From NCBI GenBank assembly GCA_000702025.1, contig JNKJ01000030.1, positions 1 through 64,000 of the forward strand: a stretch of 64,000 nt of DNA. Reading direction: 5' to 3'. Shown in pieces: positions 1 through 64,000 of the stretch. Numbering within the stretch: the first letter of the stretch is position 1; each line of letters starts with the position of its first letter. The stretch is from Blautia schinkii DSM 10518. GTDB lineage: Bacteria; Bacillota; Clostridia; Lachnospirales; Lachnospiraceae. Below the pieces are notes generated by a model. It saw only the letters and a program-made list of their open reading frames with translations. It searched no databases and was not told the DNA's origin. The translations under genes were made by a program, and so were the position numbers.

Positions 1-191
1 ATGCGTGTCATCAGTAAGACATGGCTCTCGTAAGTGATATAACTCTGGTGGCGTGGGTCATCCAGTCGTTTCAACATGGACAGGAGTCCGGGGAAATAGT
101 GGCGGATCACCTTTACCAGTTCGCATGCCAGATGAAACTGGGCCAGGTGTTCCCTTGTATCTTTTCTGGTTACCTTTGCTTTTGTTTTCAT
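1..191 (-). CDS. Transposase-like protein, N-terminal part, cut by the window edge
   Basis: Reading leftward from an ATG at 189-191, 63 codons stay open to the edge. A good ribosome binding site (AAGGAGG on the minus strand, about 192-203) precedes the start. The visible protein begins MKTKAKVTRKD and contains DDPRHQSYITYESHVLL, which resembles the N-terminus of transposases found in Clostridia, where a 'DPR...SYITY' segment precedes the DDE domain. The catalytic domain lies outside the window, so the family cannot be fixed and it is unknown whether the gene is intact. No terminal inverted repeat could be identified on the visible side. Confidence 0.5.
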   Translation of the reverse strand, partial: MKTKAKVTRKDTREHLAQFHLACELVKVIRHYFPGLLSMLKRLDDPRHQSYITYESHVLLMTR

Positions 192-256
192 GATAAAAAC
201 CTCCTTTCTTTATGCAGTTGCGAAGAAATAATCCTTTGGTCAGTTTTATTATCTCG

Positions 257-286
257 CAATCCCACATAAAGTGGGAGGTTTTTTTT
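257..286 (+). terminator. Intrinsic terminator, plus strand
   Basis: The inverted repeat TCCCAC/GTGGGA with a 5-nt loop is followed by GG and eight T residues. It points rightward, although the only gene to its left is on the minus strand. It may therefore be the leftover 3' end of a transcript that was interrupted or lies outside the window. Confidence 0.75.
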
Positions 287-381
287 AAAAATTAATTTAA
301 TCGTCAAAGCTGGCTCTGGAAATTGTGAGGGATAGTAAATTCCCCGTTGCTAACTCCGAGAAAAATATATATAATGAAACA

Positions 382-1431
382 ATGGACAAGATAAATGATA
401 AGGCACTAGGCCAAGAACAAATTAGAATTAATAAATACCTGAGTGACGCCGGTTTTTGTTCCCGCAGGGAGGCGGACCGCCTGGCGGAAGCAGGAAGAAT
501 TACGGTGGACGGACATATGGCAAAGGCCGGGGATAAGGTTGTTCCCGGTTCTGTAGTGTGCGTGGACGGCGTACAGGTCAATAGAATAGATGAGAAAGTA
601 TTACTATTATTTTACAAGCCTAGAGGAATTGTGTGCAGCACAAAGCAGCAGCGAGATGAGACAACCGTGACCGATTATCTTAAATATCCCCTGCGTATTT
701 ACCCCGTGGGGAGGCTTGATAAGGAGTCAGAGGGTCTGCTTCTTCTTACCAATGAAGGCGGTTTGGTAAATAAGATCATGCGTGCAGGAAACCATCACGA
801 GAAGGAATATCTGGTGACAGTGGACAAGGCGGTGGACGACAGCTTTATCCGGGGGATGTCGGGCGGTGTGCCTATACTGGATACAGTGACCCGGCCATGC
901 TTTATAGAACGTACCGGGAAGCATACTTTCCGCGTTATTCTTACCCAGGGGCTGAACCGCCAGATCCGGCGCATGTGCGAATATTTTGGGTATCATGTGG
1001 TATCCTTAAAAAGAGTCAGAATTATGAATCTGAAGCTTTCCGGGCTTAAGCCCGGAGAGTACAGGGAGATTGCCGACGAGGAATGGAAGGAACTGAGCAG
1101 GCTGGTAAGCTCATCATCCAATGAGACAGTAACAGCGAAAACGCAAAAGACAACAGCAAAGACAACAGTGAAGACATCATCAAAGGCTGTGGCAAAAGCA
1201 GCATCAGAAACGGTAATAGAAACAGGAGGGCATCATGGAGACAACCGAGACCATACAGCGAATGAAGGAGCTGGCAGAAAAGCTCGACAAGGCAGCAAAA
1301 GCCTATTATCAGCAGGACAGGGAAATCATGACCAATCTGGAGTACGACGCTCTGTACGACGAGCTGCAGGCTCTGGAGGAGGAAACGGGTATCGTTCTGG
1401 CAAACAGCCCCACGGTAAGCGTTGGATATGA
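382..1431 (+). CDS. rluF: 23S rRNA pseudouridine synthase, RluF type
   Basis: Isomerises a uridine of 23S rRNA to pseudouridine (U2604 in E. coli). An S4 RNA-binding domain (INKYLSDAGFCSRREADR) comes first, then the RsuA/RluB/E/F catalytic domain with the GRLDKESEGL motif carrying the catalytic Asp. RluF-like stretches follow: MRAGNHHEKEYLVTVDK, FIRGMSGGVPIL and QGLNRQIRRMCEYFGY. The in-frame ATG at 382 is preferred. A GTG at 325 would add 19 residues, and neither has a strong Shine-Dalgarno. After the catalytic domain comes a Thr/Lys/Ala-rich tail, as in E. coli RluF, and the frame then continues 197 bp into ligA. That last part is probably translated but looks like low-complexity shadow sequence. 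Confidence 0.9.
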   Translation: MDKINDKALGQEQIRINKYLSDAGFCSRREADRLAEAGRITVDGHMAKAGDKVVPGSVVCVDGVQVNRIDEKVLLLFYKPRGIVCSTKQQRDETTVTDYLKYPLRIYPVGRLDKESEGLLLLTNEGGLVNKIMRAGNHHEKEYLVTVDKAVDDSFIRGMSGGVPILDTVTRPCFIERTGKHTFRVILTQGLNRQIRRMCEYFGYHVVSLKRVRIMNLKLSGLKPGEYREIADEEWKELSRLVSSSSNETVTAKTQKTTAKTTVKTSSKAVAKAASETVIETGGHHGDNRDHTANEGAGRKARQGSKSLLSAGQGNHDQSGVRRSVRRAAGSGGGNGYRSGKQPHGKRWI

Positions 1432-3202
1432 GGCTCTGGAACAGTTACCTAAGGAGGAACACGAAAGTCCTATGCTCTCGCTGGATAAGACAAAGGACAG
1501 AGAGGTTCTGCGTGAGTTTATCGGGGAACATAAATGCGTGCTTTCCTGGAAGCTGGACGGACTTACCATCGTGCTTACCTATGAAAATGGGGAACTGCGA
1601 AAGGCAGTCACCAGAGGAAACGGTGTGGTCGGTGAGGTAATCACCAATAATGCCAGAGTGTTTCAAAATATACCCCTTAAAATCGCGTATCAGGGCAGAC
1701 TGGTGCTGCGTGGGGAAGCGATTATCACCTATTCGGATTTCGAGCACATCAATGCTTCTATCGAGGATGTAGAGGCAAAGTATAAAAATCCCCGTAATCT
1801 CTGCAGCGGCTCTGTGCGCCAGCTTAATAATGAGATTACAGCTAAACGAAATGTACGTTTCTATGCCTTCGGGTTGGTAAGTGCGCAGGAGGTAGATTTC
1901 CATAATTCCAGAGAGTATCAGTTTGAGTGGCTTAAACGGCAGGGATTCGATGTGGTGGAATACAGGACTGTCACAGCGGAGACGCTCGATTCGGCAATGG
2001 ATTATTTTTCAACGGCAATCACTACGAATGATTTCCCGTCGGACGGCCTGGTTGCGCTGTACGATGATATTGCGTACGGTGATTCTCTCGGAAGAACGGC
2101 GAAATTCCCACGCAATGCGTTTGCGTTTAAGTGGGCGGATGAAATGCGGGAGACACATCTTCTGGAAATGGAGTGGAGCCCATCACGTACCGGGCTGATC
2201 AATCCGGTGGCGATTTTTGAACCGGTGGAGCTGGAGGGAACTACGGTAAGCCGCGCCAGTGTGCACAATATCAGCATTCTTAAGGAGCTGGGCTTAGGGA
2301 TTGGCGATACCATCAAGGTATACAAGGCAAACATGATCATCCCCCAGATTGCGGAGAACCTTACAAGAAGCGGCAATCTGGAAATTCCGGATACCTGTCC
2401 CGCGTGCGGCGGGGATGCTAAGATACGCAGGGAAAACGATGTAGAGTCCCTTTATTGTTTGAATCCGCAATGTGCAGCAAAGAAAATCAAGGCATTTACC
2501 TTGTTTGCCAGCCGGGACGCCATGAATATAGACGGTTTGTCCGAGGCTACCCTGGAGAAATTCATTGCCAGGGGCTTTATCCATGATTTTGGAGACATTT
2601 TTGAGATTGAGAAGCACCGGGATGAAATCGTGACGATGGAAGGCTTTGGGGAAAAATCCTTTGTTAATCTTCTTGAAAGTCTTGAAAAGGCAAAAGATAC
2701 GACTCTGGCCAAGGTGATTTACAGCCTGGGCATTTCTAATATCGGACTGGCCAACGCTAAGGTGATTTGCCGCCATTTTGATAATGATTTAGAAAAAATC
2801 CGCCATGCGGATGAGGAAGAAATCAGTGCAATTGATGGTATCGGTCCGGTGATTGCCGGAAAGCTGGTTGAGTATTTCGCGGATCCAGGAAATAATGAGA
2901 GACTTGACCATTTGCTTACCTACCTTCATATTGAGAAGGAGGAGCAGGACGGCGAGCAGAAGTTTGCGGGTGTGAACTTTGTAATCACCGGAAGTGTGGA
3001 GCATTTTGCAAATCGCGGAGAAATGAAAGAGTATATCGAGTCACTGGGGGGAAAAGTGACCGGCTCTGTGACAAGCAAGACGAATTATTTGATCAACAAT
3101 GATACGACTTCTAATTCATCTAAGAATAAGAAAGCCAAGGAACTGGGGATACCGATTCTTTCCGAGGAGGATTTCCTTAAGCTTTCCGGGCGCGAGGCGT
3201 AA
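1235..3202 (+). CDS. ligA: NAD+-dependent DNA ligase
   Basis: Seals nicks in duplex DNA using NAD+, joining Okazaki fragments and completing repair. The 655 residues are close to the usual 660-670. Visible parts in order: the Ia domain, an adenylation domain with the active-site lysine in WKLDG (K106), the OB region, a four-Cys zinc finger (CPACGG...CLNPQC), a helix-hairpin-helix region (IDGIGPVIAGKL) and a C-terminal BRCT domain (FVITGSVEHFANRGEM...). The start is fixed by the strong AGGAGGG 6-7 nt upstream. It begins inside the 3' end of rluF in another frame, so the two are probably translated from one transcript. Confidence 0.97.
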   Translation: METTETIQRMKELAEKLDKAAKAYYQQDREIMTNLEYDALYDELQALEEETGIVLANSPTVSVGYEALEQLPKEEHESPMLSLDKTKDREVLREFIGEHKCVLSWKLDGLTIVLTYENGELRKAVTRGNGVVGEVITNNARVFQNIPLKIAYQGRLVLRGEAIITYSDFEHINASIEDVEAKYKNPRNLCSGSVRQLNNEITAKRNVRFYAFGLVSAQEVDFHNSREYQFEWLKRQGFDVVEYRTVTAETLDSAMDYFSTAITTNDFPSDGLVALYDDIAYGDSLGRTAKFPRNAFAFKWADEMRETHLLEMEWSPSRTGLINPVAIFEPVELEGTTVSRASVHNISILKELGLGIGDTIKVYKANMIIPQIAENLTRSGNLEIPDTCPACGGDAKIRRENDVESLYCLNPQCAAKKIKAFTLFASRDAMNIDGLSEATLEKFIARGFIHDFGDIFEIEKHRDEIVTMEGFGEKSFVNLLESLEKAKDTTLAKVIYSLGISNIGLANAKVICRHFDNDLEKIRHADEEEISAIDGIGPVIAGKLVEYFADPGNNERLDHLLTYLHIEKEEQDGEQKFAGVNFVITGSVEHFANRGEMKEYIESLGGKVTGSVTSKTNYLINNDTTSNSSKNKKAKELGIPILSEEDFLKLSGREA

Positions 3203-3238
3203 AAAGCAGGCATATGCGAAAAAAGGGAGGACTGAAAA

Positions 3239-4171
3239 ATGCCGATTAAAATACAAAGCGATTTACCTGTAAAAGAAATACTGGAAAAAGAGAATATTTT
3301 CGTGATGGATGAGAACCGTGCGCTGCACCAGGATATCCGTCCTATTCAGATTTTGATTCTAAATCTCATGCCATTGAAAGAGGAGACGGAGCTTCAGCTT
3401 CTCCGCTCTTTGTCAAACACACCTCTTCAGGTAGATGTGACATTTATGACTGTGGAGAGCCATGAATCAAAAAATACCTCTGTTAGTCATCTGAATAAAT
3501 TTTACCAGACATTTTCCGAGCTGAAGAATCAGAAGTTTGATGGAATGATCATCACCGGTGCTCCGGTGGAACAGATGGAATTTGAAGATGTGGACTACTG
3601 GCAGGAACTGGTGGAAATTATGGACTGGACCGAGACTCATGTGACGTCCACCATTTATCTGTGCTGGGCAGCCCAGGCCGGACTTTACCATCACTTCGGA
3701 CTGCAGAAAAAGCCACTGGACAAGAAAATGTTCGGACTTTTCTGGCATAAGGTGATGAACCGTAAGATTCCTCTAGTCCGGGGATTTGACGATATGTTCC
3801 TGGCCCCCCACTCCCGGCATACCGAGGTGCCTATCGCGGACATTCATGCCTGTGAAGGGCTGACTGTGCTGGCTGAGTCGGAGGAGGCAGGTTTGTTCCT
3901 CGCCATGGCGGAGGATGGCCGCAAGATTTTTGTCATGGGCCACCCGGAATATGACAGGGTTACTCTGGATGGGGAATATAAGAGAGATGCGGGCAAAGGC
4001 CTGCCCATTGAACTTCCGGAGAATTATTATAAGGAGAATGATCCCGAAAATAAGCCTCTGCTTATGTGGAGGGCACATGCAAATAATCTGTATACCAATT
4101 GGCTGAACTACTACGTATATCAGAGCACGCCATATGACCTTTATGGGACACCGGATTTTAGCGATATATAA
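3239..4171 (+). CDS. metA: Homoserine O-acetyltransferase, MetA family
   Basis: First committed step of methionine synthesis: acylates homoserine. The 310 residues match the family length. The catalytic Cys is C142 in YLCWAAQAGLY, and H235 and E237 lie in GHPEYD. Residue 111 is Glu (GAPVEQMEF). Established work on this family links Glu at 111 to acetyl-CoA use and Gly to succinyl-CoA use, so this enzyme is predicted to be an acetyltransferase although the family is often annotated as succinyltransferase. The ribosome binding site is GGGAGG, 10 nt upstream. It lies 36 bp after ligA and could share its transcript. No SAM riboswitch was seen. Confidence 0.95.
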   Translation: MPIKIQSDLPVKEILEKENIFVMDENRALHQDIRPIQILILNLMPLKEETELQLLRSLSNTPLQVDVTFMTVESHESKNTSVSHLNKFYQTFSELKNQKFDGMIITGAPVEQMEFEDVDYWQELVEIMDWTETHVTSTIYLCWAAQAGLYHHFGLQKKPLDKKMFGLFWHKVMNRKIPLVRGFDDMFLAPHSRHTEVPIADIHACEGLTVLAESEEAGLFLAMAEDGRKIFVMGHPEYDRVTLDGEYKRDAGKGLPIELPENYYKENDPENKPLLMWRAHANNLYTNWLNYYVYQSTPYDLYGTPDFSDI

Positions 4172-4265
4172 AGGGGGTTATTATAATTTTTGGTAGAAAA
4201 ACATTTATAACTTGTACAGCTATGCTTTAATTATCCTAAAAAATCCATTTGAGAGGACATTCGTA

Positions 4266-4349
4266 ATGCAATATTCAGTTAAAATCTTGTAATCACGCGG
4301 ATTTAGCCGCTGTGGAATAGATCAAGTAAAAGAAATGCTGGAAAAATAA
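4266..4349 (+). pseudogene. Interrupted micro-ORF downstream of metA
   Basis: An ATG at 4266 with AGAGGA upstream opens a frame of 8 codons, hits TAA at 4290-4292 and then continues open as SRGFSRCGIDQVKEMLEK to a second TAA at 4347-4349. The second half looks protein-like. This could be a small gene with a nonsense mutation or chance. It sits in the 255-bp metA-to-4427 interval, which otherwise holds only the terminator at 4363-4402. Confidence 0.25.
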
Positions 4350-4362
4350 CCGATACTATGCC

Positions 4363-4402
4363 GGAAAGGACAGAAGAGTTAAAAACTCAGCTGTCCTTTT
4401 CC
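4363..4402 (+). terminator. Intrinsic terminator after metA
   Basis: A long hairpin, GGAAAGGACAG with an inner GAGTT/AACTC stem pairing to CTGTCCTTTTCC, has its own run of T residues in the 3' arm. It probably ends the ligA-metA transcript about 190 nt downstream of the metA stop. Confidence 0.75.
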
Positions 4403-4426
4403 TGCATTATGTAACTTGTAAAATGC

Positions 4427-4765
4427 TTATAAAGTTTTTGTTCTCACTAAGTAATCACTCAAATAGTATACTAATTCTTTTGGCGATGGTTTCTGATCGA
4501 GTTTGCAGCCGGCTATTTGTTCCAGCTTTTGGTGCTTTCCATAAGTCCAACAATCTGTATTCGCCCGGGCAATACTTCTGGAAATAGATACGGTAGTAAT
4601 TTGCAGCTCGTCAGCAATTATGGGATAAACATGTTCTAGTGAGAATCCTTGATAAAGCGGGGCATCACAGCAGTGGTATACCACGAGAGCCAGGTGATAG
4701 TAACACTTATTGCAGGGATGTCCGGCAATAGAACGGACTAGCAGCAATACATCTTGTAAACACAT
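4427..4765 (-). CDS. Stand-alone Spo0A C-terminal-domain-like DNA-binding protein
   Basis: A 112-residue protein starting at the ATG at 4763-4765, chosen because AGGAGG lies 8-9 nt upstream. Its second half aligns by eye with the Spo0A effector domain: VYPIIADELQITT...SRSIARAN...W..GKHQKLEQIAG...PSPKELVYYLSDYL, compared with the 'LYPDIAKKF.TT..RVERAIRHA.EVAW.RG' pattern. There is no receiver domain. Four Cys and several His in the first half (HPCNKCYYH, YHCC) hint at metal binding but form no known motif. The gene is divergent from the BlaI/BlaR operon and lies in AT-rich sequence. It may be a small regulator; its target is unknown. Confidence 0.6.
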   Translation of the reverse strand: MCLQDVLLLVRSIAGHPCNKCYYHLALVVYHCCDAPLYQGFSLEHVYPIIADELQITTVSISRSIARANTDCWTYGKHQKLEQIAGCKLDQKPSPKELVYYLSDYLVRTKTL

Positions 4766-4925
4766 TATTGAATTCCTCCTAAGTAAAATATGTTTTAAAA
4801 TAAATATATTATATAAAAAATATAGAGTTTGGAGGGAATTGCGACAGAGTATGACAAAGTCGGACAAGGTAATTTCCAGAAAACCCAATATATTTGATTA
4901 AATTCAATTTTTTTTAACAGAACTA

Positions 4926-4954
4926 TTTACATTTATATCACTATAGTATATAAT
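4926..4954 (+). promoter_or_regulatory. Promoter and possible operator of the BlaI-type operon
   Basis: TTTACA at 4926-4931 and TATAAT at 4949-4954 are separated by exactly 17 bp. The spacer and -10 contain an imperfect dyad centred on CTATAG (TATATcaCTATAGtATATA, 4935-4953). A repressor bound there would block the promoter, which fits autoregulation by the BlaI-like protein encoded next. Confidence 0.65.
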
Positions 4955-4999
4955 CAAAAGAAAATATATGTGGAAAAAATATAAACTTGGATGTGAGTT

Positions 5000-5356
5000 A
5001 TGACAAAAACAGAAATTAAAATATTAAAAACGCTTTGGGAAAATGAAAGTCCCATGTCTGCATCAGAAATATTGAAAAAAAATGCAGACATGAAAGATAT
5101 AACCGTAAGAAAAACACTGAAAACAATGCTGGATAATAATCTGATAAAGGTAGATGGCATAACGCAGACAACCAAAAATTTTGCGAGAACTTTTTCTCCG
5201 TCAATTACAAAAGAGCAGTTGGCATTTATGGAAATTTCGAAAGTGTCAGAGTTAGACTCTTTTCAATTTGCGTCCGCATTACTGGAGAGGGAAAGCTTGT
5301 CGAATAGCCAATTATGTAAATTAAGATCTATTATTGATAAGAGGTTAGACAAATAA
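5000..5356 (+). CDS. BlaI/MecI-family winged-helix repressor
   Basis: A 118-residue protein with the BlaI/MecI layout: an N-terminal winged helix (MTKTEIKILKTLWENESPMSASEI, then VRKTLKTMLDNNLIK) and a C-terminal dimerisation helix region (SNSQLCKLRSIIDKRLDK). In this family the repressor leaves its operator when the partner membrane protease is activated. The stop codon directly abuts the start of the M56 peptidase gene, so the two are co-translated. The regulated genes are probably the operon itself, including the small secreted protein at its end. No beta-lactamase or PBP2a gene is nearby. Confidence 0.85.
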   Translation: MTKTEIKILKTLWENESPMSASEILKKNADMKDITVRKTLKTMLDNNLIKVDGITQTTKNFARTFSPSITKEQLAFMEISKVSELDSFQFASALLERESLSNSQLCKLRSIIDKRLDK

Positions 5357-6499
5357 ATGGAATTAACAATATCAGGATTTTGGACTGCTTTAGTGATTAT
5401 TATTGTGATGTCTATTTTTCTGTTCTTTGTTACAAGAAATAGTGACTTATATAATACTGTCAGTCCTACTACAGTTATATTGTGTGGATTGTTAGTATTA
5501 GTTAGGGTTGTTTTACCATGTGAAATTGGTTTTGCCAGAGACATGTATATCCCCCGGATTTTTCCTGTGTTGGACAGTGTTATCCGATACGATATTATAA
5601 AGCTCGGCAGTCATGCAATTACAATATGGATGATTATGTTGTTCATATGGTGTATTGCAGCGGTAAAAAAACTGTACGAATTGATTTGTGATTATATCAA
5701 AATGTGCAGGATTGTGGAGCTATGTGATGAACCAGACAGTGATTTGCTATTTAATATACAAAAGATGCAGGTCAGGGCTGGAGTAACGTCAAGAGCTATT
5801 ACATATAAAGTTAGTAAATTGTATGGTAATCCATTTGTTTTTGGAGTCGGGAAACCGATTATTATACTTCCGCTCAGTGTATCGTTACGTTCAGAAGATG
5901 AATTGTATATGGTACTGCTGCATGAGTGGAGCCATTATAAAAGAAAAGATGGTATAACGAAAATAGTATTAGAGGTTTTTTGCCGGATATTTTGGTGGCT
6001 GCCGTTTATTGGAGTTATTAAACGCAGAATTAACGAAGCAATGGAAATCAGAGCTGACTGGAATGTTATCAAAAATATGCAGGAAGACGAAAAAACACAG
6101 TATATGATTTTACTTTGCGAGATGTCGGAGATTGCAAGCGCAAATCAAGGTGGTATGATATTGTCCAATACTTTTATCGATGGGCAGATTAGTACGATGG
6201 AAAGGCGGTTTGAGTTTATTAATGATAAATATAGATGGGGATTTAAAAATGTTGCATTATTGTTAATATCGACAGTTATATTTATCTCTTCTTATTTTGT
6301 CATATTGGAACCTAGATATGTTCCCGATGACGGGACAGTAAATTGTAAGTCTACATGCTATCTGTATAAACAATGTGATGAAAGTTACGATGTTTATATG
6401 GATGGGGTATATATTGGAGCATTAAATGATATTAATTTTTTAAGTGCTTCAGACTTCAAAGATGTAGAAATAAAAGTAATTAAGGAGGATGAAAGATGA
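5357..6499 (+). CDS. BlaR1-type M56 membrane metallopeptidase without a beta-lactam sensor domain
   Basis: A 380-residue protein with N-terminal membrane segments, the zinc motif HEWSH (H189, E190, H193) and a downstream EIRADWN that fits the third ligand of M56 peptidases. A further membrane segment lies near residues 297-318 (VALLLISTVIFISSYFVIL). BlaR1/MecR1 proteins are about 585-600 residues and end in a penicillin-binding sensor. Here only about 60 extracellular residues follow (three Cys, no SxxK). The input signal must therefore be something else, perhaps the small secreted product of the next gene. It overlaps that gene by 4 bp (ATGA). Confidence 0.85.
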   Translation: MELTISGFWTALVIIIVMSIFLFFVTRNSDLYNTVSPTTVILCGLLVLVRVVLPCEIGFARDMYIPRIFPVLDSVIRYDIIKLGSHAITIWMIMLFIWCIAAVKKLYELICDYIKMCRIVELCDEPDSDLLFNIQKMQVRAGVTSRAITYKVSKLYGNPFVFGVGKPIIILPLSVSLRSEDELYMVLLHEWSHYKRKDGITKIVLEVFCRIFWWLPFIGVIKRRINEAMEIRADWNVIKNMQEDEKTQYMILLCEMSEIASANQGGMILSNTFIDGQISTMERRFEFINDKYRWGFKNVALLLISTVIFISSYFVILEPRYVPDDGTVNCKSTCYLYKQCDESYDVYMDGVYIGALNDINFLSASDFKDVEIKVIKEDER

Positions 6500-6735
6500 G
6501 CAAGAAAATCAAAAGGAGATTGGGTGTAGTATTCTTAGTTGCAACAATGTGTATGCCTACAGTTTCTGTAATTGCTTCCGTAGAAGAAGTGAATAGTGTT
6601 GCCGTTGCAAATGAAATAGAGACAAGAGGACCGGCCTATGAGTGGAGGTACAAAATTATAGATGGGAAATTGTACAAAAGATATTACAATATCAAATCTG
6701 GTAAGTATGAGGGGAACTGGATACTTGTTCAGTAG
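6496..6735 (+). CDS. Small secreted protein of the BlaI/BlaR-type operon
   Basis: A 79-residue protein. A basic start (MSKKIKRR) and a hydrophobic stretch (LGVVFLVATMCMPTVSVIA) form a signal peptide. The mature part is about 50 residues, aromatic-rich and Lys-rich (YEWRYKIIDGKLYKRYYNIKS). The start ATG overlaps the stop of the M56 peptidase gene, so translation is coupled. No family was recognised. By position it is a candidate ligand, substrate or immunity partner of the protease; this is inference. Confidence 0.7.
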   Translation: MSKKIKRRLGVVFLVATMCMPTVSVIASVEEVNSVAVANEIETRGPAYEWRYKIIDGKLYKRYYNIKSGKYEGNWILVQ

Positions 6736-6756
6736 GAAAATATTATGTGGTTATCA

Positions 6757-6785
6757 AGGCAGGAAGTAATGCTCCTGCCTTTTTG
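6757..6785 (+). terminator. Intrinsic terminator of the BlaI/BlaR-type operon
   Basis: The perfect 8-bp stem AGGCAGGA/TCCTGCCT with an 8-nt loop is followed by TTTT. It lies 21 bp after the small secreted protein gene. Confidence 0.85.
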
Positions 6786-6839
6786 GTTGCTAAAATCGGA
6801 ATCATTAGGGCTGGTATATAATGTTGGAAGGTATCTGAA

Positions 6840-7007
6840 ATGGTACATATATCTAAGAAAACAATCGTCTTGTTTCTATTGATATCTTTGAGTACAACCA
6901 GCTACCGCTCATCAAATGAAATCAAGTCTGAAGAAAATATAACCGCCGTACTCACTAATTTATTCAGCGACATGGATGAAAGATCACACATGCAACATTC
7001 TTTTTAG
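6840..7007 (+). CDS. Possible 55-residue secreted peptide
   Basis: An ATG at 6840 with GGAAGG 8 nt upstream opens a 55-codon frame ending in TAG at 7005-7007. The product starts MVHISKKTIVLFLLISLSTTS, a plausible signal peptide or lipoprotein-like leader without a lipobox Cys, then a polar tail of about 34 residues ending MQHSF. It ends 1 bp before the aspA stop, which is on the other strand. It could instead be the truncated start of a longer lost secreted protein. The composition matches the AT-rich patch to its left. Confidence 0.4.
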   Translation: MVHISKKTIVLFLLISLSTTSYRSSNEIKSEENITAVLTNLFSDMDERSHMQHSF

Positions 7008-7008
7008 A

Positions 7009-8463
7009 TTATTTTGTCTCGTTTCTGTTTATCACAGAGTCTTTACCGGAGATGCCGGGCTCGGTCATGGACATGGGGTTGAGGATCGTTTCCAGGTCCT
7101 CCTGGGTGAGCAGACCTTGCTTTAGAATCAGGCTGCGTACGGGCTCGCCGGTCCGTAAGGCTTCCTTTGCCAGGTCGGCTGCTTTCTCATAGCCGATATG
7201 CGGGCAGAGAGCTGTGATTAAGCCTACGCTGTTTTCTACGAGCTGGCGGCAACGGTCCTCATTGGCGGTAATGCCGGTGATGCAGTTGTCCACGAAAGTG
7301 CTGACCGCATAACCTAATGTATCGATGGACTGGAACAGGCAGTAGAAAACAATCGGTTCAAAGGCGTTAAGCTCAAGCTGTCCGGCTTCAGCAGCCATGG
7401 TGATGGTCACATCGTTTCCGATAATGTTAAAGGCCACCTGGTTTACCACCTCGGGAATAACCGGGTTAACCTTGCCGGGCATGATGGAGGAACCGTTCTG
7501 TTTAGCCGGAAGGTTGATTTCTCCGATGCCTGTGCGCGGGCCGGAGGAAAGGAGGCGCAGGTCATTGGCAATCTTGGAGAGAGTCACGGCACATGCTTTT
7601 ACCGCGCCGGACACGGCTACGAAGCTGTCCAGGTTCTGTGTGGCATCGATAAGGTCAAAGGCCTGGACAAAGCGCATTCCGCTTACCTGATTTAAGTTGG
7701 GCACGATACGTCTCAAATATTCTTCGTCGGCATTGATGCCCGTACCAACGGCGGTTCCGCCTAAGTTCACCACGCGCATTTCGTCCATAGCATTGTCAAT
7801 GCGGTGGATGTCACGCATAACTGCGTCGGCGTACGCCTGGAATTCCTGGCCCAGACGGATGGGAACCGCGTCCTGAAGCTGGGTACGTCCCATCTTAATG
7901 ATATGGTTGAATTCCTTTGCCTTCTCACAGAGCGCTGTGTGGAGACGGCGAAGCTCCTTGCCTGCGTTTTCCAGGAGCTTAAGAGACGTCATTTTTCCGG
8001 CTGTGGGAATTACGTCGTTGGTGGACTGGCCGCAGTTCACATGGTCGTTGGGGTTGACGATGTTGTAATCGCCCTTTTCGCCCCCGAGGATTTCGATGGC
8101 GCGGTTAGCGATAACTTCATTGGCATTCATGTTGAGGGAGGTTCCGGCTCCGCCTTGAATGGGGTCTACGATAAACTGCTCGTGAAGCTGGTTGGAAAGG
8201 AGTTCATCACAGGCAGTGACGATGGCGCGTGCCATGTGCTGGTCAAGAATTCCCACCTCACAGTTGGTGATGGCGGATGCTTTTTTTATGTAAGCGAGAC
8301 TGTTGATGATTTCCGGGTGCATGGAAAGACCTGTGATGCGGAAGTTTTCCGCTGCTCGCATTGACTGCACCCCATAATAAACATTTTGCGGAACGTCCTT
8401 TGTTCCGATTGAATCATTTTCCTGACGGTAATCTTTTCCGTTTAAAGTAATATTCTTAACCAT
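7009..8463 (-). CDS. aspA: Aspartate ammonia-lyase
   Basis: Reversibly deaminates L-aspartate to fumarate and ammonia. The 484 residues match the aspartase/fumarase superfamily. Visible motifs are GGAGTSLNMNANEVIANRA, NPNDHVNCGQSTND, the helix with KMGRTQLQDAVPIRLGQEF, and the mobile signature loop GSSIMPGKVNPV near residue 323 with its catalytic Ser. The NxxxH and aspartase-type spacing favour aspartase over fumarase. The start ATG at 8461-8463 has GGGAGGAAA upstream. It is divergent from a LysR-type regulator that probably controls it. Confidence 0.95.
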   Translation of the reverse strand: MVKNITLNGKDYRQENDSIGTKDVPQNVYYGVQSMRAAENFRITGLSMHPEIINSLAYIKKASAITNCEVGILDQHMARAIVTACDELLSNQLHEQFIVDPIQGGAGTSLNMNANEVIANRAIEILGGEKGDYNIVNPNDHVNCGQSTNDVIPTAGKMTSLKLLENAGKELRRLHTALCEKAKEFNHIIKMGRTQLQDAVPIRLGQEFQAYADAVMRDIHRIDNAMDEMRVVNLGGTAVGTGINADEEYLRRIVPNLNQVSGMRFVQAFDLIDATQNLDSFVAVSGAVKACAVTLSKIANDLRLLSSGPRTGIGEINLPAKQNGSSIMPGKVNPVIPEVVNQVAFNIIGNDVTITMAAEAGQLELNAFEPIVFYCLFQSIDTLGYAVSTFVDNCITGITANEDRCRQLVENSVGLITALCPHIGYEKAADLAKEALRTGEPVRSLILKQGLLTQEDLETILNPMSMTEPGISGKDSVINRNETK

Positions 8464-8494
8464 GATGGTTTCCTCCCTTTTCTACGTTGAACTT

Positions 8495-8523
8495 ATTATA
8501 GAGGACTGCTATAATATAAGCAA
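8495..8523 (-). promoter_or_regulatory. aspA promoter
   Basis: On the minus strand, TTGCTT (8518-8523) and TATAAT (8495-8500) are separated by 17 bp, placing the start of transcription shortly upstream of the aspA ribosome binding site. The rest of the 228-bp divergent interval holds AT-rich dyads, including GATAGTATAC/GTATCTATC at about 8573-8602, a possible LysR site. Confidence 0.7.
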
Positions 8524-8691
8524 ATACATATATTGTTATAAAAGCTATAATAAAACTGTTATGTCCGATGCCGATAGTATACAACCGGGTAAGGGAGTAT
8601 CTATCCTTTCTATAGGCATGGATACAAACAAGAGGATCACGCAAGACTGAGCGGGTTTGAATGATTTCGTACGAAAGAGGGGGGATACTGT

Positions 8692-9669
8692 ATGTTTACT
8701 GGTATGGAATACGTTTATGAGGTATATAAGGAGCGGAGCTTTTCCAATGCGGCCCGGAATTTATTTGTGTCCCAGCCGGCCCTGAGCGCCACGGTGAAGA
8801 GGGTGGAGCAGCGGGTGGGCACTCCGATTTTTGACAGGAGTACGAATCCCATCACGCTAACAGAATGCGGGGAGGCATATATCCGGACAGTGGAGAAAAT
8901 CATGGAGGTGAAGAATGACTTCACCAATTATGTGAATGACCTCAACCAGTTGAAAACAGGGCATTTGGCAATCGGAGGGAGTACGTTGTTTTCTTCTTAT
9001 ATACTTCCGCCGCTGTTCACAGAGTTTAAGAAGCATTATCCCTTGGTGGAGCTGGAGCTTTTGGAAGAGCGGACGTCCCAGCTTGAGGAGCATCTTCTTC
9101 GGGGTAAGCTTGATTTGATCATTGATAACCGTCCATTTGATGAAAACAGCTTTGAACGTTATCTTTATTACTCAGAGCATTTGCTGTTGGCTGTGCCCCG
9201 GGATTTTGGGGTAAATGAGGGCCTTAAAGAGTATCAGCTTGATCTGCAGGATGTGATGGACGGCCGCCATTTGAACGACCATACGCCCGCGGTACCGCTT
9301 AAGGCGTTTTGTAATGAGCCGTTCGTGTTTCTGAAGTCGGAGAATGACACGGCCCGTCATGCCTTAAAAATCTGCCAGAGCTACGGCTTTATGCCGGATA
9401 TCCTTTTGAAGACGGACCAGCAGATTACTGCCTATAATATTACCTGCTCCGGGTTTGGGATTTCTTTTATCGGCGATATCCTGGTGCGCTTTGAACAGCC
9501 AAATCCTTATGTTGTTTATTACAAGCTGGAGGGCGAGGAGGCAATCCGAAATATTTACTTTTACAAGAAGAGGGGGAAATATACGACGCGGGCAATGGAA
9601 GAGTTCCTGAGAATTATGAAAGAGGAGCGGAAGAAATTTGTGCAGATACTTCCTTTGAAACGACTTTGA
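8692..9669 (+). CDS. LysR-family transcriptional regulator
   Basis: A 325-residue protein with an N-terminal winged helix-turn-helix typical of LysR proteins (YKERSFSNAARNLFVSQPALSATVKRVE...GTPIFDR) and a C-terminal effector-binding domain starting near GHLAIGGSTLFSSYILPPLF. AGAGGGGGG precedes the ATG. It is transcribed away from aspA across a 228-bp interval, the usual arrangement for a regulator and its target, so aspA is the likely target and a dicarboxylate or aspartate the likely effector (inference). Confidence 0.9.
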   Translation: MFTGMEYVYEVYKERSFSNAARNLFVSQPALSATVKRVEQRVGTPIFDRSTNPITLTECGEAYIRTVEKIMEVKNDFTNYVNDLNQLKTGHLAIGGSTLFSSYILPPLFTEFKKHYPLVELELLEERTSQLEEHLLRGKLDLIIDNRPFDENSFERYLYYSEHLLLAVPRDFGVNEGLKEYQLDLQDVMDGRHLNDHTPAVPLKAFCNEPFVFLKSENDTARHALKICQSYGFMPDILLKTDQQITAYNITCSGFGISFIGDILVRFEQPNPYVVYYKLEGEEAIRNIYFYKKRGKYTTRAMEEFLRIMKEERKKFVQILPLKRL

Positions 9670-9729
9670 AAACCGGCTGATCGTTTTTGAAAAGTTTGTT
9701 TATAAAGGAAGTACCGCACCGTCAGTCTA

Positions 9730-11067
9730 TTACACAGCGAGATGAAATACCAGTGTGGCGATTTTAAAGTAAATCAGGATGGAGCAGGTGTCCACCAAGG
9801 TCGTGATTAGAGGCGCGGCCATGATCGCGGGATCTAAGCGCACCTTTTTTGCCAAGAGAGGCAGGATACAGCCGATGAGCTTGGAAAGTATGATGGTTGC
9901 AACAAGGGAAATCGCGATGACCAGGGCCAGGGATGCGTTTTTGTACATGAGGAGGATGCGGATTCCGTTGGCCAGGGCCAGGACAGCACCCACGGCAAGT
10001 GATACGCGGAATTCTTTAAACATCACCCGGAAAATATCGCGGAATTCGATTTCCCCAAGAGCGATTCCGCGGATGATCAGGGTGGAGCTCTGAGAGCCGC
10101 AGTTGCCGCCTGTGTCCATCAGCATGGGAATGAAGGACACGAGGATGGGAATCGCTTCAAATGCGTTTTCATATTTTGTGATGATCGTGCCTGTTATAGT
10201 AGCGGAAAGCATCAGTATCAGCAGCCATACGATACGGTTCTTGGCGTGCTGCAGTACCGAGGTGTCAAAGTAGGGCTTTTCGCTGGGATTGATGGCAGCC
10301 ATAAGCGTGATATCCTCAGTGGCCTCGTCGACCACTACGTCCATAGCATCGTCAACCGTGACTATGCCTACCATGCGGCTGCTCACATCCAATACCGGAA
10401 GGGCCAGGAGGTCATATTTAGAAAAAAGCCGTCCGACTTCTTCTTTATCGTCACTGGTTTTGACAGAGATGATTTCTGTCTCCATCAGTTCCTCGATTGT
10501 TGTATTATTATCCGCGGTAAGTAAGTCCTTGGCTGTGACAATGCCGATGAGCTTACGGGATTCGAGTACATAGCAGGTATAGATGGTTTCTTTGTGGATG
10601 CCCACCTCTCTGATATGTGCCAGGGCTTGTCCTACCGTCATCCAGCGCCGCAGGTCCACGTATTCCGTGGTCATGATGGTGCCTGCACTGTCGTCAGGGT
10701 AGTGCAGGAGAATGTTGATCTGGCTGCGTTTTTCCGGTTCCACGGTCTCGAGGATCCGAGTGACTACGTTTGCCGGAAGCTCCTCCAAAAGGTCTACGGT
10801 GTCGTCCATGAACATATCGTCCAGGAGTTCCTTTAATTCTTTTTCTGTGAATACGTTGATCAGATAGCTCTGCATGGTATTGCTCATGTTGGCAAATACC
10901 TCCGCGGCCTTGTCCTTGGGAATCAGCCGGAAAGCCTGAGCGAGTTCTTTGTCCTTAAGCTCTGACAGCAGGGAGGCAGTATCTATGGCGTTCATGACGT
11001 CCAGAATGCTGCGGACTGCCTTGAACTCTCTCTTTGCCAGAAGCTCCATGAAAATGTTTTTGTCCAT
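9730..11067 (-). CDS. mgtE: MgtE-family magnesium transporter
   Basis: A 445-residue Mg2+ channel/transporter of the inner membrane. Domain order: the superhelical MgtE_N domain (FRLIPKDKAAEVFANM, ELLDDMFMDDTVDLLEELPANVV), two CBS domains (about residues 130-255) and five transmembrane helices with the conserved PILVSFIPMLMDTGGNCGSQSSTLIIRG pore region (split here as PMLMDTGGNCGSQSS). In the family the N and CBS domains gate the pore by sensing intracellular Mg2+. The leader carries an M-box riboswitch plus terminator, giving transcriptional control by the same ion. AAAGGAG lies 9 nt before the start. Confidence 0.95.
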   Translation of the reverse strand: MDKNIFMELLAKREFKAVRSILDVMNAIDTASLLSELKDKELAQAFRLIPKDKAAEVFANMSNTMQSYLINVFTEKELKELLDDMFMDDTVDLLEELPANVVTRILETVEPEKRSQINILLHYPDDSAGTIMTTEYVDLRRWMTVGQALAHIREVGIHKETIYTCYVLESRKLIGIVTAKDLLTADNNTTIEELMETEIISVKTSDDKEEVGRLFSKYDLLALPVLDVSSRMVGIVTVDDAMDVVVDEATEDITLMAAINPSEKPYFDTSVLQHAKNRIVWLLILMLSATITGTIITKYENAFEAIPILVSFIPMLMDTGGNCGSQSSTLIIRGIALGEIEFRDIFRVMFKEFRVSLAVGAVLALANGIRILLMYKNASLALVIAISLVATIILSKLIGCILPLLAKKVRLDPAIMAAPLITTLVDTCSILIYFKIATLVFHLAV

Positions 11068-11171
11068 AATTCATGCTCCTTTTCTCTCTATGATTTTGTG
11101 ATAAAGTGTACGAGTGATAACTACTGGCTCCAGAATCCATATACCTCACCTGCCTTTCAAAATTACGGTAT

Positions 11172-11198
11172 AAAAAAATCTCCGCTGCGGCGGAGATC
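11172..11198 (-). terminator. Riboswitch-controlled terminator before mgtE
   Basis: On the minus strand GATCTCCGC-CGCA-GCGGAGAT is followed by seven T residues, about 105 nt upstream of the mgtE start. It is the expression platform of the M-box: high Mg2+ should favour this hairpin and stop transcription. Confidence 0.88.
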
Positions 11199-11257
11199 TG
11201 CACAAAGCAAAACCTATTTACGGACATGCGTAAATAAGAGTTTTAGCGTAATCATAG

Positions 11258-11422
11258 TGATTTCCGTCGTTCAAGCTTTAGCTTCACAGGGCATATCAAA
11301 TTGCATTAGGATACGCCTTATACCGACATATCCTGCTGACCAGCGTTTTGTGTCTCCACAAATTTGCGGCAGCAATCTTAGGAAAATCCAAATCCCTGTG
11401 GTAGCCTCACCTACCGAAATAT
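11258..11422 (-). promoter_or_regulatory. M-box (ykoK) magnesium riboswitch aptamer
   Basis: Read on the minus strand the leader contains the hallmark M-box elements in order: GGTAGGTGAGGCTAC, then ACAGGG, a GCTGCC segment, CTGGTCAGCAGG, and near the 3' end CCCTGTGAAGCTAAAGCTT. The 5' ATTTC and 3' GAAAT can close a P1-type stem. Position upstream of mgtE and the following terminator agree with established M-box biology. Confidence 0.9.
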
Positions 11423-11521
11423 TTATTTGAGTTCATTGTAGACTGCAGGAGAGGAGGTGTCAAGACATTTTTAAGGAAAAGAAAATTTACCGTGATATCA
11501 TCAGAAAGGGGAATCATAATT

Positions 11522-11890
11522 ATGAAAGATAATAAAGACCGTTTTGGCATAAATATAATGTCGTACTGCAGAGAACATGAGAAGTGGCTGGAAACAGCTC
11601 TTGCAGAGGGAAAAAAGCCGCAAGAGTTGTTGGACTGGCATGAAAAGAAGCTGACGTGGCTCCAGCATGAACGGCTGATACATCTGCTGGTCACTATACT
11701 CACCACCATTGCCTTTATTTTTACGACAATTCTGGGTATTTATCTGGAAGGCAATCCTGCGGCAGTATTTCTCTGTGTGGTGCTGTTCGTGCTTCTGTGC
11801 GCGTATCTGGTCCACTATTTCAGATTGGAAAACACAGTGCAGCATTGGTACCGGCTTGCTGAAGACCTGCATGATAAGTGCTGTAAATAA
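11522..11890 (+). CDS. Small two-helix membrane protein of unknown function
   Basis: About 122 residues if it starts at the ATG at 11522 (a GTG at 11492 would add 10 residues; GGGG upstream favours 11522). A charged N-terminal part (KDRFGINIMSYCREHEKWLETALAEGKKPQELLDWHEKKL) is followed by two membrane helices (LLVTILTTIAFIFTTILGIYL and AAVFLCVVLFVLLCAYLVHYF) and a short tail. No family was recognised. It is monocistronic and convergent with the HicB-like gene. Confidence 0.65.
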   Translation: MKDNKDRFGINIMSYCREHEKWLETALAEGKKPQELLDWHEKKLTWLQHERLIHLLVTILTTIAFIFTTILGIYLEGNPAAVFLCVVLFVLLCAYLVHYFRLENTVQHWYRLAEDLHDKCCK

Positions 11891-11894
11891 TAAA

Positions 11895-11917
11895 GCTGGG
11901 ATGTCACTCATCCCAGC
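11895..11917. terminator. Shared hairpin between convergent genes
   Basis: GCTGGGAT/ATCCCAGC with a 7-nt loop sits between the two convergent genes and overlaps the stop of the HicB-like gene. T runs are poor on both sides, so efficiency is uncertain. Confidence 0.5.
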
Positions 11918-12185
11918 CTTCAAACATTCGTATATTCACAAGGATATTTCTGACAATATCCCCTTCCTCAAGCTCCAGATCACTTTTGTCAGATACGGGC
12001 GGAAGCTCGGCATCCTCCTCTAAAAGCTCAGCATAAATCCAATTATACGCCGCATCGTTTGCATTATCGATGGCGTCGTCCAGGGTGTCGCCCTCAGCAT
12101 AGCAGCATTCCAGATTCGGGAAAAATGCTTTATACTTACCGGAGGACTCTTCTTTGCGGAAAACCGCAGGATATATGAATTTCAT
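11904..12185 (-). CDS. HicB-family antitoxin-like protein, no HicA partner
   Basis: A 93-residue protein with the HicB partial RNase H fold pattern: YPAVFRKEESSGKYKAFFPNLECCYAEGDTLDDAIDNANDAAYNW. HicB proteins normally neutralise the small RNA-binding toxin HicA. No HicA-like ORF is adjacent: upstream is a 240-bp non-coding stretch and downstream is the convergent membrane protein gene. It lacks a C-terminal helix-turn-helix. It is either an orphan antitoxin or one of the many stand-alone HicB-like proteins. AAAGGAG lies upstream of the start. Confidence 0.8.
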   Translation of the reverse strand: MKFIYPAVFRKEESSGKYKAFFPNLECCYAEGDTLDDAIDNANDAAYNWIYAELLEEDAELPPVSDKSDLELEEGDIVRNILVNIRMFEGWDE

Positions 12186-12286
12186 AGGATAGACTCCTTT
12201 CCTTTGATGTATGAATCAGTCACAGTATATAATATTATAATAAAATCGGCAAGACACATTTTGACTTTTTCGACAGTAAGAAACTC

Positions 12287-12315
12287 TTGCTTGTTACGGC
12301 TATAAGTGATACAAT
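12287..12315 (+). promoter_or_regulatory. Promoter of the Ldh_2-family dehydrogenase gene
   Basis: TTGCTT at 12287-12292 and TACAAT at 12310-12315 are separated by 17 bp, leaving an untranslated leader of about 110 nt before the gene. No other feature was seen in the leader. Confidence 0.6.
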
Positions 12316-12431
12316 TTTATCCTATAAGAAGAATAAAATCAGAAAACGAGCGGGTGAAGTTTGAAACGGCAGAAATTTGTGTTGTTTCTGAACTTTGTCC
12401 TTTTTGTTAAAAAGAGAAGGAGAATATGCTT

Positions 12432-13541
12432 ATGGAGACGAGACCTTATGTACCGTGGGAGCTGATGGAGAATTTTATGGTTGATACGTTTAAGGCAGTG
12501 GGGGTGCCGGAGGACGATGCGAAGATTTGTGCTGATGTACTGCTGGAAAGCGACCGTCGTGGTATAGAGAGCCACGGGGCAAACCGCTTTAAGCCTATTT
12601 ACATAGATCGAATAGAGGCGGGCATCCAGAATCCGGTGACAAATTTCGAGATTCTTAAGGAAACGCCGACCACCATGACAGCAGATGCTCATGACGGAAT
12701 GGGAATGGCTGCTTCTCACAAGGCAATGACAGCGATCATCGAGAAAGCAAGGACCTACGGGATGGGAATGGCGGTTGTGCGAAACTCCACACATTACGGT
12801 ATTGCAGGGTATTGGGCAATGATGGCTGCAAAGGAAGGGATGATCGGTATTACCGGGACGAACGCACGTCCATCCATCGCGCCAACCTTTGGTGTGGAAA
12901 ATATGCTGGGTACGAATCCCTTGACATTTGCTCTTCCCACAGATGAGGAATTTCCCTTTGTATTGGACTGTGCGACCTCCATCACACAGAGAGGCAAGAT
13001 TGAATTTTATGCCAGAAGCGGTAAAGACACACCTGCCGGAATGGTCATCGGTAAGGACGGCAGCGCTATGACGGACAGTGAGCAAATCCTCAAGGGCTTG
13101 ACGAACGGCACGGCCGCGCTTGCGCCTCTTGGCGGAATCGGAGAGGAACTGGGCGGCTATAAGGGGTATGGCTATGCCACCGTGGTGGAAATTCTTTCCG
13201 CCGCACTCCAGGCAGGAAGCTTCCTTAAACAGCTCAGTGGTCTGGATGCGGATGGAAATAAACAGCCATATCATCTGGGGCATTTTTTTATCGCAATCGA
13301 CACCGAAGCATTCATGGGAGGGGAAACTTTCCGCAAAATCTGCGGGGATATCCTCAGAGAGCTGCGCGCATCCCAAAAGGCGCCGGGAGAGGAGCGCATT
13401 TACACCGCAGGCGAGAAAGAATACCTTGTATGGCTCGACCGCAAAGACAAGGGTGTTCCGGTAGGAGAAGCCGTTCAGAAGGAATTCATCGGCATTCGCG
13501 ATAAATATAACCTGCCATATAAGTTTCCGTTTGAAGGATAA
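12432..13541 (+). CDS. Malate/L-lactate dehydrogenase family oxidoreductase (Ldh_2)
   Basis: An NAD(P)-dependent dehydrogenase of the type-2 malate/lactate dehydrogenase family, which also includes ureidoglycolate and sulfolactate dehydrogenases. About 369 residues. Family motifs are SDRRGIESHGANRF with the conserved His (H50 counted from an alternative ATG at 12426), RNSTHYGIAGYWAMMA, TNARPSIAPTFG and GGYKGYGYATVVEIL. The ATG at 12432 is preferred because GGAG lies 9 nt upstream; the ATG at 12426 would leave only 3 nt. The substrate cannot be told from the sequence. Transcribed alone. Confidence 0.88.
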   Translation: METRPYVPWELMENFMVDTFKAVGVPEDDAKICADVLLESDRRGIESHGANRFKPIYIDRIEAGIQNPVTNFEILKETPTTMTADAHDGMGMAASHKAMTAIIEKARTYGMGMAVVRNSTHYGIAGYWAMMAAKEGMIGITGTNARPSIAPTFGVENMLGTNPLTFALPTDEEFPFVLDCATSITQRGKIEFYARSGKDTPAGMVIGKDGSAMTDSEQILKGLTNGTAALAPLGGIGEELGGYKGYGYATVVEILSAALQAGSFLKQLSGLDADGNKQPYHLGHFFIAIDTEAFMGGETFRKICGDILRELRASQKAPGEERIYTAGEKEYLVWLDRKDKGVPVGEAVQKEFIGIRDKYNLPYKFPFEG

Positions 13542-13624
13542 AAGCGTGCCGCAGGATTCAGGTATTTGTGCATTGTGGTTAAGTTTTGGTATGGAAATTG
13601 GTAAAATATTTATGAAAAGTGTGT

Positions 13625-13653
13625 TTGAAAAATCCTCTTAATTCTGTTATAGT
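13625..13653 (+). promoter_or_regulatory. Promoter of the phospholipase C-like gene
   Basis: TTGAAA at 13625-13630 and TATAGT at 13648-13653 are separated by 17 bp. The site lies inside the upstream extension of the open frame, which argues for the downstream TTG start at 13760. Confidence 0.65.
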
Positions 13654-13759
13654 AAGAGTGGTTGCTGTAAACAGAAAGCACAAAAGCTGCTTTTATATAA
13701 TTTTTATGTTGTTCATCCGCGGCAGAGCTACGGAGAAAACAAGAAAGAAGAGGAATCCA

Positions 13760-14338
13760 TTGCGTAAAAAATCTCATATATTGTTAGCCAGATATCTGGC
13801 AGATCAGATGTCCGTAGCTGAGAGCCTTCAGTCTCATAGAAAAGCATTTTGCCTGGGAAACATCCTTCCGGATATCCGCCCTTCGTTTTTGACGAAGAAG
13901 CATGAATTTTTCGGGACTTTTGAGGAAATCCAGGAGAAGATCAGACATCTGGTAGAGTATGATCCTGCAGACGGCAAGGACAGGGTGTATTGGCGTCAGT
14001 TTGGTGAAGTGATACATTATATGGCGGATTATTTTACTTTTCCACATAATAAAACCTATACGGGTACCCTGATTGAGCACGGCCAGTATGAGAAGGCTCT
14101 TAAAAAGAACCTTAAGACCTGCATCAAGAGCGGAGAAGCCCATTCACATGTAGAGAGTGCCATGTGTTTTGATAGTCTCGCACAGCTTACAGAGTTTATC
14201 AAGACCAGTCATGAGCGTTATCTGCGCAAGATTCGTAATGTGGCGGAGGATATTAATTATATTCTCAACGTATGTTTCCAGGTGATTCAGGGGATTTTCC
14301 AGCTTTGCACCAGAGGACAGCTTGCGGTAGCGGCATGA
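13760..14338 (+). CDS. Zinc-dependent phospholipase C-like protein
   Basis: About 192 residues from a TTG start at 13760, chosen because GAAGAGGA precedes it and the promoter lies at 13625-13653. The protein opens KKSHILLARYLADQM and has conserved His/Asp clusters typical of the zinc-dependent phospholipase C / S1-P1-like fold: LGNILPDIRPSFLTKKHEF, FGEVIHYMADYFTFPHN and HSHVESA. No signal peptide is visible from this start, unlike secreted clostridial toxins, so it is probably an intracellular or housekeeping homologue of unknown substrate. Confidence 0.7.
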   Translation: MRKKSHILLARYLADQMSVAESLQSHRKAFCLGNILPDIRPSFLTKKHEFFGTFEEIQEKIRHLVEYDPADGKDRVYWRQFGEVIHYMADYFTFPHNKTYTGTLIEHGQYEKALKKNLKTCIKSGEAHSHVESAMCFDSLAQLTEFIKTSHERYLRKIRNVAEDINYILNVCFQVIQGIFQLCTRGQLAVAA

Positions 14339-14425
14339 AGCAAGTCATAACATACGACAGGTATCAAGTATGCATGAGTGCTTAAGTATATTTGATATGA
14401 AAACGAAACGAATATATTAAATTTA

Positions 14426-14462
14426 TTTTAAGCTGCGGCGCCACACTGCCGCAGCTTAAAAA
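14426..14462. terminator. Strong hairpin after the phospholipase C-like gene
   Basis: TTTTAAGCTGCGGC pairs with GCCGCAGCTTAAAA (14 bp, 8-nt loop), about 90 nt after the stop. The 3' side is A-rich rather than T-rich on the plus strand, so it is an atypical terminator or an RNA-stabilising hairpin. Confidence 0.55.
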
Positions 14463-14528
14463 ATTATGAATAATGTGAATAAATAATGAAATTTGGCTAA
14501 AATAGGTAGGTTATCCTTTCGTGGCGGT

Positions 14529-14556
14529 TGATTTCACAAAATGATTATGCTACAAT
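14529..14556 (+). promoter_or_regulatory. Promoter of the NlpC/P60 protein gene
   Basis: TTGATT at 14529-14534 and TACAAT at 14551-14556 with a 16-bp spacer, about 100 nt upstream of the gene. Nothing else was recognised in the 14339-14657 interval apart from the hairpin. Confidence 0.55.
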
Positions 14557-14657
14557 GAAACAGGTTAATATGTTAGTTGAAGTTTTGATTGTACAACAGA
14601 CCTTTATTATAGGGGAGTAAAGGGATGTTCGAGGAAAGAAGGGAGCATCTTTAAAAT

Positions 14658-16586
14658 ATGAAAAACAAGTATCTGACAAAATGTTTATGCATCACGATGA
14701 TATCTGCTATGGTACTGTCCAGCCCCATGGCTGTTTTTGCTGCTGGAGGGGCGGAGACATTTGCGTCAGAGGATATTTTTGTTGACCAGACCGGTGATAT
14801 TACGGATCTTTCTCCGGCGCCGGAGAGTCCTTCACCTGTCCCGGACATAGATATATCAGACGGAACGAATGATGATGTAGCACCTACGCCGGATGCGGAT
14901 CCATCGCCTACACCAGGCGGGGACGAGCCTCCTATAACAGATGGTGATCTTACACCCACACCGGGAGAGCCGACACCTACGCCGGATGATCCCACACCCA
15001 CACCGGGAGACCCTACACCTACGCCGGGAGATCCCACACCCACGCCCGAGGACCCGACTCCCACGCCCGAACCTCTCCTGCCAGAGAACGTGAAGAGCGT
15101 TGTGGACCAGATTGAAACCGTGTCCGCAGAGCTGGTGCTCGAGCCTATGAGTTTAGAGTATAAAGACAAAATAGAAGCTATCCGCAATGAATACGAGGCC
15201 CTCACCGATGAGGAGAAGGCTATGGTGACTAATTATGACAAGCTTTTGGAATTGGAGGAAGCAGTAGTTCAGTATTTGGCTGGCGTTTCTCCTACGCCCA
15301 CACCAACGTCTCCGCCGTTCACAGATGCCGGAGGCGGTACAAATGTTCTAACGGGTACACCTGTTTATTATACAAATATGGTTTCCAACCTCCATGCAGG
15401 CAAGGATTTTTATCTCGACAGCCTCAAGGACAATTATCAGATTACATTTTCTGATGATTTTGCATCCGTGATGGAGCAGATTGAGCAGGAATATAAGGCC
15501 AAGAATAAACTGGTGGATGCCAGTGATTTGAGGAACGATGGTGTGACCACATCCGCGGACAGTTTACTTGTGCGTAACTGGCAGGATATCATTGCAATCT
15601 ATATATACGAGCAGAACAAAAAAGGCGCGGATTCCTACAGCTTCGACGCTTCCGCTAAGGACGAGCTGGCAAAGATTTTTGCTGAAATGAATCCTGTTGT
15701 CCGCGATAAACAGAATATTACCCTTGTTACATATGGCAACCGCCATATCAACTATTACATCAAGAAAAATAAGATTGACAAAAAGGAACGTAAGATTCTC
15801 AAAAAATATCTGGAAACAGACTGCAAGCTGCTTTGTGCCGTTGTCACAGGTTCCAAGGGCTTTGTACGCCAAAGTGTAGGCGATGATGTTTCAGAAGAGC
15901 GTGTGAATGTTATTTCCTCAGCTTACTCCCTGGTGGGTAAGGTGGGTTATTTCTGGGGCGGTAAATCCACAGTTATCGGTGAAGATCCGAGCTGGGGCAC
16001 CGTAGAGAAGGTTTCTGCATCAGGAAGCAGAAGTAGTGGTACTCTGCGCGCGTATGGTCTGGACTGCAGCGGTTTTGTCACCTGGGCTGTGATCAATGGT
16101 TATAAGGACCAGGGTATGCAGAGCAGTGTTGGCGATGGAACCTCAGATCAGTGGGTGAAGGCCAATGTAGTGAGTGAAGAGGACGCACAGCCGGGCGATC
16201 TCGTATTCCAGAGAGGCCCTGAGTCAGGAAGCGACAACCACGTAGGTATTCTGTGCGGTAAGACTGACGCGGGAGACTGGATTGCAGTGCATTGCTCCTC
16301 CAGTAAGAACGGAGTTACCGTGGGAGAGGCTTACGGTGCAAGTTTCCGTTATATCCGTCAGCCATCTTTCTATCCGTCAGACAATGAGGTTGCACAGATG
16401 GAATCCTTACGTGCGGCCACGAGTGGAAATGAAGCGTTCAGCAGTGAGGTAACTGTAAATAATACGCTTCAGGATATGATTGGTTCGAATGAGAATTTGT
16501 TCAGTACGCCGAATACAGAGACGATTCTTCCGACTAAGAAACCGTTGGTAGATGATAATGATATTGAAGTGTTTGTGCAGAAATAG
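14658..16586 (+). CDS. Secreted NlpC/P60 (C40) peptidoglycan hydrolase with a Pro/Thr linker
   Basis: A 642-residue exported cell-wall hydrolase. A signal peptide (MKNKYLTKCLCITMISAMVLSSPMAVFAAG) is followed by an acidic region and a low-complexity (PTPGD)n-type linker at about residues 80-138. A helical segment (NVKSVVDQIETVSAEL...ALTDEEKAMVTNYDKLLELE) and a second short PTPTP stretch come next. After a mid domain of unknown type the C-terminal NlpC/P60 domain carries C470 (GLDCSGFV), H528 (NHVGIL) and H545 (VHCSSS), the full catalytic triad. Such enzymes cut D-Glu-diamino-acid bonds in stem peptides. Monocistronic with its own promoter and terminator. Confidence 0.9.
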   Translation: MKNKYLTKCLCITMISAMVLSSPMAVFAAGGAETFASEDIFVDQTGDITDLSPAPESPSPVPDIDISDGTNDDVAPTPDADPSPTPGGDEPPITDGDLTPTPGEPTPTPDDPTPTPGDPTPTPGDPTPTPEDPTPTPEPLLPENVKSVVDQIETVSAELVLEPMSLEYKDKIEAIRNEYEALTDEEKAMVTNYDKLLELEEAVVQYLAGVSPTPTPTSPPFTDAGGGTNVLTGTPVYYTNMVSNLHAGKDFYLDSLKDNYQITFSDDFASVMEQIEQEYKAKNKLVDASDLRNDGVTTSADSLLVRNWQDIIAIYIYEQNKKGADSYSFDASAKDELAKIFAEMNPVVRDKQNITLVTYGNRHINYYIKKNKIDKKERKILKKYLETDCKLLCAVVTGSKGFVRQSVGDDVSEERVNVISSAYSLVGKVGYFWGGKSTVIGEDPSWGTVEKVSASGSRSSGTLRAYGLDCSGFVTWAVINGYKDQGMQSSVGDGTSDQWVKANVVSEEDAQPGDLVFQRGPESGSDNHVGILCGKTDAGDWIAVHCSSSKNGVTVGEAYGASFRYIRQPSFYPSDNEVAQMESLRAATSGNEAFSSEVTVNNTLQDMIGSNENLFSTPNTETILPTKKPLVDDNDIEVFVQK

Positions 16587-16608
16587 AAACATCTATATGT
16601 AGATATGA

Positions 16609-16645
16609 CAAGGCAGCCGCCCGTAGGGGAGGCTGCCTTGTTGTA
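16609..16645 (+). terminator. Intrinsic terminator after the NlpC/P60 gene
   Basis: A perfect 10-bp stem CAAGGCAGCC/GGCTGCCTTG with a 12-nt loop, followed by TTGT, 22 bp past the stop codon. Confidence 0.85.
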
Positions 16646-16712
16646 AGCTATACGTAAGGAATCGGTTTATATCTGCCTAAATGCCATTCGCTTACTTTTC
16701 GGGTATTTGAAA

Positions 16713-17651
16713 TCAGATGAAGGTGGAATCTTCCAGGATTTTTGACACTTCATCCAAAGGAATCTGGAGTTTTTTTGCAATTGTCTCGGGTGATTCGCCC
16801 TGGATATAGAGTTTTACGATGTTTATAACTTCTTGTTTCCCTTTTTTAATACCATCCTCCATGAGCATTTGTCCTAATATTGTCATAGATATCGCCTCCT
16901 TGATTTCTTCTAAATCTTCACTGTTCAGTGTCTTGACGGCCAATGCATATAAAACTGCCTGCATTCTGCCTAAATCCTCCTCGGTGACTTTGGGATATTT
17001 ACGGTTCAGCCACTTAAACCCCTGACGGATACGCTCTTTTTCAGATATATCTCCATCCATCAACGGTGTGAGGACCAAAGGAACCAGGTCATTCTTGCAT
17101 ATCTGGCTGTTTTCCTTTTCTGATAAATTTCTCAGAATAACGTCTGCGTCTGTATCCCTGAGGCGTACAATTTTTACCCTATAGGTGTTCATGCCTACTC
17201 TAAGCTCAGACATCGGATGCTTCACCTTGGCGGAACAAACCACTACCGTAGTGACATCCACCCCATATGTACTGCTTGTGACAGCCTCATATTCACGAAA
17301 CCGACGGAGGTCCTTCTTGGTGATGCTGTCGCTTTCAAATTCAATATGAACCCAGCTGTTGTCCCTCATCAGGAAATTAAAGTCCTCATACATCTTTTTG
17401 ACTTCCAGATGCACCATCTCCGTAGGCATGACTGCTACAGGCTTCTCATCCATACCCAGATAGGGAAAAAGCTCATCGCTGAAAAACTGCACCGCTACTT
17501 TGAGAGCAGCATCTTCCAGCTGGGGATAGACCGCCTCCTGATTACCAGCAACCATATCAGAGCCATTTGGGGTAAGGTTCTTATCATTTGTATTTAAATC
17601 TGTGTTTGGGTCTGTTTTTAAGTGTGTCTTTACGTTTGGTTTTTCCTGCAT
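16713..17651 (-). CDS. Rpn-like PD-(D/E)XK family protein, copy A
   Basis: A 312-residue protein resembling recombination-promoting nuclease/putative transposase (Rpn) proteins. After a variable Asn/Thr/Lys-rich N-terminus the core has D90 (YEDFNFLM) and E104 within VHIEFES, fitting the nuclease motif, then RRFREYEAVTSSTYG. The C-terminus is a helical tail with GKQEVINIVKLYIQGESPETIAKKLQIPLDEVSKIL, a pattern common at the end of these proteins. GGGAGG precedes the ATG. It is nearly identical to the protein at 18350-19312. Cellular role unknown; E. coli Rpn proteins cut DNA and stimulate recombination. Confidence 0.75.
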   Translation of the reverse strand: MQEKPNVKTHLKTDPNTDLNTNDKNLTPNGSDMVAGNQEAVYPQLEDAALKVAVQFFSDELFPYLGMDEKPVAVMPTEMVHLEVKKMYEDFNFLMRDNSWVHIEFESDSITKKDLRRFREYEAVTSSTYGVDVTTVVVCSAKVKHPMSELRVGMNTYRVKIVRLRDTDADVILRNLSEKENSQICKNDLVPLVLTPLMDGDISEKERIRQGFKWLNRKYPKVTEEDLGRMQAVLYALAVKTLNSEDLEEIKEAISMTILGQMLMEDGIKKGKQEVINIVKLYIQGESPETIAKKLQIPLDEVSKILEDSTFI

Positions 17652-18056
17652 AATACCTCCCTTACAAGGTCATGCAGGTTCCTGTCTCTATTATAGTATA
17701 TAGGAAAAATACAGACAACGGTTTTCTTGATTTTTGATACTTTTGTTTATTGTTACGGAAAATTTGTCCGAGACGGACAAGAGATTTCATAAAGAAATGT
17801 TTAAAAATTATAGCTTAAAATCATACTACAACAGCGACTCCCTGCAGGACCACCGTTGTCTGCTTCAAACATTATACCATTTAAGGTAGGGGAGGTAAAG
17901 CGGAATTTTGAGAGTGGATTTTTCGGTGATTTACCGAATGGTAAGAGGAAAGAAATTCGGTGCGGGCACAGGCACTGGCCTTGTCAGATATTGAGTACAT
18001 TAATAAAATATCTGCTAAGTCCAGCGCGCGTGCCGGGAATAAAAGTAGGCTAAGAC

Positions 18057-18300
18057 CTAATCCTTTAGGAGTTTAACCAGTTCGTCTAAAGGAATCTGAA
18101 GTTTCTCGGAGATTGTCTCAAGTGATTCGCCCTCAGTATAGAGTTTCCAGATGGTTATGCCTTCTTGTATTCCTTCCTGTTTTCCTATCCGAATACCATC
18201 TTCCACGAGCATTTGTCCTAATATTGTCACTGAAATCGCCTCCTACTAATTTCTTCTAAATCTTTACTGTCCAGTGTCTTGACGGCCAGAGCGTAAAAAC
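18057..18300 (-). pseudogene. Decayed third copy of the Rpn-like gene (C-terminal fragment)
   Basis: On the minus strand the segment encodes AISVTILGQMLVEDGIRIG, then KQEGIQEGITIWKLYTEGES and LETISEKLQIPLDELVKLLKD before a TAG at 18057-18059, clearly homologous to the C-terminus of copies A and B. The frame is broken near 18243-18247 by a small insertion, and homology fades at about 18300 where the upstream two thirds of the gene are missing. It is more divergent than A and B are from each other, so it is the older copy. Confidence 0.8.
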
Positions 18301-18349
18301 GGTCTGCATTGTGACAGAAACTCACTCGATTTCTTCAAGTTATTAGAAA

Positions 18350-19312
18350 TTAGATGAAAGTCGAATCTTCCAGGATTTTTGACACTTCATCCAAAGGAAT
18401 CTGGAGTTTTTTTGCAATTGTCTCGGGTGATTCACCTTGAACATAGAGTTTTAAGACATTTATAACTTCTTGAATTCCTTCCTGTTTCCCTTCTTGTTTT
18501 CCTATTTTAATACCATCCTCCACGAGCATTTGTCCTAATATTGTCATTGAAATCGCCTCCTTAATTTCTTCTAAATCTTCACTGTTCAGTGTCTTAACAG
18601 CCAATGCATATAAAACCGCCTGCATTCTGCCTAAATCCTGCTCGGCAACTTCCGGATATTTACGGTTCAACCATTTGAAGCCCTGACGGATACGCTCTTT
18701 TTCAGATATATCTCCATCCATCAACGGTGTGAGGACCAAAGGAACCAGGTCATTCTTGCTTATCTGGCTGTTTTCCTTTTCTGAAAGATTTCTCAGAATA
18801 GCGTCTGCGTCTGTATCCCTCAGGCGTACAATCTTTACCCTATAGGTGTTCATGCCTGCTCTAAGCTCAGACATCGGATGCTTCACCTTGGCGGAACAAA
18901 CCACTACCGTAGTGACATCCACCCCATATGTACTGCTTGTGACAGCTTCATATTCACGGAACCGGCGGAGGTCCTTCTTGGTAATGCTGTCACTTTCAAA
19001 TTCAATATGAAGCCAGCTATTATCCCTCATTAGGAAATTAAAGTCTTCATACATCTTTTTGACTTCCAGATGGACCATCTCCGTAGGCATGACTGCTACA
19101 GGCTTTTCATCCATACCCAGATACGGAAAAAGCTCATCGCTGAAAAACTGCACCGCTACTTTGAGAGCAGCATCTTCCAGCTGGGGATAGACCGCCTCCT
19201 GATTACCAGCAACCACATCAGAGCCATTTTGGGTAAGGTTCTTATCATTTGTATTTAGATCTGTGTTTAGGTTTGTCTTTAAGTGTGTCTTTACGTTTGG
19301 TTTTTCCTGCAT
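18350..19312 (-). CDS. Rpn-like PD-(D/E)XK family protein, copy B
   Basis: A 320-residue near-copy of the protein at 16713-17651 with the same VHLEV...DFNFLM...IEFES core. It differs mainly by point changes and by an 8-residue expansion of the GKQEGKQEGIQEV segment near the C-terminus, probably a small in-frame repeat slip. It has the same start context (GGGAGG before ATG) and the same leader. Whether both copies are expressed is unknown; each keeps an intact frame. Confidence 0.75.
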   Translation of the reverse strand: MQEKPNVKTHLKTNLNTDLNTNDKNLTQNGSDVVAGNQEAVYPQLEDAALKVAVQFFSDELFPYLGMDEKPVAVMPTEMVHLEVKKMYEDFNFLMRDNSWLHIEFESDSITKKDLRRFREYEAVTSSTYGVDVTTVVVCSAKVKHPMSELRAGMNTYRVKIVRLRDTDADAILRNLSEKENSQISKNDLVPLVLTPLMDGDISEKERIRQGFKWLNRKYPEVAEQDLGRMQAVLYALAVKTLNSEDLEEIKEAISMTILGQMLVEDGIKIGKQEGKQEGIQEVINVLKLYVQGESPETIAKKLQIPLDEVSKILEDSTFI

Positions 19313-19702
19313 AATACCTCCCTTACAAGGTCATGCAGGTTTCTGTCTCTATTATAGTATATAGGAAAAATACAGACAACGGTTTTCTTGATTTTTGATA
19401 TTTATGTTATGTTTATTGTTACGGAAAATTTGTCCGAGACGGACAAGAGATTTCAAAAAGAAATGTTTGAAAATTATGACATATAATCATACTACAACAG
19501 CGACTCCCTGCAGGACCACCGTTGTCTGTTTCAAACATTATACCATTTGGGGTACGGGAGGTAAAGCAGGATTTTGAGAATAGATTTTTAGGGTAGTTGT
19601 CGAACAACGACAGGACGGAAATTCGGTGCAGCATTGGCGCTTTACCGTTCAATACCTTCCGGGAATCCTCTCAATAACCTCTCCATTCTCCCAAGAAAGA
19701 GG

Positions 19703-19756
19703 TTGACAAACACCCCAAAAACCCATATACTTTTAAAATATAGTTTGATAATCAAA
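19703..19756 (+). promoter_or_regulatory. fabH promoter with a FabT-like operator
   Basis: TTGACA (19703-19708) and TATACT (19726-19731) are separated by exactly 17 bp, a near-consensus promoter. Thirteen bases after the -10 lies the perfect palindrome TTTGATAATCAAA (19744-19756), around the expected start of transcription. It closely matches the TTTGA-N3-TCAAA operator of FabT-type MarR repressors of fatty acid synthesis, so repression by a FabT homologue encoded elsewhere is predicted. The 100-nt leader that follows is CA-rich and looks unstructured. Confidence 0.75.
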
Positions 19757-19857
19757 ATATTTGAGTGTACACACAAATCTAAATGCACATACAAATAGAA
19801 ACACAAATGCACACACAAACATTAATACAATATAAACATGAATATGGATGGATAACT

Positions 19858-20823
19858 ATGATGACAACACGTATTATCGGAACCGGGAGTGCGCTCCCTA
19901 AAAAAACGCTCACCAATGATGAACTGTCCCAAATTATGGATACAAGCGATGAATGGATACGAACAAGAACGGGAATCGTATCACGCCATGTAGCGGATGA
20001 AGAGGAGACAGCGGCCACACTTGCGGCAGAAGCAGGACGCAGGGCTATAGACAATGCAGGTATGAAACCAGAGGATATAGAACTTGTCCTGGTAGCAACC
20101 TGCTCTGCAGAGAATTATTTTCCAAGCGTAGGCTGTCAAGTACAAGACATATTAGGGCTTAAAAACGCGGCAGCGATGGACATAAGTGCTGCCTGCTCCG
20201 GCTTTTTATTTGCCCTCAATACAGCTCATGCATATATTCTCAGCGGTTTATATGAAAAGATTCTGGTAATCGGCACCGAAACGCTGTCCAGAACAATAGA
20301 CTGGACGGACAGAAGTACCTGCGTTCTCTTTGGCGACGGAGCGGGCGCATGTGTAGTGCGAAGCGATGAGGAGGGAATCATCGGTATCAGCCAGCACAGC
20401 GACGGTACGCAGGGCGGCGTGCTCACAAGCTTTGCGCCAAGTCTGGAGACACCTCTCGCAGCGGCAGCACCTGGCAGCCCGCTCTATATGGAGGGTCAAG
20501 CAGTGTTTAAATTTGCAGTTAAGACAGTGCCGGAATGTATCAGGCAGGTCCTTGAAGACAACCATACAGAGGTGGAGGATGTGAAATATTTCGTACTCCA
20601 CCAGGCCAACAGCCGCATTATCCAGTCGGTTGCCAAAAGGCTGAAAGCAGATGAGGAAAAGTTCCCCATGAATCTGGACAAGTGTGGAAATACTTCTGCG
20701 GCAAGCATTCCGATTCTGCTGGATGAAATGAACCGCAGCAATAAGCTGGGAAGAGGCGACCTCCTGGTACTTTCCGGCTTCGGCGCGGGCCTTACCTGGG
20801 GCGCAGCACTTCTTCGGTGGTAG
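19858..20823 (+). CDS. fabH: 3-oxoacyl-ACP synthase III
   Basis: Starts fatty acid synthesis by condensing an acyl-CoA primer with malonyl-ACP. About 321 residues from ATG 19858 (a second ATG follows at 19861; ribosome binding is weak, GGATGGA). The catalytic triad is complete: C113 (DISAACSGFLFA), H248 (VLHQAN) and N278 (CGNTSAASIP). The N-terminal GTGSALP and DTSDEWIRTRTGI motifs are typical. It stands apart from any other fab gene, so it is either a dispersed second FabH or part of a split pathway; the operator upstream links it to the fab regulon. Confidence 0.93.
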   Translation: MMTTRIIGTGSALPKKTLTNDELSQIMDTSDEWIRTRTGIVSRHVADEEETAATLAAEAGRRAIDNAGMKPEDIELVLVATCSAENYFPSVGCQVQDILGLKNAAAMDISAACSGFLFALNTAHAYILSGLYEKILVIGTETLSRTIDWTDRSTCVLFGDGAGACVVRSDEEGIIGISQHSDGTQGGVLTSFAPSLETPLAAAAPGSPLYMEGQAVFKFAVKTVPECIRQVLEDNHTEVEDVKYFVLHQANSRIIQSVAKRLKADEEKFPMNLDKCGNTSAASIPILLDEMNRSNKLGRGDLLVLSGFGAGLTWGAALLRW

Positions 20824-21040
20824 GAGTTGACTGATAGTCACGCACAAAAGCCCGTGACACAGCGCTTCTCCGGTGATAGGAGTCGACTGACCGCTGTGGT
20901 AAAGGTCCGTGGGCTGCGCTTCTCCGGTGGTAGGAGAGACTGAAAGCAACGGATAAAAGCCTGCGATACGACTCCTCTCCCGTGGTGGAAGTTGACTTAC
21001 ATTTACTGATAAAAGCAAGTGACCTGCTCTACTTCTGCGA
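20809..21040 (+). repeat. Degenerate 54-56-bp tandem repeat at the 3' end of fabH
   Basis: Four imperfect units start at 20809, 20865, 20919 and 20974, with a partial fifth at about 21029. Each opens with CTTCTYCGGTGRTAGGAG-like sequence, then RRTTGACT and a variable middle with AAAAGCC. The first unit begins inside the last codons of fabH, and the rest fill the gap to pduL. CTCC/GGAG in each head can form a small hairpin. No open frame runs through the array. Confidence 0.7.
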
Positions 21041-21069
21041 CGGCAGCACCTGCTTGTCTCATCTTTGTC

Positions 21070-21708
21070 TCATCTGTGAATTCCGGACAAAACTTCTTCA
21101 ATCCATTTGTCCGTATTATAGTTATCGTCAAAAAGACGTACGATCACTCCATATGGTTCTGCGTCGCTCGAGAATGCGTTAGCCTCGTCAGTGTCCACAT
21201 GCATAGCCAGACGGAAGCTGCGGTGGACACGGACAACCACATCTGCATAGATGAGCGCGCGTCCGTAGCTCTTAGTAAGCACAAACACTTCGTCATTGTC
21301 TCTAACGCGGAGTGAGATCGCTTCGTCCGGTGTCATATGAATGTGGCGCTTGGCGACAATCACACCTTTTTCAATGGAAAGCTCGCTATTGGGACCGCAG
21401 AGAACGCAGCCCGGTGTGCCTTCGATGTCCCCGGACTGGCGGATGATGCCGGGCAAGCCCAGCTTTCTGGTATCCGTAAGGGAAAGCTCCACCTGGGTTT
21501 CCTTACGGAAAGGACCGAGAATTGCCATATTTTCAAATTCCCCTTTCGGTCCTTTTACGGTCAGCCGTTCCTGACAAAGATATTGTCCCGGCTGGCTTAA
21601 TTCTTTTATGTAATGAAGCTCTGCTCCCGGTCCAAATAACAATTCAAAATCCTCTTTTGACACATGAATGTGCCGGGCAGAGGTTTCTATTGGTATCTTC
21701 ACACTCAT
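21070..21708 (-). CDS. pduL: PduL-type phosphate acyltransferase
   Basis: A 212-residue zinc enzyme that interconverts acyl-CoA and acyl phosphate (phosphotransacylase of the PduL family, propanoyl or acetyl). Both PduL repeats keep their metal-ligand His motifs: ARHIHVSKEDFELLFG near the start and KRHIHMTPDEA in the middle, with QPGQYLCQERLTVKGPKG between. The start lacks an obvious microcompartment-targeting extension, and no other pdu/eut genes are near, so it probably serves as a free phosphotransacetylase in acetate metabolism. AGGAGG precedes the ATG. Confidence 0.88.
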   Translation of the reverse strand: MSVKIPIETSARHIHVSKEDFELLFGPGAELHYIKELSQPGQYLCQERLTVKGPKGEFENMAILGPFRKETQVELSLTDTRKLGLPGIIRQSGDIEGTPGCVLCGPNSELSIEKGVIVAKRHIHMTPDEAISLRVRDNDEVFVLTKSYGRALIYADVVVRVHRSFRLAMHVDTDEANAFSSDAEPYGVIVRLFDDNYNTDKWIEEVLSGIHR

Positions 21709-21814
21709 CTGATGTTCCTCCTATACTAACGTAAAAATCTGACTGATTTTATGATAGTGTAACTCCTACCTGATAAAATATCAATACCTTTGTCAGTGAA
21801 CCCCCACCACCATA

Positions 21815-22774
21815 TCAGCAAAAAAGCAAATACAAATACCCGCCATATCCCAGCAGCAAAAGCGCGCCCTGGATGCGTGAGGCCTTATGGGTGAGTATGG
21901 AGGGAATGCATAAAATCCCACTGAGCAGCAAAATGAAAGGGAAATCCACAGGCATCACATTCCCGTGAAAGGGCAGCGGCCGGATGAGGCCGGAAAAGCC
22001 GCCTACCAGTACAAGGTTCAGGATACTGGCGCCGATAATATTACCCAGGGAAAGTGCCGTGTGCTTCTTTTTTACAGAAGTGATAGCGGTGATCAGCTCC
22101 GGCAGTGAGGTGCCGAGAGCCACGAAGGTAACGGAGATCAGCACCTCAGGCCAGCCCATTGCACGCGCCAGCCGCTGGCCGTATTTGATGAGAAATTCAG
22201 CTCCTATGTATAAAAGCGCCGCCTCCAGAGCAAGCTGTACGAAATCCATGGCAGAGAAGGGCGGAATCGGGGCGGAAAATGACGCACCCTCCACAATTTC
22301 CTGCTGCTGCTGATTTTTCTCGCTGAGAGATTCCCGCACGTAGAAAACGCAGAGCATAAGCAGGAGCACACTCACCATGCGGGGGATTCCCCCGAAAAGA
22401 ACCCCGGAGAGCAGGAACACGCAGCAGGAGGTCACAAGCCAGAGATAACCTGTTTTGATGTTGCGCACGTTTTCCTTTTTTAAAATGGTGGGAGAGAGCA
22501 GCAGCATCACTCCGCCGATAAAACCCACGTTACAGATAATGGAGCCAAAGGCGTTCCCAAGCGCCATATCAGTGGCATCATGCATGGCCGCGGCAGAGGA
22601 AAACAATAGCTCGGGCAGAGTGGTGCCGAAGCTTAAGACAGTGGCTCCGATGACCACCTCAGGCAGCCGGAAATGCTCCGCGGCTTTCACCGCACTGTCC
22701 ACAAAAAGGTTGCTGCCAAACACAAGAAAGAAAAGACCCAGGCAGAACATCAGCACACTAAAGGCAATAGACAT
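21815..22774 (-). CDS. Calcium/sodium antiporter, CaCA (YrbG) family
   Basis: A 319-residue integral membrane exchanger with about ten helices in two inverted halves. Each half has the alpha-repeat signature: GATVLSFGTTLPELLFS...GNAFGSIICNVGFIGG and TFVALGTSLPELITAI...GNIIGASILNLVLVGG. The conserved Glu of each SLPEL/TLPEL is the ion ligand. An acidic, Gln-rich loop (SEKNQQQQEIVEG) separates the halves. AAGGAG lies 7 nt upstream. pduL follows 106 bp later on the same strand and could be co-transcribed. Confidence 0.9.
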   Translation of the reverse strand: MSIAFSVLMFCLGLFFLVFGSNLFVDSAVKAAEHFRLPEVVIGATVLSFGTTLPELLFSSAAAMHDATDMALGNAFGSIICNVGFIGGVMLLLSPTILKKENVRNIKTGYLWLVTSCCVFLLSGVLFGGIPRMVSVLLLMLCVFYVRESLSEKNQQQQEIVEGASFSAPIPPFSAMDFVQLALEAALLYIGAEFLIKYGQRLARAMGWPEVLISVTFVALGTSLPELITAITSVKKKHTALSLGNIIGASILNLVLVGGFSGLIRPLPFHGNVMPVDFPFILLLSGILCIPSILTHKASRIQGALLLLGYGGYLYLLFC

Positions 22775-22891
22775 AAGAGGCTCCTTAGAAAAGGGATTCT
22801 AAGCTAATTTATGCCTGATTTTCCCGGATATGTCAAAACCTCATGTTCGGGAATATAGTAAAAGAAAAAGGAAAGTGGTTCACAGTAAAAC

Positions 22892-23515
22892 ATGTTGGAA
22901 ATTCTTCTGCTGGTAACCGCACTTTCCATGGACACATTCGTGGCAAGCTTAGCCTATGGCGCCAATGAAATGCACATTACATGGAAAGAAGTTCTGCTCA
23001 TAAACGGCATCTGTGCCGGCTGTTTGGGCGCGGCGCTTTGTCTGGGCACAGTGATAGACAGTTTCGTTCCGGAAACCCTTACAAAGGGAATCTGTTTCGT
23101 GAGCCTGCTGCTCCTGGGGATAGTCAAGCTCCTGGATTACGGCATCAAAAAAGTGATAAACAGAAAATGCGGGCTTCATAAAGATATTCGTTTCAATGTA
23201 TCAAAGCTGCACTTTATCATAACGATCTACGGAAATCCCATGGCGGCGGACAAGGACGCGTCCCGTTCACTTTCGATGAAAGAAGCTGTGTTTCTCGCCT
23301 TTGCAATGTCCCTGGACAGTTTGATCGCCGGGACACTTGCGGCGTTTTTAAAAATCCACATCCTGCTCACGATAGGCTCGGACCTTTTCATGGGAATCCT
23401 CATGATGTGCCTGGGGCTTTTTCTCGGGGGCAAAATGGCGGCCAGATCAAACCGTGACCTCTCATGGCTTGGCGGCGTGCTGTTTCTGTTCCTGGCCTTT
23501 ACGAAGGTAAGATAG
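22892..23515 (+). CDS. ytaF: YtaF-type sporulation membrane protein (MntP-like)
   Basis: A 207-residue protein with about six membrane helices and two related halves, each with a conserved Asp: ALSMDTFVASLAYGANEM and ADKDASRSLSMKEAVFLAFAMSLDSLIAG. The ADKD...SLSxKEA linker is the YtaF hallmark and distinguishes it from the MntP manganese exporter. In Bacillus ytaF is expressed during sporulation; its transport substrate is not established. A Shine-Dalgarno (GGAAAG) lies rather far upstream, about 16 nt. Divergent from the antiporter. Confidence 0.82.
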   Translation: MLEILLLVTALSMDTFVASLAYGANEMHITWKEVLLINGICAGCLGAALCLGTVIDSFVPETLTKGICFVSLLLLGIVKLLDYGIKKVINRKCGLHKDIRFNVSKLHFIITIYGNPMAADKDASRSLSMKEAVFLAFAMSLDSLIAGTLAAFLKIHILLTIGSDLFMGILMMCLGLFLGGKMAARSNRDLSWLGGVLFLFLAFTKVR

Positions 23516-23587
23516 ATATTTGCAAAGGGGATGCAAATAAGCTATAATATGAACCATGTATGAAAAAGAATCCGAAAGGAGCAACGG

Positions 23588-24937
23588 ATGAAGAGAAACC
23601 GATTCCCCTGGAAGCTTTTCGTGGTTCTGGTCCTGGCGGCGGCCGTGCTGATAGGCGGCCGCATGGCAGGAATCTTCCGGATGGGCGGGACAGGTACGAC
23701 AGACAATACCACTGAGAATGCCGGCGCCGATACGGAGCAGACAGCGGACGGGGAGATAGTTGGAGATATGGAGCCTGAGGGCGGCGAAGACACGTTTGAC
23801 GATGACCAGGGCACCATAGATAAGTTTTTTGATACAGCAAGAAGGTTATTCAACAAGGAACCAAAGGAAGTACAGGAGCTGCGGGAGCAGGAGGTTGCGC
23901 TCACAGACGAGGGCCACCAGGAATACTATTTCCAGCTTCTGGACGATGAGGAACGGCGGACTTACCGCGAGATGCTGGCTGGCATCCGAAGAAGAGATGA
24001 GCAGTTTTATCTGACAATCTCAGATGACAATAAGGTGGACAGGATTTACCATGCGCTACTGAAGGACCACCCGGAGCTATATTGGGTACATAACCGGGAG
24101 CAGGTGTACAAAACCACCTATGCAGGCGGCGACTACTGTATGTTTTCCCCGGGGTATACCTACACGGAGGCAGAGATGGCGGAGATTGAGCAGTCCATGG
24201 AAACCGCCTATCAGGAGGTCCGCGCGCAGATTCCCGAGGGCGCGGGGCAATATGAGATAGTGAAGACGGTTTACACATATCTTATCGACATCGCGGACTA
24301 TGTATCCTCCGAGCACGACCAGAGCATTGCAGGTATCTTTTGGAAAAAAGCGGCCGTGTGCGCGGGATATGCGGGTGCTACCCAGTATCTTCTGGAACGG
24401 CTGGGAATCCCCTGCATCTATGTGGAAGGAAGTGCCAAAGGGAGCCCGGAGGGCCATGCGTGGAACATTGTGCAGATAGATGGACAGTACTACTATGTGG
24501 ACACCACCAACGGCGACCAGCCGGAATTTTTGGAAGGAGATGCTGTGCAGCTTGCGGAGCATAAGACGACCATTTATGATTACCTCTGCCCGTTTCCGGG
24601 TGAATATGAGGAAAACTACACACCATCGCCGGAATTTCCGGTACCGGAATGTACGGCCACGGATAAAAATTTCTATGTGCTCAACCAGGCCTGCTTTGAC
24701 ACCTATGACTGGCAGTCCATCTATGACTTCTGCCAGATGAGACTGGACAACGGAGCGGCTGTTGTACGCTTCAAATTCAGCAGCCAGGAGGCCTTTGACC
24801 AAGCGTACGCGGAATGGATAGCCGGGGAGGAGATCCAGAACGTGGCAAGATACTACATGGATTTGTACGGGCTGCGGCAGGTGGAATACCATTATGGAAT
24901 CCTGGACAATCTGAAAACGATGTATTATATGTTTTAA
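23588..24937 (+). CDS. Membrane-anchored or secreted transglutaminase-like protein
   Basis: A 449-residue protein. One N-terminal membrane segment (KLFVVLVLAAAVLIGGRMAG) precedes an acidic linker. The transglutaminase-like core has Cys258 (AVCAGYAGATQYLLERLGIPC), His290 (GHAWNIVQ) and Asp305 (YYVDTTNGD), the catalytic triad of bacterial transglutaminase-like proteases. A C-terminal domain of about 130 residues is unassigned. Such proteins act outside the membrane, often as peptidases or cell-wall enzymes. GAAAGGAG precedes the ATG. The next gene is 88 bp downstream. Confidence 0.82.
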   Translation: MKRNRFPWKLFVVLVLAAAVLIGGRMAGIFRMGGTGTTDNTTENAGADTEQTADGEIVGDMEPEGGEDTFDDDQGTIDKFFDTARRLFNKEPKEVQELREQEVALTDEGHQEYYFQLLDDEERRTYREMLAGIRRRDEQFYLTISDDNKVDRIYHALLKDHPELYWVHNREQVYKTTYAGGDYCMFSPGYTYTEAEMAEIEQSMETAYQEVRAQIPEGAGQYEIVKTVYTYLIDIADYVSSEHDQSIAGIFWKKAAVCAGYAGATQYLLERLGIPCIYVEGSAKGSPEGHAWNIVQIDGQYYYVDTTNGDQPEFLEGDAVQLAEHKTTIYDYLCPFPGEYEENYTPSPEFPVPECTATDKNFYVLNQACFDTYDWQSIYDFCQMRLDNGAAVVRFKFSSQEAFDQAYAEWIAGEEIQNVARYYMDLYGLRQVEYHYGILDNLKTMYYMF

Positions 24938-25024
24938 CGTATAAGTACAGCGGAAGTTCCATGGGCATACCCACATGTCCAAAACATACCATTATGCCCA
25001 AAACACCGGGCAAAAGGAGGAAAT

Positions 25025-25855
25025 ATGAGTGATATTTTGACACGGATTATGAATATAGCCGAGCGTATCCGCGGGATGCAGGATTTGTCGATGATAGCTA
25101 TGGGATTGTTCGGCGTGCTTCTGATATTCGGCATCATGAACTGTCTGCTGGGCTTTCGCCTTCTGCGGTTTTGGATGATGCTCTTTGGATTCCTGCTGGG
25201 TGCGGGAGCCGGATTTGCGCTGGTATATAGCTCCGGCACCAGTGAGAAATATATATATTTAGCTGCGATGGCAGCCCTGGGGATTATCCTTGCGGTGACG
25301 GCGTTTATGATCTACAAGGCGGGTATCTTTATCCTGGGTGCAGGGATTGGTCTGGCGCTGAGCATTTATCTCCTGCATCCGACCACGTCCTTTATCTTTT
25401 TTGTGTGCATCCTCGTCGGCGTCGGCATAGGAACCTTAGCCATGCGTTATGCCAGAGAGGTGATCATTGTGGGTACCAGCCTTTTGGGCGGCGTGCTGGC
25501 AGGATATTCCCTGGCAAGGCTTGGGAATATGGAGGAAATCCCCTATGGCGTGGGATTCAGCATCGGGTTTGCGATTCTGGGAATGCTCATCCAGTTTGCG
25601 ACGAATAAGCCGCGGGATAATGAGGATGACGAAGAGGATGATTATGACGATGATGACGATGCGGACGAATATTTTAGCGGTAAGTATGAGGATTATGAGA
25701 AACCCTACGAGAAGAAATATGGGAAAAAATATAAGGAAAGCCATAGCCAGGAGGATGACACAGAATACGGCGCAGATTATTGGGACTCCCCCGCGGAAGA
25801 ACATGAGCCAACCCAGGTATATAGAAGAGATGTGCATACAAGAAAAGGAAAATAA
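25025..25855 (+). CDS. Polytopic membrane protein with a highly acidic C-terminal tail
   Basis: A 276-residue protein. Six to seven hydrophobic segments fill residues 20-195 (IAMGLFGVLLIFGIMNCLLG, MMLFGFLLGAGAGFALVY and so on), Gly-rich as in DUF4203/TMEM198-like proteins. The tail is extremely acidic (NEDDEEDDYDDDDDADEY) and then Lys/Tyr/Glu-rich (YEKPYEKKYGKKYKES), so it is likely disordered and cytoplasmic. The function is unknown. AGGAGG precedes the ATG. Probably co-transcribed with the transglutaminase-like gene. Confidence 0.65.
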   Translation: MSDILTRIMNIAERIRGMQDLSMIAMGLFGVLLIFGIMNCLLGFRLLRFWMMLFGFLLGAGAGFALVYSSGTSEKYIYLAAMAALGIILAVTAFMIYKAGIFILGAGIGLALSIYLLHPTTSFIFFVCILVGVGIGTLAMRYAREVIIVGTSLLGGVLAGYSLARLGNMEEIPYGVGFSIGFAILGMLIQFATNKPRDNEDDEEDDYDDDDDADEYFSGKYEDYEKPYEKKYGKKYKESHSQEDDTEYGADYWDSPAEEHEPTQVYRRDVHTRKGK

Positions 25856-25978
25856 TAAGTATGGAATTTACAGCCTTGGAAATTTGTATGCTAATTGTAT
25901 TAAAAGAGAAACAAAATTTTGGTCGTTATATAAATAACGGGCAATTCGGCATTGTTAAACTTAAGAATACATTGACAA

Positions 25979-26006
25979 TTTAGACAATTTGTGATAGGTT
26001 TATACT
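25979..26006 (+). promoter_or_regulatory. Candidate promoter of the type IV pilus locus
   Basis: TATACT at 26001-26006 has TTTAGA at 25979-25984 with a 16-bp spacer. A better -35 hexamer, TTGACA at 25972, is too far from this -10 (23 bp). TAGGTTT/AAACCTA (25995-26001 and 26020-26026) forms a dyad around the expected start. The preceding 25856-25970 stretch is AT-rich and shows no gene. Confidence 0.4.
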
Positions 26007-26039
26007 ATGAAAATAGAACAAACCTACAAATTTACAATT

Positions 26040-26122
26040 TACATACGGCAAAATCGGCGACGGCCGGTGGAGCAAAGATTGTGTCTAAGATAATTTATTT
26101 TAGAACAGGGTTATTGATTTAC
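26040..26122 (+). promoter_or_regulatory. c-di-GMP-I (GEMM)-like riboswitch leader
   Basis: Elements appear in GEMM order: ACGGCAAA, a CGGC-GACG-GCCG hairpin, GGAGCAAAG, GTCTAAG, an AT-rich P3-like stretch, then ACAGGGTTATTG. This parallels the consensus GGCAAAcC / GNRA hairpin / GGGACGCAAAGC / GGuCUAAG / AgCAGGGUUgCCG. The P2 stem is good, but the closing P1 stem is weak, mainly G-U pairs, so it may be a divergent or decayed aptamer. An intrinsic terminator follows within 4 nt. Control of type IV pili by c-di-GMP riboswitches is known in Clostridioides difficile. Confidence 0.55.
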
Positions 26123-26125
26123 TGG

Positions 26126-26162
26126 CTGCATTTGATTGTACATCTATCAAATGCAGTTTTTT
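26126..26162 (+). terminator. Leader terminator upstream of pilB
   Basis: A perfect 11-bp stem CTGCATTTGAT/ATCAAATGCAG with a 9-nt loop, followed by six T residues, ends 43 bp before the pilB start. No gene lies between it and the promoter, so it must be an attenuator whose readthrough is regulated, most simply by the RNA element directly before it. Confidence 0.9.
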
Positions 26163-26205
26163 GGCTAAAGCTTTAACAAAAATGGTAGGAAGGGAGCATA
26201 TACGA

Positions 26206-27900
26206 ATGGCTCTTAGACGTGAAAGAATGCGGCTTGGCGACTTGCTCATCAAGCAGAATGTACTGACAGAGGCAGATTTGCAGAAGGCTCTGGCGAAGCA
26301 GAAGGGAAGCGGCAAGAAGATTGGTGAGGTGCTGGTGGATGAAGGCTTTATCACCGAGGAAATGATTGTGCGTGCGCTCCAGATGCAGCTTGGGCTTAAG
26401 GTCGTCCAGCTTACCGGTGTAAATATTCCTAAAGAGGTACGGAACCTGGTCACTGTGGATTTGCTTAAGAAATACGTGGCGATTCCCTTTGAACTGGATC
26501 CATATAATGCCAATATTCTCCATCTGGCAATGGCTGACCCCATGGATATGGCTGCGATAGATGACATTTCCATTGTGACCAATCTGCAGGTGGAGCCTTA
26601 TATAGCGACGAACCGTGAGATACTTGCAGCAATCGACCGCTGCTACGGTGCGAGCGAGACACTCAATGCAGCCAAGCGTTTTACCCAGGAGCGGGCGCTG
26701 CTTCGTGGAAATATACTGGAGGAAGAAGACGATACGGACGTAAGCGATGCACCTATCGTCCAGCTTGTGCGTTCACTGATTGAGCAGGCTATCCGCCAGA
26801 GAGCTTCCGATATCCATATTGAGGCGCTGGAGAACAATGTGCGGGTCAGATACCGCATCGATGGCGCGCTCTTTGAAAAAATGATGTACGACAATTCGCT
26901 GCTTCCGGCCATTTCCACCCGTATCAAAATCATGGGCGGCATGGACATATCCGAGAAGCGTAAGCCTCAGGACGGCAGAATGACCGTGATGGTGGACCGC
27001 CAGGAATACGATATCCGAATTTCCTCCATCCCCACTGTGCACGGAGAGAAGCTGGTAATGCGACTCTCCTCCAAGCTGAGCCTGACTAAGAATAAAAAAG
27101 AGCTCGGTCTTGCCCAGGATGAGATGGCGAGATTTGACCATATGCTGGCAAGTCCTTACGGAATCATTTTCGTCACAGGCCCTACAGGAAGCGGTAAATC
27201 CACGACTCTGTACACCGCTCTGACAGAATTAAATAAAGAAGCAGTAAATATTGTGACGGTCGAGGACCCGGTTGAGGCAGACATTGAGGGAATTAACCAG
27301 ATTCAGGTAAACAATAAGGTGGACCTTAACTTTGCGTCAGCCCTTCGTTCCATCCTCCGTCAGGACCCGGATATCATTATGATCGGTGAAATCCGTGACC
27401 CGGAGACAGCCTCCATCGCGGTACAGGCTTCCATTACAGGCCATTTGGTGGTATCTACGCTGCATACGAATAACGCGGTGGGTACCCTGAACCGTATGGC
27501 AGATATGGGTGTGGAGAGGTATCTCATCGCGGATTCTGTGGTCGGGGTTATTGCCCAGAGACTTGTGCGTAAGCTCTGCCCCCATTGCCGTGAGAAACGG
27601 CAGGCGACTCTGGAGGAGAAGCGCATCATGAAGCTGCCTGAGGAGAAAGATGCGGAAATCTATCAGCCAGTAGGCTGCGACCTCTGCAACCATACAGGAT
27701 ACTTCGGGCGGACCGGTGTATTTGAGATTATGGAGGTTGACGATGACATCCGCAAGCTCATTGCCGAGAATGCGACGACAGAAGAATTGATCATTGCCGC
27801 CCGCAATAACGGCATGAGAACCTTAAGAGAGAATGGCGTACGTGCCGTACTGGAGGGAACCACCTCCTTTGATGAAATGCTTAAAGCGTCCTATGAATAG
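26206..27900 (+). CDS. pilB: Type IV pilus assembly ATPase PilB
   Basis: The cytoplasmic hexameric ATPase that powers pilus extension. 564 residues. An N-terminal GspE/PilB domain (LGDLLIKQNVLTEADLQKAL) is followed by the secretion ATPase core: Walker A GPTGSGKST near residue 325, the Asp box, Walker B IIMIGEIRD, and the His box GHLVVSTLHTNNA. A tetracysteine zinc motif (CPHC at about 457 and CDLC at about 490) marks the PilB/GspE class. The ATG at 26206 has AGGAAGGGA upstream. A TTG at 26161 is rejected because it lies inside the terminator. Confidence 0.96.
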   Translation: MALRRERMRLGDLLIKQNVLTEADLQKALAKQKGSGKKIGEVLVDEGFITEEMIVRALQMQLGLKVVQLTGVNIPKEVRNLVTVDLLKKYVAIPFELDPYNANILHLAMADPMDMAAIDDISIVTNLQVEPYIATNREILAAIDRCYGASETLNAAKRFTQERALLRGNILEEEDDTDVSDAPIVQLVRSLIEQAIRQRASDIHIEALENNVRVRYRIDGALFEKMMYDNSLLPAISTRIKIMGGMDISEKRKPQDGRMTVMVDRQEYDIRISSIPTVHGEKLVMRLSSKLSLTKNKKELGLAQDEMARFDHMLASPYGIIFVTGPTGSGKSTTLYTALTELNKEAVNIVTVEDPVEADIEGINQIQVNNKVDLNFASALRSILRQDPDIIMIGEIRDPETASIAVQASITGHLVVSTLHTNNAVGTLNRMADMGVERYLIADSVVGVIAQRLVRKLCPHCREKRQATLEEKRIMKLPEEKDAEIYQPVGCDLCNHTGYFGRTGVFEIMEVDDDIRKLIAENATTEELIIAARNNGMRTLRENGVRAVLEGTTSFDEMLKASYE

Positions 27901-27911
27901 GAGACAAAATA

Positions 27912-28979
27912 ATGTATGACTTGAATGAAGTCCTGATACAATCCGAAAAAGCCAAGGCCTCTGATATCCACTTTACCGTAGGCCGTCCGCCAAGCTACCG
28001 CATCGACGGCGTGCTCCATCCCATTGAAGGTGAAAGGCTCACACCGCAGATGCTGGAGGAGCTTTTGATGCCCCTGCTGGATGTGCGGCACAGGGCAGAA
28101 TTGCAGGAGAACGGGCAGACTGACTTCGCCTATGCGATATCAGGCGTGGGACGTTTCCGTGTGAATGTTTTCCGCCAGAGAGGAACACTGGCTTCTGTTA
28201 TGAGAATCCTTCCCTTTAATATACCGGAGCCGGAGACCTTAGGTATACCACAGGGCGTGGTGGATATGACTGCCCGTAAGCGCGGACTGGTGCTGGTGAC
28301 CGGACCTACGGGAAGCGGAAAGTCTACGACACTGGCGTCACTGATCCATGTAATCAATAGGGAGTATCCCTATCACATCATCACCCTGGAGGACCCGATC
28401 GAATACCTCCACCGTCATGATAAATCCATTGTAAACCAGAGAGAAATAGGCAGTGATTCCGGCGATTATGCCCAGGCACTGCGTGCAGCGCTCCGTCAGG
28501 ACCCGGATGTGATTCTGGTGGGAGAGATGAGAGATTTGGAAACCATTTCCACGGCGATCACTGCGGCGGAGACAGGCCATCTTGTTTTTTCTACCCTGCA
28601 TACCATTGGAGCGGACAAGACGATTGACCGTATTATCGATGTTTTCCCGCCGAACCAGCAGCAGCAGGTTCGGATACAGCTTGCCGCGGTTTTGGAATGT
28701 ATTGTTTCGCAGCAGTTGTTGAAGCGTGCGGACGGTAACGGTCGTGTGGCATCGCTGGAGGTATTATTTGCCAATAATGCGGTGCGGAATTTGATACGTG
28801 AAGGGAAAACTTACCAGATTCCTTCTATTATGCAGACCAGCAAGCGCATAGGAATGCAGACGATGGATGATGCGCTTTATGATTTGTATATGCGTAGGAT
28901 GATTACCCCTGAGGATACGGTGACGTATGCGCAGGACCCGGTCGGGATGAATAAAAAAGTTCACTTTGACAGTTTTTGA
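27912..28979 (+). CDS. pilT: Type IV pilus retraction ATPase PilT
   Basis: The hexameric ATPase that depolymerises the pilus and drives twitching. 355 residues. N-terminal PAS-like domain (KASDIHFTVGRPPSYRIDG), Walker A GPTGSGKST near residue 131, Asp box, Walker B VILVGEMRDLETIS, the His box GHLVFSTLHTIGA and the PilT-specific AAVLECIVSQQLL. It starts 11 bp after pilB with GGAG upstream. Its presence means this pilus is expected to retract, unlike non-retracting type II-like systems. Confidence 0.96.
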   Translation: MYDLNEVLIQSEKAKASDIHFTVGRPPSYRIDGVLHPIEGERLTPQMLEELLMPLLDVRHRAELQENGQTDFAYAISGVGRFRVNVFRQRGTLASVMRILPFNIPEPETLGIPQGVVDMTARKRGLVLVTGPTGSGKSTTLASLIHVINREYPYHIITLEDPIEYLHRHDKSIVNQREIGSDSGDYAQALRAALRQDPDVILVGEMRDLETISTAITAAETGHLVFSTLHTIGADKTIDRIIDVFPPNQQQQVRIQLAAVLECIVSQQLLKRADGNGRVASLEVLFANNAVRNLIREGKTYQIPSIMQTSKRIGMQTMDDALYDLYMRRMITPEDTVTYAQDPVGMNKKVHFDSF

Positions 28980-29011
28980 AAAATACTGTAATATAATTGG
29001 TAACAATATTT

Positions 29012-29055
29012 CGAGGGGGCAATCTCAGAGTTGCGAAAGCCCGAATGCCCCCTCG
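29012..29055 (+). other. GC-rich hairpin between pilT and pilC
   Basis: CGAGGGGGCA pairs perfectly with TGCCCCCTCG around a 24-nt loop, 33 nt after the pilT stop. No T run follows, so it is more likely an mRNA-stabilising or processing element than a terminator. The rest of the 275-bp interval is strongly G/T-rich, and no gene was recognised in it. Confidence 0.6.
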
Positions 29056-29254
29056 AGCTCCCCCTGTTGGGCACGCTGGGTTGTGGTGGTTCGAAGGTGT
29101 TGGGGGACGCGGTATATAGTTGAGTGGGTGGGTTTTCTGGAAAAACTACACAAGTGTGGTTGTTTGGATAATTTTTTGTTGGATTAACTGTGATGTAGGA
29201 AAGTGGTTAGTGAGGATTGGGAGCTTGGTGTAGGGTGAAGATATAAGGAAGGGA

Positions 29255-30478
29255 ATGAGGATAATGCCGGGATATTCCTATGTGGCGGTGGATAAGAAGG
29301 GACGGGAGAAGAGGGGGAGTATGGATGCGGCCTCTCGGGAGAAGGTCCTGGAGTTGATTAAGAGTGATGGGCTTGTTCCTGTTTCGGTGAAAGAGCAGGG
29401 GCTTTTGAATAAGGATTTGGACTTTTCGATTGGGAAAAGGGTTAAGCCTAGGGATTTGAGTGTGTTTTGCCGGCAGTTTGTGAGTATTATGCAGGCGGGG
29501 GTTCCTATGAAGGAGGCGCTGCAGATGCTGGGGGAGCAGACAGAGAATAAGATTTTGAAGAAGTCTATTTTGGAGGTTCTTTCCAGTATTGAGAAGGGTA
29601 ATACTTTGGCGGATTCTATGCGTGGTGAGAGTAAGACGTTTCCGCCTATGTTGATCAATATGGTGGAGGCGGGTGAGTCTTCGGGTAATCTGGAGATGGC
29701 TTTTTCCAGGATGGCTGTGCAGTTTGAGAAGGAGTCTAAGCTTAAGGCTACCATCAGGAAAGCTACGATTTATCCGATTGTGCTTGTGTGTGCGGCTATT
29801 GGGGTAATTGCGGTTATGCTTCTGTATGTTATTCCTATCTTTATTGATATGTTTGAGGATATTGACATAGAGATGCCTGCTTTTACTATGGCGGTTATGA
29901 ACGCAAGTAGATGGACAAGCTCGCATTGGTATATCATTGTTGCGGTAATCGTGGCTGTTGTGGCTTTGTACCGGGTGGTTTACCGTACGCAGTCGGGGCG
30001 GCTGGCTATTGATAATGTGAAGATGAAAATGCCTTTGTTTGGAAAGCTGACAGTGAAAACTGCCTGCTCGCAGTTTGCCAGGACAAGCAGTACGCTTCTG
30101 GCGGCTGGTATTCCGATGATTGAGTGTTTGGAGACGGTTTCTAAGATTGTGCGTAATGTGCATTATACGAATGCCTTGATGGCGGCCAGGGAGGAAGTTA
30201 TGAAGGGTATTCCGCTTTCTGAGCCTCTGGAGGCTTCGGGGATTTTTCCGCCTATGGTGTATCATATGGCGGGTATCGGTGAGGAGACTGGTAATATCGA
30301 AGAAATGCTGGAAAAGCTGGCTGATTATTACGACGAAGAGGTGGAAATCACCACACAGAGTGTTCTTGCCGCAATGGAGCCGTTGATTATTGTATTTATG
30401 GCAGTGGTAATCGGAGCATTGGTTATCGCGGTGGTATCACCGATTGGTGCTATGTATAGTGGTTTGGACAATCTGTGA
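29255..30478 (+). CDS. pilC: Type IV pilus inner-membrane platform protein PilC
   Basis: A 407-residue polytopic membrane protein that couples the PilB/PilT motors to pilin assembly. Two T2SSF domains are visible, each with the family motif: FCRQFVSIMQAGVPMKEALQ...VEAGESSGNLEMAF and FARTSSTLLAAGIPMIECLE...GIGEETGNIEEML. Membrane helices lie after each and at the C-terminus. ATGs at 29255 and 29264 are both possible; the second has better spacing from GGAAGGG. The coding strand is strikingly poor in C from about 29080 to 30290, unlike its neighbours. Confidence 0.93.
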   Translation: MRIMPGYSYVAVDKKGREKRGSMDAASREKVLELIKSDGLVPVSVKEQGLLNKDLDFSIGKRVKPRDLSVFCRQFVSIMQAGVPMKEALQMLGEQTENKILKKSILEVLSSIEKGNTLADSMRGESKTFPPMLINMVEAGESSGNLEMAFSRMAVQFEKESKLKATIRKATIYPIVLVCAAIGVIAVMLLYVIPIFIDMFEDIDIEMPAFTMAVMNASRWTSSHWYIIVAVIVAVVALYRVVYRTQSGRLAIDNVKMKMPLFGKLTVKTACSQFARTSSTLLAAGIPMIECLETVSKIVRNVHYTNALMAAREEVMKGIPLSEPLEASGIFPPMVYHMAGIGEETGNIEEMLEKLADYYDEEVEITTQSVLAAMEPLIIVFMAVVIGALVIAVVSPIGAMYSGLDNL

Positions 30479-30526
30479 TGAGCTGATGGTTATGCTTGAT
30501 GCGCTTTTGATGTAGTGTTTATGTGA

Positions 30527-30600
30527 TAATGAGATTATTGAATAATAACATTATTCTAATAATAAGTTTATCCAATAATGAGTTTATTTTATAATGGTTA
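30527..30600 (+). repeat. AT-rich degenerate 16-17-bp tandem repeat
   Basis: Four to five units of the form TAATRAGWTTATYYAA begin at about 30527, 30543, 30560, 30576 and 30592, within the 190-bp gap between pilC and the first prepilin gene. The array has many TTATT/AATAA dyads and could act as a protein-binding or melting region. No open frame was seen. Confidence 0.6.
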
Positions 30601-30668
30601 AACAATGACGGATTTATGAAATATTAAATCCGGCGAAAAAGATTAATAGAGGAAGCGGGGGGATATAC

Positions 30669-31196
30669 TTGAGTGGGCGGAAGGCCCGGGGGCAAGACAA
30701 AGGATTTACTTTTATTGAATTAGTCTTTGTTCTGGCTATTCTGGTTATCCTGATTGGAATTACCGCTCCCAGATATGTGAAGTTCCTGGAGCAGGCGCAG
30801 ATGAGCGCGGATGTCTCCAACATGAGCGATTTGGCAACCGCGGTAAAAGTTGCCACGGTAGATGCGGATTATGTGATTACTGAGGGAAGGTACATATTTA
30901 ACCTGGAATATACAGGCGTAGTGGTCGAGGCATATCAGGGCACTACAAACCTGAAGATGCGCCAGGAGCAGACAGCACCGCTGGAAAAAGCCCTGTCTTC
31001 CTTTTTCAGAGGCTCGTGGGTGATTGACGGCAGTACCCCTAATCCTCAGGCAAGGCGCCGCAGTAAAAGATGGACGGATGAGAGCAGGCCCTCAGAAAAG
31101 GTCCAGCTCATCTGCCAGGTGGACGGCCGTAAAGTGTCCGCCAGTTACTCGCCGGACAGCGTCGTGAAATACGCGGCTGAGGCAAAAATGAAATAG
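30669..31196 (+). CDS. Type IV prepilin 1
   Basis: A 175-residue prepilin starting at TTG 30669 (AGCGGGGGGA upstream). A short leader (about 13 residues, ending DKG) is followed by the class III signal FTFIELVFVLAILVILIGITAPRYVKFLEQAQ, with Gly at -1, Phe at +1 and Glu at +5 as needed by PilD. The globular domain differs from the three pilins after it and carries a basic patch (QARRRSKRW). It lies just after pilC and precedes the major-pilin array. Confidence 0.88.
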   Translation: MSGRKARGQDKGFTFIELVFVLAILVILIGITAPRYVKFLEQAQMSADVSNMSDLATAVKVATVDADYVITEGRYIFNLEYTGVVVEAYQGTTNLKMRQEQTAPLEKALSSFFRGSWVIDGSTPNPQARRRSKRWTDESRPSEKVQLICQVDGRKVSASYSPDSVVKYAAEAKMK

Positions 31197-31340
31197 GATG
31201 ATTCACGGCTTTAAGCATAGGGGAGGCCGCGTTCATCATAGATTAAGAGAAACGTATATTCGTAAAGGGGGAATTTACAAGTTTTTACTAAGTAATATAG
31301 GAAACAAAAAAACTTAATAACGAGTTTATACAGACATAAC

Positions 31341-31390
31341 TCCCTCCCCTCCTGAAAATATCGCAAAAATTTCAGGGGGGGGGGGTGGAG
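31341..31390 (+). promoter_or_regulatory. G11 homopolymer in a hairpin upstream of a pilin gene
   Basis: Eleven consecutive G residues (31375-31385) lie 33-43 nt before the ATG of prepilin 2. The tract forms the 3' arm of a hairpin with the upstream CTCCCTCCCCTCCTGAAA. A run of this length is prone to slipped-strand length change, which would alter the hairpin or the promoter-to-gene distance. The remainder of the 221-bp gap shows no gene. Confidence 0.6.
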
Positions 31391-31417
31391 AATCCAAGTT
31401 TAAGAGAGGTTATTGTT

Positions 31418-31942
31418 ATGAGAAAGAACAAAAACAACAACAAAGGATTCTCACTCGTTGAATTAATCATCGTGATAGCAATCCTTGCAATTTTAGTAGG
31501 CGTATTAGCACCACAATATGTTAAGTATGTGGAGAAATCAAGAAAAGCAGCCGATGTATCTAATGTGGAGAATGTAGTTACTGCCATTAAAGTGACTAGC
31601 TCAGATGAAGATTATGACTTGCCTCAGGGTACTTATACAGTAACTTTGTCAAATGGTGGTATGGTTATTGCAAGTACCGATGCAGCATCTGCATTGACAA
31701 AAAATGAAGGTACTGTTGGTGCATTAACCAGAGCCCTTATAGAGTACATGGGTGTTGATGGGGCAACATTTGAGGCAGGAAAGGCAACTTATACTGGCGT
31801 TAAACTTAAATCTCAGAAGTGGGGAGATGATGGTGGAGCAGCACCTATTGTTGCGACAGCTACTGTTTCTGAGACAGGTGCCGTAAGTGTCAAATATGAA
31901 CCCAAAGCTTTTAATGATTATGCGAGTGTACCCACGACTTAA
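31418..31942 (+). CDS. Type IV prepilin 2 (major-pilin type)
   Basis: 174 residues from ATG 31418 (AGAGAGG upstream). A short leader, MRKNKNNNKG, precedes FSLVELIIVIAILAILVGVLAPQYVKYVEKSRK, a textbook type IV pilin N-terminal helix with Gly-1 and Glu+5. The first 50 mature residues are almost identical to prepilins 3 and 4, while the globular domain is different. A short leader and about 165 mature residues fit a major pilin. A GTG at 31385 could extend it by 11 residues but touches the G tract. Confidence 0.92.
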   Translation: MRKNKNNNKGFSLVELIIVIAILAILVGVLAPQYVKYVEKSRKAADVSNVENVVTAIKVTSSDEDYDLPQGTYTVTLSNGGMVIASTDAASALTKNEGTVGALTRALIEYMGVDGATFEAGKATYTGVKLKSQKWGDDGGAAPIVATATVSETGAVSVKYEPKAFNDYASVPTT

Positions 31943-32088
31943 TCCTAATATATCTTAACATATTAAGCCTATCAATGATGAGAAACAACAGGAGAGTTAT
32001 GTATTCACCGAAAAGTTGAATATATGAGCTTTAGTTTGCCTTTTTAGGCAAATAGTAAACCTGCGTTTTTCGTTTTATTAGCATAATG

Positions 32089-32127
32089 CTATCTCGATGA
32101 TGAAATTTTCAATTAAAAAGGAGATAG
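32089..32127 (+). promoter_or_regulatory. Hairpin that can mask the ribosome binding site of prepilin 3
   Basis: CTATCTC (32089-32095) is complementary to GAGATAG (32121-32127), whose first bases form the Shine-Dalgarno AAGGAG of the next gene. The same arrangement occurs before prepilin 4. A second hairpin, TTTGCC/GGCAAA, lies at about 32035-32053. Confidence 0.6.
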
Positions 32128-32131
32128 AGTT

Positions 32132-32686
32132 ATGTTAAAAAGATTGAATAATTTAAAGAAGAAAAACAATAAAGGTTTTACTCTTGTGGAACTCATCATT
32201 GTTATTGCAATCCTTGCTATTTTGGTAGGATTATTAGCACCTCAGTATGTGAAATATGTGGAGAAATCAAGAAAATCTGCGGATGTTAGCAATTTAGATA
32301 ATCTCGTAACTGGAATTAAAGTTGCTGCGGCTGATCATGAGTACAAGTTGGGTGGAGAAAGCGGAAAGACAACGACGTATACAATTGCAATTAGTGACAA
32401 AGGCACGGTTCTTTTAGAAACAGATGAAAAGTACACTGGTGAAGCAGCGAAAGCAATTAAGGATTACGCAGAAATTGATTTGTCAAAAGCAACGGTAGCC
32501 GCCCCAAATTCAGACCTGGTAACAAAGTCTACTAAGTGGGGAACAGCGGAAACCGCTACAGTTACGGATGCAACATCCGAAATTTATGCAGTCATCAAGA
32601 TTAATAATACAACGGATGCGGTTGAAGTTGAATATTCTTCTAATGCAGAAAAATATACTAAGGATGGAACTATTGTAGAAGAATAA
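32132..32686 (+). CDS. Type IV prepilin 3 (major-pilin type)
   Basis: 184 residues. Leader MLKRLNNLKKKNNKG, then FTLVELIIVIAILAILVGLLAPQYVKYVEKSRKSADVSN. The N-terminal helix matches prepilins 2 and 4, with a diverged globular domain (EYKLGGESGKTTTYTIAISD...). AAAAGGAG precedes the ATG and lies in a potential hairpin. No cysteines occur in the mature domain, unlike many Gram-negative pilins, as is usual for Firmicutes. Confidence 0.92.
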   Translation: MLKRLNNLKKKNNKGFTLVELIIVIAILAILVGLLAPQYVKYVEKSRKSADVSNLDNLVTGIKVAAADHEYKLGGESGKTTTYTIAISDKGTVLLETDEKYTGEAAKAIKDYAEIDLSKATVAAPNSDLVTKSTKWGTAETATVTDATSEIYAVIKINNTTDAVEVEYSSNAEKYTKDGTIVEE

Positions 32687-32766
32687 AAAGAATAAGTTTA
32701 AGCTTTTTAAATTAATTTTTCGGTTAAGAATACATAACAACATGTTATCCTGTTAAAAGGATATTG

Positions 32767-32801
32767 CTATCTCAATGAGATTTTAATCGAAAAGGAGATA
32801 G
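32767..32801 (+). promoter_or_regulatory. Hairpin that can mask the ribosome binding site of prepilin 4
   Basis: CTATCTC (32767-32773) pairs with GAGATAG (32795-32801), overlapping the Shine-Dalgarno AAAAGGAG. Sequence and layout copy the element at 32089-32127, so the leader was duplicated together with the pilin gene. Confidence 0.6.
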
Positions 32802-32805
32802 TGAA

Positions 32806-33345
32806 ATGTTGAAATGGTTTAATAAAAAGAAAAAAGACAACAAAGGTTTTACTTTGGTTGAGTTAGTTGTTGTTGTAGCTATCTTGGCTATCTTAGTTGG
32901 TTTACTTGCACCGCAGTATACCAAGTATGTGGAAAGATCACGGAAATCAAGTGACTGCAGTAACTTAGAAAATATGGTACGTGCAATTGAAATTGCCGCT
33001 GCTGATCCGAGTGGAAAAATTAAAGCTGCAACATATAAAATTACAATTAATGAGGTAGCACCAGATGACGGCAAGGGAGTAGGTGTTGTAGTATCAGGTG
33101 TAACTGACACAGACGGGGCTTTAAAGGCTGAGGCTGAGTTAGCTATTACGTCAACAGTAGGCAGTGATTCTTTAGATACAACTTTAAAATCTAAAAACTG
33201 GGACGGCGATGAGATTCATGCAACAATCGTAGTCGGTGATGATTACTCCTTTGATGTAACGTATGATAAAGAAGTAACTGAGTATATCGGCAAAACGGCA
33301 GAGAAAACTGATCCGCCAGCAGGTGGTGGCGGAAGTAATACCTGA
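32806..33345 (+). CDS. Type IV prepilin 4 (major-pilin type)
   Basis: 179 residues. Leader MLKWFNKKKKDNKG, then FTLVELVVVVAILAILVGLLAPQYTKYVERSRKSSDCSN. It has one Cys just after the helix. The globular domain (PSGKIKAATYKITINEVAPDDGKG...) is unrelated by eye to those of prepilins 2 and 3 apart from a shared TYxI/TxSEKW-like layout. The C-terminus is Pro/Gly-rich (PPAGGGGSNT). The next gene is pilD, 54 bp downstream. Confidence 0.92.
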   Translation: MLKWFNKKKKDNKGFTLVELVVVVAILAILVGLLAPQYTKYVERSRKSSDCSNLENMVRAIEIAAADPSGKIKAATYKITINEVAPDDGKGVGVVVSGVTDTDGALKAEAELAITSTVGSDSLDTTLKSKNWDGDEIHATIVVGDDYSFDVTYDKEVTEYIGKTAEKTDPPAGGGGSNT

Positions 33346-33399
33346 TGAATTACTACTGATTTTTGTAACAAAAAATAAAGTTCTTGAAAGGGCCCCCCT

Positions 33400-34164
33400 A
33401 TGCTCCTTTTACTAACATCAATTCCTTACATCATAATATTTATATTCGGAATCGTCATCGGCAGTTTCCTAAACGTATGTATCTATCGCATCCCCCTAGG
33501 CGAGACGATAGTCACTGCCCCGTCTCATTGTATGAGCTGCGGTGCGCGTTTGCACTGGTATGATATGGTTCCGGTATTCAGTTGGATGGTGTTGGGAGGA
33601 AAATGCCGTAATTGTAAGGCGAAAATATCTGTACAATATCCCATTATAGAGGCTGCTAACGGTATCTTCTATGTGGTTGTATGTGCAGTCAATGGACTGA
33701 CTTGGGTCAGCCTGGTTTACTGCTTGATGGTGTCAGCGTTGCTGACCCTAAGTGTCATTGACTGGCGTACTTATGAGATTCCGTTTGGAATCAATGTATT
33801 CCTGGCTGTTCTTGGTGTAATAGCCACAGCCTTAGATGTAAAAAACATAACAGGTCATATAATCGGCGCGGTTTGTGTCAGCGGCTTTCTTGGAATCCTT
33901 TATCTGCTCAGCAAGGGCAGGGCGATTGGAGGAGGAGATGTTAAGCTTATGGCAGCGTGCGGATTGATTCTTGGATGGCAGAAAATTATACTTGCATTCC
34001 TTTTGGGGTGTATTATAGGTTCTGTAATCCACCTCATCCGTATGAAACGAAGCGGCGAAGGCCACGTGCTCGCTATGGGCCCCTATCTGTCAATCGGTAT
34101 CGCATTGGCAGCCCTTTGGGGAGACATGTGGATCAGCAGTTATATGGCGCTGTTAGCAATATAA
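33400..34164 (+). CDS. pilD: Prepilin peptidase / N-methyltransferase
   Basis: The 254-residue inner-membrane aspartyl protease that cuts prepilins after the leader Gly and methylates the new N-terminus. The cytoplasmic zinc motif has two CxxC pairs (CMSC, CRNC), needed in bifunctional PilD. Catalytic Asp residues lie in SVIDWRTYEIP and in GGGDVKLM. The A24 N-terminal segment FGIVIGSFLNVCIYRIP is typical. GAAAGGG precedes the ATG. Its place after the pilins means substrate and processing enzyme are made together. Confidence 0.95.
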   Translation: MLLLLTSIPYIIIFIFGIVIGSFLNVCIYRIPLGETIVTAPSHCMSCGARLHWYDMVPVFSWMVLGGKCRNCKAKISVQYPIIEAANGIFYVVVCAVNGLTWVSLVYCLMVSALLTLSVIDWRTYEIPFGINVFLAVLGVIATALDVKNITGHIIGAVCVSGFLGILYLLSKGRAIGGGDVKLMAACGLILGWQKIILAFLLGCIIGSVIHLIRMKRSGEGHVLAMGPYLSIGIALAALWGDMWISSYMALLAI

Positions 34165-34184
34165 CCGGAAATTCTTTTCCGGTT
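34163..34184 (+). other. Hairpin at the pilD stop
   Basis: AACCGGAAA/TTTCCGGTT with a 4-nt loop starts at the pilD stop codon. No T run follows. The rest of the 192-bp interval to pilMN shows no gene; a processing or attenuation role is possible. Confidence 0.5.
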
Positions 34185-34356
34185 ACAAAAGCACACTTAT
34201 GGTGATGCCTTGTCAGCAGACATGTGCGCTGGAGTGTATTTGAATTTTAAAGTGTGTTTTTGTAACTGGTAAATGTTTCTGAACAAAGATACCAAATCGT
34301 TTAATGAAGAATGCTAATTGGAATAAAGCAGCATAGTAACTAGGAGGAAACGCAAA

Positions 34357-35970
34357 ATGGCGAGGATTTTAAGTATAGAAGTAGGTTTGTCTCAGGTGCG
34401 TGTGGCCGAGATGGAGCAGAAGGGCAAGAAATGCAGGATGCGCACCTGTTTCCGTTTTGCTACTCCTCAGGGGGCTGTGGAGGACGGCTATATCCGTGAT
34501 ACCCAGAGCTTGGGCGATATGCTTAAGCATGAGTTGGCCGGGCGGAAAATTAAGACGAAAAAAGTAAGCTATGTGGTTGCCTCCAGCAGAGTTGCCAGCC
34601 GTGAGGTGCGTCTGCCTTTTGTTAAGCAGAACCGTATCCAGAGTATTATTGAAGCGAACGCCACGGATTATTTTCCTATTGATATCACCAAATATATCAT
34701 GTCCTACAGTATTGTGGATGTGGAGCAGAAGGATGCGGAAAAGCAGTATCATTTGATGGTGTATGCTTCTCCGAAGTCTATTTCAGCGGCTTACCAGGAG
34801 CTTTCTGTAAATGCAGGGCTGACCATGACCCGTCTCGATTATATCGGGGACAGTATTTACAATGCGATTAAAGAGGAATACAACGAGGGTACGCATATCC
34901 TGGTAAAAATAGAAGAGAAGAATACATTGATTACCATTGTAAACGAGGGCGAGCTTGCTCTGCAGAGAAATTTGAATTATGGTATCGACAATGCGGTGGA
35001 AACAGTGCGTATGTATCCTGTATTCGGCAAGAATCTTGATTTTGAGACAGCGATAGATGTCCTTTGTGCAAAGAGCTGTATCCGCAAATCGCTGGACATG
35101 CCGCCAGAGGAAAACGAGCCGGCCGATACCGACCAGTTTGTCCGTGAGGCGCGCAGGGAAGTAACAGAAAGCCTACGGTATCTGGTGGGGAATATTTCCA
35201 GAATCATGGATTATTACATATCAAGAAATAGCGACGCAGATTTTGCCTCTATCATGTGCTGTGGTTTGGGCGCGGAGGTGAAAGGCCTGCCCGAGCTTCT
35301 TACCAACGAGCTGGGACAGCGGGTCATTGTTTTGGAAAGCCTTAAGGATTTCGAGCTTCCTAGGGATGACATGGAGAGCAGCATGGCGGTTTACACTGCT
35401 GTGGCCGGTTCTATGAAATCCACGGTCAACCTTATGGAAAAGGTGACTAAGAAGGAAAAGGAAGCTGCGGAGAGCCTTAGAGGAGCGTTCCTGGTTTTTG
35501 GCGTAGGATTGGTTTCAGCTCTTGTGCTTGCGGGTGCGGGAGTGGCTGTGCGCATGTACCAGGAGAAAGAGCAGGACCGTCTTTACCAGAGGATAGAAGA
35601 GGAGAAATCCATCGAGCAGATTTATGATGCTTACAATAGCGCCAAAGAGCAATATGACAATTTCCAGGTAATGTATCAGTACACGAACACCCCTAACGAG
35701 GGCTTGGTAGCTTTTATCGAGGAGATGGAGGAAAAAATGCCGTCCAATATTACGGTAGAGACTTTCAGCTCCACAGGCACGCAGGTGAGCTTTTCCATGC
35801 GTGTGACCAGCAAAGCAGAGGCAGCGAATACCCTGCTGCAGCTTCGCACCTTTGAAAGCTTGAGCAGCGTGACTACAACCGGCATTGACGAGAGTGAGGA
35901 CGGAACCGTAAGCATGTCTGTGACCTGCAGCTACAGCGAACCGGCTCCTCTTGAGAGCGGACTATCATAA
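34357..35970 (+). CDS. Fused PilM-PilN pilus assembly protein
   Basis: A 537-residue fusion. Residues 1 to about 365 are an actin-like PilM/FtsA fold (ILSIEVGLSQVRVAEM, VRLPFVKQNRIQSIIEANATDYFPID, a C-terminal GLGAEVKGLPELL). One membrane helix follows (GAFLVFGVGLVSALVLAGAGVAV, about 376-398), then a coiled coil (QEKEQDRLYQRIEEEK) and a PilN-type ferredoxin-like domain (MPSNITVETFSSTGTQVSFSMRVTSKAEA). In Gram-negatives PilM and PilN are separate and bind each other; the same fusion is known in Clostridioides difficile. AGGAGG precedes the ATG. Confidence 0.9.
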   Translation: MARILSIEVGLSQVRVAEMEQKGKKCRMRTCFRFATPQGAVEDGYIRDTQSLGDMLKHELAGRKIKTKKVSYVVASSRVASREVRLPFVKQNRIQSIIEANATDYFPIDITKYIMSYSIVDVEQKDAEKQYHLMVYASPKSISAAYQELSVNAGLTMTRLDYIGDSIYNAIKEEYNEGTHILVKIEEKNTLITIVNEGELALQRNLNYGIDNAVETVRMYPVFGKNLDFETAIDVLCAKSCIRKSLDMPPEENEPADTDQFVREARREVTESLRYLVGNISRIMDYYISRNSDADFASIMCCGLGAEVKGLPELLTNELGQRVIVLESLKDFELPRDDMESSMAVYTAVAGSMKSTVNLMEKVTKKEKEAAESLRGAFLVFGVGLVSALVLAGAGVAVRMYQEKEQDRLYQRIEEEKSIEQIYDAYNSAKEQYDNFQVMYQYTNTPNEGLVAFIEEMEEKMPSNITVETFSSTGTQVSFSMRVTSKAEAANTLLQLRTFESLSSVTTTGIDESEDGTVSMSVTCSYSEPAPLESGLS

Positions 35971-35982
35971 GGAGACAGGAAG

Positions 35983-36936
35983 ATGAGTGTTTCGACAAGA
36001 GATAAAAAAATACTGCTGATGTTTTTAGGTGTCCTGCTTTTGGTGCTGAGCTACTTTTTCGTATACAAGGGGCAGATGGAGGAAGCATCTGTGATTGAGA
36101 GCGAGAATGTCTCCCTCCAGGCACGCCTGAACGAGCTTTTGGAAATGGCAAAAAATAAAGAGTTTTACGAGCAGGAAACCAGAGAAATGCAGACCAAAAT
36201 CCTGGAATACTGCGAGGCCTTTCCCGCAGATGTACGTCCCGAGGACGGAATCGTACTGGCGCAAAATATGGAAAATGTCATGGATATGAAGATTTCCAAT
36301 GTCGGCCTTGGAGCCAAGGAGTTCATTGCCTCCCTGGACGGAAAGACTGAAGAGGAGCGAGGAGAAGATTTCGAGCAGACTTTGATGGAGCAAGGCGCTT
36401 CCGTAACCGAGGAGCAGATTGCAGAGATAGAACAGACCCAGGGGATTTCCCGTGAAGAGGCTATTCAGCAGCAGAGCATGGAAATCGCGCTGGATGCAAC
36501 GACAGACCTTCTCAACGCAGCCTTCACTCCAACACTTTACAGGACACAGGATACGATTCAGTTTGTGTCAACTTACGATAGCCTGAAGCGTTCCGTAAAA
36601 TACCTGGCATCTCAGGATGGCCGTATGACCATGAACAATGTGAACGCATCCTTTGACAGCACGACCGGAAACCTGACTGGGACTATGACGATCAATATAT
36701 TCTCTATGACAGGAGCCGCGAACACCTATAACAAACCGGATGCAGGCAAGGTTCCGTACGGCACTGACAATATTTTCGGAACCATCGAGTCCACAACAAA
36801 GAAAAAGAAATCAAAGAAGCAGAAGGCCGCGGCCGAGAATAAACAGGAAGCCCAGACTACGGAAAACCAGGAAAATAATGAACAAGGGAACGCTGCACAG
36901 GACGGCCAGAAACAAGAGGGCGGCGAAGCCCAATAA
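35983..36936 (+). CDS. pilO: PilO-like pilus alignment protein
   Basis: A 317-residue bitopic protein with one N-terminal membrane helix (KILLMFLGVLLLVLSYFFVY), a coiled coil, and a ferredoxin-like extracytoplasmic domain matching the PilO position and architecture. The C-terminus is an unusual disordered tail rich in Lys then Gln/Glu/Asn (KKKKSKKQKAAAENKQEAQ...). It starts 12 bp after pilMN with AAGGAG. It is expected to heterodimerise with the PilN part of the fusion in the extracytoplasmic space. Confidence 0.85.
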   Translation: MSVSTRDKKILLMFLGVLLLVLSYFFVYKGQMEEASVIESENVSLQARLNELLEMAKNKEFYEQETREMQTKILEYCEAFPADVRPEDGIVLAQNMENVMDMKISNVGLGAKEFIASLDGKTEEERGEDFEQTLMEQGASVTEEQIAEIEQTQGISREEAIQQQSMEIALDATTDLLNAAFTPTLYRTQDTIQFVSTYDSLKRSVKYLASQDGRMTMNNVNASFDSTTGNLTGTMTINIFSMTGAANTYNKPDAGKVPYGTDNIFGTIESTTKKKKSKKQKAAAENKQEAQTTENQENNEQGNAAQDGQKQEGGEAQ

Positions 36937-36956
36937 TCATACAGTACATCACGACA

Positions 36957-36984
36957 TTAGAGGGGGTATGCTTACACCCTCTAA
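36957..36984 (+). other. Hairpin between the pilO and minor-pilin genes
   Basis: TTAGAGGG/CCCTCTAA with a 12-nt loop, 20 bp past the pilO stop; no T run follows. It marks a possible boundary between assembly genes and the minor-pilin block. Confidence 0.5.
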
Positions 36985-37083
36985 ACGTGTTCTTAGGAAA
37001 AGTGTGAACTTTGTTTTTACTTTAACGTACTAATACCAATGCCACAAAATATCGGAGATAAGAGATACAGGAGGAATCACCCT

Positions 37084-38736
37084 ATGAAGCGAAATTCACC
37101 GACAAAAAAGAATTCCGGCATGTCCCTGCTGGAAGTGATCATAGCTGTCAGTATTTTCGCTATCGCGGCGACGATTCTGCTCCAGGGGTTTGTTACCTCG
37201 GGGAGGATTAATAAGAAATCGAATCTGTATCTGGAGGCTACCTCTACTGCACAGAATATTATGGAGGAGATTAAGGCGAAGGACTTTGAGGAGGTGGCGT
37301 TGGCGTTTAATTATCCCATCGATGACACGAAGCCCACAGGACGGGTGAGACTGTCATTTCTGGATTCCCAGGAGGGTAATATTGGTCCGGAAGAGGGCCA
37401 GCTAGGGATTAAAGAAGTCATAAAAAACGGAGACAAATATGACGAAGTCAGTTTATATAAAGAGTCTTACGGCGAGGATGAATCCAAGGTAACCGCATCT
37501 GTTATTTCCAAAGATAATGGAAGAACTTATAAATTTAATCCGCGCAAAACAGGAGATAATCAATCGAAATATTATTTTGAATTAATAAATGTACCCGGTA
37601 ATCATGAGACCTTTGATGCACTTATTGAATTTGATGGCAGTAAGGATTCCGGATATAAGAAAAAAGCCAGTGGCAATGACGAGGAAGGAAAAAATGATTA
37701 TCTGGCGCCCAGCATATCAAAACTGGATTCTAAGACCAATGCTTTTCTGATTATGAAAAAAAATTGGGATGATAATGCAATGCAATCCTTAGCTACAAAA
37801 CAGAATAAAGCTGCTGAGGCGGAATGGCAGACAGCGTTAGATAATGCTTTGCCAGCTCAGGGAGAGGCGAATTATGAAGAATTACGTGAGAAATACATCG
37901 CGGAACATCCGAGGCCTGAGCAGTTAGACCCTGACGAGATGTATGAGCATACCAGACGTACCTTGTTTGTGAAAATAGTAGAGGAAAATGGTATTATTAA
38001 AGCAAAGGCCAAATATACCTTATGTGCCTATGACTATGTAAAAGAAGACGGCGGTGAATACGAAAGAATGGATTTTTGTCCCTGTAAAGGGAAAGGAGAA
38101 GAAGGAGAGGGGCTTTACGATGGATGCTTCTGCACAGCGAAAAGCGCCTACGTTACTTTTTATGCTTCTGAGGCGGATTCGGATTTTAACAATTTGTATG
38201 TGTTGTATTATCCGAATTACAATTCTACCAGCAGTGTAAATCCTCTGGACGAATTTGTTTTGGACAATACAACGAATCATCCGTTGAATTTTTACATAAC
38301 AAAGCAGAGGGACGAAGTTCTGGACATCCCTACTTCCGTACAGGAAAACACCTATCGTACAGCAATTACGATAAAGGAAAGTCCGGATCTCAGAGGATTT
38401 GAGAACTGGAATACCAATCCAAGTCTTTATGAGGCGGCGACTAAGCTGCTTACGAATATTAATTATGACATTAGTGATGTGGATAAGATTTTAGAGCGTC
38501 CTAAGATCAATCAGATGAAGCTCACCTATCTTTCTGTATCAAAGGATGGTTCTGAGGGAAGAAAAGTGACGGGCAACAGTGCGGAAAAGGTACTGAGATA
38601 CAATGGTCTGGATAATAAGGTACAAATGGACCGTATCTACACCGCGAAGGTTGGAGTATACAAAAAAGGTGCTGCAAAGCAAAATTTCCCGGACTCTGAG
38701 CTGATTGTAACTTTAGATGGAGCTAAGGAAAATTAA
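37084..38736 (+). CDS. PilV/GspI-like minor prepilin, unusually long
   Basis: About 550 residues from ATG 37084 (ACAGGAGGA upstream). Leader MKRNSPTKKNSG, then MSLLEVIIAVSIFAIAATILLQGFVTSG, a PilV/GspI-type pilin helix with Met at +1 and Glu at +5. Typical PilV proteins are 150-200 residues; here about 500 residues follow the helix, including a Cys cluster (CPCKG...CFC). It opens a block of six genes that copies the minor pilin-tip gene set of Gram-negative type IV pili. Confidence 0.85.
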   Translation: MKRNSPTKKNSGMSLLEVIIAVSIFAIAATILLQGFVTSGRINKKSNLYLEATSTAQNIMEEIKAKDFEEVALAFNYPIDDTKPTGRVRLSFLDSQEGNIGPEEGQLGIKEVIKNGDKYDEVSLYKESYGEDESKVTASVISKDNGRTYKFNPRKTGDNQSKYYFELINVPGNHETFDALIEFDGSKDSGYKKKASGNDEEGKNDYLAPSISKLDSKTNAFLIMKKNWDDNAMQSLATKQNKAAEAEWQTALDNALPAQGEANYEELREKYIAEHPRPEQLDPDEMYEHTRRTLFVKIVEENGIIKAKAKYTLCAYDYVKEDGGEYERMDFCPCKGKGEEGEGLYDGCFCTAKSAYVTFYASEADSDFNNLYVLYYPNYNSTSSVNPLDEFVLDNTTNHPLNFYITKQRDEVLDIPTSVQENTYRTAITIKESPDLRGFENWNTNPSLYEAATKLLTNINYDISDVDKILERPKINQMKLTYLSVSKDGSEGRKVTGNSAEKVLRYNGLDNKVQMDRIYTAKVGVYKKGAAKQNFPDSELIVTLDGAKEN

Positions 38737-38754
38737 GGCATTTGGGAGGAAAGC

Positions 38755-41244
38755 ATGAGCAACATAAAAATCACACATAAAAAACAAAATAGTGGCTTTT
38801 CTCTGTTTACAGTTCTGGTGGCCGTTTCCTTTATCGGGATTCTGGGGATGCTGGTACTCTATATTGCTGTCGCCAATTTTCAAATGAAAACCACGGGCTT
38901 AAAGGGCAAGGACAGCTTCTATACAGCAGAGCGTGCGCTTGAGGAAATTCGGACAGGGCTTCAGCAGGATGTGGGTGATGCCATGTCAAAGGCTTATATT
39001 CAGGTTTTGGAAGATTACAATAAAAACGAACAGTCTAATGATATGCCTCTGGATAAGCAGCGGCAAAGTGATTTTGAGGATGCCTTTACAAAAGAGCTGT
39101 CAAATCGTCTGCGTGATCAGAAAAAACCTACCTGTTACAGTTTGGATTATTTAAAAGAATATTTAGATTTGGATAACAGTGACAAATATGATCCGGAAAA
39201 AGAGTCGATCATTATAACTACACCGTCAACGGACGAGCCTTATATGATAAGCGGAAAGAAGAGCGGCGTGCTGCTTAAAAATCTGAAGGTGATCTATGTA
39301 GACCCTCAGGGTCGGGCTTCTGTTATCAGAACTGATATACGTCTGGGGATACCTAAGGTTCAGTTCCCAACGCCGTCCACGCTTCCGGATTTGATGAGCA
39401 TGATTGTAGTAGCAGGCAGCGGTATCGTTTGTGAGGCTGAGGCTGATGGTGCTGCGGTTGGAACTCCGATTTCAATTCAGGGAAGTGTTTATGCAGGGAC
39501 ATTGAAGGAGCAGTCGCAGTCATCTGAGAATACACAGACAAGTATTTGGATCAAAGAGCGTGCTTCTCTGGATGTCTCCCATGGAGATAATCTGGTTTGT
39601 GACGGAGAAATCCGGGCGGATATGAATAGCACTTTTAAAAGCGGAACAGGAATGTCACTCTGGGCGAAAGGAATAACTCTGGCATCAGCGGATGTCAGCC
39701 TGCTTGGCAAAACATATCTGGCAGATGATTTGACAGTATCGACCGGAAACAGCAGTAAGGTGACGATTTGTGGAGAATATTACGGGTATGGCTATCCTGA
39801 ATCAGCAAAAAGTAACGAGTGTGTAAGTGCAGAGGAGAATAAGACGTTGTCTGATGCCGAGTTAAATAGTGCAATTGTTATCAATGGGAAAAATACAACG
39901 ATTGACTTGTCGGCGGCGGAAAAAATAATGCTTGCAGGTAAAAATTATATTGGAAGCAGAAAAATACCGTCTATAGATGGGATAAAAAACAGCAACGATA
40001 TTATGACGGGGGAAAGTCTTACTGTAAAGGGTACACAGCTTGCCTATCTGGCTCCTGCTGAAATTTTTGCTGTGGAAAATACGGATACTTTTAATAATCC
40101 TATGTCATATGAGGATTATTTGAAACTAAAGCCACAAGATTTAGACTCTATTCCCGTGAAATGGGATATTCCTGTAGAGGCATGGGGCGGCCAAACATTA
40201 AGTGGCATAGAGGTAGATTCAGAAAAGCCCATACAGGAGGTGTTTTACAATGATAATTCAGCTCCGGGCGGCGGCTTTGTATATTTTTATTTGAATTTTA
40301 CAGATGACGGGGCGGCCTCAAGACTTCTGAATTATTATTATAAAGATAATGAGCAAATGAAGAAAAATATGGATGAATATCTCTCTTTTTACTTTAGCGG
40401 CGAAAATACCGGAATAAATGTAAAGGATGCAGAGACCTATCTTCGCTATGTTACGAATGGCAATGTGATTTCTTACGAAGGCGGTGAGACGGCTCAGGGA
40501 GAACTGAAAAATGCAACACATTCAAACGTAACAGAGAATATGATTCAGGATCAGACAAACTTTCAGAATACCTGGTATGCATTAAAGAGAAAAATGATTA
40601 TCAGCTATGATTTATTAAAAGATAATGTCAAAGATTCTGAGGGTCTGCCCCACAATGAAATGAAAAGTGACAGAAATGTATTTGACAATCTGGTAAATGA
40701 AAAGCAGTTGGTGCAGTATATTGTCGAGAAAGACCCGACTGATTTAAAGTGCGATTATGAAGGCACGGAGAGCGGATTTCGGGCAATCATGTATCATAAT
40801 GGTGAGAAGAGTACATTTAAAGTAAGAGAAGAAGGAACAGGAGATACCACGGAAGGCGAAATTATTACGAAGGAAGTAGAAGTAAAGGGAAAAGATACTC
40901 CACTACATATAACCAAAGAGAATGAGGAAAAATTGCGCCTTGTGGTATGTACCGGGGATGTAGTCATTGAAGCAGGGGTCCATTTCAAAGGCATCATTAT
41001 GGCAAAGGGAAAAATAACCTTAGAGCCGGGTGCTGAACTGTTGTCGGAGCCATTGGAAGCGGCGAATGTATTTCAGGATCAGACCGCATCGGATGGTGTT
41101 TCTCCTAAGGACTTTTTCTGGGAGGGCGATCAGTATGTTCTGGGAAATTCCAGTGATCTGGAAGGGAATACTGCTTCTGTCCACGTATCTGATACATATG
41201 ACTTAGCAGAATGTGTAACATATGAAAACTGGAAGAAACAATAA
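38755..41244 (+). CDS. PilX/GspK-like prepilin without Glu5, 829 residues
   Basis: Leader MSNIKITHKKQNSG, then FSLFTVLVAVSFIGILGMLVLYIAVANFQ. The +5 residue is Thr, not Glu. Loss of Glu5 is the hallmark of GspK-type pilins that cap the filament tip. A helical segment after the membrane part is followed by about 700 residues of extracellular sequence, with beta-helix-like stretches (ASLDVSHGDNLVCDGEI...). The C-terminal part (VVIEAGVHFKGIIMAKGKITLEPGA) resembles filament-surface or polymer-forming modules. GGGAGG precedes the ATG. It overlaps the next open frame, but the preferred start of that gene lies 20 bp downstream. Confidence 0.82.
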   Translation: MSNIKITHKKQNSGFSLFTVLVAVSFIGILGMLVLYIAVANFQMKTTGLKGKDSFYTAERALEEIRTGLQQDVGDAMSKAYIQVLEDYNKNEQSNDMPLDKQRQSDFEDAFTKELSNRLRDQKKPTCYSLDYLKEYLDLDNSDKYDPEKESIIITTPSTDEPYMISGKKSGVLLKNLKVIYVDPQGRASVIRTDIRLGIPKVQFPTPSTLPDLMSMIVVAGSGIVCEAEADGAAVGTPISIQGSVYAGTLKEQSQSSENTQTSIWIKERASLDVSHGDNLVCDGEIRADMNSTFKSGTGMSLWAKGITLASADVSLLGKTYLADDLTVSTGNSSKVTICGEYYGYGYPESAKSNECVSAEENKTLSDAELNSAIVINGKNTTIDLSAAEKIMLAGKNYIGSRKIPSIDGIKNSNDIMTGESLTVKGTQLAYLAPAEIFAVENTDTFNNPMSYEDYLKLKPQDLDSIPVKWDIPVEAWGGQTLSGIEVDSEKPIQEVFYNDNSAPGGGFVYFYLNFTDDGAASRLLNYYYKDNEQMKKNMDEYLSFYFSGENTGINVKDAETYLRYVTNGNVISYEGGETAQGELKNATHSNVTENMIQDQTNFQNTWYALKRKMIISYDLLKDNVKDSEGLPHNEMKSDRNVFDNLVNEKQLVQYIVEKDPTDLKCDYEGTESGFRAIMYHNGEKSTFKVREEGTGDTTEGEIITKEVEVKGKDTPLHITKENEEKLRLVVCTGDVVIEAGVHFKGIIMAKGKITLEPGAELLSEPLEAANVFQDQTASDGVSPKDFFWEGDQYVLGNSSDLEGNTASVHVSDTYDLAECVTYENWKKQ

Positions 41245-41263
41245 TATAATAGGGCGGTGCTGC

Positions 41264-41854
41264 ATGAGAAGAAAAAATAAGGGGTTTACCCTGGTGGAAT
41301 TGGTTATAGTAATTTCAATATTTGCCATACTTCTGGGAATGTTGGCTCCATCACTGAATTCTATTCTTGGGTTCCGCGTTCAGAGGGCTACAAATTCTAT
41401 TGCAGCAGCGTTAGACAAGACGAGAGTAGAGGCTATGAATCGTCTGGTAGGAGAAATGAAGCTGGAAAAACGGTCTGACGGATATTATATCAGCTACTAT
41501 CTCGACAGGGGAAAGGCATCAAGATCAGAGGGTGCAAAGGAAGAACAACCAGAAAAAATCGCTCCGGCAGGAATGGTAATCAGCTACACAACGGATACAA
41601 ATCCTGAAGAACAGAAACTGGGAGTTAATGAGTCTGTGATACTGACATATGACCGGGCGACGGGGGGCTTCCTGCCGTTGCAGGATGTAGCGTGGGAACA
41701 GGAAGACATCATTAGTACGCTGGAAGCCGGAAATGATATTCCGCTTAGAAGGACCGGAAGCTACTGTCTTGAAATTAAAATACAGGGCGGTATGCGTACC
41801 AGAATAATTGAGATGGATATAAATACGGGAAAATACACGATCAAGGCGGGGTAA
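41264..41854 (+). CDS. FimT/GspH-like minor prepilin
   Basis: 196 residues from ATG 41264 (an upstream ATG at 41222 would overlap the previous gene; GGGCGG precedes 41264). Leader MRRKNKG, then FTLVELVIVISIFAILLGMLAPSLNSILGF, the FimT/FimU/GspH type of helix. The mature domain is a conventional size and includes SDGYYISYYLDRG and a C-terminal MDINTGKYTIK. In Gram-negative pili this pilin type joins PilV, PilW and PilX in the priming complex at the tip. Confidence 0.85.
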   Translation: MRRKNKGFTLVELVIVISIFAILLGMLAPSLNSILGFRVQRATNSIAAALDKTRVEAMNRLVGEMKLEKRSDGYYISYYLDRGKASRSEGAKEEQPEKIAPAGMVISYTTDTNPEEQKLGVNESVILTYDRATGGFLPLQDVAWEQEDIISTLEAGNDIPLRRTGSYCLEIKIQGGMRTRIIEMDINTGKYTIKAG

Positions 41855-41901
41855 AACCGAAGGACATCCAAAGACTTAAGTGATTAAAGGAGATTTGTCT
41901 T

Positions 41902-44900
41902 ATGAGCAGAAAGATAGAAGACAAAAATAAAGGAAAGAAAAATAATAATTCAGGTTTTACCCTGATTGAGATGGTGGTGACAGTTGCTATTATCGCCATT
42001 TTTGCCGGGGTAATTCTGACTTTAATCACAAATGGTTCCAACTCCTATAGAAATACTTCCAATAATGCAAAGGTGCAGATGGACACACAGGAGCTGTTGG
42101 ATGAAATTGAAGATTTAATTATAGATACGAACAGAAGCGTGTATTATTTTGCGGGAAGCAGTACGGAAGTAGACAGTGCGCCGTCTTTGGGCAGTGATAT
42201 GGGCCAAAATAATTCCGGAACCAAAACGTTTTTGGTCTGTAATGAATATGAAAATGGTGACGGAACCAGTCAATATATTGTAGACGCGCTGGAATGGAGA
42301 GCAAGTGATCAGAAAATCTATTATAGCCGGACACCATATATTGATGCAAGCAGCAGTGTCAAAGAAGAAGCGGTAGAGAAAGAGGCCGAAGGTGGTGTGG
42401 CTGAGTTTTCTTCAGAAGATAATTCTGTAAATGATGAAGCACTTGTAACCGATGAAACAGATGGGGTTAAAAATGTCTCCCGGCCGCAGGAATCCACAGA
42501 AAAAATCCTGTCTTCGGTTTACGCGGAAGGTGTAGTGAACTTTAATGCGGATGTTACAAAGGTAGAGAGTGACCGTGTGGTTCGATTCGAGCTTACCACT
42601 GACAGCGGCGGAAAAGAAATTGAAACTATCTATACTGTTAATTTAAGAAATAAGATACAGGTACAAAAACCATCAGATGCTTTTTCTAAGGCACCGTCTC
42701 AAGATCTTTTTATAGAGATTAGAAATAATCCGATATCTATGGAGGCAGGGGGAGAGCCTGTGCGTCTGAGATATGAAGTCGGGCCGGAAGTTATTCCCGG
42801 AGAACTGGATATCGATCCATCTACAGTTAGATGGACGGTAGTAAGTGGACCTGGAAGTTTCCCGGAGGAGGACCCGACAAGTGGAAAACTGACCGCAGAT
42901 GCCAATGGATCGGGTAAAATTACAGTTAAGGTTTCTGCTGTCACGATAAAAGGAGTTCCTATAGAATCATCTCCGGTTGATATTTTGGTTATTAATAAAA
43001 AGCAGCCGTCTGATTTAGAACCGAGTACAGGTGCGGTTCTGATTGGCGCGGGAAATTCTGCTGATTTGAATGATCTTGTGTCTTGGAAACAGAAGTATGA
43101 TGATGGGTCTGTGGGCGAAGATGATGTAAAGGTGAATTGGTCTGCGGATTGTGGATTTGCAAAAGTTACTGAGGATGGGCAGATTACGATTGGAGCGGAA
43201 GCGGGAACAGAGACGACAGGAAGTTTTACGGTGACAGGTACAAATCCGGAAACAGGGTCGAAAGGGACTGTTACTGTGAATGTTGCGCGGATTGATATTG
43301 CAGAAATTGGTGAAGTTACTTCGAATGCTAATATATCTTATAAGGCAATATATATGGAAGCCGGGAGGGCATACGAAATTACGGGTGATATTAGTTATGT
43401 AAATAATCATAAAATTACTTGGGGTTTAGTAAATAAAAAGAATGATGAAGAATATACACCAACAAATAAGTCTAATTTTACAAAAGCAGATAATGGTACT
43501 TGGAGTATAAAAGTTGAAGTGAATTTAGATACTGGAAAAATATTTTCTTCAAAAGAGTTTATGGTTAATATTACAGAAGCTGGTTATAAGATAGTGGGTC
43601 CTTCTTTAGTGACAGCGGATGAAACTTACCAAGTGTGGAGAGATTGGCAGGTAATAGATACCAGCACAGGAGACAAAGTTAACTCACCTACAGTATGGCC
43701 TGTAAGTATTGAAAATTCATCTGATGTAGAAAAGAAAAGTAGTGATTGGGAGATTATAGTTGATATTTATATTGGAAGAAGTGCTGAAAATTTTACGATT
43801 AAGATTGGTGTACCAGACTGGCTGTGGGATAAGGCTGGAGTAAAATATTTAACGTATGACGTAAAAGTAGTAAAACTGCTTGGAATAGACCCATCTGAGG
43901 CAACCAAACCAATTGGAAGTGACGTAACCTTAACACCTAATATTACTGTTGGAGGTTCTGCTGCTAATGATGAAGCCAAAAAACAGCTCACATATAATTG
44001 GGCTTTAAATAATAAGCCACAAGAGTGGGGACAATCGGCAAATTGGACAATAGGTGATGATGCGTTAAAAGAAAACAGAATTTCATTACAAATAAAGATG
44101 CCAGATGGAAAAAATGTATATTGTCCCAATAAAGGCACGGATAGAACGGAGACATCAATTATTACTGTTGATTATGCGGTAGATTTTTCTCTAATAGCTA
44201 AGAATGATTACAAGAAAATTGTTGCTGGAGAATCGGCAGCTTTTACTTCGCAGATAAGGGTAAATGGCGAAACACCACAAGATTTATCAAAATATCCTGT
44301 GACGTGGAAATGTGAAAAGATAGATGGGAAAGGTGCTTCCATAGATGTCCCGGATGTTTTGGAGCCAAGTGGTAACTTGGCCGGAGAACAGACTACTTTC
44401 AAGCCTGAATCGTTTGGAAAATATAAAATATCTGCGTCAGTAGAAGCTTTTGGGCAAACTTTTGAAGCTGAGCCATACGAAATAAATGTAGACGAGATTA
44501 AGTTTAGTATTAAGCAGAAAGACCACATTAAAGATATGATACTCAACTCGGACTTGGCTTTTTATCCAGAACTTGTTATAAATGGGAAAACGCCAGATAA
44601 TTTAGAGGATTATAATATTGATTGGAAATGTGAAGAAATTAAAGGGGACGAAGAATATCAACTGAATAATAATTTGATAGAAAGGACGGACAATGGTACA
44701 TTAAATTTTAAACCCACAAATAGAGGAAAATATAAATTAAGTGCAATTGTAACAGTGGATGGTAGAGAATTCCCGGCATCCTATGTTGTAGATGTTCATG
44801 AAGTAAAATTTGAAGTTAGAGAAACACTGAATAAGCGTTCCGCAGTGCTGGGAGAAGCACTTAATTTTTGGCTTTATTTAGAAATTGACGGAAAAGAAGT

Positions 44901-46044
44901 TTCATCTACGGACGAACGTTTTACAATTGTTTGGAATCAAAATTCAGTAGTAAATGGCGCTGCGATACCGGGTCAACAGAACAGAATTAAATATACAATT
45001 CCTCAAGATGCTCCTGATACTGTAAGCGCGTCTGCGTCGCTTACGGCATTTGGTCAACAAACATTCCAGAGCCAATATAATATAACCGTTACTAAATTAA
45101 AGGTAAATATTATAGGTGATGTGTATCAACAAATTTATCTGGATGAAGACGAAACTTTTTTATATGATTTTGATGCTGTTGTGATGGAAAGTGTTAATGG
45201 TGCAGGCCAAAATGACGGGGATAAAGATGTTACTGCTAACTATCCAGTCAACTGGTCCTTGAAACTTGATAATGATGAGTTATCTGCTTATATACGTATT
45301 GATCATGAGAAGGGTGAATTCTCTATAGATTCAAATAATATTACGGAGCCTTTTATTGTAGAGATAAAGGTACAATTAAAAGATTACGAAGAAATATTTG
45401 ATACTAGAATAATATATGTATTTCCCAAGGAAACCTTAAGAGAGACTGTTTATATTGGACAAGATGAAGAGGAAAGCCTAAATTGTCCTGGTGTGCCTAA
45501 AGAAGAAAACGTAAATAATATTAGTTTAGTAGTCCGATATGACGATAAGCACATTGAGTATCCAAGTGTCAGTGACTTTAAAGGTTTTACTATTATCCAG
45601 GGGGAGAAGATACCACTAAAAATCAAAATGAGCAATAATGTGAATCTTTTGAAAACGATTTCTTCAATTGATTTATCGCTGAATTTTGATACGAAATTGT
45701 TTGTTTATACAATTATTCCACAATTTTATAATGTATATCACGGTCATTCAGAAGGACCCTTTTGGGCTTCCGTATGGGTTGTTGATGAAGAACCAGCACA
45801 TGTCTATATTCCGTCACCGGAAACCTTACTTATGATGGGGAGTCGAGTAGATAGTTATACATATTCTTGGGTAGAGGGATCTACGCGTTGTGAGTTACGC
45901 CAGAGTTCGAGTGGCTATGCAGGTCGTGGTTTGTGGATTATAAAGTATCAAGATAATTATTATGCGTATGTTGAAGGGAAGTGGGAACAGAGACCATTGG
46001 GTTGGTTTTGGTTTTTAAAAGCGATAGTTTCTCGTAAATTGTAA
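41902..46044 (+). CDS. Giant PilW/GspJ-like pilin fused to Ig-like repeats
   Basis: 1380 residues. Leader MSRKIEDKNKGKKNNNSG, then FTLIEMVVTVAIIAIFAGVILTLITNGSNSYRN, a PilW/GspJ-type pilin helix. About 220 residues of pilin-like domain and a Glu-rich stretch follow. The remaining 1,000 or so residues hold Ig-like/Big domains, with recognisable repeats of about 100 residues starting near 758 (VDFSLIAKNDYKKIVAGES), 866 (IKFSIKQKDHIKDMILNSD), 967 and 1066; repeats 1 and 2 share WKCEEI and GKYKISA-type motifs. Family members are normally 200-350 residues. It is predicted to be a tip-located adhesin exposed by the pilus. AAAGGAG precedes the ATG. Confidence 0.85.
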   Translation: MSRKIEDKNKGKKNNNSGFTLIEMVVTVAIIAIFAGVILTLITNGSNSYRNTSNNAKVQMDTQELLDEIEDLIIDTNRSVYYFAGSSTEVDSAPSLGSDMGQNNSGTKTFLVCNEYENGDGTSQYIVDALEWRASDQKIYYSRTPYIDASSSVKEEAVEKEAEGGVAEFSSEDNSVNDEALVTDETDGVKNVSRPQESTEKILSSVYAEGVVNFNADVTKVESDRVVRFELTTDSGGKEIETIYTVNLRNKIQVQKPSDAFSKAPSQDLFIEIRNNPISMEAGGEPVRLRYEVGPEVIPGELDIDPSTVRWTVVSGPGSFPEEDPTSGKLTADANGSGKITVKVSAVTIKGVPIESSPVDILVINKKQPSDLEPSTGAVLIGAGNSADLNDLVSWKQKYDDGSVGEDDVKVNWSADCGFAKVTEDGQITIGAEAGTETTGSFTVTGTNPETGSKGTVTVNVARIDIAEIGEVTSNANISYKAIYMEAGRAYEITGDISYVNNHKITWGLVNKKNDEEYTPTNKSNFTKADNGTWSIKVEVNLDTGKIFSSKEFMVNITEAGYKIVGPSLVTADETYQVWRDWQVIDTSTGDKVNSPTVWPVSIENSSDVEKKSSDWEIIVDIYIGRSAENFTIKIGVPDWLWDKAGVKYLTYDVKVVKLLGIDPSEATKPIGSDVTLTPNITVGGSAANDEAKKQLTYNWALNNKPQEWGQSANWTIGDDALKENRISLQIKMPDGKNVYCPNKGTDRTETSIITVDYAVDFSLIAKNDYKKIVAGESAAFTSQIRVNGETPQDLSKYPVTWKCEKIDGKGASIDVPDVLEPSGNLAGEQTTFKPESFGKYKISASVEAFGQTFEAEPYEINVDEIKFSIKQKDHIKDMILNSDLAFYPELVINGKTPDNLEDYNIDWKCEEIKGDEEYQLNNNLIERTDNGTLNFKPTNRGKYKLSAIVTVDGREFPASYVVDVHEVKFEVRETLNKRSAVLGEALNFWLYLEIDGKEVSSTDERFTIVWNQNSVVNGAAIPGQQNRIKYTIPQDAPDTVSASASLTAFGQQTFQSQYNITVTKLKVNIIGDVYQQIYLDEDETFLYDFDAVVMESVNGAGQNDGDKDVTANYPVNWSLKLDNDELSAYIRIDHEKGEFSIDSNNITEPFIVEIKVQLKDYEEIFDTRIIYVFPKETLRETVYIGQDEEESLNCPGVPKEENVNNISLVVRYDDKHIEYPSVSDFKGFTIIQGEKIPLKIKMSNNVNLLKTISSIDLSLNFDTKLFVYTIIPQFYNVYHGHSEGPFWASVWVVDEEPAHVYIPSPETLLMMGSRVDSYTYSWVEGSTRCELRQSSSGYAGRGLWIIKYQDNYYAYVEGKWEQRPLGWFWFLKAIVSRKL

Positions 46045-46077
46045 TTATTACCGGAAATAAAAGGAGGTTTTCCCCGC

Positions 46078-49000
46078 ATGAGACTCAAACATAAAAAAAT
46101 ATTCATATCCGGCGTGGCGTTGACAGTAGCGGGCGTACTGGGCGTTGGGGCGTTGCTGCAGAGCAGCGTTTCCGTCCAGGCATCCTCCGCCATGATGCCG
46201 GGTATTGAACAAATTGTAGGGGAGGTATCCGAGGAGGAGCCTTTCCAGATATTAGAGATTGTAGACAGCAAGGCTGACGCGGAGATTGGCTATTATGTTT
46301 CCGGGCAGGAGCCTTACATTAAGCTGTACGAATATCAAATTAAGGATGAAGAAGGAAATGTCACAGAGACGATTCATTTTTCTACCTTGGAAGAAGGACT
46401 TAGTAAGCTTCCTTCCGGACAGCTCAGGGAAGAATTTGCCCGAAACGTAAAGTTTATTACTGATGATAATGGTAATCTCATTCCTGATGAAAACGGTAAT
46501 CCCACATTCACATCTTCAGATATCAGGAATATTTCTGACATCTCTTATAAGGGCGGAGAAAGTGAAAGCGGCGATCCTGTTCAGGATTACCCTCTTTCCT
46601 ATACCGATTATGAGGAGAAATATTTCTTTGAGGACGGTGAAAGCACAGAGACTGGCTGGAACCAGATTGATTTTGTGGATTTTGAGGGACAGCCCAGGGT
46701 AGACAAGGTTTCCCTTGCCGGAACCTATGTGGAGAATCCATCAGGAAACGGTAATTATACGAAACAGGAGCAATCCTATTACCCTATCCGTAACGAGGGC
46801 GATATGGGAAACGACGCCGCTAAATTCCGGGAAAACATCCAGAACTTTTTCTACTCCGAAGGGGATGATACTCGCGCGCCGTATGACTTGAAATTTGAGG
46901 AAGTGAGTAATGCTACAGTTAATGATGTTTTGAACGGTGAATATCTGGACGGGAAGAATCCGATTCTTGAGGAATATGATTACGCACAGGGCAGATACGG
47001 ATATTACGAAAATGTATATGCAGATTTGACCACAGAATTAGCAGACAAGCCAACTTCTTTTCCGGGAGAGAAAACGGAGACAGAGGCTGGAGTTGTAATT
47101 CAGGAAAATGAAAATTTGGCCACCACAGAACTTTTCAGCGCTGGTGATGCGGAACTCTTTGGCTCTGCGGAGTCTGGTTCTGCGGAGCCGGATTCAGGGG
47201 ATGAGATTTTTGGGGCAGATGCTGTTGGTGATGAAGTTGTTTTCGATAATGACACGGATGTATTTTCAGATGATGTTTTTACCACAGATCCGATAGAAAA
47301 TAATGAGCCAGTTGAGAATATTGAGCCTGCGGAGAATAGTGCGATTCCGGATGTACTGGCAGACGGTAATGAGGATGATACAGTTAAGGAACCGACGATT
47401 CTTGGGGAAATTCAGGAGAGCACAACAGCAGGAACTCAGTCAAATCCCTATATCTATCTTGGAAAAGCGATTGATGAGTATCCCAATTACAAGTACACAA
47501 AAGTCGGGGATTTGGCCTATGTGAAAACAATGGCTGAAAAAAGTGCGAAAACTGATAAGCAAAATATAGAAGAAGGCAAGTCTATTACAAGAAAGGCTGA
47601 AGATATCACTATTGAGAATGACCAGTATTGGTATTGGGAACAAGTCGGGAGCGCTGAGAACGATTTGGTGAAACAGCCCTTGAGTGTTGTAACAGGACGT
47701 CAGCCAGTGGCTTATAATCATATCAGACCTATTTCCGGGAAGCTGAATTATAATTATTATTACCGGGTAGAACAGGTGTATTTCTGCTGTAAACTTCCTG
47801 ACGACGGGAACCAGAAAAATCCGCAGTCTTATCAATATTTTGGATGGTATTTTCCATCGTATCCGGCAAATGAGTCTGTTTATCTGCCGATTGAGGAGGG
47901 CAGAACCCCTACACATTATATTTCTGATGCAGTATACAAACTCACCCCGGGGAATGGTAATTATGATTTTGTTCCCGGAGGAGAAGAAACCTGTGAGGTG
48001 GAAGTCAATCACGCATATTACAGAGGCGGTTATGTAAATAATGACTGGCTGAAGCGCTATGTGTTTCATCTTTCCCCGACTGCCCAGAGTATGAACAGCG
48101 AAACGGCAGAGGAAGGTCAGGCGGTTTCGGATGAGGAAGCCAGAAAACAATTTGATAACTTTGCTATTGAGGTGGATACTTTTACCGCAGAGGAACTGAA
48201 TGCTGTTCTGAATGGTACTGCAAAGCAGGCGGAGGAGACATATCAGGCGGCTGACCCGGAGCAGACAGAGGATGAATATCAGGCATCAGATACGGAGCAG
48301 ATGGAGAGCGGAGAGACCGCGGACGCAGATCAGACCGAAAACGGAGATCAGGTCTCAGCAACAGATCAGGCAGCAGATGAGAACCAGACAGAAGAGGAAA
48401 CTCAGGCCCCGGATGAAAACCAGACACCGGACGAGGACCAGACATCAGACGAAACTCAGGGTTCAGGGCAGGAAAACGGAAACGCGGATACATATGCCGA
48501 TGAAGTGATGGTTTTTGGCGAGGGAGAGGTGTCGCAGGTTGAACCGATGGTCAGCGAGGTCATGGAGGAGCTGGTAGGACCACAGGCGGATCAGTTATTC
48601 AGTGACAGCGACGGACAGACGCAGACAGAACAAGTACAGACAGAACAAACACAAGCAGAACAAACTCAGCAAACACAAGCGGAGCAGGAGCCGGATGCAG
48701 ACTCCTTATTTAGTGATGCCGAAAATACAGAGCCGGAGGAAACTTTTTCTTCAGATGACGCGGCGGTATTTTCATCCGGCAGCGAGGCGAAAGACGCAGA
48801 GAATGACGGGAGATTTCAGTTATCGGATTATGATTTGATTTATATTAATGGCAAGTTGATTTCTCAAGAGGCAGCAAATGCCCTTGCTGAAAGCGGGATT
48901 CCCTGCATAATCAATCAGGATAAAATGATTGATACAGAGGGCCAATCAGGGGAACCGAACAGTGTAGAAGCGGCATTTTTTGGATTTTTGCATGAAGGTG

Positions 49001-52000
49001 ATGAGGATGGTCATTATGTGAACCAATATGTATATTTTTTCAAAAATACATTTGGAGATTCAGATGAAACAGCGCCAGGCTCCGGCTCGAATCTGGTGAA
49101 TGTGCGTTTTCATACACCTTTCTACACCGAGGGCGGCCAAAGTACATTCTCCGACAGCACGGTTCCTGAAGTGCCACAGGGGTTTGAGGAAATAAGAGAT
49201 TATATTGACAGCGAAAATCAATACCGTGGGCTTGAGGATGGGATTGAACCTTTGAGCTATGATATTTCTCAGGCCAGAGTGGTGGAGTATATATTGAATT
49301 ATAAGTTGAAAAGAATTACAAATTTAAAGAAAAAGATTAGCGTATTAGAAATTCAACCAGCAGTCAGAACTAATAAATTGAATGAATACGATGTATTAGA
49401 CTGGCTTGGAGTCGATGCTAAGTTAAAAATAGAGGAATATTGTTGTCAGGAAGAGCAAAAGGATAAACCTATAAAGAATATTATTGATAACAATAATGAT
49501 ACAATTTGGCATAGTCAGTATAATCCCTCCATTATAAAACATACACACTATTTTAAGGTGGAATTACCGGATGGATTAGATAAGCTTACCGGAATATATT
49601 ATTTGCCCAGGCAAGATTCCGCAAGTGTTAATGGTACTGCAACCAGGATTAAGCTTGAATTCTATGATGAAGAAAATAAATGGATAGACGAAAAAACTGA
49701 GGAGTTTACTTACAATAATAGAGAAAAACAAATTGTTTTATTTGAAAAGCCGTTAGACAATGTAAAACATATAAAAGTATCTTTTGCGGGAACCAAAGGA
49801 GATACACCTGATACGTTTGCATCTTGCGCAGAATTTGGAATTTTGCCTACAAACATAGAAATTACATCTATGACCAGTTCAGAGTTTGTCGGTCATATTG
49901 AAGATCTCAATACAAAGTATGATATAGTCTATGTAGGTGGAAATGGCCGCCATTCAGATGCAGAATGGGCTAAGTTGATAAATGGTCAAGATAAATTGCT
50001 CTATTCGCATGTTGGAGCGGCAATCAAAGGGGGGATTAATCTTCAGGGATTGATGGAACAGGATATCAGTACACTGAAAGATGGAAATGGTAAATTAAAA
50101 ATTTGGGGTAGTGATACACTGAGTGCCGATGGAATTGGGTCACTGAGAGGTTCGGGGAATGACATCACCAGACAACAAGTCAACGCATTGATAGATTTCG
50201 CGAAGAGCGGCTATCCGGTCGTCATTGATAATGCTCTGTACAAGGAGGGTGCAATTGATAAAGAGAAGGTGGATAATTCTTCGTATTTCTATGATTTTTT
50301 GACAGAAATGGATAAGCTTAAAACCAGTGGTAAATCAAATGTATGTATGAAATCAGAGGCAGCGGAAGGTGGATTGATATTTTTTGCTAATCTGCCTAAA
50401 CCTGGTCTTGATTTTGAGAAAGGATATAAACCGAACAATGCAATTGGAGATGCAGATGGCCCGTCGACAAGTTATATTGAGGGAAGCTTGGACTTCAAAT
50501 TTAATATTATTGATGAGGGAGCTGCATCGCCTGTAGATACCAGTTATGATTGTCAATTGTTTGCAGACTTGAATTGCGATGGTAATTTTTCGAATGCAGA
50601 GCAATTGGATGGGTTAGTTATTAAGGACGCTTCCGGTAATATTCTTACTCAAAAGAATGGAAAATACGAACTGAAACTAAAAGAGGAGTATACAGTAAGC
50701 AGAAAAATTCCTTCAAACTATACGAAGCTTATCACATGGAAATTAAAGATAGTGAATAATAAGTGGAATAATATCTGGACAACAGAAACAGGATATGCAA
50801 AGCAGAAAGTTACGGGAAATAAACCTACCATCAAGGTATTACAGGTACATCCCTCAATTAATACGAATATGAAAGATATGTCATCGGCACAGTGGATACT
50901 ATCTGACAAAATACCCAATAACATTAAGGCTCAGGATATTCCGGCATATAAGGCGAAATATTATGACACAGATTTATTTACCTATTTAGAGACTGTCAGA
51001 AGCAGTGAATTTGACATTGAGATAGAGTCCATCACGGTAGATGCTTATGTGAATACTTATGTAGATATATGGAATAAAAACAAAATAAATTATCTTGATG
51101 GTTACGATATGCTTATATTAGGTTTTTCTGATATGTATCAGAATATAACCAACAAAATTCCCGATAAATTCATTAATGATAATGGTGAAACGATAGCTCC
51201 GCCAGGGGCTGTCGATGCAATTTTTAATTTTATACAAGAAGGTAAAAGCGTTCTTTTTGCACATGATACCACTTCATTTATCAATCGGGATAATAGTAAA
51301 ATTTCATATAATACGACTAAGAAGGATGAAAAGGTAGATCCCCAAACCAACTGGGGATATTCCATGAATTCTTTATTGCGCCCAGTGGTTGGGATGGATA
51401 GATATGGCATTACATCTGTTTCAATAAAAGACATTTTGACAAAGGCTTTAGAATTAGTGAAACCGTCAAAAACATCCGATACACCCACAGATTGGGAGAA
51501 AGTTTATGACAACCAGTTTTATACAGATGCAATGGGGGGCGAATGGCCTAATGGTGATATGGCATTTCAGTCTAACTCGGCAAAAACTAAAACTTGGTCA
51601 CAGACACAAGGATATTCAAATTGTCTTTTGTTTAAGTTTAATAAGTATGGTGGTTTAGGCGGTTATGAGACGACTAGAGCAACAAAGGTAAACGAAGGCG
51701 CTATCACAGAATATCCCTTTAAGATTCCGGAAATTATAGATATCGCTAAAACCCATGGTCAGTATTATCAGCTAGCAATGGAGGAGGATGGAGATCAGGA
51801 TGGACTTAATGATATCATAGTTTGGTATTGTCTGGGTGGCAGCTATAGAACAGATTCTCCTAATGATGTGAGAAACAATTACTATCTTTATAGTAAAGGA
51901 AATGTTATGTATACAGGGGTTGGACATTCTAATGTTAAGAATGCAGAAAATAATTCTTTTGAAAAGAAATTATTTGTTAATGCAATTGTGGCATCCTACA

Positions 52001-52548
52001 GGGCATCAGTGGTTGATCCTCAGATTGATTTTGTAAGCAGTTTTAGCAGGGACGCAGCAAAGAAGCAAATAGAATATTTTATGTTGGATCAGCCGTTTGC
52101 AGTTGATGAAGAGAATATTGTCGATAACTCAAAGGAGTTCTATTTTACGGTAAATGACTATAATTTAATTGCAAGCAGCAACTTCGAGGACAGTGCCAGA
52201 AACCTGGAATTGGAATTGTTTGTTGAGAATCCCGAAGGTACTCAGGTAAGTGGAATTGACACTAAGGTCAGCCCCCTGAACGTTAAGCTTTATCAGAATG
52301 ATATGGATGAGGGGAGTATTGTCAGCAAAAATAGTAGTGGAAACTATGTAGTTAAGAGCGGTAACGTATATGCCTTTCGCATAGAAGATTTGAAACCGTA
52401 TGTAAAAGATAAAGATGCAGATTATAAAAATAATGTGAAAATTTACGCAAAAGTTTCTACTAAATTTATGCTTTATGGCAAAGAAACATCCGGTGATGCA
52501 ACGGCAGTAATAACTCTGAAACAGCGTCAGCTTTTTGATCTAGACTAA
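46078..52548 (+). CDS. Giant secreted protein (2156 aa), candidate pilus-tip adhesin
   Basis: A Sec signal peptide (MRLKHKKIFISG...SSVSVQASSA) is followed by a segment FQILEIVDSKADAEIGYYVSGQEPY, low-complexity acidic regions at about 345-445 and 715-905 (Gln/Thr/Glu/Asp-rich), and a second half resembling DUF5057-type proteins, with KISVLEIQPAVR near 1088 and IKVLQVHPSINTN near 1584. A discoidin/F5-8C-like segment lies at about 1130-1260 (NIIDNNNDTIWHSQY...YFKVELPDGLDKLTGIYYLPRQ). No pilin signal, LPXTG or C-terminal anchor is present. It sits where pilY1 lies in Gram-negative minor-pilin operons. AAAGGAGG precedes the ATG. Role inferred from context. Confidence 0.8.
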   Translation: MRLKHKKIFISGVALTVAGVLGVGALLQSSVSVQASSAMMPGIEQIVGEVSEEEPFQILEIVDSKADAEIGYYVSGQEPYIKLYEYQIKDEEGNVTETIHFSTLEEGLSKLPSGQLREEFARNVKFITDDNGNLIPDENGNPTFTSSDIRNISDISYKGGESESGDPVQDYPLSYTDYEEKYFFEDGESTETGWNQIDFVDFEGQPRVDKVSLAGTYVENPSGNGNYTKQEQSYYPIRNEGDMGNDAAKFRENIQNFFYSEGDDTRAPYDLKFEEVSNATVNDVLNGEYLDGKNPILEEYDYAQGRYGYYENVYADLTTELADKPTSFPGEKTETEAGVVIQENENLATTELFSAGDAELFGSAESGSAEPDSGDEIFGADAVGDEVVFDNDTDVFSDDVFTTDPIENNEPVENIEPAENSAIPDVLADGNEDDTVKEPTILGEIQESTTAGTQSNPYIYLGKAIDEYPNYKYTKVGDLAYVKTMAEKSAKTDKQNIEEGKSITRKAEDITIENDQYWYWEQVGSAENDLVKQPLSVVTGRQPVAYNHIRPISGKLNYNYYYRVEQVYFCCKLPDDGNQKNPQSYQYFGWYFPSYPANESVYLPIEEGRTPTHYISDAVYKLTPGNGNYDFVPGGEETCEVEVNHAYYRGGYVNNDWLKRYVFHLSPTAQSMNSETAEEGQAVSDEEARKQFDNFAIEVDTFTAEELNAVLNGTAKQAEETYQAADPEQTEDEYQASDTEQMESGETADADQTENGDQVSATDQAADENQTEEETQAPDENQTPDEDQTSDETQGSGQENGNADTYADEVMVFGEGEVSQVEPMVSEVMEELVGPQADQLFSDSDGQTQTEQVQTEQTQAEQTQQTQAEQEPDADSLFSDAENTEPEETFSSDDAAVFSSGSEAKDAENDGRFQLSDYDLIYINGKLISQEAANALAESGIPCIINQDKMIDTEGQSGEPNSVEAAFFGFLHEGDEDGHYVNQYVYFFKNTFGDSDETAPGSGSNLVNVRFHTPFYTEGGQSTFSDSTVPEVPQGFEEIRDYIDSENQYRGLEDGIEPLSYDISQARVVEYILNYKLKRITNLKKKISVLEIQPAVRTNKLNEYDVLDWLGVDAKLKIEEYCCQEEQKDKPIKNIIDNNNDTIWHSQYNPSIIKHTHYFKVELPDGLDKLTGIYYLPRQDSASVNGTATRIKLEFYDEENKWIDEKTEEFTYNNREKQIVLFEKPLDNVKHIKVSFAGTKGDTPDTFASCAEFGILPTNIEITSMTSSEFVGHIEDLNTKYDIVYVGGNGRHSDAEWAKLINGQDKLLYSHVGAAIKGGINLQGLMEQDISTLKDGNGKLKIWGSDTLSADGIGSLRGSGNDITRQQVNALIDFAKSGYPVVIDNALYKEGAIDKEKVDNSSYFYDFLTEMDKLKTSGKSNVCMKSEAAEGGLIFFANLPKPGLDFEKGYKPNNAIGDADGPSTSYIEGSLDFKFNIIDEGAASPVDTSYDCQLFADLNCDGNFSNAEQLDGLVIKDASGNILTQKNGKYELKLKEEYTVSRKIPSNYTKLITWKLKIVNNKWNNIWTTETGYAKQKVTGNKPTIKVLQVHPSINTNMKDMSSAQWILSDKIPNNIKAQDIPAYKAKYYDTDLFTYLETVRSSEFDIEIESITVDAYVNTYVDIWNKNKINYLDGYDMLILGFSDMYQNITNKIPDKFINDNGETIAPPGAVDAIFNFIQEGKSVLFAHDTTSFINRDNSKISYNTTKKDEKVDPQTNWGYSMNSLLRPVVGMDRYGITSVSIKDILTKALELVKPSKTSDTPTDWEKVYDNQFYTDAMGGEWPNGDMAFQSNSAKTKTWSQTQGYSNCLLFKFNKYGGLGGYETTRATKVNEGAITEYPFKIPEIIDIAKTHGQYYQLAMEEDGDQDGLNDIIVWYCLGGSYRTDSPNDVRNNYYLYSKGNVMYTGVGHSNVKNAENNSFEKKLFVNAIVASYRASVVDPQIDFVSSFSRDAAKKQIEYFMLDQPFAVDEENIVDNSKEFYFTVNDYNLIASSNFEDSARNLELELFVENPEGTQVSGIDTKVSPLNVKLYQNDMDEGSIVSKNSSGNYVVKSGNVYAFRIEDLKPYVKDKDADYKNNVKIYAKVSTKFMLYGKETSGDATAVITLKQRQLFDLD

Positions 52549-52582
52549 TTGTCTCCATACAAAACACGAAAGGAGTGCATTT

Positions 52583-53449
52583 TTGACAGATACCAGTGAT
52601 AAACGGAACAAGGCATTTACCTTAATCGAACTAATTATAGTCGTAGCAGTGCTTGCTATTCTTATTGGCCTGCTGGCTCCTCAGTATACGAAATATGTCG
52701 AGAAGAGCAGGCGGGCGGTTTGTGATGCGGATATTAATACAATTATCAAAGCGTACCAAGTTGAAACTATTGAGCATACTCCTGCTATTGGAGCCGAGGC
52801 TCAGGCATTATTATCGAAAATTATAACCTCCGAAGGGGGAGTGCCAAAGGATATTAATACCACATTGGATAACGGAGGACAATATACGGGAATTTGTAAG
52901 AGTAAAGGTGAATATAGCTGTCTTTTTTCTGATGATTATCGGTATGTAAGTATAAAATGTTCAGTTCATGGAGAACTGAATTTTGATGTCAAAACCTTAA
53001 AAGAGAGGATAGAGGGAATTAATTTCGCGAATATTAGCGGGTGGACTGTTGAATATAAAAGTTTGGATGATTATTTCAAAGTAGATCCTAAAAATGGAAT
53101 AAACAGAACTAGTATTGATTCAGAAGCTGGTTCTAATGGTGCTACAGATTCCAAATATGGTAAATATGGTTCGCTTGCCAATGCACTAACAGATAAGTTG
53201 ATAGAACAAGGGTTTAATGTAACCAATCGAAGCTGGCGGATGTATAAGAAGGGTTCCACCTACAATCTTTTTCTTACAGACAAAAAAATCACAGAGGATG
53301 ATGCAAAACCCGAAGTATGGATATCCTGTGAGAAGTACGACATTGCGAACGAGAAGATTGTAAAAGGCAAGGTTCAAGTAATTATGACTACAGTAAATGG
53401 CTCTACTTATCCAATTATTAAAGGTGAGAGTTTTGAACCCGACAGCTGA
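52583..53449 (+). CDS. Type IV prepilin 9 (PilE-like), with Ala at -1
   Basis: 288 residues from TTG 52583 (AAAGGAG 8 nt upstream). Leader MTDTSDKRNKA, then FTLIELIIVVAVLAILIGLLAPQYTKYVEKSRR. The residue before the cleavage site is Ala instead of Gly, which PilD accepts less often. The helix is close to that of prepilins 2-4. The mature domain is longer and carries three Cys (CKSKGEYSCLF, KCSVHGEL) that could form disulfides. It ends the locus and corresponds to the pilE position of the Gram-negative block. Confidence 0.87.
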   Translation: MTDTSDKRNKAFTLIELIIVVAVLAILIGLLAPQYTKYVEKSRRAVCDADINTIIKAYQVETIEHTPAIGAEAQALLSKIITSEGGVPKDINTTLDNGGQYTGICKSKGEYSCLFSDDYRYVSIKCSVHGELNFDVKTLKERIEGINFANISGWTVEYKSLDDYFKVDPKNGINRTSIDSEAGSNGATDSKYGKYGSLANALTDKLIEQGFNVTNRSWRMYKKGSTYNLFLTDKKITEDDAKPEVWISCEKYDIANEKIVKGKVQVIMTTVNGSTYPIIKGESFEPDS

Positions 53450-53494
53450 ATTACTCAAAGTGCTAAACAACGCCAACTCTTCGACCTAGACTAA
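53450..53494 (+). pseudogene. C-terminal fossil of a second giant-protein gene
   Basis: Directly after the TGA of the last prepilin, in the same frame, the sequence reads ITQSAKQRQLFDLD and stops at TAA. The giant protein at 46078-52548 ends VITLKQRQLFDLD. Nine consecutive residues plus the stop are the same, but seven of the nine codons differ only at the third base. This points to an old duplicated copy rather than a recent DNA repeat. Only about 14 codons remain. Confidence 0.65.
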
Positions 53495-53501
53495 CCCCAA
53501 C

Positions 53502-53545
53502 ACTGCCTGCATTGCGGTATCACTTCCAAAATGCGGGCAGTCTTT
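53502..53545 (+). terminator. Terminator of the type IV pilus locus
   Basis: ACTGCCTGCATT pairs with AATGCGGGCAGT (one mismatch), followed by CTTTC. It closes the 27-kb co-directional run. Confidence 0.7.
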
Positions 53546-53614
53546 CATTGACACCACTCTGTCCATATAGTAAACTGAAATTAAGCCAAACACCACAGGA
53601 AGGAATGACTTAAG

Positions 53615-54091
53615 ATGGCAAAGGAAACGAAAACAAACGCAATGCGGATGCTGGAGAGGCAGAAGGTGAGCTTCGAGGTTCTGGCCTATGAATGCGGAGA
53701 CTTTATAGACGGGATTCACTGTGCGGATGCGGTGGGTGCGCCTCATGAGCAGTCGTTTAAAACCCTTGTGATGGAGGGGAAAAGCGGCGGATTTTACGTG
53801 TTCGTGGTGCCTATTGAGAAGGAAGTGGACCGTAAGGTTGCGGCGAAGGCTGTGGGCGAGAAGGCGGTGGATATGATTCATGTGAAGGATATTTCTAAAA
53901 TCACCGGCTATGTCCGCGGCGGTTGCAGCCCTGTGGGCATGAAGAAGGCTTATCCAACTGTTTTCGATGCTTCTGCGGGAAATTTTGAAGAGATTTATGT
54001 AAGCGGCGGCCGTATCGGACTGACCTTGAAGGTTCCGGTGGACGCTCTGCTTAGAGTAACCAACGGTAAGCTTGAAGCGATTACTATGTAA
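53615..54091 (+). CDS. ybaK: Cys-tRNA(Pro)/Cys-tRNA(Cys) deacylase, YbaK/EbsC family
   Basis: A 158-residue trans-editing enzyme that hydrolyses mischarged Cys-tRNA(Pro). It has the YbaK fold motifs NAMRMLERQKVSFEVLAYE, the conserved Lys in EQSFKTLVMEGKSGGFYVFVVPIEKEVD, VKDISKITGYVRGGCSPVGMKK and the C-terminal SGGRIGLTLKVPVDALLRVT. GGAAGGA precedes the ATG. The gene is outside the pilus transcript but on the same strand. Confidence 0.93.
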   Translation: MAKETKTNAMRMLERQKVSFEVLAYECGDFIDGIHCADAVGAPHEQSFKTLVMEGKSGGFYVFVVPIEKEVDRKVAAKAVGEKAVDMIHVKDISKITGYVRGGCSPVGMKKAYPTVFDASAGNFEEIYVSGGRIGLTLKVPVDALLRVTNGKLEAITM

Positions 54092-54109
54092 AGAGAAAGG
54101 AAGTTTGTC

Positions 54110-54931
54110 ATGAAGGGGAATAAATTTATGAAAAAGCTGGCAGCGTGCCTTTTGGCTGGCGCCATGCTGGTGACGTCTGCAGTTCCGGCTTTTGCGGCAA
54201 CGTCATATTCGAAAACACAGAGTAAGGTAGTGGATACCGGACAGAGCTACCATATTATGAACAATAACATCAGCAAAAACAAAATCAGCAAGTATACGCT
54301 CAACATCCTGCCTCTGGAGAGCGGAACGAGATATGACCTGGCAGTGGCTTATGGCGGTAAAGAAGAGGTCATTAAAAACTGTACGAAATCATTGACTGGT
54401 TTCAGCAACACAAAGGCTACATATGTAAAATCCAGCGCCTCCAGTAATGCCGGAATGATTGCCTGCATTAAGGTTACAAAAGGCAGTGTTCAGGTTAAAG
54501 TAAACTATAGGACAACCAATAAGAGCGCGGCTTTGACATTTAAGAAGCAGGCAGCTTCTCACCAGACCCTGAAGGGCGTGACTGTCAAAAACGGTAAGAA
54601 GGTTCTTTTCCAACAGGCGGGCAGTAATATCACAACCGTACCGCTGGTCATTGCTTCTAAAAGTGGCGCCGTCACCAGAAGAGCTTTGAACACTTCTTCC
54701 TTTGAGAATTACACCTTTAATTCAAGTTTTATTAGCTATCGCTATTATAAGAATGGCGTGCTTCAGAGCAATTACAGCAAAAATAAACCATACGATACCA
54801 AAATCGGTACAACCGGATACATTATGGTCGCACTTCCAAATCGCCTCTCTGGCTGGTTCACCACGAAGAACGGAAGCGTAACTTTCTACTATCCCACCGA
54901 TTACCTCAAGATAACAAGAACAATCAAATAA
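54110..54931 (+). CDS. Secreted protein of unknown function
   Basis: 273 residues. The signal peptide ends at AVPAFA (MKGNKFMKKLAACLLAGAMLVTSAVPAFAA). The mature protein is rich in Ser, Thr, Asn, Lys and Tyr and beta-strand-like, with no catalytic motif recognised; only one or two Cys. The two halves show weak internal similarity (VQVKVNYRTTNKSAALTFKK and GSVTFYYPTDYLKITRTIK). It starts 18 bp after ybaK with AAAGGAAG and may be co-transcribed, although the functions seem unrelated. Confidence 0.7.
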   Translation: MKGNKFMKKLAACLLAGAMLVTSAVPAFAATSYSKTQSKVVDTGQSYHIMNNNISKNKISKYTLNILPLESGTRYDLAVAYGGKEEVIKNCTKSLTGFSNTKATYVKSSASSNAGMIACIKVTKGSVQVKVNYRTTNKSAALTFKKQAASHQTLKGVTVKNGKKVLFQQAGSNITTVPLVIASKSGAVTRRALNTSSFENYTFNSSFISYRYYKNGVLQSNYSKNKPYDTKIGTTGYIMVALPNRLSGWFTTKNGSVTFYYPTDYLKITRTIK

Positions 54932-54940
54932 TGTTATAAA

Positions 54941-54987
54941 AGAAACCTGTCAGCCATCATGAACTCAGTCGGCTGCCAGGTTTCTTT
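54941..54987 (+). terminator. Intrinsic terminator after the secreted protein gene
   Basis: GAAACCTGtCAGCC pairs with GGCTGcCAGGTTTC around a 15-nt loop and is followed by TTTATT. Confidence 0.85.
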
Positions 54988-55232
54988 ATTTCCACGGACA
55001 GCGAGCCAGGCGGCTATGCTTGCGTCGTCCGCCCGGCCCGCCTCCCTTGTTGCTGCCAGGGTCAAGTATCCTGCATGTGAAATAATAAAATCCAATTAAC
55101 AATCAGCCCATTGAGTTCTGAATTGAGATGTGGTAATATAATTTTAGAGGAATCTTAAAATTTCATAAAGCCCTTGTATCCCCGGAGTTTCTGTGATAAT
55201 CTGAACCTAGGAAGCCATATATAGGCGCGATT

Positions 55233-55290
55233 GTGTAAGCGCATACTCATAAGCATGGATGTGTAAGCGCAGATACATAAACGCATGTAT
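55233..55290 (+). repeat. Imperfect 28-30-bp direct repeat upstream of the first Rpn-family gene
   Basis: Two copies of GTGTAAGCGCATACTCATAA-like sequence (55233-55260 and 55261-55290), absent from the otherwise duplicated leader of the second Rpn gene. The rest of the 399-bp interval 54988-55386 contains a GC-rich patch (about 55000-55065) with no supported gene. Confidence 0.6.
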
Positions 55291-55386
55291 AGGCAATATA
55301 TCAGGAAATTCTAATATTCTCGCCATTCGGCACAAGAACTCCTGTAGATTCAGTATTACTTATCAAGAAATGAAGGAAGGGATAAT

Positions 55387-56358
55387 TTGGGTGTAAAAGA
55401 TCAAGGATTCGCGGAATACGCCGGGGACTTGGTTCGCTATGCAGACTTGATGAATGGAACCATGTTCCATGGCAAGCAGGTAGTGCAGGCGAAATATTTG
55501 AAAAAGGCTCTGAGAAAAAAGCGTATATTTCTCGGCATACAGCCGGAGGAAAAAGTACAAAAGAACAGTTCGGGTCAAGAGGCGCAGTATCTGGAGAGGG
55601 AAAGAGATGTGCTGATGCTGTATGACAAGCCACAGGTGAAGATTTACCTGGCAAGTGAAGCACAAGCAGATGCCGACTATGCGATGTCTGTAAGAGGTTT
55701 TACATATGATGCAGTGGAATACTCCGACCAGTTAAAAAATAGGGAACAGCAGGAACAATGTGAGGATGGAGTGAGCAGGCCTTTGATACCGGTTTTCCAT
55801 CAAGTTCTGTATCTGGGGGAAAAGCGGTGGCTGAGTAAGCATGAGCTCAAAGAGATGATGCTTATTCCGGAGGAGGTACAGGAATTTGAACACCTTCTGC
55901 CTAATTATCAGATACACGTTGTAGACATCCACGAGCAGGACCCGGAGCTGTTCCGCACAGAATGGAAGGATGTTTTCCGCCTGATGGCACACAGCCGCCG
56001 GAAAGAAGAACTAAAGAAATATGTAGAAGAGAATAAGGAATACATACGGACTTTAAGCGCAGACACCAGAAGATTCCTGGCGATTCTCTTAGAGCAGTAT
56101 GAGATTACGGAAGATGGGAAAGTAGAGGTGAAAGATGTGTGCGAAGCATGGGATGGAGCGATGTCGATGTATAAGGATGAAGGAGTGCAGGAGGGAATAG
56201 AAAAAGGAATAGAGGCCTTGATACTTGATAATTTAGAGGAAGGAAGACAGAAAACAGTTATTATAGGCAAACTCCGACGGCGTTTTTTGCTCTCGGAAGA
56301 AGAGGCAGAGAAATATTATGAGCGCTATACAGCAGAACCAGTGCAGCAAGTATGGTAG
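55387..56358 (+). CDS. Rpn-family PD-(D/E)XK protein, copy 1
   Basis: 323 residues from TTG 55387 (GGAAGGGA upstream). It belongs to a Rpn/YhgA-type subfamily abundant in Lachnospiraceae: an N-terminal YADLMNGTMFHGKQVVQAKYLKKA segment, a core RDVLMLYDKPQVKIYLASEAQADADYAMSVRGFTYDAVEYSDQL, and a helical C-terminus. The usual 'IENQ' nuclease box is replaced by 'ASEAQ', so activity is uncertain. It is clearly different from the Rpn-like pair at 16.7-19.3 kb. Function unknown; such genes are often multicopy and mobile-like. Confidence 0.7.
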   Translation: MGVKDQGFAEYAGDLVRYADLMNGTMFHGKQVVQAKYLKKALRKKRIFLGIQPEEKVQKNSSGQEAQYLERERDVLMLYDKPQVKIYLASEAQADADYAMSVRGFTYDAVEYSDQLKNREQQEQCEDGVSRPLIPVFHQVLYLGEKRWLSKHELKEMMLIPEEVQEFEHLLPNYQIHVVDIHEQDPELFRTEWKDVFRLMAHSRRKEELKKYVEENKEYIRTLSADTRRFLAILLEQYEITEDGKVEVKDVCEAWDGAMSMYKDEGVQEGIEKGIEALILDNLEEGRQKTVIIGKLRRRFLLSEEEAEKYYERYTAEPVQQVW

Positions 56359-56589
56359 GTCAAGGCATAATGTAGTGATTAATATAAGACAGGGGATTCC
56401 CAATAATTAACTGTGATTTGGTTCCATTAGTAAAAATCTTAAAATTTCATAAAGCCCTTGTATCCCAGAAGTTTCTGTGATAATCTACATTTACAAGCAA
56501 CATATCAGGAAATTCTAAAATTCCAGCCATTCGGCACAAGAACTCCTGTAGGTTAAGTATGATTATCAAGAAATGAAGGAAGGGATAAT

Positions 56590-57588
56590 TTGGGTGTAAA
56601 AGATCAAGAATTCGCAGAATACGCCGGGGACTTGATCCGTTATGCAGACTTGATGAATGGAACAGTGTTCCATGGCAGGCAGGTAGTGCAGGCGGAATAT
56701 TTGAAAAAAGCCCTGAGAAAAAAACGTGTATATCTCGGTATACAAACGGAAGAAAAAATACAAAAGAACGGTTCCGACCAGGATGTGAGCAAGGAAACAG
56801 GCCAGAAAGCACAGTATGTGGAGCGTGAAAGAGACGTGCTAATGCTGTACGACAAGCCGCAGGCGAAATTTTACCTGGCAAGTGAAGCACAGGCGGAAGC
56901 AGACTATGCGATGTCGGTAAGGTGTTTTACCTATGATGCAGTGGAATATTCCGATCAATTAAAGAACGGCGAGCAGCGGGAAAAGTGTGAAGATGGAATC
57001 ATCAGGCCGTTGATACCTGTTTTCCATCAGGTTCTGTATTTAGGGGAGAAGCGGTGGCTGAGCAAGCATGATCTCAAAGAGATGATGCTAATCCCGGAGG
57101 AGGTGCAGGAATTTGCACACCTTCTGCCTAATTATCAGATACATGTTATAGACATCCACGAGCAGGACCCGGAGCTGTTCCGCACGGAATGGAAGGATAT
57201 TTTCCGCCTGATGGCTCACAGCCGCCGGAAAGAAGAACTGAAGAAATATGTGGAAGAGAATAAGGAATACATACTTGCTTTAAGCGCAGACACCAGAAGG
57301 TTCCTGGCGGTTCTCTTGGAGCAGTATGAGATTACGGAAGATGGGAAAGTAGAGGTGAAAGATGTGTGCGAAGCATGGGATGGCGCGATGATGATGTATA
57401 GGGATGAAGGATTGCAGGAGGGACTGCGTGAAGGTGGTATACAGGCTCTGATATGGGACAATGTGGAGGAAGGCAGACAGAAAACAGTTATCATTGAGAA
57501 ACTCCAACGGCGTTTTTCGCTTCCTGCGGAAGAAGCGGAGAAATATTATGAGCGCTGTACTGCAGAACCAGTGCAGCAGGTCTGGTAG
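56590..57588 (+). CDS. Rpn-family PD-(D/E)XK protein, copy 2
   Basis: 332 residues, a tandem duplicate of the preceding gene with the same TTG start and ribosome binding site. Differences are scattered substitutions plus an insertion (QDVSKETGQK) near residue 60 and a slightly different linker before the C-terminal helix. Both copies have open frames, so duplication is recent or maintained. A bidirectional terminator follows. Confidence 0.7.
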   Translation: MGVKDQEFAEYAGDLIRYADLMNGTVFHGRQVVQAEYLKKALRKKRVYLGIQTEEKIQKNGSDQDVSKETGQKAQYVERERDVLMLYDKPQAKFYLASEAQAEADYAMSVRCFTYDAVEYSDQLKNGEQREKCEDGIIRPLIPVFHQVLYLGEKRWLSKHDLKEMMLIPEEVQEFAHLLPNYQIHVIDIHEQDPELFRTEWKDIFRLMAHSRRKEELKKYVEENKEYILALSADTRRFLAVLLEQYEITEDGKVEVKDVCEAWDGAMMMYRDEGLQEGLREGGIQALIWDNVEEGRQKTVIIEKLQRRFSLPAEEAEKYYERCTAEPVQQVW

Positions 57589-57598
57589 CTTAACAAAA

Positions 57599-57633
57599 CA
57601 GGGTATCCCAAGCTTTTCGCCTGGGATACCCTG
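57599..57633. terminator. Bidirectional terminator between Rpn copy 2 and the ABC-F gene
   Basis: A perfect 12-bp stem CAGGGTATCCCA/TGGGATACCCTG with an 11-nt loop lies between the convergent genes; A- and T-rich bases flank both ends. Confidence 0.85.
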
Positions 57634-57655
57634 ATTTATACCTTGCATTTTATGT

Positions 57656-59296
57656 TTAGTTATCTTCTGCGTCTGCCTCATTGACCTCGTATACATGGCG
57701 TTTCTTAGCCATTTCGTCGCTGGCCAGATACTCATCGTAGGTGGTGATTTTGTCAATCAGTGTACCGTTCGGCAGAATTTCCATAATTCTGTTGGCAGTG
57801 GTCTGTACGAACTGGTGGTCATGGGAGGTGAAAAGTATCACGCCCGGGAATTTGATCAGTCCGTTGTTCAGTGCAGTAATGGACTCCATGTCCAAATGGT
57901 TGGTAGGCTCGTCCAGGAGAAGGATGTTCGCGCCGGAAATCATCATCTTGGAGAGCATACAGCGTACCTTCTCACCACCGGAGAGGATGCGTACACGCTT
58001 CACGCCGTCTTCGCCCGGGAAGAGCATACGTCCCAGGAAACCGCGCACATAGGTAGCGTCTTTAATCTCAGAATACTGGGTGAGCCAGTCTGTGATGGTC
58101 AGGTCATTGTCAAATTCGTAGCTGTTATCTTTGGGGAAATAAGTCTGGCTTGTAGTTACGCCCCATTTATAATTTCCCTCGTCCGGTTCCATCTCACCCA
58201 TAAGGATTTTGAAGAAAGTGGTGATGGCAAGCTCGTTTGCACCCACGAATGCCACCTTATCCTCACGGCCCAGAGTGAAGGAGATATTGTCCAGGACCTT
58301 TACACCGTCGATGGTTTTGGAAAGGTTCTCCACCATCAGTACCTCATTGCCAATCTCGCGGTTCGGCCGGAAATCAATGTAAGGGTATTTACGGCTGGAA
58401 GGACGCATGTCGTCCAACTGGATTTTCTCCAGGGCACGCTTACGGGAGGTAGCCTGCTTGGATTTAGAAGCATTGGCGCTGAATCGGGAGATGAACTCCT
58501 GCAGCTCCTTGATTTTCTCTTCCTTTTTCTTGTTGGCTTCCTTCATCTGCTTGATCAGAAGCTGGCTGGACTCAAACCAGAAATCATAGTTTCCGGCATA
58601 GAGCTGGATTTTGCCATAGTCAATATCAGCAGTGTGGGTACAAACCTTATTTAAGAAATAACGGTCATGGGAAACCACGATCACCGTATTTTCAAAATTG
58701 ATCAGGAACTCCTCCAGCCATTCAATAGCCGGCAGGTCCAAATGGTTGGTAGGCTCATCGAGGAGCAGGATATCCGGATTACCGAAAAGCGCCTGAGCCA
58801 AAAGAACCTTCACTTTCATACTTCCTGTAAGGTCCGCCATCTGAGTATAGTGGAATTCGGTGTCCACACCAAGACCATTCAAAAGAGTGGCAGCGTCAGA
58901 CTCAGCCTCCCACCCGTTCATCTCCGCGAATTCACCCTCCAGCTCACTGGCACGGATACCGTCCTCGTCCGTGAAATCCTCTTTCGCATAGATGGCTTCC
59001 TTCTCCTTCATAATCTCATAAAGTCTGCTGTTACCCATAATAACCGTATCCAGCACAGGATAAGCGTCATATTTAAAATGGTCCTGCTGCAAGAAAGAAA
59101 GACGCTGTCCAGGAGTAATGATCACATCCCCCTTAGTAGGCTCAAGCTGCCCCGACAGAATCTTCAAAAAAGTTGACTTACCCGCACCATTGGCACCAAT
59201 AAGGCCATAACAATTGCCCTCCGTAAATTTGATGTTAACATCTTCAAACAATGCCTTCTTCCCAACGCGCAGTGTGATATTGCTTGCTGAAATCAT
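57656..59296 (-). CDS. ABC-F family ATPase, YbiT type
   Basis: 546 residues with two ABC ATPase domains and no membrane segment, an ABC-F ribosome-associated factor closest to E. coli YbiT by eye (YGLIGANGAGKSTFLKIL, VLDTVIMGN, FSANASKSKQATSRKR linker, LTITDWL). Walker B/DEPTNHLD boxes are present in both halves. Two deviations: the first signature is DLTGSMKVK rather than LSGGxK, and the second Walker A is GANELAITTFF with Ile358 where Lys is expected. E. coli YbiT shares the odd first signature but keeps the second Lys. AGAGG precedes the ATG. Confidence 0.9.
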   Translation of the reverse strand: MISASNITLRVGKKALFEDVNIKFTEGNCYGLIGANGAGKSTFLKILSGQLEPTKGDVIITPGQRLSFLQQDHFKYDAYPVLDTVIMGNSRLYEIMKEKEAIYAKEDFTDEDGIRASELEGEFAEMNGWEAESDAATLLNGLGVDTEFHYTQMADLTGSMKVKVLLAQALFGNPDILLLDEPTNHLDLPAIEWLEEFLINFENTVIVVSHDRYFLNKVCTHTADIDYGKIQLYAGNYDFWFESSQLLIKQMKEANKKKEEKIKELQEFISRFSANASKSKQATSRKRALEKIQLDDMRPSSRKYPYIDFRPNREIGNEVLMVENLSKTIDGVKVLDNISFTLGREDKVAFVGANELAITTFFKILMGEMEPDEGNYKWGVTTSQTYFPKDNSYEFDNDLTITDWLTQYSEIKDATYVRGFLGRMLFPGEDGVKRVRILSGGEKVRCMLSKMMISGANILLLDEPTNHLDMESITALNNGLIKFPGVILFTSHDHQFVQTTANRIMEILPNGTLIDKITTYDEYLASDEMAKKRHVYEVNEADAEDN

Positions 59297-59368
59297 AACG
59301 TACCTCTTTTTTCCTTAAAATAGTCTCAAACAGTTTTTAATTTCCTATTATATGTCTCATACACATCA

Positions 59369-59397
59369 AGTATAGCCGATTACCATTGTACCGTAAA
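59369..59397 (-). promoter_or_regulatory. Promoter of the ABC-F gene
   Basis: On the minus strand TTTACG (59392-59397) and TATACT (59369-59374) are 17 bp apart, leaving a leader of about 65 nt. Confidence 0.65.
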
Positions 59398-59561
59398 CCA
59401 GAAAAAATGCAACCATTATTTTTCCATAATCACACGAACTTGCCAATTAGTTGAAAGCAAACGAGCAATGCCCGGCATGCTAACACAACCAGTGCCCAGC
59501 CCCGCGCACATTTTCCTTCCCCTCACCGTCCAACAACTTTCCGGGGTCCCCTCACCCACTC

Positions 59562-59590
59562 TTTACAAAGAAAACCTGCACTGTTATAAT
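59562..59590 (+). promoter_or_regulatory. aroK promoter
   Basis: TTTACA (59562-59567) and TATAAT (59585-59590) are 17 bp apart. The stretch just upstream (59460-59560) is unusually C-rich, and no gene was recognised in it. Confidence 0.75.
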
Positions 59591-59624
59591 AAGAAACAAC
59601 AAACCCACAGAAAGGACCACCCCC

Positions 59625-60170
59625 ATGCAAACCACACCCCAAACCGCTCCTCTAACTAATGCCCCCAAAAACATCTACCTTATCGGCTTCATGGGCACCG
59701 GCAAAAGCACGATAGCGGCCTGTCTGCGCCAGAAGTACGGAATGGAGCAGTTGGAAATGGACGAAGAGATTGCTAAAGGCGAGGGCATAACCATTGCCGA
59801 GATTTTCGCGCAGAAGGGCGAGGAATACTTCCGCGAACTGGAAACAGGACTGCTGCGCCGCTTAAGCGAGCGGGAAAATGTGGTAGTATCCTGCGGCGGA
59901 GGCACAGCAATGCGCGAATGCAATGTGAAGGAGATGAAGAGAAGAGGAAGGATTGTTCTCCTTTTGGCCGAGCCGGAGACAGTGTATGAACGTGTCCGGA
60001 CAAGCCATGACCGTCCGCTCCTCGAGGGCAATATGAACGTAGACTACATCAAATCTCTGATAGAAGCCCGTATGCCCAAGTACAGAGAAGCCGCCGATAT
60101 CACCGTTCACACGGACGGGCGCAGCGCGGAGGATATCTGCGGGGAAATTATGAAAAAACTGAAGTTTTGA
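59625..60170 (+). CDS. aroK: Shikimate kinase
   Basis: 181 residues. Phosphorylates shikimate at the 3-hydroxyl in aromatic amino acid synthesis. Visible motifs are Walker A FMGTGKSTIA, the shikimate-binding MDEEI and YFRELE segments, the CGGGT Walker B-like loop and DRPLLEG of the LID domain. The ATG at 59625 has AAAGGA upstream. The other shikimate pathway genes are not in this window. Confidence 0.93.
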   Translation: MQTTPQTAPLTNAPKNIYLIGFMGTGKSTIAACLRQKYGMEQLEMDEEIAKGEGITIAEIFAQKGEEYFRELETGLLRRLSERENVVVSCGGGTAMRECNVKEMKRRGRIVLLLAEPETVYERVRTSHDRPLLEGNMNVDYIKSLIEARMPKYREAADITVHTDGRSAEDICGEIMKKLKF

Positions 60171-60378
60171 GCATTTTCGGCAATAGCTGGGACAGGTGAG
60201 CCTGAACTATTACCATTTTCGACCATGGATGTATCAAATAAAAACATTTCAGCCGGTTGAGCGCACATGTGAACCTGTGAGTACAAGGTAGAACGTACAA
60301 CTACATCAATGAAATGACCTCAAATTGAATTTTGTGTAAAATTGTCCATATTTTGAGCAAATCTGATTCACGGAATTC

Positions 60379-60407
60379 TTGAATTACTCACGGAAAATTG
60401 TTATAAT
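60379..60407 (+). promoter_or_regulatory. Promoter of the Rrf2-family gene
   Basis: TTGAAT (60379-60384) and TATAAT (60402-60407) with a 17-bp spacer. The 9-bp inverted repeat CTATCTAAT/ATTAGATAG (60447-60455 and 60468-60476) lies downstream in the leader, a possible autoregulatory site. The preceding 60171-60378 interval shows no gene. Confidence 0.75.
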
Positions 60408-60516
60408 TTGTCATAGAAGAAAAATAAACCGTAGGAAAATTGTTCACTATCTAATCTGCAACATAAAATTAGATAGCATTACTACAAAAGTTGAAGCAGA
60501 AAGAGGTCAAGGGATC

Positions 60517-60924
60517 ATGTTTATTACAAGAGAGTGCGATTATGCAGTGAGAGTTATCCGGGCGCTGGCTGGGGAGACACGCCTGAGCGTCAGTGAGATA
60601 TGCGAAAGAGAGGTAATCACCGCTCCTTTTGCATATAAAATCCTGAAAAAACTTCAGAAAGCGAAGATTGTCAAGGGGTACCGTGGAGTTCACGGAGGTT
60701 ACTCACTGAATAAACAGCCGGAGGAGCTGACATTGTTCGATGTTTATTATGCCATCGATCCGGAAATGTTTATCATTGAGTGTCTGAATCCGAAGAACTG
60801 CTGTGTGAGGGACGGACACGACGGAGTGCCTTGTCTGGTACACAGAGAGCTGGAGGGAATACAGACGGAAATCTGGGCAATGCTGCGCCGCAAGACGCTG
60901 GCACAGCTTCTCGCAGGAGAGTAA
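60517..60924 (+). CDS. Rrf2-family (IscR-like) transcriptional regulator
   Basis: 135 residues from ATG 60517 (AAGGGATC upstream; a longer frame from 60379 overlaps the promoter and is rejected). N-terminal winged helix MFITRECDYAVRVIRALAGE...APFAYKILKKLQKAKIVKGYRGVHGGYSL, the typical Rrf2 HGGY wing. Cys in ECLNPKNCC and VPCLVH suit an Fe-S cluster as in IscR/NsrR. It lies just upstream of pyruvate:ferredoxin oxidoreductase, an Fe-S enzyme, and could sense Fe-S or redox status for it (inference). Confidence 0.88.
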   Translation: MFITRECDYAVRVIRALAGETRLSVSEICEREVITAPFAYKILKKLQKAKIVKGYRGVHGGYSLNKQPEELTLFDVYYAIDPEMFIIECLNPKNCCVRDGHDGVPCLVHRELEGIQTEIWAMLRRKTLAQLLAGE

Positions 60925-61021
60925 GATAAAGAATAAGTACAGAAAGTCGCAATTTCCGACAGGAGAATAGGGAAGTACGAATGACCGCAGCTCCTAATGC
61001 GAGAATTAAGGAAGTACGAAG

Positions 61022-61064
61022 GACCGGAGCGCACCGGGAAATATGGTGCCTGCCGGTCTTTTTC
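61022..61064 (+). terminator. Intrinsic terminator between the Rrf2 gene and PFOR
   Basis: GACCGG (61022-61027) and GCACC (61031-61035) pair with GGTGC (61045-61049) and CCGGTC (61053-61058), followed by TTTTTC. A preceding 14-nt direct repeat GGAAGTACGAAKGACCG occurs at about 60970 and 61010. Confidence 0.85.
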
Positions 61065-61157
61065 TTTTGCTCACGCGGTTCTTGTGTTGAATCCTGTTTT
61101 CTCATGCTGTTTTTAAGGTTTTTGTATGCGATAAGATACAAAAAAAGTGGAAACAAA

Positions 61158-61187
61158 TTGGACAGATTGTAGATTTTATGATATAAT
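61158..61187 (+). promoter_or_regulatory. Pyruvate:ferredoxin oxidoreductase promoter
   Basis: TTGGAC (61158-61163) and TATAAT (61182-61187) with an 18-bp spacer. The leader then carries AAGGAGG as ribosome binding site. An AGACAC/GTGGTCT hairpin lies at about 61202-61220. Confidence 0.75.
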
Positions 61188-61263
61188 CATAACCGGACTT
61201 TTAGACACGTAAGTGGTCTGAAATAATATTTTTTTCATCATACCTTTAAGGAGGAAAAAAACT

Positions 61264-64000
61264 ATGGCAAGAAAGATGAAAACCATGGATGGTAACCATG
61301 CAGCCGCTCATGCATCATACGCTTTTTCTGATGTAGCTGCAATTTACCCAATCACCCCTTCATCTGTTATGGCAGAAGCTACAGACGAATGGGCAACCCA
61401 GGGAAGGACCAACATCTTCGGACAGGAAGTTCAGGTTACTGAGATGCAGTCCGAGGCTGGCGCTGCAGGTGCAGTACACGGTTCTCTGGCAGCAGGCGCG
61501 CTGACCACAACCTACACAGCTTCCCAGGGTCTGTTACTGATGATCCCTAACCTTTACAAAATTGCCGGCGAGCAGTTACCGGGCGTGATCAACGTATCCG
61601 CACGTGCAATCGCTTCCCACGCACTTTCTATTTTCGGTGACCACTCCGACGTTATGGCATGCCGTCAGACAGGCTGCGCTATGATGTGTGAGTCCTCCGT
61701 ACAGGAAGTTATGGACCTGACTCCGGTTGCACATTTAGCAGCAATCAAAGGCAAAGTTCCGTTTATCAACTTCTTCGACGGTTTCCGTACCTCTCATGAG
61801 ATTCAGAAGATCGAGACATGGGATTACGAGGACCTGAAGGACATGGCAGATATGGACGCGATCGCTGAGTTCCGTAACCGTGCCCTTAACCCGAACCATC
61901 CATGCCAGAGAGGTTCCGCTCAGAACCCGGATATCTTCTTCCAGGCAAGAGAAGCATGCAACCCGTACTATGATGCCCTTCCGGCAATCGTACAGGAGTA
62001 CATGGACAAAGTTAACGCTAAGATTGGTACAGATTATAAATTATTCAACTACTACGGTGCAGCAGACGCTGACCACGTTCTCGTGGCTATGGGCTCTGTA
62101 AATGACACCATCGAAGAGACCATCGACTACATGATGGCAGCAGGCAAGAAGGTCGGCGTTGTTAAGGTTCGTCTGTACAGACCATTCTGTGCACAGGCAC
62201 TCATCGACGCTATCCCTGACACTGTGAAATACATCACCGTTATGGACAGAACCAAAGAGCCGGGCGCACTTGGCGAGCCTCTGTACTTAGATGTAGTTGC
62301 AGCACTGAAGGACAGCAAATTCAACGATGTGAAGGTTCTTTCCGGCCGTTACGGCTTAGGTTCCAAGGATACTACTCCGGCTCAGATCGTAGCAGCTCTT
62401 GAGAACACTGAGAAAGAGAAATTCACTCTTGGTATTGTTGATGATGTGACAAACCTTTCTCTTGAGACAGGCGCTCCGATCATCACCACACCAGAGGGAA
62501 CCACAAACTGTAAATTCTGGGGACTTGGCGCAGACGGTACCGTAGGTGCAAACAAGAACTCCATTAAGATCATCGGCGACAACACCGACATGTACGCACA
62601 GGCTTACTTTGACTATGACTCCAAGAAGTCCGGCGGTGTGACAATGTCCCACTTACGTTTCGGTAAGAAACCGATTAAATCTACATACTTAATCCGTAAA
62701 GCAGACTTCGTAGCCTGCCATAATCCTTCCTATGTTAATAAATACAACATGGTACAGGAGCTGGTAGACGGCGGAACATTCCTGCTGAACTGCCCATGGG
62801 ATATGGAAGGCCTTGAGAAACATTTACCGGGACAGGTAAAAGCTTTCATCGCTAACCACAATATCAAATTCTACATCATCGACGGTGTGAAGATCGGTAT
62901 TGAGACAGGCATGGGACCAACACGTATCAATACAATCCTTCAGTCCGCATTCTTCAAGCTCACAGGCATCATTCCTGAGGAGCAGGCAATCGACCTCATG
63001 AAGGCTGCTGCTAAGGCTACCTACGGACGTAAGGGCGATGAGATCGTTCAGAAGAACTGGGCAGCTATCGATGCAGGTGCTAAGCAGGTTGTAGCTGTAG
63101 AAGTACCTGAGAGCTGGAAAGACGCTGCTGACGAAGGCCTGTTCATGGCTCACGCAGAAGATGGAAGAGAAGACGTTGTTAACTTCGTTAATAACATTCA
63201 GTCTAAAGTAAATGCTCAGGAAGGTAACAGCCTGCCGGTATCCGCATTTACAGAATATGTAGACGGTACTACACCATCCGGTTCCTCCGCATTTGAGAAA
63301 CGTGGTATTGCTGTTAATATTCCTGTATGGAATCCTGAAAACTGTATCCAGTGTAACAGATGTGCATATGTATGTCCGCACGCTGTTATCCGCCCGGTAG
63401 CTCTGACAGCAGAAGAAGCTGCAAACGCTCCGGAAGGAATGCAGACCTTAGACCTTACAGGTATGAAAGAATACAAATTCACGATTGCTGTATCCGCTCT
63501 TGACTGTACAGGCTGCGGTTCCTGTGCAAATGTCTGCCCGGGTAAAAAAGGTGCAAAAGCACTTGCTATGGAGAATATGGAAGCAAATGTCGACACCCAG
63601 AAATACTTTGACTATGCATCCAAGCTTCCGGTTAAAGAAGATGTTATCGCTAAATTTAAAGAGACAACTGTTAAAGGCAGCCAGTTCAAACAGCCTCTGC
63701 TTGAGTTCTCCGGAGCTTGTGCAGGATGTGGTGAGACACCATATGCGAAGCTGATCACTCAGCTGTTCGGTGACAGAATGTTCATTGCCAACGCTACAGG
63801 ATGCTCCTCTATCTGGGGTAACTCCTCACCGTCCACACCATACACAGTAAACGAAAAAGGACAGGGTCCTGCATGGTCCAACTCCTTATTCGAGGACAAC
63901 GCTGAGTTTGGTTACGGTATGCTGCTCGCTCAGAAGGCAGTACGCGAAGGCCTGAAAGCAAAAATCGAAGATGTAGTGGCAAACGGAGACAACGCTGATG
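61264..64000 (+). CDS. nifJ: Pyruvate:ferredoxin (flavodoxin) oxidoreductase, 3' end outside the window
   Basis: Oxidises pyruvate to acetyl-CoA and CO2 and reduces ferredoxin, the central anaerobic reaction linking glycolysis to acetate and H2 formation. The single-chain enzyme is about 1,170-1,180 residues; 912 are visible. Parts in order: pyruvate-binding domain I (AAIYPITPSSVMAEATDEWA), domain II with TVMDRTKEPGALGEPLYLDV, the CoA/gamma region, two [4Fe-4S] ferredoxin motifs (CIQCNRCAYVCP near 694 and CTGCGSCANVCP near 748), and CAGCGET at the start of the thiamine diphosphate domain. The C-terminal cluster Cys is beyond the edge. Codon use is strongly biased, as expected for a very highly expressed gene. 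Confidence 0.97.
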   Translation, partial: MARKMKTMDGNHAAAHASYAFSDVAAIYPITPSSVMAEATDEWATQGRTNIFGQEVQVTEMQSEAGAAGAVHGSLAAGALTTTYTASQGLLLMIPNLYKIAGEQLPGVINVSARAIASHALSIFGDHSDVMACRQTGCAMMCESSVQEVMDLTPVAHLAAIKGKVPFINFFDGFRTSHEIQKIETWDYEDLKDMADMDAIAEFRNRALNPNHPCQRGSAQNPDIFFQAREACNPYYDALPAIVQEYMDKVNAKIGTDYKLFNYYGAADADHVLVAMGSVNDTIEETIDYMMAAGKKVGVVKVRLYRPFCAQALIDAIPDTVKYITVMDRTKEPGALGEPLYLDVVAALKDSKFNDVKVLSGRYGLGSKDTTPAQIVAALENTEKEKFTLGIVDDVTNLSLETGAPIITTPEGTTNCKFWGLGADGTVGANKNSIKIIGDNTDMYAQAYFDYDSKKSGGVTMSHLRFGKKPIKSTYLIRKADFVACHNPSYVNKYNMVQELVDGGTFLLNCPWDMEGLEKHLPGQVKAFIANHNIKFYIIDGVKIGIETGMGPTRINTILQSAFFKLTGIIPEEQAIDLMKAAAKATYGRKGDEIVQKNWAAIDAGAKQVVAVEVPESWKDAADEGLFMAHAEDGREDVVNFVNNIQSKVNAQEGNSLPVSAFTEYVDGTTPSGSSAFEKRGIAVNIPVWNPENCIQCNRCAYVCPHAVIRPVALTAEEAANAPEGMQTLDLTGMKEYKFTIAVSALDCTGCGSCANVCPGKKGAKALAMENMEANVDTQKYFDYASKLPVKEDVIAKFKETTVKGSQFKQPLLEFSGACAGCGETPYAKLITQLFGDRMFIANATGCSSIWGNSSPSTPYTVNEKGQGPAWSNSLFEDNAEFGYGMLLAQKAVREGLKAKIEDVVANGDNAD

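Follow-up and report, generated by a model that had tools for sequence, protein, structure and literature searches.

The minor-pilin block of a type IV pilus locus in Blautia schinkii encodes four minor pilins, one of them without Glu5, together with a giant secreted protein that is not a pilin, and this combination is conserved in Lachnospiraceae and beyond. By analogy with diderm pili, we think that the block probably specifies the tip complex of a monoderm type IV pilus, in which the giant, docked by its C-terminal tail, would be the outermost adhesin. An earlier note on this DNA had proposed a tip complex with an additional PilE-like member; the conserved linkage and the missing PilY1 profile match speak for that proposal, and the PilE-like gene had to be removed from it. 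The C-terminal tail of the giant and the tapirin-like fold of the pilin without Glu5 are additions to the earlier note.

Passages of PMC10191384 describe the diderm cap as a set of minor pilins, including one subunit without Glu5, with PilY1 on top. In a similar way, the PilV-, FimT- and PilW-like pilins, which carry Glu5, and the K/PilX-like pilin would form a cap that starts pilus assembly, and the giant, after export by Sec, would attach to this cap and be carried outward at the pilus tip. Docking would take place through the conserved tail (approximately LFDLD), in the simplest mode as a beta-strand added to the pilin without Glu5. For instance, parts of PMC11046646 present the C-terminal eight-residue stretch of PilY1.3 as modelled in the form of a strand added to PilX3, and strand complementation is again described for myxobacterial PilY1 in parts of PMC13190605. 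The likely target is a polysaccharide or a host glycan, since the pilin has a predicted tapirin-like body, this giant carries a discoidin domain, and pili of Ruminococcus albus mediate adhesion to cellulose, as stated in a section of PMC6916266. We infer the tip position, the docking partner and mode, the adhesion and the ligand.

The pilus locus and its minor-pilin block

On the + strand of the window, that is, the whole 64-kb stretch of DNA analysed here, Pfam matches and the ORF list outline a complete type IV pilus locus. It opens with PilB, PilT and PilC/GspF genes (26161..30478): PilB (26161-27900) has an MshEN domain, PilT starts at 27912 and PilC/GspF at 29255. Both ATPases match T2SSE, and they were told apart by MshEN, length and gene order; in other PilB-like ATPases, MshEN binds c-di-GMP and serves pilus regulation, according to passages of PMC9765702. 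Downstream on the same strand lie four prepilin genes with Glu5 that are candidates for the major pilin (30669..33345; each with N_methyl above the cut-off and found by the prepilin detector), the prepilin peptidase gene pilD (33400..34164; A24_N_bact and Peptidase_A24), and PilM and PilN/O-like genes (34357..36936). The first of the latter, starting at 34357, matches PilM_2; for the second (35983-36936), which no Pfam family matches at E<=0.01, the label comes from position and homologues. PilB, PilT, PilC, PilD, PilM and prepilins, a type IVa pilus gene set, are encoded together.

The pilin block is not a chance assembly, since eight of the nine N_methyl (PF07963) matches in the whole 6.68-Mb genome fall in the pilus locus and the prepilin detector picks out the nine pilin genes of the window and nothing else there; the sole N_methyl match outside the window is at G000:C2:359513-359584. 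Because the genes are closely spaced and most have ribosome-binding-like sequences, they are likely to form one operon. Scans for promoters (62 against 46.2, sd 6.7, in shuffles) and terminators (13 against 10.8, sd 3.2) led to no conclusion. Elsewhere in the window, we observed two tandem similar genes (55387-56358 and 56590-57588), the second of which weakly matches a YhgA-like transposase (Transposase_31, E 1.9e-4), a near-identical gene pair without clear family less than 1 kb apart on the - strand (16713-17651 and 18350-19312), and, downstream of the block, a protein of 273 aa whose N-terminus resembles a secretion signal by eye and which has no Pfam match (54110-54931).

The six genes that the earlier note had listed are all there on the + strand. 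The conserved block begins with a PilV/GspI-like minor prepilin of 550 aa (37084..38736), followed by the K/PilX-like pilin of 829 aa (38755..41244), a FimT/GspH-like minor prepilin (41264..41854; its start is most likely the ATG at 41264) and a PilW/GspJ-like minor prepilin of 1380 aa with a large grafted C-terminal region (41902..46044), the gene in this position coding for 160-1145 aa in 56 relatives, a rough range since it was assigned by position. Then come the giant (46078..52548) and a PilE/GspG-like prepilin with a TTG start (52583..53449). The PilV-, FimT-, PilW- and PilE-like genes all match N_methyl above the cut-off, and the first three carry Glu5. Their subunit names are less secure: PilV, FimT and PilW stand as labels on weak, sub-cut-off profile scores (for FimT, GspH at E 7.6e-6), and for PilX no convincing PilX_N or GspK match was found in the protein of the window, PilX_N matching 2 of 17 members of alignment A4 at E about 1e-3, below the cut-off. 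As for the PilE-like gene, which had been counted as a member of the unit, we reject this, a Glu5 pilin lying directly behind the giant in only 2 of 62 loci.

Sub-cut-off scores of the minor subunits, obtained with profiles of the GspH, GspI, GspG and XpsI type, would also suit a type II secretion-like pseudopilus, a piston that exports the giant as cargo through the thick wall and for which the tail would be a release signal. Monoderms, however, require no outer-membrane step, and each locus has a single fixed cargo. Furthermore, a second T2SSE-family ATPase occupies the PilT position, whereas type II systems are described as lacking PilT in a part of PMC9765702. We therefore consider a pseudopilus improbable, even if type II secretion tips bind substrates, as noted in passages of PMC10191384.

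The giant and its linkage to minor pilins

The giant has 2156 aa and a Sec-type signal peptide, recognized by eye, and a search for N_methyl gave no match in it, in agreement with its earlier description as a large secreted non-pilin. It contains an F5/8 type C (discoidin) domain at residues 1126-1253 (49453..49836; PF00754, E 3.2e-11), which is rare (1 of 24 giants of alignment A1), a DUF5057 domain at residues 1361-1730 (50158..51267; PF16480, E 3.6e-40) and a ThuA-like domain at residues 1575-1980 (50800..52017), the C-terminal half being modelled as ThuA-like plus Ig-like. An N-terminal LEIVP-type motif is present in 43 of 62 giants, and, by eye, the N-termini of some could be uncleaved membrane anchors.

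Given its genomic neighbourhood, its secretion and its size, one might take the giant for a very divergent PilY1, and a calcium-loop-like motif, with D1497, D1501 and G1502 as invariant columns in alignment A2 (64 of 72 giant references), points the same way. We set the calcium loops aside as evidence, since the strict pattern fits no more than 20 of 62 giants, and a second such loop is seen in 7 of 62. Against homology, and in line with what had been noted earlier, PF05567 (T4P_PilY1) does not match the giant at E<=0.1; a PDB search with A2 gave no sequence at E<=1, and the modelled C-terminal half is predicted to be ThuA-like and Ig-like rather than a propeller. The fold matches listed for this half include no PilY1, which we do not count as an exclusion. 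PF05567 also has no match in the B. schinkii genome and none across 393 genomes of the class, where no positive control matched either, so that we do not claim its absence from the class. Homology to PilY1 is thus disfavoured by sequence profile, and a divergent PilY1 is very improbable.

DUF5057 was found in 64 of 298 sampled Lachnospiraceae genomes. From these, 66 family loci were fetched, of which seven with less than 5.5 kb upstream were set aside. Among the 59 testable loci, the K-like pilin lies upstream of the giant on the same strand in 58, a Glu5 pilin is detected as immediate upstream neighbour in 52 (median gap of 18 bases, from -44 to 339), and the exact order V-K-H-W-giant is kept in 41. 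The exception, in Coprococcus catus (L057, identical to L111), has a 652-aa giant fragment immediately behind PilB-PilT-PilC, without minor pilins. A second set, made up of 80 named loci retained from 387 relatives, overlaps with the first and was counted separately; here, the K-like pilin is present in 59 of 60 loci with enough upstream sequence, the miss being again L111, and the same block is seen in Blautia sp. Marseille-P3087, Lachnotalea glycerini, Kineothrix alysoides, Catonella morbi and others. In one metagenome contig (L126), whose 1.4 kb of upstream sequence was too short for this count, an opposite-strand ORF that is not a pilin precedes the giant.

The linkage also extends beyond the family. 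In three other families of Clostridia, all four DUF5057 matches above the cut-off lie in pilus loci, few genes from a pilin without Glu5, and a match outside a pilus locus (G332) is below the family cut-off. In another family of the phylum, more distant still, all three giants are divergently oriented and located between the PilB operon and a minor-pilin operon. The earlier note had suggested examining this linkage and had named missing synteny as part of a refutation, which is clearly not what is seen. Since the linkage survives rearrangement, a shared function can be argued. Two side observations concern gene arrangement: a PilB-like gene lies directly or nearly directly after the giant in a group of relatives (L122, L125, L127, L130, L137-L139, L142-L144, L148 and L168), and at L075 the minor pilins are directly followed by a tandem pair of giants, of 1633 and 1661 aa, whose tails (MPMFNLR and MPMFGLR) are near-identical.

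Such linkage across families and differing arrangements speaks against a giant that is only co-regulated with the pilus without belonging to it, be it an adhesin or an enzyme, secreted or bound to the wall. This alternative would fit a protein with a Sec-type signal and without a pilin leader, and ThuA-like and discoidin domains occur also in enzymes and wall proteins. Nevertheless, neither an LPXTG motif nor a C-terminal membrane segment was seen, by eye, at the termini of the giants, and the extreme C-terminus is instead a conserved tail. We regard co-regulation alone as unlikely, though the most credible of the alternatives to a tip complex.

The association can be followed from the pilin as well. 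The prepilin detector, used without the Glu5 requirement, also caught the signal peptides of nine giants, and the family assignments of K therefore rest on a profile from alignment A3, for which 54 of 60 K references were combined with 10 proteins from the database. At E<1e-15, this profile matches 62 of 64 genomes with DUF5057 and 20 of 234 without, the latter count being possibly too low because the profile derives from loci that bear the giant. Eight of these twenty genomes have a strong K match (279 bits or more), and the slot of the giant is readable in seven of them. In six slots there is a protein 726-2847 aa long, Sec-like at its N-terminus (by eye) and with a LEIVP-type N-terminal motif; Leu is at position -2 in all six and the tail pattern in five, and five of the six are not matched by the profile made from the C-terminal half of the giant. 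The seventh slot (G084) is empty despite the strong K match, which may mean that the cap is dispensable. At the twelve remaining loci (K at 127 bits or less), no tail-bearing slot protein was found; one 321-aa ORF fits the loose tail pattern there, which is about chance level.

The C-terminal tail and the pilin without Glu5

The proposed docking segment is a tail reading L-F-D-L-D before the stop (52531..52548, + strand). Among 62 giants, the window included and five of the 66 that run off contigs left out, Leu occupies position -2 in 59, Leu position -5 in 50 and Phe position -4 in 47. The loose tail pattern is found in 59 of the 62 giants and in 9 of 687 other ORFs of the same loci, while the strict form does not occur inside the same giants (about 102,000 residues). 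In the overlapping set of named loci, the pattern is present in 72 of 79. The giants are strongly divergent yet alike at their C-terminal ends. The LFDLD-type tail is confined to Lachnospiraceae, and giants of other families end differently.

We dropped the idea that no protein of the block changes faster than the giant. In the comparison with Blautia sp. Marseille-P3087, it shows 36% against 46-66% for the other block proteins, but in the other four comparisons some other protein is lowest; as these cover the aligned C-terminal part, with the N-terminal half outside, rapid divergence of the C-terminal part is unsupported.

The tail-coding sequence occurs a second time (KQRQLFDLD and stop, 53465..53494, + strand), in frame and directly past the stop of the PilE-like gene. 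Compared with 52519-52548, it has six differences, all at synonymous third positions, and this suggests that it is a remnant of the 3′ end of another giant, remaining from an exchange around the PilE-like gene. That the PilE-like protein formerly ended in this tail is disfavoured, since ten relatives end at or near the same point without it. Searched as a DNA pattern with stop in its own genome, the tail is not enriched (6 matches against 12 for a reversed control), and LFDLD is read in just two of the six, both at this locus.

The proposed partner of the tail is the K/PilX-like pilin. As previously claimed, it lacks Glu5: its prepilin-type leader (HKKQNSG/FSLFT) is followed by Thr at mature position 5, with a long helix predicted at residues 13-53, and Glu5 is missing in 58 of 58 relatives, seven of them judged by eye. 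Its body is modelled as a beta-solenoid with a tapirin-like fold, consistent with the C-terminal beta-helix fold of tapirins; the resemblance is one of fold alone, with a poor Foldseek score (E 0.25), and a search found no sequence match to tapirins. The pilins without Glu5 share a C-terminal YENWxK-like motif, and W826 is an invariant column in the 65-row alignment A3. This end may serve as the partner for the tail of the giant.

Relation to known pilus tips

The closest known counterpart is the diderm type IVa tip of Myxococcus and Pseudomonas (FimU-PilV-PilW-PilX-PilY1) and of Neisseria (PilHIJK-PilC), with which the block shares four minor pilins, one without Glu5, and a co-encoded large secreted non-pilin with a conserved C-terminal end. 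In contrast to PilY1, the giant has no match to the PilY1 profile and a modelled ThuA/Ig-like fold; the host is a monoderm, and the pilin without Glu5 has a tapirin-like body. A type IV pilus tip complex is therefore known already, and, judging from the sequence, the non-homologous cap would be the new part. Going further, one may tentatively think of a convergent PilY1 in Bacillota, with a ThuA/Ig-like non-pilin cap, a docking tail that is portable within Lachnospiraceae (bodies change, the tail stays) and a tip pilin of tapirin fold, though we hold this somewhat less probable than its opposite.

If the slot of PilY1 is indeed filled by a non-homologous protein, the pairing of a pilin cap with a secreted adhesin would have evolved more than once. 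This reading would also assign a role to DUF5057 and to large proteins on the surface of common gut bacteria, and the tail offers a docking hypothesis of five residues. Parts of two reviews describe monoderm type IV pili as without the diderm components of the outer-membrane stage, including PilC/PilY1 (PMC6916266, PMC10191384). We did not find the term "DUF5057" in the research literature, or such a cap in titles and abstracts on Lachnospiraceae, Blautia and clostridial minor pilins, subscription literature being outside both searches; passages of a Paenibacillus type IV pilus paper name no DUF protein and show no giant in Table 4 (PMC9765702).

Among monoderms, Streptococcus sanguinis has a type IV pilus tip of modular pilins (PilA, PilB, PilC), and the PilW-like pilin described here likewise has a long grafted region. 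In that species, the pilins themselves bear the adhesive domains, and the relevant parts of PMC6916266 and PMC10191384 describe no cap made of a non-pilin, whereas here there is a separate secreted giant.

The likeness of the giants to ThuA-like proteins (4pxy, 4jqs, 4e5v) is one of predicted fold, a single giant out of 24 being matched by Pfam ThuA, at E 0.024. The Caldicellulosiruptor tapirins (6n2b, 4wa0, 6n2c) have no detectable sequence relation to the K-like pilin, in which the tapirin-like body is part of a prepilin. The predicted fold would offer an origin for the cellulose-binding tapirin family and, if true, tapirins could be related to the tip pilin of a type IV pilus or be detached forms of it. 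The first Foldseek row in the search that showed this resemblance is Thermus ComZ (6qvi), a competence pilin with a large added domain.
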